This document shows, in pieces, positions 1 through 64,000 of a stretch of DNA of 64,000 bases. The stretch lies in NCBI RefSeq assembly GCF_028858725.1, contig NC_084764.1, forward strand, positions 21,193,501-21,257,500. The letters are read 5' to 3'. The notes under the pieces were generated by a model, which was not told the origin of the DNA, did no database searches, and saw only the letters and a program-made list of their open reading frames with translations. The translations under genes and the position numbers were made by a program. Numbering within the stretch: the stretch's first letter is position 1; each line of letters starts with the position of its first letter. Origin of the DNA: Colius striatus. Its lineage: Eukaryota > Chordata > Aves > Coliiformes > Coliidae.

Positions 1-1413
1 TTGATGCTGGGGATCGAGCTGCATCAAAGCTGGTCAGGAGTGGAACAAGTGGACGGAGCTGATCTGCAGTGCCTTTTCGCTGGTGCACAGGACAGCTCTC
101 CAGAGGGTTACCTAACAGCAGGGGCAGCTGCTGTCCCAGGTCATAGGATAAGGCTGTCAGACTACCAGATCATGTGGCAAAGGAAGGGGACAAAGTATTA
201 AGTTGCAACTGGAGGACATGTCATCTACTGTGATTTTTTTTGTTCGGTTGTTTGCAGGACATTGCTGGTTAACGTGACCCTCTGTGCCTCCTCTCCTGCC
301 CTCTGGGAGATGATCTGTTTGTTGGCTCAGTAGATAGGCTAAGCACTGGGGTCTGGCAAGTTTAAGCTGTGGAGCAGGAGGGAGGGGGAACTACACTGCA
401 AATTGGATACAGCAGAGCAAATTCTGCATGAGTCATGCTCAGGACTGAGGGAAGGGCAGACCTACTAGGAAGTGTAGGTCTGCAAATATTACCAGGTTGG
501 GAAAGAATGCAGATTCTTGAGGTGCTAGCAAGAAGAGAGAGATGAGGCTACCTCATGCAGGAAAGTAGGAAAGGAAAAGTGAAGCCTCTTTTGTAGGTTA
601 ATTAGACATACTGCGTTTAGGTGTACAAGGAAGTGCAGGACAGTGATGTGAGACCTTTGAAGCAAAACTTCTAATGCAAACCTCTGCAAGACTTCATCTG
701 CAGCACAACTTCATACCTATATAACCAGTGTACAACTCCCTCTGTAACTACAAGTGTAGACTATGACCTCTACTTGAGAAAACATTATTTATAACTCCAT
801 ACTTAATAATAGGTTCCTAAGAAACAGAGATATATCTAAGAAGCAAGATACATCTTGCTTCAAAAGCAAGATGTATCATCTCTTTAGCTTTGATATATTG
901 CTCGGTGGTACATGATGTAGAGATAGCATATGGATTTTCTAGTTGTCTTAAGAGCCTGAAAACTGCCAAGTACCTCTAAAAGACTTTGGAGATGAGTAAG
1001 TTTAGCCTATGCTCAAGGATTTACTTAGCATCTAATCAGTGAGAAAACTCAAAAAAAAAGTGGAAAAAATTTCTGTTGCAGGTTCCTAATGACCACATAT
1101 AATAATGAAAAACATATCAGTGACCACAAAATATAGTCTATTAAACAAAAATAAAACCCTAGAAAATTGTCAGTAGCTATATTGGCAATCCTGCAAATCA
1201 ATATAAGCATACAATTGATCTTCCATCTGATTTTAAGATGGACTACATATATTAAAAAAGTATCCATAATCCAGAAAAAGGCCTAATACAACTCTAATTG
1301 AATTTCCCCTAACACAGTCTTCCACAAACTCAATACAAAAGAATCTGAGAGAGACTAAATTTTGATGTGACCAGAACTGGTTTCTTTGTATTCAAAACAG
1401 CTCTCAGAACACA
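1..1413. other. Non-coding flank upstream of MIA2
   Basis: I see no supportable gene here. The short open frames (66-86 codons) lack splice context or coding character. In the orthologous human region the upstream neighbour is PNN, so this may be intergenic DNA between PNN and MIA2, but nothing in the sequence identifies PNN. A snap-back inverted repeat lies at 841-877 and is listed separately. Confidence 0.5.
841..877. repeat. Three-part snap-back inverted repeat
   Basis: Bases 847-860 (GATACATCTTGCTT) and 864-877 (AAGCAAGATGTATC) are perfect 14-bp reverse complements separated by CAA. The first arm is itself part of a second hairpin, because 841-849 (AAGCAAGAT) is the exact reverse complement of 852-860 with a 2-bp gap. 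The same 9-mer therefore occurs three times in alternating orientation. This could form a small cruciform, or record a templated insertion during replication. No function is implied. Confidence 0.8.
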
Positions 1414-1426
1414 GTTAATTATTAAA
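1414..1426 (+). promoter_or_regulatory. Candidate HNF1 binding site in MIA2 promoter
   Basis: GTTAATTATTAAA matches the palindromic HNF1 consensus GTTAATNATTAAC at all but the last base. It lies about 210 bp upstream of the MIA2 start codon. The original MIA2 transcript was described as liver-expressed and HNF1-dependent, so position and family knowledge agree. Transcription start and binding are not shown by the sequence. Confidence 0.55.
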
Positions 1427-1635
1427 CGTACATGTATAATCAGGACACCTGACTCTGCAGATTGTTGGCAGGTTAGCATAGTGTACTTCTGTTTGAGAAG
1501 ATGAGAGAAGGAAAGTCGCATTATTAGTTTACTTGAAATGTTTTCTTCAGCTACAAAAAGTAATGAGGAATATTCTTGACAAACACGCATCGATGCAGTT
1601 TCCAGAGTTTCAGTGCATTCTAGATTTAATCTAAA

Positions 1636-4593
1636 ATGCTAAGGATCTTGGATCAGAGAATTGTGCTGTTAGTAATTTCATTTTTTACAAGCCTGAAGAG
1701 TACAAAGGTACTTTCAGAATGGAAGAAGTGTGGTGATCGGGAATGTGAGAGTAAGTAAAAAATGTTGTTTTTCAAAAGGAGTCTGTGGCATATGTGCAGC
1801 TATTACAAAGCGTAATGTCAAAATTACCAATGAAACAGCCTGAAAATGAGCAACCATAGAAAATATTTGTTGTCAATATACTCGGTTTATGAGCAATAGA
1901 CTTAAACTTTTCAAATAAAAAGAGAAAAAAAATACACTTGCTTCATTACGTTGTGTAAGTATATAAAGATCAAAGTTCAGCAAAAATACTCAGGTTTCCT
2001 CAAAACAGGCAGTATAAAGCAGTTTTAAAGTATTTTTAATGTATTCTTTGGAGGTACAAAAGACATTTTAAACCCCTAAAATAATAGGCTATAAACTGAG
2101 AAAGAAGACTATGTATCTTGTGTTTAGATTACATTCATAACCCATTCTACAAAACTCTTATTTTTTTCTACTGTAAGCAAACTGCTCGGTTTGTTGTGGT
2201 TTGTGGGGTTTTTTGGTCCTTCTTACAAATACCTATTAATCTATCCTCTTATTTTTTACTTCTTTAACATGAAGTAAGAGCAGTAAATAGTTACGAAGTT
2301 CCTGGGGAGTAAATATCTTTGCAGGAGGCAGAGCCACTTAATCACAAGTGAGCAGCAACAAACAAATAATGCCCTATTTATTATTCATTGATAACTCTTG
2401 TGAAACCTGTGAACCTACATACGTTTTTGAGCTGTCTGCATTGTTTTGGCGGCCTTAATTGTTACACTTCAGTTCATCCTGAAGTGGAAGAGACCTTAAA
2501 TTTTGTCTGCTGATGGATCTTTATTTTTCTATGGACCCATAGTGACTTCATTGGGTTCTGGATGCTCTGAGATGTGTGTCTTTGTTGAACAGCATGTGGA
2601 ATGGGCTTCAAACTGACTAGAGCACTGCAGTAGTAGTTTCTGTGGGGAGCCCGGGGCAAAGAAAAAGAAAGTTTTAAGTCACTCAGATTGAATAGGAAAC
2701 TTAGTTTTTGACAATGTGTTTAAGGTTATTGCTTAAATGTACCTATTTTCATCATAAGATAAATCTATTCAAAATAGAAGACAAAATCCCTGACATAATT
2801 ACATGATTTAATTTTAATTTCTAAAATATACAATTATAAATATGCCTTGGAAATATTTTTTAGCTGTTTAGATCTGACTTTAGTAGTTGAACCTGCTAAT
2901 TCTCCACATGTATTTCCACATGGAAAGCTTGGCTGAATAAGGACTGGAAAATGCCAATACAGGGCAAAAGCTTTTCTCTTTGATGTCTGTAGTAAATAGG
3001 AAAGAAAACAGGATAGGGCTGCCTTTTGCATTGCTTTCCAGTTGATGATATAAATGGATTAGTATCATAACAAAGCACAAGACTTCAGACAAAATGTCTG
3101 CTCTACTTACTTGTTTCTTTCTTTCTACATACTATTCCAGCGGCAATGAGCAGAGTTCAAGCCACTACAGACTACTTAGGGCCCGACTGCCGGTACCTTA
3201 ACTTCAAAACAGGGGAAGAGATAATAGTATATTCCAAGCTTTCAAGGAAAAATGAAAACTTGTGGATAGGAAGCGTAAGTACTTTAAGCTGAAAGATTTT
3301 CCCATAAATAATTTAGCTACTATAATAATAGTGTAACAACTGCAGCCTGATGGCTTCTGGGAATCTTCCATCTCTCTTGTAATATTAACCAGTGATGGAT
3401 CAATACAGCATTTAGGAGATGGATCATTATTAGTATCTTTATATAGAAACGGAAAAATCAAATCTTGGCAAAGATCACTCATGGAGAAACAAAGTCAAGA
3501 TGAGAATCTAAGTTCTCTCTATTCTTCATCTAACCATTTGTCTATAATGATTTAACCTGGTTCTCTTAAAAGCAGTCAGGAACCTACATATAGGCTTGTG
3601 AGTAAGGAGTTTTTACAGTTGCTTAATCAGCGATCCAGTACTGGACCTGACTTCACTGTTTGGTGCTCAAGGAAAGTTCCCAGAATTGTCAATGTAACTA
3701 GAACAGCCATGTAATTATGTTATAGCTAAGCAGGAATAGATGCATTGATCCAAATCCAACTGCTAGTGAAGCTCAAAGTGCTTCAAAACCAGAAGATATT
3801 GGTAAACTTTTTATTTTTTTTAAAGGATATGTCACAGCTATTGTTCAGCTGTGAAATTCTGTCTTCCTTTTTTCGCATCCAAAAATGTCTCTGCCAGTAC
3901 CTCACTCTTCTTCGCTTTCCAAGATTAAAGGCTAAATGCAATGGTTTGATGTAAAGATAGTAGTTGGTTTCTTGGTCAGACTGACCCTCACTTGATTCTT
4001 TTGGGTGTTACGATCAACTTACTTCCTGTAGCATTGCCATCTTCACTGCCATATTCTCTTCAGCTGCAGCTCATATCTGAATTTCATACCCTGCTTAGCT
4101 TGTAACTTATTTTGGGTCATTAGTTACTAAGGCATGACTTTTCTCCCACTGGAGTCAATGAGAAATTTGCAGCTGATTTTAGTAGGAACTGGCTGACATC
4201 ATCTGTGCAGACAGCACTGTCTTTATTTCAAGCAGCGTTAGGGCTACTGGTTTGGTTCTGCACAAACACAAGTTCATAAAAATAATTCAGAAAATAATAG
4301 TATGGAGTTACACACTTTCCTTTGCTTTCTGAGACAGCAAATGGAATGTTTTTGTGAAGGAAAATTCAACCAACCTTTTGACCAAGGGGTAGGGAGCAGT
4401 CCTATAAACTTATTTGTTTACTCATACTTTTCTAGCATATATGCAAGCACTTAATGTACTTATCCTTGAAGTTTAAATGCTCTCATTCCTTTTATATTTT
4501 TTACAGAAAGGAAAGGATTTTGGGTATTTCCCAAAGGATGCTGTGAAAGTTGAGGAAGTTTTTATTGCAGAAGAAGTTGAAGTGCTCACTAAG
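1636..4593 (+). CDS. MIA2: MIA2 exons 1-3: signal peptide and MIA-type SH3 domain
   Basis: Exons are 1636-1750, 3141-3274 and 4507-4593. Exon 1 encodes a leader with the hydrophobic core IVLLVISFF followed by WKKCGDREC. Exons 2 and 3 encode the SH3-like fold with [37 protein letters not shown] and EEVFIAEE. Cysteines at residues 32, 37 and 55, plus C118 at the start of exon 4, match the four disulfide cysteines of the MIA family. This domain faces the ER lumen and is thought to take part in cargo recognition. Donors are GTAAGT, GTAAGT and GTAAAC, with phases 1, 0 and 0. Confidence 0.93.
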
Positions 4594-7500
4594 GTAAACC
4601 AACATCACTAGATTTTCCAATGTAGTTTTTGAAACTGCAATTGAAAACCTAACATCCAGCTAGAAATCCAAGTGTCAATGCATATTTTATTTCAGATAAT
4701 TCAAAGCATGGGTTTTTTTCATTATTGCTCCATTTACATGTTTCTCATCCACTAAAATATTTTCTTTCCTAATAAATTATATAGAACCATTAGGAATAAC
4801 ATCATTACTTACAGTCCTTTGTGTAAAGTTCTACACCTGTGTAACTACACAGAAAGAAAGACAATAAAGATGTATTGCTGTGCTACACAGTGCTGGAGAA
4901 AAATACATATGAAAACATTTTAAAAGTTAATATTGTTCTTTTAGGAAACCGATTTCCTTTGTCTCGATGGAGATAATTACTCTTATGAAAAAGAAGATAG
5001 CGCGTTACATGATCACAACGAAGAAAGTGAATATTCGTCATCTGATGCAGAATTGCAGCTGTGCGAAAATGAACTCTTCAAACATACAAGGGACTCCAGG
5101 CGAAAGGAAGAGAGAGATCAATCAGTTTCTGAAAATGATTCCAAGGAACCTCACACTCAGGAGGAGTCTGCAAGTAAAGAGTTGGATAGAAAAAATGATA
5201 ACAGAAAAGATGATACTGAAGAGCCACAAGTGCAAACCAGTCCCCTATTAGAACCTGTTCCTGCTCAGTCTGGCTGGATTGCAGGATGGTTCACCACAGG
5301 AAGTAAAAACGATGAAGAGCCCTTAAAAGCAATTACCGAATCTTTAGAAGAAAATACATACCGAGGCAGAAAAATAGCAGTAACTGCTGAAGATGACTTA
5401 CAGGAGCCAAATGATGAGGAAAAGGAACTGACATCATCTCTTTGGATGGTGGGGCTGACAGACTTTCTGTATTTTGGTGAAGAGAACGTGGATGTTGGTT
5501 TGGCATCAGAAAAAAATGATCCACAAATCCATGATGTTTCTAGTGTGCCTGAACATTCCAATAATGAGCAGGAAACAGCAGTTATGGAGTTACTGACAGA
5601 TGAACAAAAGAGTGAAAGCCAAGAATCCAAATCAAATTGGTTTAATTTGGATTTAAGTAATGTTCTTAATTTTGGCCATAATGAGAAAGATGCAATTGCT
5701 ACGGAAGACCAGCAAAGCAGAGAAACAGAGGATGAAGCAAATAAGAATGAAGAAGTGCAGACTTTAGACCAGAATGAATCACAAATGGACAAAGAATCAA
5801 AGCAGACAGTTAAAGCAGTGACAGATGATGAAGGTGAAGAAAACTATACACAAGAAATAATAGATTCAAACAGTAACATACCAAATCCTGGGGAAATACC
5901 ATCAAGGATGCATACCAAGAGCACCTCAGATAGCACAGAATCTTCTTTTGATATACTAACAAGTGATAAAGAGAAGCCAACTGAACCTTACAGTTCAGAA
6001 CAAGACTTGGTATCAGAAAATCAACTGCTGAAAATCTCTGAAGCTAAAAAGAGAAATCAGGAGTCAGAAAGTGAACACGGTCAGTCAGGTTGGTATACAA
6101 ATATCTATAATAGCTTTATTAATTATAACATGAACCCATATGGTAATCAGCAGGCACATGAATCAATTGCATCAGATCAGATTTCTTCTTCTCCTAGCCT
6201 ACCTCAGAACTGTGATCCCTCAGACACAAAAAACACAGAAGAAAAACCTGACTTAGCTGGAGAACAGAGACATTTTTTCTCTCTCAGTCATTTTGCAGAC
6301 ATACTGATGTTTCAGAGTTCAACAGCTGAAGAAGGGCAAGTGCAGAGTTTGCAAGATGATGTGTTTCTTAGTGAAGAAATCCCTCAAACTGAAAATGATG
6401 ATGAAATATTACAAGGAAATAATAACAGAGCAACGAAAGTACAAGTAAAGCAGAGAGTTAGTGAGGAGCTATCTGAAAAATATGAGGATGCAATCCAAGA
6501 AAACAATCTCTTTTCCCTACTAGTTGTGCAAAATAATGAACACAGTAATGAAAAAGCAAAACATTTTGTCAAATTAGTTAGTGAAAGTGATGTTTCACAA
6601 ATTTTACCTATTGAAACGCTAGCACAACCTGAAGTATCTCAAAGACAATATGTACCCTTGTTTGGTTATTCCAGTGCTGAAGATGATGTTTCTGAGGGCA
6701 GTGAAAGTCAGAGAAACACCGATATAAAAGATTATAGCAATGACCCCATCTCCAAAGAGTCTCAGTGTTTACCTTCAAAATTAATTTTTGAAAATACAGT
6801 GGAAATTGGAACTCATCTGCAGGGAAAATCAAAAATGGGAACAATTGAAGCAGTACAAAAGAAAGAAAATAACCTGAACACTTGTATTCAAGAATCTGTA
6901 ATTTCAGAAAACCAATTACCAGTTTATGGGCATCTACCAGGAACTGCAGATAATCATCTGGGCATGAAGAAGACCCCATGTGATAGTGAGATAGAAACAT
7001 CTGAGAAAGGCAAACCAGTTGAATGCTGTGATACAGAACAAAATTCAGCATCAAAAAGCCAGTTCAAAATGGGTAGTGGCGTAAAAGAGAAAATTTACAA
7101 ACCAGCGAATAAAAATGACCCAATGGGTTTTTATGAAAACAATATCAAAGATTCCAGTCAGGGCATTTTTAATGATGAACAGGATCAGAAATCTGAAGAG
7201 TCCCAAGAACTGACTCCAGACCAACCTTTCTCTCCTCACCCCTCATCTAGTGGCTTCAGTTTCACAGGTACCAAAACTTCTGAAGAAACTGGCCACTTGG
7301 AAGACATGTGGAGTTTCAGAATGGAAGGTAAAAACTGCTTGCTGAGAACTAAGCTTCAGTATAAGCCCTGATAAAATAGTACCAGGAAAAGAAACCCAAG
7401 GCACCTCAAGCCAGTTAGACATAACAAAATAGCTACAGTAATGTGGATATCTCCAAAGAGAATGATGTTTCTCTTCAGCTGGCAGTGCAAAATAACAAAA

Positions 7501-10500
7501 GGAGCAGTGGAGGAAAAATAACCCAACAAAATCTACCAAATTAGTAAGATAGGACAATGCTTACTGCTTCTGCTGATAGCTTGTCAGGAGGGAAACTACC
7601 AACTGAACAAATTCCTATGAAGGTACAACATCATCAGAAAGGTGAAGCAGGAATAACACAGATTCATGTTCCCAACATAAGCTTCTAATACCAGAGAATG
7701 GATTAGAGGACAGTCATAATCCAGATTGCAGAAAGAAATCACATGTAATATAGTAAAAAAAAAAGACTATTCTGTATTATCAGAATTGGGCCCATCATTT
7801 CAAACCATTATGACAGTGCAAGATACAAAACCAGAACCAATTAATCTGAGTTTTGTAAGGCATCATCAAACATTATTTAATCAAGCACAGTAATACCAAA
7901 GTTTTCATCAGAATCCAAGTCCCCTCAAAAAACCTATAAAGAAAATTTGTTGATGGTAAAAGCAACAGAGCAGTCACATGATATTAGTCTCAGTGAATGA
8001 GAACTTTTACCCTAGAAGCCCTACAAAATAAGAGGCAATTTTAACGAAAGAGGGAAAGAAGGAAAGAAGGAAAGAAAGAGAAGGAAGGAAGGAAGGAAGG
8101 AAGGAAGGAAGGAAGGAAGGAAGGAAGGAAGGAAGGAAGATAAAGAAAGAAAGATAAAGAAAGAAAGAAAGAGCGAGCATTACAGCTAGTGTCTCCTAAG
8201 ACCCTCAACCTAGAAAAACAGGTTGCTGTTAAAAGAAATACAGATTAATTACATCCTGGCAACCTGGGATTGCTCAGAAACCTGCCTGATAAAGTATATG
8301 TTGAAAAAGAAGATACTGTTGTAACTGAAAGGACAGATAATGCTGAAAATGTGCCACTAAAATAAGACAGGAGAGGGAAAGAAAAAAGAAGAATATGAAA
8401 ATCCAAGAGAATCAAAGTTCAGAAATATAAATAATAAAAAATTATATTTTAACTGTAAAGGTTGCAGGTAATCATTTTACCAGCCTGTCAGGGTTCTTTG
8501 CAAATAGATGTTGTAAAACTAACAATTAAGCCTATAGAAAAAAGTCTGAGGATACGGTTTTGTTGAAAAACCCCAAATGAAAATGCAGATGGGACTAGGA
8601 CTGGTAGAATTAAATACTGCACAGAAGAATGAGATAGAGTTAAGAGAAAAGGAATCTGAACAAGATATTACAAAATCTTTAGAAGGTGCAGAAAACTATG
8701 AAATCACTTTAGAAATCATGCAAGATCAATTTGAGGAGGGACAGCTTGGCGTTTTGGAAAAATTACTGCTGCAGAATCCAGCAAAAACGAGGAAACTGAA
8801 AAAATCACCGTAGGGCAGACAGAGTTCACGTCTCAAAAAACAAGCGAAAGCAGGCAAATATTGTATGATAAACATTTAGATTTACCAAACCCATTGATTA
8901 CATTCCAATAGTTTTATTTTAAGTTAAAAGGTGTTTAGCAACCCTTAGAGCACATCTGCTGCACCAGCAATTAGAAAGGATTCATCAAGAAATCACAGCT
9001 TACTTATGTAAAGACTACATTATGCAGAGGAAACAAATGATTGTGTCCGCACAAAAGTGGCACAATTTCTACATTGGGCAGGAAAAATATGTAGAAAAAA
9101 GGAATGTTCTTCTAGAACTGCCAGAGCTTTTGTCTGCTACAACAATTAAGTGTGCAGCCCAAACTGCAGCTAAAGGTACTGGACTAATGCTTCACTAACT
9201 GTGATTTAGGAAGGACAAAATATGCTTTGTTTGAGGAAAAAAAATACAACAGGTACACTGTGTCTTTCTGATGATTAAAATCAAGATGTAGTAAACCTAA
9301 CTCATATCAGTTAATGACTGATTTATGATATTCTGAGGATCCAATAATACAGATTGAGTTAATGCAATGGTAACAGTTTAAGAACCAGTTCTTCCTGGCT
9401 TTTGATTATTGGACTATTTGTATCTTTGGCCAGGACTGGCTTGAAGCATAAAATTTTTAAATTAATCCATTTGTATATAGTATTTACAAGATGTGGGGTT
9501 TTTTGAAAGCAGAATTTTATTGGCTTCAGGAAACTGATTCCAAGTCACTGAAACTGAGGCAGCTAGGTGCCTTCAGTCACATTTCTGCATGAACATGCCT
9601 GTGGTTTCTTGTATTTCACAGTGAACTTTGTTACTTTATGGGAAGTTTAATCTAGTTTAATCCTAGATGGCATTTTTAATAATTATTTTCATAAAGATTT
9701 TGCTACTTGTATTTGGATATAAGAAGGAGATCTACTAATGCTCAACAGGGAATCTATATGCTAACTATCAAAACCAAGCATATTTTTTCCTAAACAACTT
9801 TACAACACCAGTTTTTCTTAAAGCTCTATCCTCCAAACTGTTCTGAGACTGTTAATTTGAACAAGTATTTCTTAAATCACAGATCTGTTGCACATTTTCA
9901 CTCTAGCATAGCACTCTAGTGTTTGGCTTTATGTCGAGGAAAATAATCTCTGTAGAGGTTAATGTCTTACAGAAAGTGTATAAGTTACATCCTCTGGAAA
10001 TAGGCATGATTCCCCTTCACAATTATTCGCAGGAATAGGAGGCAGAAGAAAGCTACTAGAAGAAACCTCAGAGAAGGAACATGAAATGAATGCAGCTGTG
10101 GACAGTGAACACAACAGTCACAAACAGTCAGAAGCGATTCCTTTGGTAAATTCTGAAGAAAAAACAGACAGTTCAGTAGTTGACTCTCCATTTGATGTCA
10201 AGCCTTTCTCAGATGCTATCCAGAACTATGTTCCAAGTAATGGTAAGTGCTAAGTTTCTTAATTTTAAAGAAAATAAATTTGCAATCTTAAAAAAAAAAA
10301 AAGTTGGACTTGTATTAGTTGACAATTGTAATGTAACATCCCCCCCCTTTTTTTTATCCTTATGAACAAACCAGAAGGAGGCTGGATGTGCTTGAATGCT
10401 CTTGAAATTGGAGAATTGATAAAATCTGTATTTTCAGCAGTGATGGGTATTATCAAAAAGGTAAGAGTTTTTTATGTGATACAGTGTTGACATTAGTGCA

Positions 10501-13500
10501 AAATTAAGCCAGTTATTGGTGGGTGGAAGGAAGGAAGGAAGGAAGGAAGAATCCATTTAAATAAACCCTCTGCAGTCCCCTTGCTTCTGGGGTATCTGAT
10601 GCTAAATGAGATAGACATGGAACAAGAAAAGACCAGCTTAGCTGCTGATCATCTGCCTCTGTTGTTTGCACTACAGAACCCAATGAATTTAGTGTGGGGT
10701 TTTTTTACAGAACAGCCAGGAAACACCTTAGTGTTTAAAATATCAGCATTTGGGGGGAGGGGTTAGAGTTGTATGTTTTGTTGGTTTGGTTTGTTTTTGC
10801 TTTTTTTATTTTTTAAATGAAACCCCTAGTTCCCATCCATAACAGTACTCATTAGATTCGCTTGGACATTGGGTTAGGATGTGTAAAATTATCAGGATAC
10901 TTCCATTGTTTTTTAAAAAGTTATTTCAGAGCCTTGCTGCCCAAAGATTCCCGTAGTTCATAATTGTGTAAAACACCGTTTTCTAAGCAAATATATAAAA
11001 TATAAAATGGGATTATGATTGCTATGGGGATGTCTTAAATATCAAAATGTAGGGCCAGAGTGAAGGTGGGCCTTACTGGACATAACAGCACAAGAAGCAG
11101 TGCTGCCAGAGGAATGTAAGAAAAGGTTGATGGTTTTGCACTATCCCCTCTAAACAGAAAGGCAGTATCAGGTAATGTATCAGGAAACTCAAATTTAAGA
11201 ACTTCCTGATTTCCAGTGCACTTACATAGATTCGAGCTAAATTTGTAGCACAGGAAATGAAAACTGGAAGGCTTTGCTTTTTTTGTCATGAATTAGATTG
11301 GATTCCAGTGCTCTTTCCATAGTTCAGCGCTATGGTCAAACTCATTCTTGTATTGTTTGATATAGCCACAAAAGCCTCTTCCACCTTCTGCCTGTCACCA
11401 TGTCTTAGGTGGAGCCAGCTTCACAGGCTGGTACCTCACCTTGCATTATGAAAATGTGCTTAGCAGACATTAAAAAAAAAAAAAAGGTGTAGCTGAGTAC
11501 ATGTAAAAGAATACGGAAAAAATCATACAAAAATAGTTCTAGCGAATGAGGTGGAAAAGAACCCATTTCTATGTGGCACTGCAGCTACCGTTTCCAGCCT
11601 CTTCATTTGTGTAGCAACAGCCCCGGTGCGACCCATTTTTAACACAGAATCGCCCTTAGCTGCAGCAACCCGGCTGAGCTGCCGCTGCACAGCTCGGAGC
11701 ACAGGGCGGGTTCCGCGCCGGGCGCCGGCCCGCCCGTCCGGATCCACCTGTTCCCCTCCCCGCCCCCGCGGCCAAATGTCAGCTGCAGGCCCCGGTCGGG
11801 AGCCCGAGCGGCGCGGCCGCCTGTCCCGAGCCAGGCCTGTCTCCGGGATCCAGCCTAGAGGAGCGGTGTTTTTATAAAGCCCCGCTGCTGCACGGCTGCG
11901 GATGGGGTCGGCAGGCGCCCCCGGCGAGGTGAGCGTCACTGCGCCTAACTTTAATGAGGAAGAGGAGTAGGTTGGCGGCCAGCGGCGCCACGTCAGTACC
12001 GGGGGACAGCGGCGGGCGCAGGCCGGCGGGGACTGGAGGCCCTTCCCGCCCGCTAAAGGGAGGGTCTGTCGGGAGAGGTCCCGGGAAACCTGCGGCTCCT
12101 CGGCCCGCACCCCCGCCCCGGCCAGCTGCGCCGCGAGGACGAGCCCAGCCAGCGTGAGGCGCACCGGCCCTCGGGAGCTCAGAGCCGCCTCAGGGGACGC
12201 TGCGGCTCTGGGCCGAGGCGGCCGACAAGGCCCGAGGCATTCTGCCGCCAGTGCGCTCCCCTCTTCTCCGGCGGTGGTGTCTCCCGCTCCGTCCCCTCCA
12301 GGCGGTGGTGTTGCGCCCCTACTCATGTCGCAGTGGTTCAGGCCACCGCCCCCATCAGGCTCTCCCGGATGCTCCCACGTGCGCCCGCGGCAGCAGTGGT
12401 TACGCCCCATTCCCCCCCCCCCCCCGCGGTGGTGCCGGCCGGGTGTCAGTGGCGGGCCGGAAGGCGCCGCGCGGCGGTGGGCCCGCGCCGCCGCGGTAAG
12501 ATGGCTGCTGGCGGCCGCGGGGAGGGCTGGGGCGCCGCCACCGCCAGTCTGTGGCAGGGCCTGCGGGACAGCGCGCAGCGCTACTGTGGGATGGCCCTGG
12601 AAGAGGCGCGCAGGGTGAGTGCGGGACCCGCCGCTGCCCGGGGCCGGATCCAGCGGGAGGGACCCTCGCGAGAGCAGGGGTCTTGTGCGACGGGCTGGGG
12701 TCTGAGAGAATCGGGCCCGCACCGGCGGGGAGGCGGCGGCAGGAAACGGCGCGGGGGCGTGGAGCCGGGCCGGGCTCCGGGCGGCAGCTTGGCGAGAGCA
12801 GCGCGGGCGGGGTCTGAGGGGTCCCCGCGTCGCACGGGTCCCGCGGAGCCGGGGCAGTTCTTAGGGAGTAATAGAGGCCTCAGAAAGCCAGCGCAGGGAG
12901 ACCGGCGCTCCCCGGTTTCACACACACGCGCGCCCCTCTTGGCATGAGCTGGGGGTAGTCTGGCCGTTTTATTAAAGAAATGGAGATAGAGACCTTATTT
13001 CACAACAACACGTTCTTAAACACAAGTCACACGTAGTCAAATGTGAGATGCGTGGAGCAGGTTGTCTCTTTGAGATCAGAGGAGTAGCATCTGTTTACAA
13101 AAAAATGTCAGCATGTTTTAAATGTATTAAATAATTGTCTGTGTTCCATACATTATTTTAGCATGAAGTTGGTTGAGTACATTTTCTTTACCAAACAATA
13201 TTTCTACCAGTAAATGGTAAAATACTTACTAGTATGGATTATTCTAATGGTGAAAATGCACAAACACCTCAAAAGAGAACTTGCCATAGTTGGTAGATTC
13301 AGAAAGAAAAGTTTTCAGAGTTTTATCTAGTCATTGTCATACCTTGTTGGAACTTTTATTTTCTTCTTCACTTGATAAACATAAAATTTAAAAATCAAAA
13401 ACATCTGTTAACCATTTTCTCAGAGTTTTTTTTAAAAAAAAAAAAGATGAAAAAGCCTTAGAAGTAAACTAAAGCAACATAGAACATCTATTTATGTTGA

Positions 13501-16500
13501 AAATATTAATCTCTTTTCCTTTAGTTGAGGCTTTTAACTTTCTTTTTCAGGCTGTGGCATCACTGCCTGAAGATATGAGACCTGGTCCTGATCTGTATGG
13601 TTTCCCTTGGGAAATAGTGATCTGTGCTGGCATCATTGGAGCCTTTACAATTCTCTTGTTCCTGTATAGAAGTTATCAATCAGTAAGTGATCAAATTACA
13701 TGTAGATATGTGCAGTGTGTTAATGTTTTTAATTGAAACTGTTCAAGATACATAATACTTCAGAGTTTTAAGTCTGTTGTGAATGAAATTTGAATCCCTC
13801 TAAAAGAGAAACTGAGTGAGTAGTAGTCAGCTTTGGCAAGACAATGAGTGTTTGGATGCAGGCAAAGTTAACTGTTGTCATTTCATGCAACAAAACTTGC
13901 TTTTTGCATGCTCTCCAGGTGTTCAAAATTATCCCTAAAATATTTTCGTGGGATATAAATGTCTTTCCTGGGGGCTGTGTATTGGTGCATGTATTGATAT
14001 CTCTGTAACAACCCTGGCTTTAGCTAGACCTGCTTTGGTCTCTCAAGGTAATTGCAAGCAAAAGCAGTCCAGATGGATTCCCATGAACGGAGGCATTGTA
14101 AAGCCCTTTGGACAATGACCTTGATTCTGTTCATTGGAACACTGAACCAATTTTAATGTGTGCTGTTTGTGAGCACTAAGCTTATGTCTTTGAGAAATGC
14201 AGTAGTGAAACCTTTTAGTGCACCAATGAGATTATATTTTTGAGGTAAGAGCTGTCTTCTATTCTGAGTAATAACAGCTGCCTACCATACTCTCCTTACT
14301 AAGAAAATGAAGTCAGTGTCCATAGTTCAGCTTTTTAAATTTCTCTGCAGTTTTTGCGTACTCTTCAATGTGATTTTGGTGCTAAGTGTGATAATGTTCA
14401 CATTTGAAGATAGATTGTATTCTGTTTAAATTTTCAGCTATGAGCAACTGCATTTCTAGGGTTCCAACATCAACGTAGATCTGGAAAATGTCACCTTATC
14501 CTACAGCAGTGATTTGAATTGTCTGGAAAGGGATCTGTATTTGTTAATGTATCTATAATTTGGATTATTCCTTCTGTTTTCTAGCAGAATTTCTCTAGTG
14601 GTATGAAAGAGGCCTTTCAGCTGAAATTAGTCAAGCAGTGGCTCTAGTATTGTGCACACATGACTAAGGCAATAGATGCTGCGGAAGTTATTGATAGCTT
14701 TTTCAGTCAGCCATGCTTAGAACTCCGATAATTACTCTTTGAGGTATTAATGGTTACTTAAAGACAATGGGGTTTGGTTTTTAGTGTTTATTGGGTAATG
14801 ATAGGATAAGATATGCTTATGACTTTCTTCCCCTCTTTTTTTCCTTGTCTATCCCATGGCTTTAAATGAGGTGGAAACAGGGAAGATCTGAGCGACCCAT
14901 TGTATGTTAGGCTCATGATCCAGGCCCAGCCTTGAAAGGAATGCTGTGTTGTAAAGTTTTCGTGGTTCAGCCGAGTTCTACATCTTCTGTCCAGGCCATT
15001 TGTGACAGATTTTGTCCTGTGGATTGTTAGCTTTTGATTCTAGGGCACTAGGCCTTAGGTGGCAGCTGCTGATTTGGCACTTCAGAATTGCATTGAGTGG
15101 GATGCCCATTAAGTAGCAACTGTACTGCACCTTGAACTGTTATGTATAAGAACATGGGGGTTTTTTCCTCATAGAAAGTTAAGTCTGAGCTGGGACATGG
15201 AGCTTCCCCCTCCCTCCCCTCAGTTTTGGCTGTGCACATCCACTACTGCTTTGTGTTGGCAGTCATGGTTCTGTGATTACTATATAGAGATGTGTTACAA
15301 AGGTGATCCAGCTGAGAACTAACCTTCTTTGCCCTTTTCTCTCTGTTGAATTGAAGTAGGAGAAGGACTGGGCAAACACACAGCCACGGAGTGGCTAAGA
15401 GCAGGGGATACAACTGTCCATTTTTAACAGAAGCCTCTTTATATTAGTTTTTTTAAGTTCCATGGTTAAGCTGATCATGGAACCACAGATTAAAGTAAGT
15501 TTTCAGATACTATCCAAGAGTATTGGATCAGACATTTCAGTATTTATTCTTTTTATTTCAGGTTAGAAGTCGACTTTATGTAGGTAAGCTTATTTTTCAT
15601 ACTGTTTCTTTGGAGTATGACTTTCCTTTCTAGCTTTTTTTTTCCCCTCTTCTTTTAATTATTTGGATGTTTCAATATTTAACTGTTTTCTTTTAGGAAG
15701 GGAAAAGCAACTTGCCAATAAAATTGCTGAACTAGTTGAAGACAAATGCAAAATTCTTGAAAAACTGAGTCTTAGCAAAAAAGAGGTAATGGTCCTCATT
15801 TATTGCTTTCAACGTATATAAAAGTAAGATGCATAAAAACTTTAAAAATGATTCTTCAAGTGTTTTTTCTTGTCAGTGCCTTCAAGTGCAATTAAAGTGT
15901 TAGCAAGTTCTACCTTTAACTCTTAATATGATATATTTCACTGGAAGCAACTTTAAAATGTCTTTGTTTTATGACTCTGAGCAATCTACGAGGCTTTCCT
16001 GATTTCCAGGAAATTTGTGAATATTTAGGTGGTGGCTATGTTTCAGACTAGAGCATCCCAAATTATAATGCTATTGTTTGAGCAATTATTTTTGTATATT
16101 CTGACATGAAATATTTCCTTTTCAGTTTGAAGACTTAGGCTTGTCCCTGACGGATGGTAGTGTTATGAGAGAATCAGCAGACGCCTCTTTTCTTGAGGTA
16201 AAAAGATAAATGGAAGTTTAAGGCAGTATTTCAGGATATACTGCCCATATTGGAAAAAAAACCCAAAACACTGAAACTACAACAACCCCCCAAAAATCTA
16301 ACAACAAAAAAAACCCAGAACAAAACCCTTAATTGTTTTGAGATCATTGCCGTTGTAGTCCAGGGTTACTGCAAGGGATGTAGAAGTGAGACATTTTAAG
16401 TTAAGAGAAGATTTTGTAACAATTGCATTAAAACATACTGATACTAGAGCAAATGTCATTAAACAGTATTTAATTTTTTTTAAAGTAAATTGTTTCTGTT

Positions 16501-19500
16501 TCTCAGAGACAGAAATCGCACATCTGATTTAATTATGTTATATTTTATAGGCTACTGGAGCATAGTTGTAAACAAAAATTGCCACTACATTGTTTATATC
16601 TTCCAAACTGAGATATAGTTGTGAAAGAGTTATGAAAAAGTGAATCAAATACCTAGCAGGCTCTGTAAAATTTATGTAACAAAAAAGCAAATAGATGTGT
16701 TCCATTCTGCACTTTAGATCCTATAGAACTAATTGTTACAGATTTTGTTAACATGCAAGAGTCTCTTCATTACTTGAGATTTATCTTTGATATGGTGACG
16801 TTTGTTAAGTGTAATTTGCTGTCATATTTAAAACATTAAAAACATTTTTATTATTTTATACTTCATATGTAATTAATATAAAATGTCTTATGTTGATTAT
16901 CAAACTTGATTTAGGAAATGCGTGAAGAACTGAACAAATCAAACTTGGATCTCAAGCAAGAAATAGAGAATCTAGAAAAAGAACTGGAAGAAGAAAAATC
17001 TAAGCAATCAGAAAATGATGCCTTGGTAAGAATAAATAGAATCCTGTCTTTGTTACTAACCATTTAAAAAATAATTCTCTGTGACGAAGACAAACTCTTC
17101 TCCTTGGGTTTTCTAAAACAAAACCTGTGTTTCCCATTTTGTCGCCTCTCATACTCCCTGTAGCATATTAGAAAAATGACATTCATAAAGGAAAATAGTC
17201 AAAAGAAGAAAAACTGTTTTTACTCGTTTCACAGTAGAAGCTTGTAAATTTCAATATTAAAATGACTATGAATTGTCTAGACCTTTTTAGTTAAATATGT
17301 GGAAGAAATTATATGACAACTGATAATTTGCAGGTAGCTGAAATTCAGAAGAGGGCAGAGTCTTTACAGAACGAAGCAAAATCTCTCCAGTTGCAAATTG
17401 ATGAGGTATGTCCAATCTTAATAGTTTCTGGTTTCAAGTCTTTGCAATTTGTCTGTTCTACATGCAGTTACTGTTTTGTTTGTTTGTTTTCTAGTAAAGG
17501 TACAGAAATAATATTCTATGTAAACCAAAAGACTTTAAAGCTTCGTACTTTTGTGTGACTTAGTTTAGCAACTTTGAATTTCATATAGTGATTGGTTTAT
17601 ACTGGGAGGTGGAGTTGCCTTCTTTTCTCTTTGCCTTTTTATTCCACAATGATACATAGTGTTGCAAAATTACAATCAACAAAAACCAATGAAATTGTTG
17701 AGAAAATGTGAGTGTATATAGAACAGAAGACCAATAATACCGTCAGGACCCCACTTAGGTCTTCACCTATACTGTTTAAATAACACACCTTTTTTTTTAC
17801 TTCCCTTAGGCCAAGTCCACCCTAAAAGTGTATCAGATTAATACAGAGAGACTCAAGACATCCATTCAAGATGCAGTAGAGGAAAACTGCCATCTCCAGG
17901 AAAGTGAGAAACAGGTAGGCTCTTCCTAGTTATCCTTAGAAATACTGTATTTTCTGTGATACAGTGTAAATGTGATTTCTCTAGGGAGCTCATCCTTAGC
18001 ATGCTTGTTAATACCCCTTGTGTGCTCATGTAAATGAGGTGAGGAAGAGGACATGGCTTTAACATGTTTTTGTGTTGGAATTACTTTGTCTGCAAATATC
18101 CCTGTTTTAAAAGGCATTTGATAATTAGAATTTGAGGGGAAACATGCATAGAGTTTGGTGAGAAAGAGAGCATATGGTAATGTAAGACTAGTAAGAATAT
18201 TTATAAGACCTGAAGGAAAACAGAAAGATTTGAGCAAGTCCACAGCTAGGATCTTCTACAGAGGCAGAGAGAAAATGCTTATAATAATTGATACAGATAA
18301 CAAAACAAGTTAGGAAATGTCAGAGTATGCAAAAGGCAGGTAAAAAACTCACTGTAGTACTGCTGTGGATGAATTCTTGGAAAGTCAGGTAAGACAAAGG
18401 GATGGAACAGACCTATTTCCCCGGTTTTATCTTGTTTATTTTCCTCAGTGCTGTAGCCAGATCTCAAAGAATGCTGATCATTTAAAAATATTCAACATAT
18501 GCAATAGATGTCCTGTGCAATTACTTGTTTTACAATTAAATTATTCTGGTTTTGCCTAACAAAAAACTTTTAACTTTCTTTAATTTTAGAATGAGTACAT
18601 CCAATATACATCCTTTTTGTTTATTTCTGTGAGGAGGAAGGGTTTAGCCTTGGTGTGTATGTAATAAATTTTGAGAAACAGCACACAAAGTTGTAGTAGA
18701 GTGGGATCTTTTTAAAATATTTTTCTCTGGTAGTTTCTTGTGTTTAAACAGAAATAATCCAGTTATCTGTGTGTGTATGAAAAGAATGTTCTACTAAAAA
18801 GTAGTACTTAGAATAAGATAATACTAGGTGCTGACAATTACTCTACATTTCATGTAAAATGTAATCTTTTTACACTAAACAAAACTAGGGAAAAAAATGA
18901 GTGAAAACAACTCTCAGGGTGTAATTAACTTGCCAGATTCCTAGATAAAACTTAAGGGTTTTTAAAATTCCTTATAGATAAAATAACCTGTGTATAGCAG
19001 TTCCTTAGTGGAATTGTTTAGGATGAATTACTGCACTGTAACTGAACTTTGTTGCAATTTATACTAATTTGAGAACATTTGGGTATACTGTATTTTGCTA
19101 TGCTTTTTAGTAGATAAATAACCTGATAAGGGTTAATGGAACCTGATAAGGAAAAAAGATAAAGTATCTACTTTGCTTATTTGTGTTCTCTTTTATGAGG
19201 TAGTTGTAAGCATGTGTTAGTTTGCTATCTTAGAATATCCATATTCCTTTTTTATTTTTCTTTCTTTTTTTTTAAAGATGAAATTTCACTTAAGCTCAAA
19301 AGGTAACAAAGGTATTATTTGTTCACAGAAACTAGAGTACTTTCTTCTCTGTCCACTTGTACTAATGGGTCATAATCTTCTGGCACATCATATGTTAAAC
19401 ATTATAACAGATGTGCTGTCACCGATTTGTGATGTGTCGGAGAGAGGATTGGGCCTTTTAGTTTGAACAAGGGAACTGTTACTATAACTCCAAACTTTCT

Positions 19501-22500
19501 ATGCTGTTGTTTTCAGGAATACTAGAAGTATATGTTGCTTTAGCTTATTGCAAGTTCTTGCTATTTTTCTTTATTGTAGTTCTTACAGGTGTATAAAGTC
19601 ACGTAAATTTATTTTCTTTTTGGCTTCATGAAGAAGGAATCTCTTAAGTTTAGCTTCCCTGTGAGGATGACAATTCATGATAACAGTAGTTGTCTGTGTA
19701 TGTTTTCTGAGCAGTATTTACATAAAGAGTATTTTTGTCTTGTCTGTAATACATAGTTTGCGTAATGCAAATTCATACGTGGCTCTGACTGGTGCAGTTA
19801 TATGCCAAGTGAGGTTCATACAATTCTAGTCATTTACCTTTTGATTTATGCCTTCTAGTTTATCTTTGATAAGTAGTGTCCAGGCTTCCTTCGCTATTCG
19901 CATGGCAGTTCCCCTGTTCAAATACCATTTCCTGGTTTTACTTTTAATATAATTGGCTGTTAAGTTCTTGTTACTCAACATAGTTAGTCCTTCCTGCATA
20001 TTCACTGCTTTTAAAGTGGTTGCCCTTCGTGCAACTTTAAGCAATATTCTTTTGACAGACTCCAAGACCACTTTTTTACTGCACTCCATGTTTTTGTGCT
20101 GCATGTTTTGTCTTAATAGAAATTTGCATCAGTTCAATTTTGTCCTCACAATATGAAGACATAGTTTAATTAGCTAATATGTTGCAGCGGTTGTTTTTAA
20201 TGAACTGGTGTTAAAGGTTACTAATGCACTTCTGTACAGTATTTTTGTGAAATGATATTTTTCTAGGGGATGTCTGTAAAATGTAACCTTGGAATCTACC
20301 TATCTTTTTAGTCAACCATGGTTAATTACAAAGATACGTACTATTAGGTGTCAATTACATACAGTTGTTGTGACTTTAATTAACAGGGAAGTTTTCTTAA
20401 AATACAATTTAAAAACTAAGAGGTGGGGAGGAGAGTAGGAGAAATAACACAGTTTTGCATGTCAGGTGAACTTAACAGCTGTCTAAAAAGCTTCTTGCTT
20501 TCCCTTACCTCACTAGTCCCTTCCAGATTCAAAAGACACGGATGCAATTTCAGAAGTATGTGTGTGTATAGGGAAATGAGTGTTCTCTTTCCCAATCATT
20601 CCCCAGTGTTCATAGCTGTTAAAACAGTTGTCATTATTTTATATCCATTGCGATTGTCACATCAGAGTTTTAAACCGAGTAGACTATTAACTGACCTTAT
20701 AAATGTTTAAAAATACCTTATCAACTAATTCCAATGGAAAGCTATTGCAGATAAAGAGACTGCACAGTAACATGGAAGTTTTCTTTTTCAACTCTTGAGG
20801 TTTAACTGTCATCTAGCCTATCTTTGTCAGTTGTTACTGATGGGTGGCAGGTTAAAACTCTGCTTACTTATAGATGATACATATACTGTTCATCCTTGAT
20901 TCTTGGTTGCAGTAATTATGCTAATCTCGTATTTCCCTTTTTAGCTTTTACAAGAAGCTGAAGGATGGGATGAACGTTTTGGTGAACTAAACGAACAAAC
21001 TAAGATGTTTGAATCTTCTAAAGCTGATATTGAAGAAGTATTGAAAAATAAAGAGAGTCAAGTCAAGGTAAATTGTGTGTGTTGAATCAAATTACTCAGA
21101 TCAATGCTAGCCATTGAGTGCCAAAAAAAGTCTAACAACCTCTCCTTGTCTTAAAATGCATTAAACTCTTGGGTTTTCGTTTTCTGTCTCCATCCTCTAA
21201 TGTTTTTTGCTAAGCGAAAAAGGTTGCTTAGCAGCACAGTGGAGCAGACTTATAGCCTTGGAAGCTAGCAAGTTAAATAAGTCTTTTAGTTCTAATAGAG
21301 TAATTGGTTTTTTTTTTTTTTTTTTTTAATTTGGAGCATGTAAGTCAAGAATGTATTTTTCCATGTGTGTACCTTATATACATAAGCCCTGTTAAAAGCA
21401 TACATACTTGGCTATCTGAAGAGCCCTCAGTAGGGCACACCCGTTGACTTGCAAGTATATGTTTTAATAAAAAAATAGTATCTGACAACTAGAATCCTGT
21501 ATATGAGGCTCACTTAATCTACTAAGGGAAATGAATCCAGAAATCCTGAAGAAGCAGTTGTAATGGTAACTACATTTTCATTGCTGCTATTTATTTTAGT
21601 GTTTGTGGTTTGTATGGGCTTTTCTTAGTCACTGACACAGTACTTACTGAAGATGAAGGACTGGGGTTCAGCGATAAGAGAAGATGATGACTCTGAAGAT
21701 AATCACTGGGACGTCGATATAAGGGGTGAAACAGAGAATGGAGAGCCCTTAGGTATTGTTTGTATAGCTTCTTATTTTAGATATTAATTTAATAGATATT
21801 TTAGAAATATAGAACCAACGAAGTTGGAAAGTGGAAAGATTAACTTTGTAGAAGTTTTATTTTCATAACCCAACCGATGTTAATCGTGTCACTGTAATCT
21901 GTGGAGTAACAACCTGTGCTACTGTTTAGGAGTGTGTGGATATAGCTAAAGTTGAACATAGTGTCAGAGACCAATGGAAAGATACAGTGCTCATTCTCTT
22001 GCAGAATGACTTTAGCCTGTGTTAGCATTAAGGAGTGATTCTCATACATTTTTAGGTGGAAACCTTGCTTTTTTTTCTCTGGAAACTCCTACCAGCAGTA
22101 GCACTGTGGGTCCTTAGAGCCTAATTTCTGCTTCCTTGTCCTTACAAGGTGTTAATTGTTGCCAGCAGTATGGTAGCACTGGAATCAGTGGTGTAGATGT
22201 GGGTCTCTAAAAACAGCAGCCTAGAAGGGCTTTTCTTCCTCCATTTTCTTGCTGCAGCTTCTTGTTACACTGATGCTGATTATACTGTAGGGCACGTCTC
22301 AGTAAATCTTATAAGTGTGTATTCAGCATCTTGTTTTTAACATGAGCATTTTGAGTCTGATTGACTGGCAAACAAAACATTAGAATATAGGAGATCCCTG
22401 CCTATTTCTTTTCTTTCAAATATGCTATGCCAAAATAAAGTAATAGTAGTAAGATCTGTCACAAACATTTTTGTGCTTTTTATGTGACATGATGTTCTGC

Positions 22501-25500
22501 TCTGTCAATCAGATGATCAGCAAAAACGAACTGTAAAGAAATTGATCTATGCTGCAAAGGTACGTGATTTTTAAAGAACTTGTTGGAAGAGGGGAAGCTG
22601 GAGGAAATATATGCAATTTTAATGATTAGTTTAATTGCATATTACAAAGTTCGGCATCTTTTAATGTTTAATTACAGAGTTTTGCATGCAAAGAGTTTCT
22701 GTTAATCTTAAAATGCTCTTTTAAAAAATTTACTTTGATTGTAGTTAAATGCTTGTTTAAAGACCCTGGAAACAGAAAGAGATCAAATGCATTCAAAACT
22801 GTCTGATGAAAATAAAGCTAAAGAAGAACTAACAGGTAATTAAATATTGTTTTGCCTTTAGTAAGATGCTGCTTTTCTAAACAGTGTTACAGACTGCAAG
22901 CGTTTCTTCCAGTAAAAAGTGAACTAAGTTTACATTAATAGCTCTATTTGAATTTTAAAGGACTTGTTTAAGTTGCTTAGCTATTTAAAATATTTTATTT
23001 TTGGGGTAAATCAATCCAAGTTGCTAAAGCACCATTTGCAGATTTTGTTGTACTCTGTTGGAATATTCTATAACCAGTTTAAAGGGTCTGTTTAAAGGAC
23101 AGAACTGATTTTAAATTTGAAAGATGTGATAGTTTGACAAATCTAATTTATCCCTTCAGGCTACCTCATGTGAGTAAATCTGCAAGAGTATATGGTGGTC
23201 CTGACTTTACTCCTTAAGTAGAATAATTGCAATAATAACAGCCCTAAATGAAAAATTCTATTGTGAGTTACAAAACTGCATTGTTTTGAAAGAAGCCTTA
23301 CAATTTGGAGCAAAGACTAGAGACTTTCAGAGCTGCACTTTGTGGCAGAAAGAGAGTATAGTTGTTGTTTTCCCATTGAAAGGAGCAATACTGCTTCCCA
23401 ATTTGTGTAGTTTCTTGAAATACAGTAACGTGTTACTTTTTATATTATGAAATTAAGATAGCATCAAATATTTTTACAGACTTCCTATATACTAAAATAT
23501 TGCAGATATTTTAATTTCGTAAAAGACGTGATGTCCTAGTATAATTATCTCTAAATTTGACAGAACGTATAGAAAACCTTCAAAGTCAACAAGCTTCCTT
23601 GCAGTCTGAAAATGAACGTTTCGGAAGTGAAGTTCAGAAGCTTCAGCAGAAACTTAAAGTGATGACTGAACTCTATCAAGAAAATGAAATGAAACTGCAC
23701 AGGTGCTGGTTCCTCTTTTTATAGTCAATGCTTACTGATTGATTTGAATGTAACTTTGGTTTGGGGGCTGAGAATTACTGAAAATTTGAATATTGCTTTC
23801 CAGAGTTTTCTGAATTGTGAAGACCTTGTTATGTTACACCTTCATGTAATCACATGTGATCACAGTGATTTTATAGAAATTGTTTTAATGAAAGTAGCGG
23901 TGTATTATTTTAGGACTTTTCCACGAGCAGTTAGTAACTAATTTTTTAATCTATGAAATAAGGTGGGTAGAAGTGTAAAGCTTGATTTATTTTTATATTA
24001 AATTAAGATAGGGTGTAATACAGCTAAAAAAATCATTACAGAAAGATTATCACTAGCTGCTTTACCACATAAAATGCACCTCACAGTTGAAGAGAGCTAG
24101 GAGTCTCAGCAGATAAGTGATGCTATATATAAAACTAAGAGTTAAAGCACAGGCAAACTAACCATTACCAGTAAGCAACATAGAGCCCCTGGGAATCAAG
24201 CTTTCCTCACCAAGAAAGATAGAATTTGAGGGCTATACTGTCTGCTTCACAGTCAACACGATAGTAGGGATTATGACTTACTGATTGAAATCATAAGTCT
24301 GTTAAGGACTAGAAATAAAGTTGATTGGGATGGGGCATGTAGTAACCTTCAGAATTGTGTATGTGGGACAGGGAGGGAGCAGGGGACACCATTTTAGGGT
24401 ATGATGGTAAAATTACAGTTTTACTAGGCAGATACTATTTTTTCAAGACGCAAAAACAATCTTGAAGGCAGCAAGAGAAGCAGCACAACTCTTGAACCTG
24501 TGCTGAGTAGTATGCAGGACCTATTTGAAGTTTTATTTTCAATAATCTGTAACATATGTATATTTGCGTAGATATTTGCCTGTTTTATAGATTCAACAAA
24601 ACCCAGAAACTCACTACGTTAACATTTGTTTTAAGAAAAAAAGCTGGTGTGGGGCAGAGTGGGAAGGAACCTGTTAAAAAGAAGCTATAATGGGCGGTCA
24701 GAAAGAAAAAGTGTTTGCAGACTGTGTGGATGATATTTAAAAATAGCACACTAAAGCTCAGCAAACATTTGCTGCTTATCAAAGCCAAAAAGGAGTGGGG
24801 AGAAGCTGATGTGATGAGATAGTATCAAAGAGGATATTAGTATTTAACAGGGCAACTTCTAAAGGCCTGAGGTGTGTTTAAACAAGGGAAATAGAAAAGT
24901 GGGAAGTGAAGGTTGAGTAGAAGAGTTCAAATCATTTTCAAAAGATCCATGATTTAGGTCATTTGGTTGATGAAGACTGCTGTTTACAGGAAAATTACCA
25001 GTTTGTCCATTCAGAGCTGTAATATCCATGAGTGCTCTGCAGAGTTACCTTGTGCATAACTTATGGTCTAGAACATGGATTTTCTCTTCTATAGTACTCG
25101 ATCGGGCATAAAAATAGAGGAACCTGGAAATAATATTTTCCTAATAACTAATAATAGCCTTTTCCTTCTTTGGAAAATTATTTTAAATATAAAAAAGGCA
25201 TCAGAAGAAATCACAGAAAGTTAATGTAGTTTGGGTTTTAGTTTGTTTGATTTGTGGCTGTGTTGTGTTTTGGTTTGTTTTTTTTCCCTGCTGCAAACAA
25301 ATATTCTTTGAGAATATGGATTCTTTCCATTCCTTTCAGGCATAGTGGTAATATAATTGTTTCACATAGAACACTTAATGAACTGAATAAAATAATACGA
25401 ATACAAACTAGTGCTATTTATGCTACTTAGTATGTTGCCTAGAAAGTCTTTCTCTGGATACCTACTATGTGTTCATCATGCCTGAATAATTGGTGAAGTT

Positions 25501-28500
25501 TCTGTTGACTTGAAACAAAATTAACCATAGTTCATGATTTTTTTTAAAGGAAGCTGACAGTAGAAGAGAGAGAACGCCTACAAAAGGAAGAAAAGCTTTC
25601 TAAAGTAGATGAAAAAATCAATCATGCTGCTGAAGAACTAAACAGCTACAGGTAATGACAGATTTTAGTTGCTATAATTACTTATTCCAAAATGAACAAA
25701 AGGCAATAGAGAATTAATACAAATGCCAGCATAAGTGAGTGTATTTTTTCCAGTTCCTTTGTCGTGTGTGTGTGTGTGTTACATGCTAGTTTGTGTGTAA
25801 TATAAGGGACTTATTGCTTAAAAAATGTGGGTATGGAAGATTATTAGGAACTTTTCTTCCATTTGAATGTCACTGGTATTGACACATTAGCATTAATAGA
25901 ATGGTAAGAAGAGGTTCTGTAATTTAGTTCCCTCTAGTCCTCTTTACTGAGAGAGAAGAGAACGCTGTAAAACAAACAAAATGTTCAGTTTTTCTATAAA
26001 TCCTAGCAAATTTCTGTTGTATGGTTATAGTATTCTATTTCTGTACCTCTAAGCTTGTCAAATAGTACTATTGTTCAGAAATTATTTGCTAAACTACTGT
26101 GATGTGGGAATATTTTCTTTAGCTGTTTTTTAACTCCTTTGCTCTGTTTTGTTTCATTAAATGTGTACCTCTGGTTCATTTCTGTGGTTTCTCGAACTAT
26201 GTCATAATTCTTTAATCTCTCCCTTCAATATTTATGGGAGCATTGGCTCTTAACTAACTGATTGTGATCAGATTGTGAGTTAATTAGATTAATCCTTTCT
26301 CTAGAGTCTAAAGTTCTTGTTGACATTTTTATTGACTTACTCAGAATGTGAACTTTGTAGAGATCTTAATTTTAAAGAGAGTATTGAAATTGCAAATATG
26401 GAGTATAGCAAAACAATGAACGTCTCTTAGGTCCACTTGTGGAGAGAGTGTAGAACCTAGAGAGGCTGTGTGCAGGGCAGCCGGCAGCAAAAGTACCCTC
26501 ATGCTTCCTGTTGTCTTGAAATACGTTAGTGCGAGTGACAGTCCCTTGGGACTGACACAGAGGCTGACTGTGGTGGCTAACAATAGTGCCAGCTCCAGAC
26601 ACACTGGTACCTTTGCTGAGCTGAGTGAGGCTGGCTGTTGGGACTCGTGGTGGATATCCTTTACCTTGGAAACAGCACAGCCAGGGAGATGATGTGTTTT
26701 TTTGGTTCTGGTCTTTTGTTTACATTCCTGTTTGTGCTTATCTAGGGCCTGCTACAATTTTTACTGTCCCAAGGACCTAAGAGACAATACTTTGGGATAA
26801 AAAAAAAATCTTCACTGTACCTTTTGTTTACTGCTGGTTTTTTTACTGGATTTAAAATTAGCTTTCTCTATATTGTATTACAATGTCATAAACCCTGATT
26901 TTGTTACAGACAGCGAGCAAAAGACCTTGAAGAAGAACTAGAAAGAACGATTCGTTCTTACCAGAATCAGGTACGTGCTTTGTCTTATTTATCATTGATG
27001 CCAAGTAGGAGGGATGTTATTGAAAGAAATACAACTTTCAGACAGGCTGTGATACTCTCTGGCTTGGTGTTGTTGGATGGCTGTTTTTTTGCTTCCCCCT
27101 TGTTCATGCCGTCTGGTTTTGACTGACTCAGTTTCATAGCAGAGATCACCAGATAGCTTTATTACAAAGTTTAAGTTTGGATGTCACATCATAAATTGTT
27201 CACACTCATCAAATTTACAAATAAAAGCACATACAGTCTTAAGTTTTCTTGTTTTAGATGAATAATGATCTAATGAATCTCTTTCACAGATTACTTCCCA
27301 TGAGAAAAAAGCTCACGATAATTGGGTAAGTTCCAAATACTGACGTTTTTGAACTTTGCAAATCTTCCTTTTCTGTGACCTGAATAGCTTCTTTATTAAT
27401 ACAAATGAACTGTATCACCTTTAGACATACCTGTCTTTTGCAGAAATACACAAAAGCATGTCAGAAATACCTCCAGCATACGAAATCTGGATACCTCTGA
27501 GCAGAGTAGAATGATGATTTTCCATAGCAATAAATCTGCTGGAATAACATGTTACCAAGTTTGTGACATTTTGCTAATAATAAAAGCTTTTGGCCTTGTT
27601 TCAATGCCATTTTAATGTTTTCTCTAGATATACTTCACTCCTTTTATCTACTAATAGGAAACATTATGTCCTGTGAGAACAGTGTGTTCCCTTGACAGCT
27701 TCCTAAGAATATTGCTACAAAATCCATTTTTATCTTTTTTTTCCCAAGCAGGAGACTTCAAAATATCTCCTGACTAATACATTCTTCAGTTGCTCAGTAT
27801 GATCTGTGTAAGACAGAATCCTGCTCAAAGCTGTGGCACCTCATGGTTGTTATTTGACATTTTTTAGCTATGTGATTTTAAAATAAAAATTTCTTGCACA
27901 AAATTTGGGACTTTAAATCTTGTACATATACTGGAGATGCTTCAAAGCATCTATAGGCAAAGAGTTTCATTTCTGCAGTTTTAAGAACCTGCAGAAAAGC
28001 CAGATAATTCCTTAAACACTTAGGTAGTAGAGCTATTTCATATGCTTTGTATCTTGTGAAAATATAGTCCACATCCTTCAGATAGGATAAAGATGTCTTG
28101 GATCTTAGCTCTATCACATTTAAGAAGTCCTTAATAAATAGCAATATCTAAGCATCTAATTTTTGTCCTTTTCCAAAGCTGACGGCCCGAGCAGCTGAAA
28201 GACACCTCAATGATATAAAAAAAGAAAATGCACATAACAGACAAAAGTAAGTGCAATCCTGATCTAGTTCTAAACAAATGCACTTGGGCATGTGAGTATG
28301 TTTTGGATTTATGCAATTTGGTGTTTTCTAGACCTCTTAGTCAAGTGTAGCCCGAACAGGGCAGAGATAGGACAGTGTCCATTGGAGTTCTGAAAGACAG
28401 GAAGTAATTTGATCATTCTTATAATAATAACACGCAAGGAAGTAAGAACTTAAGAACTTTGTGGAGTATGGAAATATTTCAGGAGACCAGCAGAATGTAG

Positions 28501-31500
28501 TACTAGAACTCAAAGGTTTTGGGGATTTGATGTTTGTTTGATTTTAAATGTGTATCAACTAGGTGTCATGGTTACTTAATCACAGAATCTTAAGGGTTGG
28601 AAGGGACCTTGAAAGATCACCCAGTCCAACCCCCCTGCCAGAGCAGGACCACCTAGAGTAGGTCACACAGGAACTCGTCCAGGTCGGTTTTGAATGTCTC
28701 CAGAGAAGGAGGCTCCACAACCCATCTGGGCAGCCTGTTCCAGTGCTCCATCACACTCACAGGCAAGAAGTTTTTTCTTGTATTTCTTTGGAACCTCTTA
28801 TGTTCCAGCTTATACCCATATCCCTCTTGTCCTATTATTTGACATCATTGAGAACAGCCTGGCTCCATCCTCCTGACACTGGCCCTTTATGTATTTGTAA
28901 ACATTAATGGCATTTACAGCTTCTCTCAGAAGTTAATAGTGACCTATCAGATCACATAGTAGTGGCCAGGAGAAACCTTTAGATGTGAATTTAACTAATA
29001 AATGGAATGTTACTCATGTGTAATGTCATGTTAGAAATTGTGACACCTAACGTGCTGCTTTGACTTTTGAATTACAGTTTAAATACAGCAGCACAGAGAA
29101 ATACTTTCAGGAATTTTTAGTTCAATGTTCCATCTTTTTTTCGATTTAGGACACTTTCTTAACCCTTGAAGCAGAAAGTCTAGCAGTAAATAGTGCAGTC
29201 TAGTAGAACTTTAGCACTTCACAGTATTTACTCCTTTTCCATTGTTCATTTGCAGATTAACTGAAGCAGAATTCAGACTTGACCTTTTAGAAAAAGATCC
29301 TTATGCTCTTGATGTTCCAGTGAGACCATTTGGCAGAGGTACAGTATTGAATTGTAAAACGGAGCCTAATTGGTTCGGTTTATGGTTTTGTCTCCCAAGA
29401 CCTCCCATATGTAATTATTTGAGAACTATGTCTTAGCCATGTGTGTGTACAAACAAGTCCTTTAAAAAAATATTTGGGTCATAAGTGAATCTAGGTCATA
29501 CCAAATATTTTGTTGAAACTAAGAGTGTTGATGAGAGTAGACTGGGAATATGATGTGCGTGGTAACTAGAGCACAATTTTAATTTCACTTACACATTCAA
29601 TTTTAAACTTCACCTGAGAAGTTCATTACTTTGTGCAGTTTGCTAAACTAAATATTGTGAACTTGAGTATTTTGTTTTAACTGTTCCAGAGCATTCCCCA
29701 TATGGACCCTCACCAATGGGCCGGCCTTCATCTGAAACAAGAGCTTTTCTTTCCCCTCCAACTTTATTGGAGGGTCCTTTAAGGCTTTCACCTATGCTTC
29801 CAGGTGGAGGAGGAGGAAGAGGTACAATTCTTAAACTTGAAAATGTATCTATTCTGGATTTCTCTCTCCTCTTCTATAAACCTGTCACACCTTTTCCTCT
29901 TGCTGGTGACAAAAAAGTATTAAGACAACCAATTCAATATGAACAGATGATTGGATGAACTTTTCCTGTTTTCCAGCTTGTTTCTAAAAGCTGTCTGATG
30001 TGTAACAATACAGTGGAAAATGTAGCTGCATTAGTAGGTTAGTCAGTGGATTCACTTTAGAAGCATGGTTTGAGAAAATTGAAAAGCCCAACTTAATCAG
30101 TCTTGGTTTATTTCTCAGACAAATAGGACTCTGCTGAAATAAACTTGTGATTTTGAAGTAAACAAGAGTCACTGGTTTTCTGAAGAAAGAGTACTGCCAC
30201 ATCCATCTTGTTGGTCTACAGTCAGTGAGAGGAGGAGGAGGGCACCTGCATTGTCAAAATGTCACAGTGTTATTTGGGGTCATGATACTAGAAAGTTACT
30301 GATTCAGTAAATTGTTTTCTTCCCTTTGCTCTAACTTTGAGGCAGTCATTATACCCGGAGACAGTTTTGTCTCTAGTGATAAAAGGGACCAGGAAGGCTG
30401 TGTGTAAGGAGTAAAATTCAGAGAGTAAGTGAAAGCAAGCCACAGTGTAAGGGAAGAAATAACCCTGTTCCTTAATGTTCTTGAAGCTGCTGGAAATAGT
30501 GTTAGGGAAATGCTAGAGTGGAGTTCAGCATCTGTTAACAGGTAATAAAGAAGCTATTTAATTTACTACTGTGGTTACACCTGTTGAGACCTGTACTTAT
30601 GTAGTAGGAAATATGTCTAAATATCTCTTCTGTTAGGATTTCACTAATCAACATTGATTTTTTTTTTTTTTTTACAGACTAGCACGAACTGTTTCTTACC
30701 TTTTTGGAAAAAACATATCCCAGTGCATGTGAAAGTTGATTAATTTTTCAAGTCAGAAAAGTTTGAGATTGGATTGTTCAACTATAGCTATAAAACATAC
30801 AATCAAAATTGTACTTGACAATTTATTTGTATAGAAATGAAACTTCTTGAGGTGTCCAATGTGTCTTTAAATTGTCTCTCAGCTGTTGCTGCTGAGGTTG
30901 AGCAGAACCTGGATTTCAGGATACAGTGTTAGCAAGTAAAGAGGCTATGCAAAGGCCTAACTACTGCCCATTTCACAATGGAACACTGATATAACCTGGG
31001 CAGATTAAAGAAATGGTGTGTTAATGCCAGCTACAGAGCAATTATAGTGCTCATCTCACTTTGCATGGTATAGGAAATGGCTTCAAATTTTAGGTTGAAT
31101 TTTGGGATAGAGAATGATACCAGAACTCAGTATTTTTGTCATTTTTCAGACCAAAACTATTTTAAAGGAAGTTTGCAACCTAAAATCACTGTTACAGTTT
31201 CTCTTGCACTTGGATATGTGTTGACTTGGTCTTCTCTTTTTTTTCTTGAATAAAGAATTAGAAAGAACCATAAGAATATTGGATATGATGTGGATATTTT
31301 CTTACGACATTGACTTTCAGTGTGCTAAGTTTTAGCTTGATTAGCAGCAGGTTTTTTAGCAATGAGACAATTTATCGTGAGGGCACTAGTCTCTCGGATT
31401 CAAATGAACTGAAACTTTTTATTCTTCTTTAAAAAACAGTTGCAGGTACTCTAGGTTTTGCCCTCTTGTTGAATTTTGGCATTGCAAACAAACCTTTTAA

Positions 31501-34500
31501 ACACTTCTAGTAAACATAACTAGTCATCAGCAAGCAGCTGGAGAATCCTTTGGAGCCATGTGCCTCTCATGTCTTGGCAGTGTTGGCATTACTTGATTTA
31601 TTTTACTATTTTCAGACTTAATGAAGAAAGCCATAATTGAGGGTTTAAAATATTTGGGTAAATAACTATCTGATTTCTCCAATTAGGGTCCAGAGGACCG
31701 ACTGCCATGTATGACATCGGTAACGAAAGAGAGCTAAGTTCTGATAGATTAACTGATCCCCACAGACCACCATCAGATACTGGATCCCTGTCTCCTCCTT
31801 GGGACAGGGAACGCAGGATAATTCTGCCTCCGCCAGGTATAAAAATCTGTTTAGCTACCATATCGGTCAAAAAATGGAGTTACTGACCTGCTGTGTATAT
31901 ATTTTAAGTATTTCTTGCTTAAAATATGAAACATTTTTCTTGGAGCTGCATGTGCAACTACACTGGAAAGGTTTTTTTCAATAGTAGGTTTGTTTTCCTT
32001 CTCCAATGGTGCAAGTCACTTGCACTTCTATGCTTTCAACACTGTTAGTAACAATATATATGTAAATCAGCTCTTTGACTTCATCATTTTACTGGGAGTT
32101 TTAGTGCATCAAAAGACCTGTCTGGGTTGGATAATTAATGAGAGATCTGAGAAAGTAAAAAGTTTCAGTAGTACATTAGCCTTTAAACAAGTAAAGAAAT
32201 GCTAGCTACTGTTGGAAAAACACTGTGTTTTTCAAAAAAACATTTATAGGGATAGTACAGGAGTACCATGGTACAATCATCCTGTTTGGTACATGTTGAC
32301 ATGGTGATACTGCCTCTTGGATAATTAATTAACTACAAAGTCGGTCTTCATTCTCACTTCTTCAGCTAAACATCTCTATTGCACATTGTCACTCAGGGAA
32401 GGCAGAGCTAATTCAAAGAGGATCCTATTGATACTTCTCAAGTGAACAATGCAGAGGCAAGGGCAACCTTCCTATATAGTGTACTAAAGAGGCAAAAATG
32501 CCACAAGTTAACAATAATGTGAAGTACACAGATTAAAGTATCTTAGTTATTAGCTGCAGCAAACAGTATTTTAGTTGCTACACATCTGTGTGAAAGCCTC
32601 CTCAGGACACAGTGTCTCACTTGCCAGATGTGATCTGTGGACAGGGTGCTGCCAAGATGCAGTCGGTCTCAAGGTCTCCTTGCCCTGAGCCCTGTCCCCC
32701 TCACCTTTGCACTTGGCTCTCACCTACACGGTGTGTCGTGGTGCTGCGGCACAGGCAGCTCCATCCGATGCCAGGGGCTGGGTGGAAACACATGACAGCA
32801 CTGTGAAACAGAACAGGACTGGCTTAAAACATGTAAAGCTCATTTAGCCTTTGACCTTCACTGCTATGCTGAACCTTTGTTTCAAGGCCTCACTCTTCAT
32901 AAATAAGGCAATCATGACTTTGAAAAGTCTACTGTATGTTAAACCAAAAATTAATGAGCTTTTTCGTTTGCAGCTCCTTAGAAGCATAAGCTGTTGTAGA
33001 TAATTCATGGGATGCCTGTGTTGGGGAATTTTTAAGATTTGTTTGCTCACCCTGATTAGTAGTGGTTCTGGATATTTACAAGAGCATAAAGTATCCAGAA
33101 AATTCTGATCTAAAATTGTATGGAATGTGGGGAATAAATCTTTACTGAGCTGCTTTGCAATTTCTTCGATGTTAGGTGAGCCTTACACTGATGCAGTTCT
33201 TCCTCCTCGAAGACAAGAAAGATTTTTCCCTAATCCTCCAAATACTGGAAGACTTTCTGGCCCAGCAGAACTACGAGCTTATAACCTCCAGTCTTTTGAT
33301 AAAACAGGTGGGAAATGCTTCCATGATACTGTCAAAGGGAGAATATCAGTGTGTGCTGACTATGCATAGTAAGCCTTGATAAGAGGACAACTTTGTAGCT
33401 AACACAGACCTCATGTTCTGTTGTGTCAAAATATGTTTACACCTGCAAGTCTCAATGCAGTTTTTCTCTAGCAGACTCTTCCATCAGGTGGGTGGAATTC
33501 AATGAATGGTAGTCAAGAGGTTGGGGTATTTTGTTGTCCCTCTTCACTGTTCTGTATGTTAACCACATGGGATTGGCCGTGAGTCTGTTTTGGACACTCC
33601 CATGCTGCTCATGGCAGCGTTAAAATGTCCCAAACCCTTACTTGCATTTTCATGCCACATTTGATAAAGTTAGAGTCAATTTGACTGAAAGAATAACAGC
33701 AAAACTTTCAAACATGCACTGACTTTGCATACTGAAGTAGAAGGTCCTGAGGTCACGTTCAAACTGTTTCCCATACTTGCAGCTTTCTGTAGTTCACAAT
33801 GTGGTTGCCCCTGGCGGCATCACACGATAACACTGATCCAAGTACCATTTGGTTTAAATTGGCTGATACATTAATTCTAGTTGGTGATACTTAGCAAGAG
33901 CCAGAAGCTCAGAGGCAAAGTTTTGGTGACTTAAACCTTACACTGAAACAGTTTGAGAGCTTAAAGCTTTAATACATATTAAGCAGTTTTCATCCTTATT
34001 TAATGCCTATTAAGTCACATGTGTCTGATTCATCAGCTCAGCTGAAGCCATTAAACTCAAAACAGAAACTTGCCACCCAGAATTCAGTTAAGCATATGAT
34101 TAGTAGTGAGGTACCATCTTTGCCCAGTATCTGGCAGTAGGAGAGAGAATCTATATTGTTTTGTGTAATAACGTGAGAAGTGGGAAGGCTGAATTTTGTT
34201 TTGGGTTGAATGTTCAGTTTTTACAGGGAATTGTTCTCCATTGGCAGACAGTTCTATTCTTCAACAGTCAATCACCTTCCCACCCTTGTCCAAGCCTCTC
34301 TGTGTTTCATTTCTGCTTTTCAACGCTTTTATGTTCCACTGAAGTCTTTCTTCTAGTGCCTGGACACTGACTAAAGGACAGGAGAGGTGCACTGTCTGCA
34401 CACACTTGTTGCATCCATTTTTACTTGTTTCTTCGGATGCTGACAAGCAGCAATTAAAAAAAATTAACAACATTATTTGGCAATTCAGAAACCACTTAAT

Positions 34501-37500
34501 GGAAACAGGGTTTTGGACACCCTTGCTGCCAGCATGTAGCAGGTCATTAAGCATGTGTTGCTTTTTAGAGGTACATTATTTCAATGAACTTGGGTGAGTA
34601 TTTGTAAAGACAGCAAAAAACATCCAAATTAAAAAAACCCCACCCCATCCAGCACATAGCATCTGACTTCAGCACAGCAACATATCTCACAGGGCTGAAA
34701 TCCAGGCTCCAGCTCTGAGTGAATGAGCTACACTTCCTCAGCAAGGTGATCTAACTTTAAAGTGAGCAACATAAACACACTTTCCTAAGCTGGGCTGGCT
34801 AAATCTACAAAAACTATCAGCTTGAGGCAGGTACCTGGAACAGGATACAAGAAACTGTGTGGGAAAAGCTGCAAGTTTATAATTCAAGGGCATGTATTGG
34901 AAAAATACTCGGCCGTAGCTTTGTGTTCCTCAGTGCTCTTTCAGCCTGCCCGCAGAACAAGTGCTTGCTACCTTTTTATTTTGTACTGCCTTTCTCCTTG
35001 CCTGCATATTGTGATTTGAGAAAAAAGACTGAAGTCAGTGGTGGAGAGGAGGGCAGCACCGAGTAACTTCTTGAACTTTTCCATACAGATGGACAGGCAT
35101 CTTCAGAGAACAGCCCACGACCAGAACCAAGCGGAAACGAGATGAAAGATCATTCTAACTTTGGCGTAAGTAACTGGACAGAAACTTGATGTAAAGAAGC
35201 TGTGAGCAAAATGTGTCTCTAGTACAGTGCTCACGTCGTATTGCATGATGCAGTCCAAATTATAAAACTAGGTGGATACTTCTATCACAGCATTTACTGT
35301 CCTGTGAATTAATTCTGATGAATGACTAGTATCATACCTGCTGAAAAACATTGCAACCCAAAAGGAGAACCTATGGTCAGTCTAATGGTGCGTGCACATA
35401 GCCTTGCTCGGGTCTGTGCCGTAGCTGAGGCAGTTGGAGCTGGCTGTTAGCTAGTGTTGGAGTGGGCCTGATGGCACTGGGGCTGTTGCCTCTCCTCAGC
35501 CTGTGTTGGTTGTGTTGCAGGGCTCACTACCTGATCCGTCACTGGCACCTGAAAGCGAAGCCATGGGTTTGGGCTTTGCTCCTCCGCCTTTCCCTCCAGT
35601 GAGACCCCCGCTGCTGCCTGTGGATCCCAGAGCTCCTTTCACGAGGCGAGGGCCGCCCTTCCCACCGCCCCCTCCCGCAGCTGTGTATGGAGCACGTGAC
35701 TGCTTCCCGGGGCAAGAGCTGGGGCTGCTGCGCCCGCCGCTGCCGCGTACGTAGCACTGGGGATGATGGCCACTGCTGCATACGTAGCACTGGGGATGAT
35801 GGCCACTGTTGCGTACGTAGCACTGGGGATGATGGCCACTGCCGCCTACGTAGCACTGGGGATGATGGCCACTGTTGCGTACGTAGCACTGGGGATGATG
35901 GCCACTGCCGCCTACGTAGCACTGGGGATGATGGCCACTGCCACATACGTAGCACTGGGGATGATGGCCACTGTTGCGTACGTAGCACTGGGGATGATGG
36001 CCACTGCCACATACGTAGCACTGGGGATGATGGCCACTGTTGCGTACGTAGCACTGGGGATGACGGCCACTGTTGCGTACGTAGCACTGGGGATGATGGC
36101 CACTGTTGCGTACGTAGCACTGGGGATGATGGCCACTGCCGCATACGTAGCACTGGGGATGACGGCCGCTGCCGCATACGTAGCACTGGGGATGACGGCC
36201 GCTGCCGCATACGTAGCACTGGGGATGACGGCCGCTGCCGCGTACGTAGCACTGGGGATGACGGCCGCTGCCGCGTACGTAGCACTGGGGATGACGGCCG
36301 CTGCCGCGTACGTAGCACTGGGGATGACGGCCGCTGCCGCGTACGTAGCACTGGGGATGACGGCCGCTGCCGCGTACGTAGCACTGGGGATGACGGCCGC
36401 TGCCGCGTACGTAGCACTGGGGATGACGGCCGCTGCCGCGTACGTAGCACTGGGGATGACGGCCGCTGCCGCGTACGTAGCACTGGGGATGACGGCCGCT
36501 GCCGCGTACGTAGCACTGGGGATGACGGCCGCTGCCGCGTACGTAGCACTGGGGATGACGGCCGCTGCCGCGTACGTAGCACTGGGGATGACGGCCGCTG
36601 CCGCATACGTAGCACTGGGGATGACGGCCACTGCCGCATACGTAGCACTGGGGATGACGGCCGCTGCCGCATACGTAGCACTGGGGATGACGGCCGCTGC
36701 CGCATACGTAGCACTGGGGGTGACGGCCACTGCCGCATACGTAGCACTGGGGGTGACGGCCACTGCCGCATACGTAGCACTGGGGATGATGGCCACTGTT
36801 GCGGACGTAGCACTGGGGGTGACGGCCACTGCCACGTACGTAGCACTGGAGGTGACGGCCACTGAGGCCACGTATGTAGCACTGGGGGTGACAGCCACCA
36901 CTGCCATGTGCAGGGGGGAAGGTGCCACACTGGGTGGTCTTTGGCACCTGTCTGCACATCCCACTGCTCAGTTCAGCTAACAGCGACCATCGTTGCTGAC
37001 TGAGGGGAAGGAAGTGTGTTGTACACTTCCTTTTTCACAGTTGCTTGTATTGGTAGAGTTTTTACACATACTAGCTTTGGCTGGAAAATAGTCTGCACCC
37101 ACTGTCCAGCATTTAAAGGATTCTTTGCTGACAGAGGAAAACAAGCTTATCTCAATTCTTTTCCTCCTATGAGGTTGCATCATACTTGATTCTTAAAGTT
37201 TCCACCTTTAGCATTGAGGTATGCTAATACCTGTGCAGAGACATGCATTTGGGACGGGTTTGCCTTGGGGTTTTCATTAGTGCAGCAAGATGTAAGAATC
37301 GGAGTGAAAGGCTTCTTTCTCCCTCGTGCTCTTCTTGGATTAACCCATGAAGGTCTATGCCACTTATCTGTCAAAGTGGCTGCAAGGTAGAAGAGCCAGA
37401 GGTGGCTGCAGCACACCAGAGCTGGCAGTGGTGGCAGCAGCCCATTCACAGGCAGTGACCGGCTGCTGCCCTGACCCCATAACTACCAGGGTCTCCCTTG

Positions 37501-37764
37501 TTACTGTTTAGGCAGGCTACCGCTTGAGCAATAAGGTATGTGGAGTAGGAGGAGCAGGTATGTCTCTGTTGTTGAGAGTGATACTAACTGGACTGCTCTG
37601 ATTCTCTCACAGTAAGAAATCCATTTCCATTGAGACCTTATCCTCACTATCCACCTCAACGACCTGGATTTTTGCCTCCACCACCTCCTCCTGAAAACAG
37701 AAGTGAGCTGCCTCAGTCAAATCCATCAGCTGCAGAACCACCAGAAGCACAGCGGGAGGATTGA
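1636..37764 (+). CDS. MIA2: MIA2 (TALI/cTAGE5), ER exit site cargo receptor; 29 coding exons
   Basis: MIA2 belongs to the TANGO1 family. Its proteins sit at ER exit sites, capture bulky luminal cargo (lipoproteins, collagen) and bind Sec23/Sec24 and Sec12 on the cytosolic side. I traced 29 exons with consensus acceptors and GT donors; every phase agrees and the joined frame is 5361 nt (1786 residues), ending in TGA at 37762-37764. Order of parts: signal peptide (1 to about 22), MIA-type SH3 (about 30-118), acidic luminal domain (to about 976), membrane-associated segment (977-1004), transmembrane helix (about 1026-1045), coiled coils (about 1050-1469) and a proline-rich tail (1470-1786). As I recall, human MIA2 is about 1412 residues; the excess here is mostly in luminal exon 4. 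The start codon opens a hydrophobic leader followed by the conserved KKCGD-type SH3 start. An internal promoter gives a short isoform. MIA3, the paralogue, is less likely because coiled-coil and tail blocks match MIA2/cTAGE5 closely. Confidence 0.95.
1751..4944 (+). other. MIA2 introns 1-3
   Basis: The intronic stretches 1751-3140, 3275-4506 and 4594-4944 are AT-rich and hold no RNA gene, recognised transposon or convincing extra exon. Open frames seen here (for example the overlapping minus-strand frames at 2834-3092) are short and lack coding signals. Confidence 0.6.
4945..7327 (+). CDS. MIA2: MIA2 exon 4: large acidic luminal domain
   Basis: This single exon (2383 nt, about 794 codons) follows TTTTAG and is read in frame from exon 3; the fourth SH3-domain cysteine is at its start. 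It encodes an acidic, Ser/Glu-rich, probably disordered luminal region. Hydrophobic W/F-centred modules recur inside it: [12 protein letters not shown] (from 5269), [16 protein letters not shown] (from 5437), [15 protein letters not shown] (from 5629), [15 protein letters not shown] (from 6082), [15 protein letters not shown] (from 6268) and [16 protein letters not shown] (from 6502). RGRKIAV near 5360 matches a conserved block of human MIA2. The donor chosen is ATGGAAG|GTAAAA at 7327, which leaves the phase required by exon 5. If it is not used, translation runs 14 codons further to a stop at 7369-7371, giving a possible secreted or luminal short isoform. Confidence 0.88.
7440..9198 (+). pseudogene. 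Decayed coding-like tail of MIA2 exon 4
   Basis: The intron after exon 4 contains a series of coding-like open blocks in shifting frames, separated by stops. At 7440-7541, [18 protein letters not shown] resembles exon 4's [18 protein letters not shown] (about 6484-6540). Others are 7881-8000 ([15 protein letters not shown]), 8249-8365 ([15 protein letters not shown]), 8577-8813, a frame-shifted continuation at about 8766-8910 ([13 protein letters not shown]), and 8923-9198, which is open for 91 codons without a useful ATG. Composition is acidic and rich in Glu, Ser and Lys, as in exon 4. The likeliest reading is a formerly longer or tandemly duplicated luminal exon that has lost its frame. 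Chance open frames in AT-rich intron, or a rare alternative exon, remain possible. Confidence 0.45.
8047..8173 (+). repeat. GGAA/GAAA microsatellite
   Basis: A purine-only tract starts with AGGGAAAGAAGGAAAG, continues as about 14 uninterrupted GGAA/AAGG units and ends in AAAGAAAG and AAAGATAAAG variants. It lies in MIA2 intron 4, inside the decayed coding-like stretch. A shorter GGAA run is at about 10527-10548 in intron 6. Confidence 0.95.
9199..10032 (+). other. Remainder of MIA2 intron 4
   Basis: I see no gene, recognisable transposon or RNA here. The sequence is AT-rich and ends in the acceptor TTCGCAG of exon 5. Confidence 0.6.
10033..10460 (+). CDS. MIA2: MIA2 exons 5-6: end of luminal region and membrane-associated segment
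   Basis: Exon 5 is 10033-10242 (acceptor CGCAG, donor GTAAGT). It completes the Gly codon from exon 4 and encodes an acidic linker ending [12 protein letters not shown]. Exon 6 is 10375-10460 (donor GTAAGA) and encodes [20 protein letters not shown] then SAVMGIIKK, an amphipathic or hydrophobic stretch just before the true transmembrane helix. In TANGO1-family proteins a membrane-associated segment precedes the transmembrane helix, so this is the likely counterpart. Phases 1 and 0 fit both neighbours. Confidence 0.88.
10461..11640 (+). other. MIA2 intron 6, 5' part
   Basis: This AT-rich intron sequence lies before the internal CpG island. Apart from a short GGAA tract (about 10527-10548) and poly-A runs I see nothing functional. 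Confidence 0.55.
11988..11995 (-). promoter_or_regulatory. Candidate UPRE (XBP1/ATF6-type) element
   Basis: CCACGTCA on the + strand is the exact complement of TGACGTGG, the unfolded-protein-response element core bound by XBP1 and ATF6. It sits about 510 bp upstream of the internal MIA2 start codon. A UPR input would suit a component of the ER export machinery. An 8-bp match in a GC-rich island can arise by chance. Confidence 0.35.
12501..12614 (+). CDS. MIA2: MIA2 alternative first exon 1b (cTAGE5 isoform start)
   Basis: ATGGCTGCTGGCGGC begins a 38-codon exon ending GMALEEARR with donor AGG|GTGAGT at 12614. It joins exon 7 in phase 0, giving [19 protein letters not shown]. Human cTAGE5 has the same arrangement: a short GC-rich first exon ending in LEELRR followed by VVAALPEGMRP. 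The predicted protein is about 819 residues and lacks the SH3 and luminal domain but keeps the transmembrane helix, coiled coils and proline-rich tail, so it would act only on the cytosolic side (Sec12 and Sec23 binding). The start context CGGTAAGATGG has G at +4 and A at -2 to -3. Confidence 0.88.
13551..13682 (+). CDS. MIA2: MIA2 exon 7: transmembrane helix, shared by both isoforms
   Basis: The exon follows TTTTTCAG and ends at GTAAGT. It encodes [20 protein letters not shown] followed by a hydrophobic helix [18 protein letters not shown] and the basic/polar stop RSYQS. This is the TANGO1-family signature PEDMRPG.DLYG..W before the transmembrane span. It is the first exon common to the long (signal-peptide) and short (exon 1b) forms. 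Phase is 0 on both sides (44 codons). Confidence 0.95.
13683..20944 (+). other. Introns among MIA2 exons 7-14
   Basis: The longest gene-free stretches are 13683-15561, 16198-16914 and 17915-20944. I see no RNA gene or recognisable transposon in them. A 92-codon antisense open frame at 20104-19826 has no recognised homology and is not called. Confidence 0.5.
15562..28246 (+). CDS. MIA2: MIA2 exons 8-22: coiled-coil region
   Basis: Exons are 15562-15583 (a 22-nt micro-exon, VRSRLYVG), 15697-15785, 16126-16197, 16915-17025, 17334-17405, 17810-17914, 20945-21067, 21629-21752, 22513-22559, 22745-22835, 23564-23702, 25550-25651, 26910-26970, 27290-27325 and 28179-28246. Every phase agrees. They encode about 420 residues of heptad-rich coiled coil, including [20 protein letters not shown], the conserved [31 protein letters not shown] and ENAHNRQK. 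In cTAGE5/MIA2 this region mediates homo- and hetero-oligomerisation with TANGO1 and recruitment of Sec12. Exon 15 carries an acidic insert ([14 protein letters not shown]) between the two coiled-coil halves. The donor of exon 18 (AG|GTGCTG) is weak. Confidence 0.92.
21068..28178 (+). other. Introns among MIA2 exons 14-22
   Basis: Longer introns are 21068-21628, 21753-22512, 22836-23563, 23703-25549, 25652-26909, 26971-27289 and 27326-28178. A T20 run is at 21308-21327 and a short GT run is near 25765-25779. No other feature is supported. Confidence 0.5.
28579..28928 (-). mobile_element. CR1 LINE 3' fragment
   Basis: The segment starts CACAGAATCTTAAGGGTTGG, the reverse complement of the CR1 3' terminus, and continues through the typical GGAAGGGACCTT, CCAGTCCAACCCCC, CTGGGCAGCCTGTTCCAGTG and TATTTGTAAACATTAATGGC blocks. 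It is a 5'-truncated, non-coding CR1 copy in MIA2 intron 22, antisense to the gene. CR1 is the dominant LINE of birds. Confidence 0.92.
29256..37764 (+). CDS. MIA2: MIA2 exons 23-29: proline-rich COPII-binding tail
   Basis: Exons are 29256-29338, 29690-29821, 31687-31836, 33176-33307, 35089-35165, 35521-35746 and 37613-37764. Conserved blocks include [84 protein letters not shown] and [15 protein letters not shown]-containing tails of this family bind Sec23 at ER exit sites and recruit the inner COPII coat. The exon 28 donor is CTGCCGC|GTACGT; it leaves C, and exon 29 supplies TA to make a Leu codon ([11 protein letters not shown]), which aligns with the human FAMRN.YPPR region. Reading past the donor hits TAG two codons later. 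Stop TGA is at 37762-37764. Confidence 0.92.
29339..35520 (+). other. Introns among MIA2 exons 23-28
   Basis: Introns are 29339-29689, 29822-31686, 31837-33175, 33308-35088 and 35166-35520. I see no RNA gene or clear transposon. A poly-T/TTTACAG acceptor-like site near 30660-30677 is followed by a stop-rich sequence and is not called as an exon. Confidence 0.5.
35751..36908 (+). repeat. 33-bp minisatellite (35 copies) starting at the MIA2 exon 28 splice donor
   Basis: The unit is GTAGCACTGGGGATGACGGC followed by CGCTGCCGCGTAC, 33 bp. The first GTAGCACTGG is at 35751 and the 34th at 36840, exactly 33 x 33 bp later, so there is no indel across 34 copies; a 35th at 36876 follows after 36 bp. 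Most units contain the junction sequence CTGCCGC|GTACGTAG or a close variant, that is, a copy of the exon 28 end and its 5' splice site. About 11 central units are identical (about 36236-36590), while flanking units vary at a few sites (GATGAT/GATGAC, CACTGTTGCG, CGCTGCCGCA). The core unit has five CpGs and a TACGTA palindrome. The array lies within intron 28 and is not a CRISPR: there are no spacers. Confidence 0.97.
36909..37612 (+). other. MIA2 intron 28, 3' part
   Basis: Ordinary intron sequence lies after the minisatellite, ending in the acceptor ATTCTCTCACAG of exon 29. I see nothing else supportable. Confidence 0.6.
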
Positions 37765-38130
37765 TAGTCATGTGAACAACACACTGAACCCTTTCTGGCA
37801 TTGTCCCTTACATTAAGTAACTGTTGTTACTTAGATATATATATAAGCTACTTTGCTCAAATTGAAGCTTAATAGAAAATTCTCAGGATAGTATTTTGTA
37901 AATAAAGAATGAAATAATTATTAATTTTGTGAATACGTGATTTCCACTGTACAGTAGTCATTTTAATTTAAGTATTTCTAACTTGAGTATAAAATTAAAT
38001 CATGTGAACTGTATTTTAAAAGTCCAGCTGCTTTGTCCTTGTTGAGCTGTACAGGGAATCTCTGCATGCCAAAAGTGATGTTTGCTGCTTTACAAACAGA
38101 ATGTGAAAACAGATTGAGATGGTTAATAAA
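37765..38130 (+). other. MIA2: MIA2 3' UTR with two poly(A) signals
   Basis: AATAAA occurs at 37901-37906, about 140 bp after the stop, and again at 38125-38130. The first would give a very short 3' UTR and the second a longer one. Neither cleavage site can be confirmed from sequence alone. Confidence 0.65.
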
Positions 38131-41100
38131 AGTCTGCTGAAAATGAAGGCAATGTCACTGGTGCCACAGTACTAGAGGAAGCAGTTGAAGGGGAATTATT
38201 GTCACTCCCCACTACATACATACTCAGTTAATGACCTCAGAGGCAACCTGTCAGCTTTCACAGCTTCACAGAATGGCAGTTGTCCTTCCACTACATGGGG
38301 AGGGAACAGGAAGTGGAAATGCAAAGCAATGTTTTCCTCACTTTTCAGAACTGATAGTGGGGGTAGTGTTTCACTGAAGATGTGTTTTGCTGTGACAAGG
38401 AAGGAAGGAGTCATAGCAGTGTGATGCTTTGGCACCACCCAACCCTTGCCTTGGAAAATGTGTGGCTGCAGCAAACTAATATTAGGGGATTTTACTGTCT
38501 CAGCATGAATTCAGTTTATTAGTTCTCAGATTTTAACACTGGCTCCGGGAAGCTGCATAAGACAAAAAAACCCTTAAACAAAAACTTCCCAATTCCTTCA
38601 ACTCTGACTTAAATCCTGAGTGCTCTCTTATCAACAACATGGCCACTGAGGATGGTGCAGGAGCTTTCTGTAAGCACACTTATCCCAGCACACAGTGGAG
38701 GCAATTAAGACTGCAAGGCCAGGTGGAACTTCTTCCTTGTCTAGAACTAGCCCAGAAGCAAGTCTACCCTATACACTTGGCAAAATATCCCCAAAAGTGG
38801 TCAAGACCATGCTGCTGTGGCAAACATTTAAAAACCCCAAACAACTACATCATTTTAGACACAAATTGTGTGCACACACATCTTGCAGTGAGCACTAGGC
38901 TTCACAAAAAAAGAATTAAATTCAAGAAGCATGGTGAACTACAGCATTAATTATTCTGTGCCTATAAAAGCATTCCAGGCACTGGCTCCTTCCCCTCTTC
39001 CTGTAGGTTACTGTGTAACAGCCCTTACACCCTGCACTCACCAGCAGCCTGGGCCCAGCCGCTTCCCTCGGGGCACGGCCTGGCTGCGTTGGTGCTGATG
39101 GTTGTACAAACTTGAAAACCTTGTAAACTCAGGTGCACATTAGGTAAGGAACCTTCCACGATAAAGAAGGAAGCTCTGGACGAGCCCCTCTGCATGGTAG
39201 CAGCTGTGAGCAGTTCAGCACTGTTCCCATTCTCTGTCCACACACACAAAACCACATATTCAGCCTTTTGATATAAATGCAGCCACCACGCCCCATAATT
39301 AGAAGTTACCAAATAAAGCTCCAGCCCATTCTTTTTTTGTAGCTGCTCAGGTCAAGCCTGCCAAGAGAGCTTTTTCTTTTGCAGCTCAGCACTCCTAGGC
39401 TGAGCAGGATGTCCACAGGGCAGTACAGCTGCAGAACTCTTCCAGGGCTCATTCCCACAATTTCTTTATTCTCCTTTCTACTTTGAGTTTAGGTCTCAGC
39501 CTTTGTACTTGAGCTATTCAACAGCACTGACAAAAGCACCATCCCTGTTCAATTGTTTTAATGGCTGTTTAGCTGAATTCAGCTAAATTCACTGAGTTGT
39601 TTTCTAAAGGCTTTAAGTGTCCATGAAAGCTTTCACCTGGATTCTAAAAGCAATGACTTAATTTTACCTTCACTATCAGTCCTAGAGCCCACCACAACTG
39701 CTGTCACCTTGCCCCGTAGGTCAAACCAGGGGACAGCACACAAGACTTTCCTTTCATAACACTTCCACCCCCAGAACCCTTTTTTTTCCCTTCCCAGTTC
39801 ATCTTAAGGGTTACAAACTACAGAAGATGGTAACTGAGCAAATTTTCTGAGCAAATACAGTATTTTCTCTGTGTGGGTTAAATATTTTTTCTAGCTTCCA
39901 AGTTAACTGTCTGCAATAAACAATCCTTCCTCCACCCAAACAATCTACTGTATGCCCACAACCATCCTGGAAAGCTGCAGGCCAACCAAGGACTAAGCTA
40001 ATGCAGGATGAGATGTATGGATTAGATCATCCTGCAGGCAGAATGGAATAACTTCAGACTTCTTTTTTTCTCCAGTTTCAGCGCAAAGGTTTATCTGCAG
40101 ACAAGCATTTTGAAAGCAAGCTCAGAGTGGTGTGTTAGGAAGCAGGGTGCAGTAACCCCACAGCGTGTTTAACTGACAAGGGGCACACGTATGTAGGTGA
40201 GGGGGGGTCCACAGTTCCTGTTCCCCAAAACCAAAAGCAATCCCGTTTTAACAATTGAGGGCTAGTGCTCCAAGCTCCTGCTGCGAAATGCAGAGTGCAG
40301 CCACACTGCCTCTTCAGGAAAAATTAAGAGAAACAAACAAAAAAAAATTCCAACAGCATTTGGGATTAAGGAACCTCAAAGTAATTCCAGAGCTGGTAAA
40401 GTCCCACTCGGGCTGCCAGGGCACTTGCCTCATGAGGAGCGTCTTAGCTTCCTAACCTTGCCTCCCTTCATCCTGGTATCACTAGTTCAGATCATTGCTA
40501 AAAATGCAAGCAAACAACAAACCAACTTCTACTTATTTCTAAGGCATGAGAACACTCGGAGGTGTGTTCTGCCACACACGTGGGGCTTGTAGGACTCCCT
40601 CTGCTTGTGAGGCTGGAACAACTACCGTAACCTCTGGGTGTTAAGTCCTAGGTACAAACTCAACATACACGAGCCCTCCCCAGCCACTGGACTTCACACT
40701 GTAGGGAAAAGCACAGAGCTGGAGCCCTGGGACGGGACAGCCATCCGCAGAGCCCATTTCACAGGCTCTGCTGTAAGAGCAGGAAGCGAAAGAGCTGCAC
40801 CATAGCCAAGTGGCCTGTTTCTCATCTTAGAAGATTAATCAGAAACAGAGCGGAAAATAGGTTAGACTAACAAGAGCAACTCGTTTATGTAAATGAGTTA
40901 TGTCCCAACTGTGTTAAGGCAGGCAGTCAGCCAGAGAAACACAGCGGTCTGCAGAGACAAAACTAACATCCTACAACTCTCTTTAAACCAGAGGACACTG
41001 CATTTGCTTCAGAAAGTTGCACAGAAAAAGACAGAAATCTTGATCACCTTGAGAACAATTTTAAGGTCCAGATACTGCTGAACAATCCCTGTCAGATTTA

Positions 41101-41890
41101 ACTGCTATACAGACCTCCCTCCTGCTGCGAGGCCTTAGATGCACCACATCCCCTTATTGCACCTCACTGTAACATGAAAAGCTGCAACTGTGTTACCTTA
41201 TCTTTCTCACCTCCAGCATCTCCTCAGTAAGCTGGTAAAAGATCTTGCTTACCAAACCTGGGAGCTGGAGAAGCCTGCTCAGCCGAGCAGTGGTGCAGTT
41301 CACACCCTTGGCAGCAGCTTGCACAACCCCAAAACGGGGTTCAGAAGCTCGGACTGACCCCATGCTTGGCAGGCACAGAGCCAGCAGCCATCCCAGTTCT
41401 CAGCACACCGCCAGCCGCTCATCAGGCCTCTGCCCTTTCCCTTCAGAATGCGCAGCCGCATACCCTGAGCACAGATAAAAGGTCAAACCCAAGCAGTGCA
41501 GGTACTCAGAATCTATTTAATAGTGGGACACCAAAGAAGTACTATACATTTTTTTTTTGAGCACATTAGATTTTGATTTAAGCAATTGCAACCGATGCAG
41601 GAATTTCTCAAAAATAGTCTTCTATATTCTACAGTCCACAGTTTACTGTATCAGTCTAATACGTCATATCATGATATAGTTTGTGCTAACTGGTCTGATC
41701 TTTAGCAAAGCATCCTTCCCCTTCCTCCACCCCCCCGAAAAACGTTGACAAAGTTCAGCCAAATTAAAATACTTATTTTTGAATCTTTTGTTGACCTAAA
41801 CACAACGGGAGCTACCAGTTACACACAGCTTAGGAACGATGTTGCCTTGTAACTGTAAAAATCTTCATGCTGATACAACAAAATATCTTA
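38131..41890. other. Intergenic region between the 3' ends of MIA2 and FBXO33
   Basis: I find no gene, RNA or recognisable transposon in this 3.8-kb stretch. Open frames are below about 105 codons and show no conserved motif. Part of it could be distal 3' UTR of either gene. Confidence 0.5.
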
Positions 41891-41910
41891 TTTAGCGATA
41901 TTTTTAATGC

Positions 41911-41916
41911 TTTATT
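41911..41916 (-). terminator. FBXO33: Candidate poly(A) signal of FBXO33
   Basis: TTTATT on the + strand reads AATAAA on the FBXO33 strand (CCAATGAATAAAGC), 1.7 kb downstream of the stop codon. The sequence 41917-43615 would then be an FBXO33 3' UTR. Other A/T-rich variants occur nearby, so the cleavage site is not certain. Confidence 0.45.
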
Positions 41917-43615
41917 CATTGGTTAAAAGAATATACATTTAACATAAACCATACAACATCAGTCATCAGTTCAAACATTCAGCTGGTTTCCTTACATTTT
42001 CTGTCAGGAGTTTTTTTTTTTAATCTGATCACATTTATAAGATAAAATCTCACCACATCTGGCATTTACACACACTGTGCCAGTGGATTCACTCTACTGA
42101 TGTACATATAAAATCCGCATGGTATGTGCTCACTGGAGACAAAACAGCGCACACCTGTCAAAAGGTCATTTTAATATAAGATGGTAAAACCATTTGTAAA
42201 ACACATATAAACTTTTTCCATAAATAGAATCATATCTGGACATCTGTTGCATAAATTGTGTTTTCCAAAGCTTACAATATAGCAGCCAGGTCTCAGCACT
42301 GCTGGGCACCCACGTTGGCCACTTACTTTATTATTGCAGACTGTCCTTTAAACATTAAATGCACAACATTCGTACCACTTAAAACTGGGGTCAGGTGGAA
42401 GTCTCACAGAGACCACGTCTGTACCGCGGTTGCCCTGAAACAGTTAAATCGGCTTTTAAAGCCTCTCAGATATAACAAGATTTTAAAACATACTTCATGG
42501 AATGTTCTTCATGCATCATAGCAGCTCATACCTGTGATAGAACAAGCTTTGTATTTGTTTCCTTTCCTTCCTTTACATTCACTATTCACAGTGAAACAGG
42601 TGCATGTTTGTTAAGAGTTCTGAGGTTGCTGACTGAGCCACAGCACAGCTGTGTACCACAGGTCGAAATTCGACCTTATATATTACAATCTAGCAGTATC
42701 TGGCTGGCCAGAAGCTGGCCTGCCCCTGCCAGCATGTGGGCACTTCTTCGTTTTTAATCTATTCTTTGGCAGCTGACACAGGCGCTGACAGAGAAAATCC
42801 AGTGACTTGGTTGCAAGGGATTTCACGACTAACGTTTGTTTGCGGGTGTTTACCTTTCTACTGAAGTCTTCGCTGTTACGTTTTTACCTCATCGGAGTGC
42901 ACGTTCTTGCTTTTTACTTTCACACTTTGGCCCAAAGCTAACTTTTAAGGAAGACGACAGAACACGAGGATAACTGAGGAGGAGTTTGCAAAGAACCCGA
43001 AAGACTGCAGCTTAGGGAGTGACTGTAAGTGCAGGTATCTGAAAAGCTAACGTTTCACACCACTGCTTAACAGCTAAGGAAAGCTGAGGATGGCAGCTAG
43101 GCCACACCTCACGTGGAATCGAGCAAGGTGGGAGCCTGGCGATGAACAGCCCTGCATAGACTTCTCTTCCTTTAAGCCTAGGAAGCTGCGTGCCACCAGA
43201 GGAAGCACACAGGGACAGCACAGAAATCCATTGGGCTACGGGTGTGGGCATTAAAAAGCATTGGCTCCTGAGCACAGACCTCCGATAGAACAGTAAAATC
43301 GTTCAGGATGCAGTTACCGAGAAAAGCACAGTGAGCTGGCAGCCCCGGGCAGGCAGCCCTCGGCCGCGGCTCTGTGAGGCGAGTCCATTAACCGTGAAAG
43401 CCCTAAACACTGCCACTTTCAGCTTCTAAACCAATACCCGACTACGTTCTTTGATCAAGAAGTAGAATACACATATATAATTCTATATAGCTAATACTGA
43501 TTAAACACAGCACAAAAGGGGTTAATTCACACTACTGAGAGAAAAAAAAAACAAAACAAAACACCGTACTAGGACCCTACTTGCATATGTAACCACAGGA
43601 ATCGTAAATAGGGAG
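41917..43615 (-). other. FBXO33: Probable FBXO33 3' UTR
   Basis: This stretch lies between the FBXO33 stop codon and the nearest good AATAAA on the same strand. No other gene is supported. A long 3' UTR is expected for FBXO33, but its length here is inferred. Confidence 0.45.
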
Positions 43616-43887
43616 CTAAATGCCTTCACTGAAGCTCTGCATCTCTCTGTAGAAGTGACGGGTTGGCTCAGTGAAGACACTAAGCAGCTCGATGTCCATG
43701 ACTGCGTGCCAAGGGCGACCCAAGCCAAGAGATACTTGCTCAATGAGATTGTGTACTGGATCCACATCCTGATCTGCCAGCTCTCCTTGGTCGAAATCAA
43801 TGCTCTCTTCTGTCACCTCCAGAACTTTCAGGTCAGAGCCACGAAGACGAGCGATTGCTATAAGATTATGAGCCCAGACTGTGTAAC
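43616..43887 (-). CDS. FBXO33: FBXO33 exon 4 (C-terminus)
   Basis: The acceptor is CCTCCAG|GTTACAC. It encodes the end of the protein, from [16 protein letters not shown] through [19 protein letters not shown] to EMQSFSEGI and a TAG stop. It is nearly identical to human FBXO33. A 192-codon open frame on the opposite strand (43655-44233) is its shadow. Confidence 0.93.
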
Positions 43888-46800
43888 CTGGAGGGGGAAA
43901 CAAAGACAGTTGCTCAGTCATGCTATAGGGCATTTTTTTTCACCGAAGTACTTAATACCAGAACATCTCAACATCCTTCCCAACCTATTTTACCATCTTC
44001 CATCTGGCAGAATCCTGCTACTGCACAGTTGGGTTTTTTTGGGTCCAAGTGGTAAAGCTCCATTTCATATTCCAAATAAAGTACCAAAAATATTTCCGGT
44101 AGCTTGGCCAAGCTTCTCGACATCTCATTTTTTCACCATGTGTAGATGGAGATCTTTACTCCAAGTTCAGTTATATCTACAATTTCAAACATCGTGTGAT
44201 CTACTTTGCAGTATAAATAGAATGGAAAAATGAGTAATCAATTATTTTAAGTGAATTTAAAAAAGGGCTGTTCTAAAACTGTGCTTGTCCTGGTTTTGTT
44301 GCATTAGAGGCAGACTTAAAAAAAACAAACCTCAAAACAAGTGAAAAACTACCAACACACACACCCCAGAAGCCTCTCCTAGTAATGGGTGACACCGGTA
44401 CCAAAAAAAACCCCCAACAACTACAGACATATCATTACCTGAGATTAAACAGAATTACCAAGTTCCCCTCTCTTCCCAGCAGTGTGTACTGGCATCCTTC
44501 TGTAAAAACACCTACTCCCCAGTTACCTGTCAGTTTTTGGTACCCTGGCTAAGGCAAATGCTGGGCTTCACCAGATGCAAACCGCAGAGGATCTGGGAAC
44601 TCCCCTTTTTGAGACCTCTGCCAAGTCAGGCCTTCCACTGCTCAGGGAAAGGCTCATTTCTGCCTCCATCCTAATTCCCACAGGTGCTGAGGCTCTTGGC
44701 GAGATGCCCACTTAGATTGCAACGAAATCTGCATTCTGCCCAGTATCTGAACTGGGAAAGTTAAGCTGATGAGAAATATAGACTAACTGTGGTCTGGCCT
44801 TCTGCAACGCAGTGAATGTGATATATCTCAAAATAAGACAGCCAGTTGAAGAACAAAGAAACCTAGTGTCAAAGGAAGGAAGAAAGGAGAATTTTTCTTT
44901 CCGCTTTACTTTTTCCTACTCTTTGTTCTGTTTCATGTAAGCGTGTTGCTTTTGGAGGTTTTTAACTAAGAAGCCTGCACATGTCTGTATGGTTTCTTTC
45001 TGGCACATTAACCATTAGGACAGCATGAATTCCCACAATTTTCATCTGCTGATGCTTCACCTCCAGCACAACTGTCCACAGAAGATGAAGCATGACACTA
45101 AACTCAACAAAAATTCCACCTGTAGCAGGGCATTCCTCTGTCAAGAGACAAAAGAGCTCACAGCACCTTCCAGATATCTTGATTGTAAAGGAACTTAAAG
45201 AAATCCTTGACAGCAAGTGTGAGAATAAAGGGAATAACAACTGCAGTTCAGCCCAGTACCATCCTTGTGGGTCAGGTATACGGATGGCTTTTGCTGTAAC
45301 TTTTCATGGTCACATCCTCCATACTCTGGAACAAACAGGTTATTCTCAATTTAATCTTACTTTAAATTAAGTCTCCTTTCAGAAGTTTTTCCCAAAGTTT
45401 CAGTAACCTTCCAGCAGCGGAAAAGCCTCAGCCCAGCTAAGCATTCCCAGGAAACAGGGAATGATCTCCTTCCTACAAGTATCACTGAACAAACTCACCT
45501 TGGGCACACTGTAATTTGTTCTTCATTGCTATTAAAAACTTCAACTTCAGTTTTGCTCAGGGACAGACTAAAACTACAGAGCTCGTAGGTAACACAGTAT
45601 GTTTACAAGAGCTCGTAGGTAACACAGTATGTTTACAAGAGCTCGTAGGTAACACAGTATGTTTACAACATGACGTCTTGAAAATCCACATGAAGTGCCT
45701 TTCTCTAAAGGAGGAAAAAACGCAAAAAGGCTTCAGCCCTCAAAGATGGGCTGTGCTTTTTACTGTCAGTACCAGAGGAGACAACTCTGCCTATCCTACT
45801 GTCCCCATCCCAACCACGCTCTCCACACCCTTCCTTCTTTCTGCAAGAATGGATTTAATATCCTCCAGTCAGCCCTTCTCTGCTCTTGAAGAGGCTACCT
45901 TGGTGGAACAGATGACATTGCCTCCCACAAAGGACAGAAGGGACTGTCCTTAGGGTATGTTTTCCCCCTCCTCCTTTCATCAGTGAAAACAGGAAGACAA
46001 AATTATACTTGAATCAAAGCCTTTTCCAGAGCAAACCAATAGCAGAAGAGGGAAAACAAACAAACCAACCACCCGGAAAAAGTATTGGAAACTGAAGAAT
46101 AACCACTTCAGGAGACAGAAGAAACCGGAGCATTTACATATAAAGTGAATCACGGTACCATTTTATTCCTGAAGGAGGCTTGACAGTATCATGAAAAATG
46201 GAGCCAGAAACCATTCTTTGATAAACAAGCATGAGGCTAAGACACTGTTGAAACATCACAGCACTATAGATTTTCCCTCCTAGTCACATTCTTCTCACAG
46301 TTGCTACTCTGGAAGAAAGATGCTTATGCTACAGTGCCAGAGAGGTTCTATCCATAGCTTAAAAACAGATGAGGAGGTATTTGTAAGCACCTTAGTTCGC
46401 TTCTACTGTAAAGAGAGGAGAAAAGAAGGGAGAAGAACTGGAATCTCAGCATCAGAGCAAGGGTGGCATTTGGCCATCCCCTCCAGGTACACACAGCATC
46501 TCTCCAAAGAAAGACAACACCACAACAACCATTTGCAGGGGCAGAACGCGCTTTCTAGCAAATACAGCAGGACCTTCTGACTTCAACCAACAGAAATCTC
46601 ATTGTACAACCTTCACTGCTGAAGGACTGGAGATTTAACTCCTCCAAGCACTCCGAGGGAATGAATTCATTCGTATGCAATGCAATACAGAGTCATCACT
46701 TTACTCCCTCATGCAATGGGGAACTTGGTCTTGGCAAACTGATTCCAGCACTAACAAAAATAACTGTTCCACGTCATTTCAGTTTCAGACACTTTAAAAT

Positions 46801-49800
46801 TTGCCAGACAACTGTAACTTGCAGCATGTACTGCTGACAGAGCTGAAAACAAACACATACTTTTTTTTTTTTTGCAATTATATGGCAAATTAATAGGTGG
46901 GGTAAATGTAGCTCTGGTATTACTGCTGAAACCAATGCACTCAGCAAGGCATTCTATTTTTCGGCCTTCATCTGCTGGCAAGATCTTACCAAACTGGTAA
47001 AAGACTTCCTTCCCTCAGCCTCAGGGCACTTAACCCATGTTATTTACAAACAGGAAGCACAGCCATCTCATCTTGCCAACATATGAGCTCACAGTAAAGA
47101 GCAGCTGTTTGCAGTGCTCACATTCACATAAGCAGCCACTCGGCAGAACCTGCACAGCGCAGACCACTTTCAGGACAAGCCTCCTGGAATGCTCAGTTCT
47201 TAGTTATCCTCATTTCTGTGAGCAGTCTAACAAAATCTTACATGACATCTCAATAGAAGTTTGTATGCTACAAGTATGTGGTAGAACTCACACACAATAA
47301 ACACCTTTGTATTTTCAACCACAAAAATACCAATATAAGGTACATCAGCACGTACAGCAACTGTGCAGTACTTCTGAACACCACTCCACTAAAACACATT
47401 ATGATCAGAAAGGTCGAAGTGTTGTAAGCTTTCAAAGTCATATAGTGTGCCCGTGCAGTGTATTACCTACCATGAACAGCTAGGAGAGACAGTCTTGTGC
47501 ACCTCCAGGCTAATAAGACAAGTGGATCTTCATTCCGGTTGTCGCTAAGATCTGGGAAGCCAGACATATCTATCACATCATTCATTAGTATAAAATGAGT
47601 GAGGAACTTGTCATACTGCCTGGATATGAGGTCAACAACAGCTCCTGAAACACAAGTGATGTAGCTGTCAAAATGAATCCTCTCTAGGGGGATACTAGGC
47701 TTAAGAATCCTTAACATATCATCACTCTTGACATCAAAAGCCATTATATAGACCCGAAGATTAGTGCTGTTGCGAGTCAGTGCCTTCCAATTCTCATCTT
47801 CTGGCATACTGTCCAACGACTTGTGCATTATGGAAACACTGTGGACCAGGAGAGACAGTCGATGCAAAGGCACGTGGTTGCTGTCAGCCAGGACTCTTGC
47901 CATCTCAGCTGTAAAATCGCAGAAATCCAAAGCGAGCGAGCGCAGATTCACAAAGCGCTCCAATTCAACTGCAGTGATAAGAGTGGTGTTACCAGGGATG
48001 TGGTTGTCCAGTAAGCTCAGATGTTCCATGGTGTTGGCTATGGGGTTTGATAAGGAGGACAATGATGTGGGAGTTACTATTTGCAGCATAAACCCACAAG
48101 ACAGCCATTTCAATTGCCTGCTATTGCCCAATATCTCTTCAAACAGCTGCTGTATTCTGCAAGTAAACAAAACAGACAATGATACCGTTAAATATGGTTT
48201 GGTCTTACCAGTTGCACACCATTCCATTTTTTTAAATCCAGAATTACTCTTCTTCTTTCATTTGGGATCTTTTCCAGACAGAAAGTGTTATTATTATGGT
48301 TCTTCTGAACTACAAATGTTACAGCCTGACTCTGCAGAGCTCCCACAGCAACTGAGCCTTCACTGCACCTAAAAGGTTAAAATTATAAACTATCTGAAGA
48401 AAAACTATGTACTTTTTCTTTCCAAAAACAGTGGCACACTATGAACCTTCATTTCATGTATTTCTCAGCACATCGTTAACACCCTCCCACATACATTCTA
48501 AGGTTATGCAAATGAGAAAACCTGTAATGCTTTTACAACACAGTTCTTGTTTTTGAAAACAGCTTTTCAGATTTGCTAACCTCTCAAGAACTGCAAACTC
48601 AATATGGAAAAAATAAGTCATTTTCAATGAAAGGTTGCAGAAACTTGACTTTGAGCATAAGTTAGGATGATCTGAAACTACTTGCATGACTTTGCTGATT
48701 AAAAGGTAAAGAACAAACATGTAAGAAGATCCTTTAAATAATTCTCAATGTGCAGTCAATTGGATTTTCAAGTGTCAACATGCTCAAGTTTTACCAAAAC
48801 AACTTGGACCTGATAACGTTTCAGTCTCAGATTATCAGTGCCAGATGATTCTGGCACTGCTGGAATCTTCATGCCACTTATGACCCTGCATGAGTATGAT
48901 GCACTTATTCTGATACATCTCACCTTTCCTACTCATTTTTTAAAGAAGGGATGTTAAACACCCAATCCGTTAAGGCAACAAAAGTATTTTAAGGTGAGAT
49001 TTTGAATATAAAATTCAAATAGTACAGTCAAACTATAGACTTTCTCCAAGTATTTTTCCTGCCTCTATCCTATAGCTGCTAAGGCCCAAAAGAGTCTTCT
49101 TGCCAAAATGACAAGTGATCCCTGAGCATATACATTCAAGCACATGTGTAGATGAGAGTCTGATCTCAAACCTTCAAATCCAGAAGGGAAGATCAGCATT
49201 TAAGTTAAGCAGATGAGCTAGGCTATGACAGTTCCATAAAATACCAAGAAACAATAGTAAACATCTCGAGTACAATATCAGCCTCAAATCAGGTAATGCT
49301 TTGCACAGAACACTTTTTCCTTTCTTGATATGAATGTCTGTATACTTACTTACTACATCTAAGCAAAACAATGTTACAGATTACTCTCATTCACCTATCT
49401 TTAATCAAGATAACGTCCAGACAAAATTAAAGGCTTATTTAGCCCAGTCTCCTTGACAGAGAGCAGGGAAACTTGAACACCTTGAGGAGAGAAGCAGAAC
49501 AAGGAAAGCACATAGGGATATTTCTCAAATAGACCTCCTTAACCAGAGATAGCTTTCTCTATTTAGTAACCTTCAGGGATCTCACTTCTACAAATTTATC
49601 CAAGCTCCTCTTTGAGTCAAGTAAGCTTTCAAAGAATCACAGAATAATCAGGGCTGGAAGAGACCTCTAGAGATCACGTAGCCCAACTCTACTTGCTAAA
49701 GCAGATTCACCTCGATCAAGTCGCACAGGAATGCATTCAGGTGGGTTTTGAAAGCCTCCAGAGGACACTCCACACCCTCCCTGGGCAGCCTGTGCCAGGG

Positions 49801-52800
49801 CTCCCTCACCCTCACGGAACTAAGTTTTTCCTTGTGTTCAAGTGGAACTTCCCGTGTTACAGCTTGCGCCTGCTACCCCTTGTCCTGTCACTGGGTGCTA
49901 CAGAAAAGCCACTCACCCCAACCTCTTGACGTTGCCCTTTAGGTATTTATAAGCATGAATAAGGTCATAAGCATGAATAAGGTCCCTCCTAGGTCTTCCC
50001 TTCCTGCAGGCTAAACACCACCAGGTCTCTCAGCCATTCCTCATACGAAATGTTCACGTCCCCTGATTATCTTGGTGGCCCTGCACCAGACTCTCCACGA
50101 GTTCCATCTCTCTTAAGCTGAGGAGCCCAGAACTGGACACAGGACTCCAGATGAGGCCTCACCAGGGCAGAGTAGAGGGGGAGCAGAACCTCCGTCAACC
50201 TGCTGGCCACACTCTTCTTCATGCATCCCCGGATGCCACTGGCCTTCCTAGCCATGAGGGCACATTGCTGTGTCTGCACTGTGACTTCCCCCTCTTCTTC
50301 CTTGCTCTGATGATCCTGTCACCTACTACCTGTGATGCCCTACAATTTTTCTATTGTAAAAAAAAGCTAAAGATCAGCCCTTACTCATCCATTCTCTTGC
50401 CTGCATGTGCTTTCTTGCTTTTCTTAAGAATGTACTGGGTTTGCAAGGCCTGACTTCTCTTTGTGTGTGGAGAAGTTGGTGAGGTTAGTGTATTTATCTA
50501 TTAAAAACCTCAGAATTGCTCCAAGAGTTTTGCCTAGGATAGTCATCAGGTTTAAAAATGTCAGTTCTTCCAGGTCTTCTCTGATTTTTTTTTTTTTTTT
50601 TGAACTGAGGACTAGCAGCTGTGACAAAGCGCATAGTTTAGAGGACAGGTCAGGAGTCACCATAGTGTAGTTTCGCTACTTTGTTACTAAATTATTTTAC
50701 AGTTCAAGTGAGCCCTCTGATCCTGGCAATGTTTGTTTCATAGTTATTTCTGCCAATGCTTAATTTGAAGGCAGGTTCTCTGACAATCCCACAAACAAAA
50801 ACATTCTACCATAGGAACCTCTCTAATTTCTTCCAATGAACAAAGACTCCTCCCTTCCCCCTCTCACCACACACATTTACAAACCATGCTGTGATGGTTG
50901 CAGCAATGGCAGAATTCCTGGCAGTCCAGACAGTCAATCTAATAGTACTTGTAGTGTTTTACAGAACAATGGGAAAGATGACAAATCAATTTTGAGATGC
51001 TCAGTAGAACAGTACCATCTATATACCTCACTGCACTAAAAGTCTGTTTAAATTGTGCTTCTGATACAACAAACATCTAAGCTTAGAAAAGCGCTGTTCT
51101 AGTACATACACAACTTAATGAAGAGAGGTGTGATACAGAACTCTGCAGCTATAAGGTGAGTTTTCTCTCCTGTGGGGATTACACTAAATAACTTTAGAGA
51201 GGTACTGATTTAATGCTATCTACACATTGACTTTTTAGGGAAAGTACTGAAGTATTTACACGCACATTTAGAACTGTGCTGACAGTCTACTAACCCACAG
51301 GTCCTAAGAAAACTTTGCAGCCATCTTCCCCCAGTTCTTCACTAACTTAATAAAAAGAGATCAAACATGCCAATAGAGAACATTTAATAGTGATCACTTC
51401 TGGATTGTTTGTTAATTCCTGCTTTATGTAAGGCCAGACAGGAAGCACAATGTAAACCACATGCCATTAGCTTTCCCATATTTCACATACATTTTTCGAA
51501 CAGCTTAACATGGGCTTTTCCTCCCCTGCAAATTCTTGTGCACAACCTGTTTTTCATACACAGGCTGCATCTAACTGGAGTTTGCAAAAATAGTTTTGCA
51601 TTCTAGAAATTTAGACACATTAAATGAATTCTTGGGAATTAACACCCATTTTATTATCATCTTATCTTTCACTTAAACCATCTAGCAGCTAGCACAACGT
51701 TTAACTTACATATGGTTATCTTAAAGCTCACTTATAAAGTTGAAGTTTAAGCACAGTTTAGTAAATATAACACAAAACATAAGCAGAGCTCAGTACATGT
51801 AAGAAAGTGACGTAACCTAGTGATGTCTCCACAAGCATACATAATCAGTCCCTTTTGCACCCTGCACACAGCAATTACAGGATGTCACCATCGACCTGAA
51901 ACCTTCAAGTTACAATACTGGAGCAAACTATTTAAAAAAATAAAAACCTCAAAATAAGTTACTTTCACAATTAATGCCCCAAGTGGCACTTTCAGTCAGA
52001 GGACAGAGCAAAGCCTGACTAGACAGGCTGAGTTACTGTTTAAGCCCCAAAAACAGTCCTGAAGCCCATCGATGGCCCTGGACAGGAAACAAACATATTA
52101 CTAAGGTCCATATGGAGCCCATTTGTTTAATTAAAGACTACCAATCAAAACGTTTTGTTTAATAACAAAGGCTCAACTGATTCTGTTGGAAATCAAACTA
52201 TCTGAATCACATGGATCAATCACAGGAAACACACTTCAGAAAGCCAAAATTTTAAACAAGTACCCTTTATTCAACTCAAAACAAATGCTGAGCTTCCCAA
52301 CAGTAATAAACTCAGTTGTAAATAGATCTTTAAAAAGTAACCAGGGATCCATATGCTACACAAAAAAAAGAAAGAACAAGCACTACAAACCTATGCTGAT
52401 TACTGCAAAAGCCCATTTCTGAAAACACAGTCCAAAGCCTCCTCTCCCTCAGAGCAACCCTTAAGTCTTAACCTGGGGGAGCATCCTAAAGGTTCCATGC
52501 TAGCCGAGATTTCACCCACGGTCTGTTACACCCAGCTTAATGCTATGGACTTAAGGAAGTATCACATTTTATTCCCTGGCTGCTTTAATTGCAGGAAATT
52601 CCTGAAACGGTTTAGTAAGGTTTATCACCACACAGGTTCCAAAAATCCTCAGCTACCAATAAGGAAGTCTCCAAAGGCTGCTCAGTATTTTTCCGCGTTA
52701 GTTACAGTATCCATGTTTTGCAATTTAACTGATGCAAACCCAAGTGCAGAAGACAAGACTAAGGAGTCATAATGATTTAAGGATTTAACCTGCTGGTAGT

Positions 52801-55800
52801 GTCAATGAGAGCACTGAAAAAAAAAAAACAGATGACTTTGCTTTAATATAGAAAAGGACTAGCACGTCCTAATGACATTATTTATTCTAAAAAGAGCCCC
52901 CTAAACAAACAACAAAACACTACCAGCAACCAAAGATGTAGCATCAATCTGCTCATTCCAAAACGTGCAGAGGTCAATATTCACCTAAAAGGCTAACTTC
53001 AAATTAGATAATGAGTTTTGAATGGTTTATGACTCTGAAATGTACTTACTTATTTTTGTTATTTGTTTGAAGAAATGTTTAACCATGCACTCAGCTGAGT
53101 AAACATCTGCTTTGATTGCCCTCTTCGAGCCCCTTGGCAAAGATTTGATTGTATGTTTTCACAACAAAGGATATGAAAAAGAGGAGCTTTACCAAGTTAG
53201 GTTTTAACCTGCATGCAGCACTGTAGTACATAGATTAAACAGAACCCTGAATTGCTCTAAGTTCTGCTGTCTAAGCATAATGGATGACAAAGGCACAAAA
53301 TATGACACACATCTGTATGTGCACTGTTTCACAAACTTGTTTGGTTCAATGGCTGCATTCACTTACACATGTACTGATCTGATAACATACACTCACCATT
53401 TCCAAAACTACTTTAAAAATAATAATGGAGATCTAGAGTGGCTGTACTTACTCCACTCCCACATTACTAGGAGAATCACCAAACGGTAAGGTGTTTAAAA
53501 TGACACAAATGAAAACAATGGTATTCAGGTCTTATCTATATGGAAAGCTTTAGAAGAACAGATAAAACAGGTAACTTAGCATCACTCCCTCTACTGAAAT
53601 TTATTCCAGAAGTCAGCTGCTCTTTACATTATATTTAACCTTTTCCAAACAAGAACCAGCTATCCTGATTATAAGCATTCAAGGACTGTACCCTGATGTA
53701 ATTATGGCAAGCTAGAACACATCTCTGAACTAAACAAGTCCATTATGAGCTACAATTGTCCAGGAATTCTGTAAATACATAACCTAGTTTTGGGATGCAA
53801 CTTGAAGTAAGTTCTTTGTGCTTATGTTCTCTTTCAAGTTTACTTGCTACAGGTTCTCCATTCTTGTGAAATACAACAGATTACTTCCAATTTTTTCACC
53901 TATGGCAACAGCTGAGGTGCTGGTAACAAGTCCCCATCTCTCCTCCCCTTAACATTGTTTCTAAAACACAATGAAGACAGGAAATAAAAGATTCTCACCC
54001 TGCTGAAAAGGGTGGGGGGAAGCCACAAGACCAGACTACTTCATATAAATAGTAGGAAGAGAAAACAACTCAACGTAAGAACTCAGATTATTTAAGGCAT
54101 GGAAATCTGTATTATGTTACCTGGTTTTATTCATGTATTTGATAACTCATAAATTCAACTTACTGCTTAATCTTCTTGCCATCAGGGTCGACCTTGCCGA
54201 GGTATGTATTTGATATACTTCCATGTTGCTGTAGAATGCTTATATCCCCAAAGAGACTCAGTTTCTGGAGGTTTCTGTGAAATGACAAAATAAAAAGAAA
54301 TCTGTACACAAAATTCAATCATTGTGAGGAATTTTTATCCATAAGATGAGCACAGGCAATAAGGACACATTATTACATTGAACACACAGTCTGTTTAGGG
54401 AAACATGCTACTGTCTGCAAAACAGGCACATATGGAACTACAGAAAATAAGAGTGAAGAGGACTACACAAACTGCTGAATCCAGCTGTAAAAGCAAATGC
54501 CAGTTTTCAGTCACCTCAGGAGTATTTTCAGCAGTCCAGCACCATAAAGAAAACTTTTAGCAGTGCTTTCATGCACTTCTTAATCCCTGGAACATGTGTG
54601 TTGTCAGAGATGAACACATCAAATACCTATTCCTTTCAACATTTAATCCTGCATTTAACGCCCAAGTAGAATGCAACCACAAAGAACCCTGTCTGAGCAA
54701 TTAAGTACCACAGTTACAAGCAGGAACACAAACCTGCCTCAATCAAGGCAACACAAACCTCAGACATGAAAGCTAAAGCTCCCTACTCCCTAGTCAGTGT
54801 CTAATTTCACTTATATCAAAGTAGGGGAAGCTGTTCTAAGATCTGCCATCAGTGACTAGAAGAGGATCTGTGGTCCTCTATCACACAGAATTTTTGGAAG
54901 AGATACCTAAAAAGAAGTGAAAGCAGAACCTCTAAGTTTATGCTGGACATGACTCAGTGTGCTAGACAGTCAGTTTTCCTTGCCCTTGTACAGTTTATTT
55001 CTCTGACTTGCATCTTTTCTATTCCTAAAAATGATCAAGTGAGAGATATGAAAATGACTACAGTTTTAGAGCAGTTGTGTGGCATTTACTTTTAAGATTC
55101 TATTTTTTAACTGACGTTAAGTTTCGGGAAAACTTTAATTTATACATGCTATAAATTAGACTTACTGCTAACATGCAAGGACTAGTCTGCACTTGGTAAT
55201 TAACACGGTAGAAACTCCAGTTTCATCACAAATAGATACATGAGTTGAATTAATCTGAAACAGTAGATGCCAATTAACCTGTAGCTGACAATTATGTGAG
55301 TTACATAAATCCTTATTTCTGCTGGCTTACAAATAATATGCTAACATTTCAAATCAGCTTTGAGGAAAATGCAGTACAGTTGCAGTGCTCAAATTATAGG
55401 GAAACTCTGGTGCCAGTTCACTGCCTCCACTGAGCTGATATTTTACTGGTGAACAGGCAGGGGGAGAGGGTGGCACACATCAAGTAGTCAGGTTTTACAT
55501 TTTTTAAGTACATATGAAACGGTAGATACCAATTACAGACTGCAGAAGTCATAATTCACCTGTTTTGAAGTTCCTGTATTCAATAATTCCACCCTAGTTT
55601 CCTGAAATCTAACCATTGTTGCACCTGACATTCTTTACAGGTAAACAAAACTTAATAGCGAAATCCACAAGCTCCACAAGCTTCCGTATTTAGTCAGACA
55701 AGTACTCGAGCAAAATACCTAGATTATAACAACAGTTTAGAAATTCTAATAATTTAATATTTACTCTTTTAAATACTGGACTAGTGTGCGAATGATGCAT

Positions 55801-58800
55801 TAAAATCAATTGAGCCCTGACCAGATACTCAATAGTCTATAAAACTAAGGCAATGCCTGATCAAACTGAATAAGCATGGCAGGGAAATCTGAAGACATTG
55901 GCACTACCACTGAGAGTATTTTAGGCTCTTCTTTCCTCAAAAGCTGTAAGAGCGAGTCTGGTATGACAGGGAAAGATACCAGAGTCTGGTATGACACCTG
56001 GTGTGAAAGGCAGTGTTCACAGCCAATGCTATAATTAAGCTTTTATCTTCTGATCTTGGTGATTTAGTTGTGAGAGCTAAGAGACAAAACAGAGTCTTCA
56101 TAACAATTTTGAATCACCCGCACACTCCCATAACACACAGGACTCCTTCTGGGCTACCTCCACTGCATGCAACTATAGCAAGTACAAATTTCAGAGCCAT
56201 CGAAATAGAAGACGTGCAATATTATTTACTGGTACCCTACATGTTTTTACTACGTTACTTGACTGCCATTTCATATGCTCCAGTAATACACAGAAAAGTT
56301 TTCTGCCTCAAAACTTCAGCAATGCAAACATCCAATCATTTTTCCATTCACAACACAGTTACAGCCATCAACAAATCTGATCACAGTTCAACACAGAATT
56401 AGATTCTTGCTGTTTGCAGTGTCATACAAAGTCTATGCCATTCAGCTTACATAGTGTCTTTATTTCAGAGTTAGTGAAGTGATTGCTATTTAAATAAAAT
56501 TATTTAGAAGTTAATTGTCATATTTTCCTAAAAGTCATAATGGTAGTATGGAATCCTATGTACTACTCACACACTCAGCTGGGGGAAAATATGTGTTGGG
56601 GGAGATTTCTAAACCCTTTATTTTTCACTAGTTCAAAAGGTGCACTAAAAGTAGTAATCTGTTTACTAGACTCCATCTTCAGTACTTTGGTAGGCTTTAA
56701 TTACATAAAATATTGATTTTTACAGCCCATTGTGGTCCCAGCACTATTAAAACAATATTTTGGGAGCAATATGCTGTCACACACAAAATAAAATTTATGG
56801 TAACTTGAGTTCTACCTCAAATAAGAGGCAGACATCCAATATACCTTTATGGATGACACTGGTTGATAGCAGAACTTGTCAGAATATTATCAATTGTTTT
56901 TAACTACTTGTCCACAACTTGCTTTTTTCCTTAATTCCATCTGAATTAGCAAAGCTCGCTCAAATATTTTTCTAGAGACTTAACATGAAGATTTGCTTAA
57001 AAATTGGCAATTTATGTTGTATAGAAAATGCCTTTGTTAACAAAAATACACATTATTCTCCTCTACCTATGAGCACATCTAGACACTGCATTACTTTCAA
57101 CCATTCCATTTCTTAGGTCCTGCAGTATTGTAACTCTTCCAGGAATTCTAGAGCCATGTAAAGTAGTTATTTTTCTTCCTGCAAGGAGGGGGTTGTTACT
57201 GTATTGTTTAAGAATAGATTCAAAAGCCTACAAGACTACATAGTTAAGAAACAGCATACCATTTCATTAAAGTAGATTTCTTCCTCCCTAGGTCTGAAGA
57301 CGGAAATTCTTTGAACTTCTCTGCCAAAAAGCTATCATAAGGGCTGACAGGAGTTATGAAAGAACCATCCTGTTCTAAACTTAATTCCAAAACGAACTTG
57401 TTGACAGTGATTCAGACACAGGAGAAGATAAAAACGCTGCTGTTTCCATTATTTTGGAAATTATAATGGTAGTCCCATGTACAATGACATATGGTAAACA
57501 GGAGGATTATTAATTATCCTTGAGTTAGAGATGAAGAGAAGCAGAGAAATGAAGTGACTGGACCACAGTGACAAAAACTAAGCATCAGACAATGCCTCTG
57601 GTTTAGACATGCAGTCACAGTAAGAACTAAGCAGTAATCTGGCATATGCTAGTAATGCTCCTTCCCACCTTGTTTCAATCTCAAAACTCTACTCATAAAA
57701 AGCAGTGTTCTACATGCAAACTGATGAGTTATTGTTAAAAAGTACATTAAAAACTAACTACTAAAAACCTTGTCTGTTTGAGGGGAAGAAAAAGGAGTCT
57801 ATTCAGAAAGTAAATCTGAATAAAAGGTCAAGTGATCAATGTAACATCCCCCCTATCCCTTTTTTTAATGCTCATTAGAAAAAGTGCCTACTTTAATAAC
57901 CAGGTATCCTGTGTTACCCACTTATACATTATTAATTTTAAAGGAAGAGAGCAGTATGCAAATTATTAGAAGACAGCAAGAAAAGTACAGTAATGCAAAA
58001 TCCTATCAAAGTTGGTCATTTTTCACCTCTGGCTTACTATCGAAATAAGACTCTGCTAGAGAAAAGGTACTGGAACAACAACTACTTCTATGTAGTATAT
58101 TACTGCAGTCCTGAGCCACACTGTGCATACAGAATCCGTAAAAAGAACTTCAGGAAGCAAGTGTCCTTGTACAGGTTTCAGAAAAGGCCATGGAGAATGA
58201 ACCCAAAGCCTTCTCACAAGGCATTTAATTTTGACAGACTTCATACTTTACCGAAAGAAAACAAAAAAAGATTCTAAGTTTTGCCAAAGAAATCCTCAGG
58301 CAACATCTCCCGCAAATACTATTTATTTTCCTGCAGATACTATTTATTTCTAAGTTCCAAGTCCATTTAGCGATATTCGACTCCAATCAGATAATGGCCA
58401 ACATCACTTCAACATTTTTTCCGCTTACAACATTAGCTGGATTTCCCCAAGATTCAACAGTTAAGTGATTGCTCCTTAAAGGCAAGAGAAGACTGATCAA
58501 GACAGATGATCATGCTTTGCATACCAGAGTTTCACAGGGCAAGAATTAAATGAAGATAAAGGTGAGTCAAGACAAAGGAGCCATTTTCGGAAAACTCAGC
58601 CATCGCAGTTGCACCACAGGAAGGACTTGCTGGGCACAGCAGAGCAGAGGAACCGAAAGTGGGACTTGACATGCCACATTTGCATTCATCTCAAGCCAAC
58701 GAGGAATTACATGTAAAGTTCTCTCACTACAATTCAAAACAAAGAAGCAAGGAAGGCCTCAAACTACTCTGCAATCCCTCCGGAATGAAAGAGGGGCAGT

Positions 58801-60550
58801 GACCAGACTATGACTCAGTTGCAGACAGTTTTCCAAAGGCATCCACAAGGTTTAATTCAACCTAAAGGTATCCTGAAGTACTTGCAGTTTGACTTCCTCT
58901 CTCCCTACCCCAGTAAGTGAAGTTATAAGCACACAGTGGAGAAGTCACAGTAACCATTTCCTATCCTAAAATCTGCATGGCTTTCCAAACCTAATAACCT
59001 AACTGTAATACTCTTGCTTTCCTGTCCCAGGTGTTGACTAGAGGCCATATGTTACGATGTCTGATTATTATCTTTTTAAAAGATATTTATCTTAAACACA
59101 CCCAGACATGGTAAAGAGAACGAAAGTATTTTCAATTCAAAGAACCCCAACCTGAGGAAAATATCTAACCTGCCGAAGTAAGCCTGTGAAAAAAAAGGAA
59201 CTAAACAGATCCTAAGTCCAAACCACAGGAAAAGATTTCTACTCTTCAAATTCAATTTGGTCAAGAAAGTCCTATGTCTGAAGTTTGGGTTGTTTTTTTT
59301 GTTTTCAATTAACAAACATTAAAACGTTCTCCTAGTTAAAACTGAGTCAAATCTCAGTTTAACAGGTAGCACTAGAGCAGGCACAAAAGCTCTGCTTTTC
59401 GGCGGCAAACTCCCTCACAGCTGGAAGCTGAGAGTATTTTATTGAGGAGGCATTCCATCCCTGTCCATTCAGAAAAACAAAACAAAAGAAAACCCCAAAC
59501 CAAAACAAACCACCACTGCTGTAATTTTAAGTCTCCTACCAGCTTCTCGTGCCATTATTTTTCAGTCACGCACAAGAGGTGTAAAGCTTGTCCGTAGTTA
59601 GATTTATACTTTAAAGTGGAAAAGGTGCCTCGTTAGGCACCAAACTCAAACACCCAGCTCATACTTGCTCCATCGGGGCTCCATTTCCCTTCTTCAAAGG
59701 GCGAAGAAGTGTTTATTATTGCAGCTGTACCTGTTTTGCATACTGACTAGCCACTTGCCAGCTAAACGCCTGCGTTCATATTCTCCATCAGAATACAGAA
59801 CACGACAAAAATTAGGTAGTTGGAAGCAATGCGCCTCCGCTTCTGCTCGACTCGCAGCCGCAGAAGACTCCCTCGGCTTACCCAAGCCGGCCGTGCGGCT
59901 CCTCTCCCTCCCAACCCCCGCCCGTGGCTCCGGGGGCGCAGCCCCAGGCCAGCGCAGCCGACCCCCGGGCGCCGCGGAAGCGGACGAGAGAGATGGGCCC
60001 CGGCGCCGCGCGGCCCAGGAGGGTATCCGGGGCTCGGCCCGCCCCCGCCGCCTACCCTCACGCTCGCACCGGGCGAGGCGCGGAGAGGCCCTGCCCCCGC
60101 CCCGGGCCCGGGCCGGCGGCAGTACCTGTTGTTGCGGACGCTGCTCAGGACGCACAGCACCAGCTCCAGGTAGGTCCTCAGCAGGTCGAGCCAGCGCGGG
60201 CACAGCGGCGGCGCCTCCTCGTCGGCCCCCGCCGCGGCGCTCTCGCCCGCCGCCACCGCCCCCCCGCCGCCGCCGCTGGGGTAGTTGTCGGCGGCGAACT
60301 GTACGCGGAGCTCACGGACGAACCAGCCGCACTTGCGCATGAGGAATTCGAGGCGCGGGCGCTCGGCCGGCGAGACGCGGAGGCTGAGGCGGAGGCGCGG
60401 CCAGAGGGCCGGGTAGAAGAGGCACTCCCGCCAGTGCGAGCAGGCGGCCGAGGCCCGCAGCCGGTCGGGGCCCGCCAGGAAGGAGAAGATGTGGACCACC
60501 AGTTCGCTGGGCAGGGAGCCGGCGCCTACCGCCTCCCCGCACACCGACAT
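43616..60550 (-). CDS. FBXO33: FBXO33, F-box substrate adaptor of an SCF ubiquitin ligase; 4 exons
   Basis: Exons on the minus strand are 60550-60126, 54274-54164, 48156-47471 and 43887-43616; phases agree and sum to 1494 nt (497 residues plus stop). The N-terminus has an F-box ([20 protein letters not shown], then [13 protein letters not shown] and YPALWPRL, residues about 11-58), which binds SKP1. The rest matches FBXO33 throughout, with blocks such as [55 protein letters not shown] and [19 protein letters not shown], probably a leucine-rich-repeat-like substrate-binding fold. FBXO33 has been reported to direct YB-1 for ubiquitination. Human FBXO33 is, as I recall, about 555 residues with a longer N-terminus; here I start at [11 protein letters not shown], just before the F-box. 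The frame is open for 155 codons upstream, so a more distal start is possible. Confidence 0.94.
43888..47470 (-). other. FBXO33 intron 3
   Basis: The intron holds a perfect 3 x 30-bp tandem repeat at 45579-45668 (listed separately) and a T/A run near 46861-46873. I see no other feature. Confidence 0.55.
45579..45668. repeat. Perfect 3 x 30-bp tandem repeat
   Basis: GAGCTCGTAGGTAACACAGT plus ATGTTTACAA is repeated three times with no differences. Perfect identity suggests a recent expansion. It lies in FBXO33 intron 3. The + strand frame reads [10 protein letters not shown] three times, but this is not a gene. Confidence 0.97.
47471..48156 (-). CDS. FBXO33: FBXO33 exon 3 (main substrate-binding region)
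   Basis: The acceptor is TTACTTGCAG and the donor is CATG|GTAGGT. This exon (686 nt) encodes [20 protein letters not shown] through [18 protein letters not shown]. It has leucine-spaced segments ([28 protein letters not shown]) typical of the LRR-like part of FBXO33, and leaves phase 1 for exon 4. Confidence 0.93.
48157..54163 (-). other. FBXO33 intron 2
   Basis: This 6-kb intron contains one CR1 fragment (49634-50280) and a T run at about 50587-50601. Nothing else is supported; the open frame at 52353-52772 (139 codons) has no recognised domain. Confidence 0.55.
49634..50280 (-). mobile_element. CR1 LINE fragment including the end of ORF2
   Basis: It begins with AATCACAGAATAATCAGGGC (complement of the CR1 3' end) and runs through CACACCCTCCCTGGGCAGCC to the coding part. 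On the minus strand, 50279-50067 encodes [20 protein letters not shown] followed by [12 protein letters not shown], the conserved C-terminus of the CR1 reverse-transcriptase ORF. The copy is 5'-truncated and frame-broken. It carries an internal direct duplication of CATAAGCATGAATAAGGT at about 49949-49984. It has the same orientation as FBXO33. Confidence 0.93.
54164..54274 (-). CDS. FBXO33: FBXO33 exon 2
   Basis: The acceptor is TTTCACAG and the donor is CA|GTAAGT. The 111-nt exon encodes [20 protein letters not shown] then [17 protein letters not shown], matching human FBXO33 almost residue for residue. Phases 2 and 2 fit exons 1 and 3. Confidence 0.93.
54275..60125 (-). other. FBXO33 intron 1
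   Basis: This 5.85-kb AT-rich intron holds no recognised transposon or RNA gene. Short open frames (56013-56402, 57993-58277, + strand) have no identifiable domain. The part beyond about 59850 belongs to the CpG island. Confidence 0.55.
60126..60550 (-). CDS. FBXO33: FBXO33 exon 1 with F-box
   Basis: The ATG at 60550 opens [20 protein letters not shown], continuing into the F-box and [21 protein letters not shown] Gly/Ala-rich insert ([20 protein letters not shown]) precedes [20 protein letters not shown]. The donor is AACAG|GTACTG. The exon is very GC-rich, being inside the promoter CpG island. The ATG was chosen because homology to the human protein begins just before the F-box; 155 open codons upstream lack recognisable conservation. 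Confidence 0.88.
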
Positions 60551-61439
60551 GCCTGGCGCCGGCCCGAGCCCCGCTGCTACTGCTGCGGCGGCCCCGGCCT
60601 CGCCTCCGGCTCCTGCGACAAAAACAACAACATCAATGACAAGGCGGAGGGGGCGGGCGCCGGCCGGGACGCTGCCGCCGCCGGGGGAGGGGGGACGAGG
60701 GGCGGAGCGAGCTCTACCAAGGGGCCGGCGCGGCGGGGAGGGCAGAGGTGGGCCGCACCCCCGCCCGCGCCGCACCTCGCGCTCCTTACCGCTCAGCCTG
60801 TGGAGGGGGGCGAGGACAGCGCCGCGGGCGCCGCGCTCTTGCTCCTGCGAGGCGAGAAGGGCCGCCGCGGCCGAGGGAGGAGGAATTACCCTGTGGGGAG
60901 AAATGGAACTTGCCACCGGTCGCCTGGGAGGCGGCGCTAGCGCAGCTGGCTCCGCGACGGGAGGCTGGTCGCTAAGCGCTCCGGGCCGGTAGCGGCGCCC
61001 GGGAGCTCCCAGCACATCGCGTGGGCCTCGCGTCCCTTCCCCCCGGCGGCTCCTCCGCCCTAACGCAGTGCGGCGGGAGGCCCGGGACCGGGGCGAGGCT
61101 CCGTAGCCAGCTTCCCCGCGGGCTCCGCGGCCGGCGGAACCGCCGCCGCTCCCTGTGGAAGCGCCAGGCGCTGTGGGGGGACCCCCGGGGGAAACCCCTC
61201 CACCGAGCGGTTACTGTTCCAGCTTTGGGGCGGCAGGAAATAGTACGGAGCCTGCCCCGGGGTAGGCGGGGGGTGCCCGCGGAGGCTCCTCGACAAGAGC
61301 CAGTGCTGACGCGGGCCGGCCCCAGGGAGGCGGCGCTGCCGGGCAACGGCCGCCGGTAGCGCACGGGGCCTCCGCTCGGAGCCCGGGAGCGGCCGGAAGT
61401 GGGGGCGGTGGGCGGAAGCGGCGCTCCTCACCGCGCTCA

Positions 61440-61528
61440 CCATAGAGCTGGCGGGGAAGCGCCGCGCCGTCCTGAGGCTGCGGCATTTCCGGCAGGCGGT
61501 GCGTCACATCCGGGCGGCTGAGATGCCG
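61440..61528 (+). ncRNA. Possible first exon of a divergent transcript
   Basis: Downstream of ETS and CRE-like motifs at the outer edge of the FBXO33 island, the + strand has a good 5' splice site (CCG|GTAAGG) at 61529. Divergent non-coding RNAs are common at such promoters. There is no protein evidence, and the start is a guess. Confidence 0.25.
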
Positions 61529-62157
61529 GTAAGGCAGGCGGGCGGGGGGAGGAGGCGACGGTCCGGGCGCCGCTCCAGCGCTGGTCGTGGAGCACGGGCG
61601 CTGGGCCGGGCCGCGGGGCACGGCCCTCGCCGCCGCCACCCGCGGCGACGGACCGGCCTCTGCCCCGGGAAGGGGTGCGCACTTTCCCCGCACTGGGAAG
61701 GGGGCGCGGCCTGAGCAGGGCCTCAGCGTTCCGCCCTGCCCCGTGGCGCCGAGGGCTCCGACTTTGCCCCCGTCAAGGCTCTAGCCGGTGTCCGCCGGGC
61801 TGCCCCTTCCCTGCCCTCCCGGTGCGGCACGGGCAGTCGGGCCTGGCAGCTCTGTCTCTTGTCCCCGTGGGTCGCTTGAGGACCGCCCTCCCGGGTGCGG
61901 GCTGAAAGGGGGCAGCGGGTGAACAAGCGGGAATGTACCCGAGTCCTGTCACGCGTGTCTTGGGCTCAGTTACTCTGCTTTCGCTGTGATTATTGTGTTG
62001 CCCTGAAATAACGGCGGTAGGTGAAGCTCCTGTGCCTTGTGCCACACAGCTAGGTGTCAGGACTGCTAAGGCTTTCACATTCTCTTTGTAACTGGGACGA
62101 TATTCTTGTTTCTTAACATATTCAGTAGACTTGTAGTTGTGATGGAAGGGGGGAAAA

Positions 62158-62475
62158 GAACTGACATTTACAAGTATCTAAAGGGTAGATGGCAGGAGAA
62201 TGGGGCTTTTCTGTGGTGCCCAGTGGCAGGACTAGGGGTAACAGGCACAAGATGGAACAAAAAAAGTTCTACTTAAACACAAGGAAAAACTTCTTTACTG
62301 TAAGAGTGACTGGCACAGGCTGCACAGGGGGGTTGTGAAGTCTCCTCTGGAGTTTTTCAAAACTTGCCTGGATACATTCCTGTGTGACCTGATCGAGGGG
62401 AACCTGCTTTAGCAGGGGTTTAGTCTAGGTGGTCTTTAGAGGTCACTTCCAATCCCTACCATCTTGTGATTCTTC
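62158..62475 (+). mobile_element. CR1 LINE 3' fragment
   Basis: The segment reads in CR1 sense orientation: ACAAGTATCTAAAGGG, GTGGTGCCCAGTGGCAGGAC, GGAAAAACTTCTTTACTGT, GAGTTTTTCAAAACTTGCCT and AACCTGCTTTAGCAGGGG, and it ends TTCCAATCCCTACCATCTTG then TGATTCT, the canonical CR1 3' end. It is 5'-truncated and non-coding. Confidence 0.93.
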
Positions 62476-63075
62476 TCCTATCACTAATGTCTGAGTGCAT
62501 TTTCTGTAGGCAAACATAGACACAAACTTGTTCTTTCGCTTGTAGCCCAAAGAAGACACACTGTATGGGTATTTGTGAAATAACTTCCAACCTACCTGTG
62601 CTCATGAAAGTATTTCACATAATCAGAACCGTAATATCTTAACAAACAGGAAAAGTGGAGGTTTTTGTGATGAAAAGAGTGTTTTGTGTATGATTGCCTT
62701 TAATCAACAGTTTGGATAATTCTGCTGTTTTGCAGGCTGGGAATTCAACCTCCTTGTCTCTTGCACGATGTAGTGATTTTTAGTTTCCCCTAAGTTTCCA
62801 GAACAAATTGTTCAATCTTCCCTTCAAAATGAGCTATTGCACAGAAAACGTGATAAACAGCCTTTGAAAATTAATTTTGCAGTGTTAGGACATATTTTTT
62901 TGGACTCAACGACAAAAGAAATGCAGGAATCTGCTTCAAAGTGTATTTTACAGTTCTGTGCAACATCCGCTCGCTTCTTTTCTCCTTTGCTTTCTTTTTA
63001 TGGTTCCTCTCTTTACATTTCCTTTTTTGTTGTTTTAGGTTAAATTGAATATTTGTGCAACACAGCTTCTTGCAG

Positions 63076-63235
63076 GAGGACCACCACACTGTTTTACCAC
63101 TTAGGAAAATATGAGAATAAGCAGGGAGCGTTGTTCTCTCTGAACTAACAAACCATTCAGTGCCTTGTTGAGGACAGCTGCAGGAATCGGACGCTGGAAT
63201 CAATGTTATCGGATGAGTTAGAATCCAAACCTGAG
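63076..63235 (+). ncRNA. Possible internal exon of a divergent non-coding transcript
   Basis: The stretch is framed by a plausible acceptor (CTTCTTGCAG) and a good donor (CCTGAG|GTGAGC). All three + frames are interrupted, so it would be non-coding. It lies 1.5 kb beyond the candidate divergent first exon. This is inference from splice-site appearance only. Confidence 0.2.
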
Positions 63236-64000
63236 GTGAGCAATGCTAAACTGGGTTTGGTTCCAGGAACGTGGATGGGCAGCTCTTGGGAAACCTACTA
63301 TGAGTTCACTTAATTTGCTGCTTACTTAGTAATTCTTGAAAGTGTTTTCAGTGGCATCTTCTAATGTTTCCATTATTTTGATTTGCATGGTAAAAGATTA
63401 AAGGTTATTGCTGGGTTTTTTCCCCTTCCTTTCAGGTGTCAGTGAACACTCCTGCCTGTTCTCAGGTTATATGATTATTTTTTTGCTATTATAATGTTCT
63501 TTATGTTGCAAGAATTAAAAAAAAATTACTGTATTGACTATTTCTTTCCCTCAAACCAAATTGACTTTACTTGCTTTTGGCAAGTTTGGATTATTCTGTT
63601 AGCATCACCTAGTTCTGTTTTTTAAAGCCCTGGTGTTCCCCTGAAGTGGGTGGCAGAGTGGTGGGCAGCAGCCCACAGGGGATCCTGGTTGCTCTGTGTG
63701 AGGCTGCTCGATGGTTCCCAGGTTTGATCTGTAGCACAGCTGCACGTGAATTGCAGTGATGTGTGTGTCTGTACACAAGTGCATGCATAGCTGGCCACCA
63801 ACAGATTAACAGATTAACAGATTAAACGTATGTTTAAGAGGTAAACACAAACAGCATAAAGAACAGCAAAGTTTGTTAGTGGAATGTATCTATACTCTCA
63901 TCACTCATCTCTTGTGTGTACTCACATTCACAGATGTCTCTGGTGTCTGCCAGGCCTAAAGTCTTTCTGCTATCTGTGCCCAGACCCATGGCTTTTTAGC

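Follow-up and report, generated by a model that had tools for sequence, protein, structure and literature searches.

The MIA2 locus and its minisatellite

The window, the whole 64,000-nucleotide stretch of Colius striatus DNA analyzed here, contains MIA2/cTAGE5 on the + strand. Using the human MIA2/cTAGE5 protein as a tblastn probe against the window, we obtained 18 rows with E <= 0.001; all map to the + strand and run collinearly with the protein between 13542 and 37758. Two weaker rows that kept this order (E 0.044 and 0.66) were also taken in, and the other rows listed, with E values of 0.009 or worse, were left out as low-complexity. The ordered exons match the protein and include its proline-rich end. 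One or more short exons that should lie between 33307 and 35521 escaped detection; the labels exon 28 (for 35521-35746) and exon 29 are the numbering of a first-pass annotation only. Features are listed in Table 1.

Joining 35521-35746 to 37613-37764 keeps the frame across a phase 1 junction (...RPPLP-L-RNPFPL...), and the last exon adds 50 residues, counted from the junction codon, with one six-proline run among them. Homology and spliced translation back the phase 1 junction, as well as the gene and the 50-residue last exon proposed in the first-pass annotation. The acceptor of the last intron is pyrimidine-rich, and TACTAAC, a branch-point-like motif, occurs four times on the + strand of the window, once before this acceptor. 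The joined protein of the two C-terminal exons had no Pfam match, and no RNA family matched the window at gathering thresholds. We also looked for a MIA2 retrocopy that could serve as a splice fossil. A whole-genome search (E <= 0.001, 24 candidates scored) matched only these two MIA2 exons themselves and thus gave no retrocopy; the reach of this search was limited, as the tail of the MIA3 paralog was likewise not found.

Other features of the window lie outside this region. An ORF on the - strand (59765-61207) encodes an F-box domain at about 60.4-60.5 kb (PF12937, E 6.7e-12) and is probably FBXO33, the neighbor of MIA2 in human. Between this gene and MIA2 lies a perfect tandem repeat (30 bp x 3.0, 100% matches, 45578-45668, Tandem Repeats Finder). 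An 808-codon ORF without a Pfam match (4945-7368), upstream of the cTAGE5 part, may be the large exon of the long MIA2 (TALI) form.

Table 1. Positions in the window of the array, the flanking MIA2 exons and the sites discussed in the text; a slash marks the cut at a donor
Feature	Position	Strand	Basis
33-bp minisatellite, consensus GCCACTGCCGCGTACGTAGCACTGGGGATGACG	35736..36898	+	Tandem Repeats Finder and unit list
Penultimate MIA2 coding exon among those located, 226 nt, phase 1 at its 3′ end	35521..35746	+	tblastn, 58.9% identity over 35524-35739; AG before 35521
Exon-side 11 bp of the repeat unit, GCCGCTGCCGC	35736..35746	+	11/11 identical to the end of the central unit
Candidate native donor CGC/GTACGT, cut after 35746	35744..35752	+	Phase and position agree with homology
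In-frame TAG, met if a later donor copy is used or the intron is kept	35752..35754	+	Frame reading
Run of 11 units that all read GTACGTAGCACTGGGGATGACGGCCGCTGCCGC, taken to be the array's youngest part	36242..36604	+	Unit comparison
GAG/GTGACG, cut after 36851	36849..36857	+	Best array site in the vertebrate matrix, 2.36
TACTAAC, perfect branch-point-like motif upstream of the last acceptor	37582..37588	+	Motif scan
Last MIA2 coding exon, stop at 37762-37764	37613..37764	+	tblastn, 51.9% identity; spliced translation

The last coding intron starts within a tandem array of 35.2 copies of a 33-bp unit (94% matches, score 1802), by far the top score among the 12 Tandem Repeats Finder rows for the window. 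This period and copy number are those of a minisatellite (tandem units of about 10-100 bp in many copies). A 33-bp array had been placed at 35740-36908; the array stands, with its boundaries moved to those given by Tandem Repeats Finder. Cutting units from 35747 yields 34 in register, and a 35th, displaced by 3 bases, carries CAC/GTATGT at 36871.

With the array as query, we found a single such locus in the 1.21-Gb, 191-contig genome. A 15-bp core of the unit had 34 exact genome matches, 32 in the array and one each on contigs C1 and C6, and examination of the surroundings placed neither stray copy inside a tandem array. By our own arithmetic, about two chance matches of this core are expected in 1.2 Gb; the reversed core, used as a control pattern, had none. 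Four single matches in viral contigs were judged to be chance. Long ORFs cross the array (35496-37034) on the + strand (420 and 426 codons, not in the MIA2 frame) and the - strand (512, 477, and 351 codons). A 33-bp period is divisible by 3 and so leaves frames open in either direction, and we did not take these ORFs as genes.

The first 11 bp of the array lie inside the coding exon and match the unit at 11 of 11 positions, with identity ending at base -12. When the exon was shuffled, its last 11-mer was present in the array in 0 of 20000 shuffles. Because unit and exon end are identical over 11 bp and the identity stops at -12, the duplicated segment most likely comprised 11 exonic and 22 intronic bp. 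These data bear out two earlier proposals, that the array starts at the edge of a coding exon and that it grew by duplicating a segment spanning that edge. The array both overlaps and repeats the exon/intron edge, the true exon end resting on homology. We conclude that it is a minisatellite overlapping a splice donor, that it is real, and that it lies in the right gene and at the right exon edge.

Conservation and strength of the copied donors

To ask how many units still carry a donor, we compared the 34 in-register units. Of these, 19 (copy 1 among them) keep a GT where the donor should be, and 12, again with copy 1, keep the exact edge, CTGCCGC/GTACGTAG. The 15 units without the GT have AT (12), CT (2), or GG (1). 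Thus, the first-pass statement that the donor recurs in most of 35 units was too strong. At +1 the 34 units have 20 G, 12 A, and 2 C, and only column 26 of the 33 has a larger minority (18 A, 16 G). The +1 G is therefore at one of the two most variable columns of the unit, changed mostly by CpG decay. As a result, we see no sign that the copies have been kept as donors. The unit sequences suggest that nothing points to selection for them, although one allele cannot exclude it.

We scored donors in three ways, in place of MaxEntScan: with a vertebrate matrix, with a matrix self-trained on the 18 other MIA2 donors (each scored leaving itself out), and by U1 pairing. In the vertebrate matrix, CGC/GTACGT scored -1.4, less than any of 16 other MIA2 donors; of the 3409 + strand GTs in the window, 19.7% scored at least as high. 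In the self-trained matrix it scored -1.39, the lowest of the 19 donors located, and 20.3% of GTs equaled or exceeded it; the narrowest margin was to the donor at 13682 (-1.15). Its -1 base, C, occurs in none of the 18 other donors, 16 of which have G. The best unconstrained U1 duplex reached -3.1 kcal/mol, compared to -5.7 to -11.2 for 16 other MIA2 donors. Strict in-register pairing gave -2.2 kcal/mol, between the donors at 29821 (-1.9) and 21752 (-2.3), and the 7 of 11 consensus matches equal those of several accepted MIA2 donors. The MIA2 intron at 26970 has the same GTACGT start in CAG/GTACGT, a far better donor. Each unit also contains a second GT, TAC/GTAGCA, which scored -5.4 and was not counted as a donor.

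Some sites near the 3′ end of the array did better. Those at 36835, 36851, and 36871 outscore copy 1 in both matrices, and those at 36719, 36752, 36818, and 36887 do so in the vertebrate matrix only (36887 was scored with that matrix alone). GAG/GTGACG at 36851 is nevertheless below 17 of 18 MIA2 donors in the self-trained matrix. Beyond the array, the best GT sites are at 37535 (5.61) and 37557 (5.73).

These scores bear on where the exon ends. An earlier end after 35695, at CAC/GTGACT, would shorten the exon by 17 codons, stay in phase 1 and in frame, and use a site that the vertebrate matrix ranks higher (-0.13, compared to -1.4 at 35746). Alternatively, the array could be kept as the 3′ part of the mRNA of a shorter MIA2, as a stop is completed 8 nt past the edge. 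We consider an exon end of either kind very unlikely. The alignment to human MIA2 extends over the greater part of these 17 codons, U1 pairing is worse at 35695 (-0.5, compared to -2.2), and the last exon is open and similar to its human counterpart. Moreover, there is no AATAAA or ATTAAA between 35747 and 37900, the first being at 37901, which argues against an array-retaining mRNA.

We next considered accessibility, as the energy needed to open each 9-base site. Copy 1 required 5.0 kcal/mol and the 18 other in-register GT copies 3.9-8.4, such that 17 of these 18 are predicted to be less open than copy 1; the mean for the 18 other MIA2 donors was 3.2 kcal/mol. In shuffled arrays (n = 100), CGC sites averaged 5.2 (5-95% range 3.3-7.4) and TGC sites 4.7 (2.6-7.2). 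Only two copies, the TGC copies 3 (7.7) and 11 (8.4), exceeded the shuffled range; copy 34 (CAC) had no control of its own. Since nearly all copies fall within the range of the controls, the low predicted openness is mainly a matter of composition. Folding predictions showed no unusual structure compared to shuffles (z +0.80 for a three-unit stretch, +0.88 for the copy 1 stretch).

Predicted effects on MIA2 mRNA and protein

The MIA2 frame reads CGT ACG TAG after the first donor, as had been noted, and the same TAG would be met in frame from every later donor copy, so the early stop predicted for all of them holds. Copy 2 lacks the GT, and the next GT at the donor position is that of copy 3 (35812). 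From copy 3 onward, the stop would lie at least 58 nt before the final exon junction. Under the usual rule for nonsense-mediated decay, a stop more than 50-55 nt upstream of the last junction marks an mRNA for degradation. Because of this distance, use of distal copies would mainly lower MIA2 mRNA levels, and their RNAs are expected to be decayed rather than to yield a stable short protein. The isoforms lacking the last 50 residues that were proposed in the first pass would thus have the predicted stop, but a stable short protein from them is not expected. Such a protein could more readily come from retention of the whole intron, which leaves no later junction and would end in RPPLPRT.

The last 50 residues had also been described as including PPP motifs expected to bind Sec23. 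In TANGO1 and cTAGE5, PPP motifs bind Sec23 at its gelsolin domain (PMC7594496, citing Ma and Goldberg, 2016). The proline run is there, yet the tail holds only one of the four PPP runs in the five C-terminal MIA2 exons that we read.

In the first-pass model, the copies are true competing 5′ splice sites that give MIA2 isoforms without the last 50 residues; the same competition might instead give a tunable share of decayed mRNA. The retained GTs and exact edges counted above speak for this model, and a human precedent exists in the 6-16/IFI6 minisatellite, as its title indicates. The candidate native donor, however, has the lowest score among the 19 MIA2 donors, the +1 G is among the two most variable columns, the later copies have a lower predicted accessibility than copy 1, and their products are predicted to decay. 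With 15 of 34 units lacking the GT and about 20% of the 3409 GTs scoring as well as the donor, dozens of competing donors are unlikely.

Runs of G within the units could act in the opposite direction. Each unit has GGGG at +13 to +16, and if such runs help a donor upstream of them and hinder one downstream, the array would favor copy 1: splicing at copy 1 leaves every run in the intron, whereas splicing at a distal copy places the preceding runs in the exon. There are 34 runs of at least 4 G in 35747-36898, and the first 150 nt of the intron contain 5, compared to 0-2 in 16 other MIA2 introns. In one report (PMC12062376), the weak donor of TP53 exon 6 needs downstream G-runs, and G-runs act as enhancers downstream of a donor and as silencers within an exon. 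However, the stretch has a GC content of 0.59, compared to 0.27-0.42 in the 16 other introns, such that runs are expected from composition alone. There is no sign that they are kept better than other non-CpG columns, and the exon 35521-35746 itself has 5. We therefore think this effect improbable; by analogy with the published systems, it would steer splicing toward copy 1, contrary to the first-pass view.

A further possibility, which we rate no higher, is that dozens of weak U1 sites and G-runs jointly set use of the first donor versus retention or distal donors. If this were so, retention would yield a short, decay-proof MIA2 without the last PPP run, distal donors would yield decayed mRNA, and MIA2 output, perhaps including secretion of bulky cargo, would vary with the length of the allele.

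The reading that we favor, and which is probably correct, is that an expanding GC-rich minisatellite captured a weak exon edge, and that the copied donors are more a by-product of its growth than a working switch. A 33-bp segment, comprising the last 11 bp of the MIA2 exon and the first 22 bp of the last coding intron, would have been duplicated in tandem. As the exon edge lies inside the unit, the donor was duplicated along with every added unit. That donor was probably already weak when the array formed, because the central block and copy 1 share the form CGC/GTACGT. The older, outer units would then have decayed, mainly at CpGs, and 15 of the 34 lost their GT. The central block of 11 units would have expanded more recently.

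The differences among units are consistent with this history. Differences from the central unit number 70 across the 34 units, of which 53 are CpG transitions, and of the five CpGs in the unit, four are changed by such transitions in 11 to 18 of 34 units (35747-36868). The fifth, in TACGTA, is changed in none; we do not take this as selection, as there are few independent events. The 11 identical middle units and the CpG-dominated differences fit old, decayed flanks and a young core, and the copy number was seen in one assembly, where the identical units suggest recent expansion.

Judging from the phase, the homology and the open reading of the last exon, native splicing most likely still joins copy 1 to 37613. 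Use of the distal copies is most likely low, with their RNAs degraded. The main effect of the array would be a longer intron; any influence of copy number on splicing efficiency or on intron retention would be small at most. This by-product reading needs no new mechanism. Against it, context can make a weak donor efficient, the spare GT copies are numerous (18, or 19 if the displaced one is counted), though each is weak, and the better-scoring sites at the 3′ end mean that the far end of the array might be used. In addition, the strict U1 pairing of the candidate donor is within the range of other MIA2 donors.

Comparison with known systems

If the copies are used, this would be a further vertebrate minisatellite that multiplies donors, beside that of 6-16/IFI6, in a gene for COPII-dependent export, and length alleles would form a natural series for testing spliceosomal choice among numerous weak donors of equal strength. 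If the copies are unused, which is likelier, the array still shows a growing repeat that took in an exon edge while the downstream exon was not obviously lost. The MIA2 array is not mentioned in the titles and abstract beginnings returned by a full-text literature search that leaves most subscription papers outside.

At least one human minisatellite that overlaps a splice donor is already in print. According to the title of Turri, Cuin and Porter (1995, Nucleic Acids Res 23:1854), multiple splice donors are supplied by the minisatellite of the human interferon-induced gene 6-16 (IFI6, G1P3), and this work is cited elsewhere for a minisatellite that interferes with the splicing of a gene. The units of the MIA2 array likewise carry a donor; the 6-16 title reports donors in a transcript, and the MIA2 array is known from genome sequence.

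The two arrays differ in their units. The unit of 6-16/IFI6 is reportedly a 12-bp donor-like element at an exon edge. The MIA2 unit is instead 33 bp long, with a poor donor whose GT is lacking in 15 of 34 cases.

The MIA2 array also resembles the variable internal tandem repeats at exon-intron boundaries of genes in human segmental duplications, whose units are about 30 bp and may alter exon/intron structure (PMC2812944). Those cases are recent primate paralogs that average about 4 units; their repeats are coding or form introns, and transcripts back them. The MIA2 case is one gene with 35 units, read from DNA. As in TP53 exon 6 (PMC12062376), several G-runs come after a weak donor, and a better donor lies farther along the intron. 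In TP53 the G-run effect comes from minigenes, whereas MIA2 shares the layout only, confounded by GC content.
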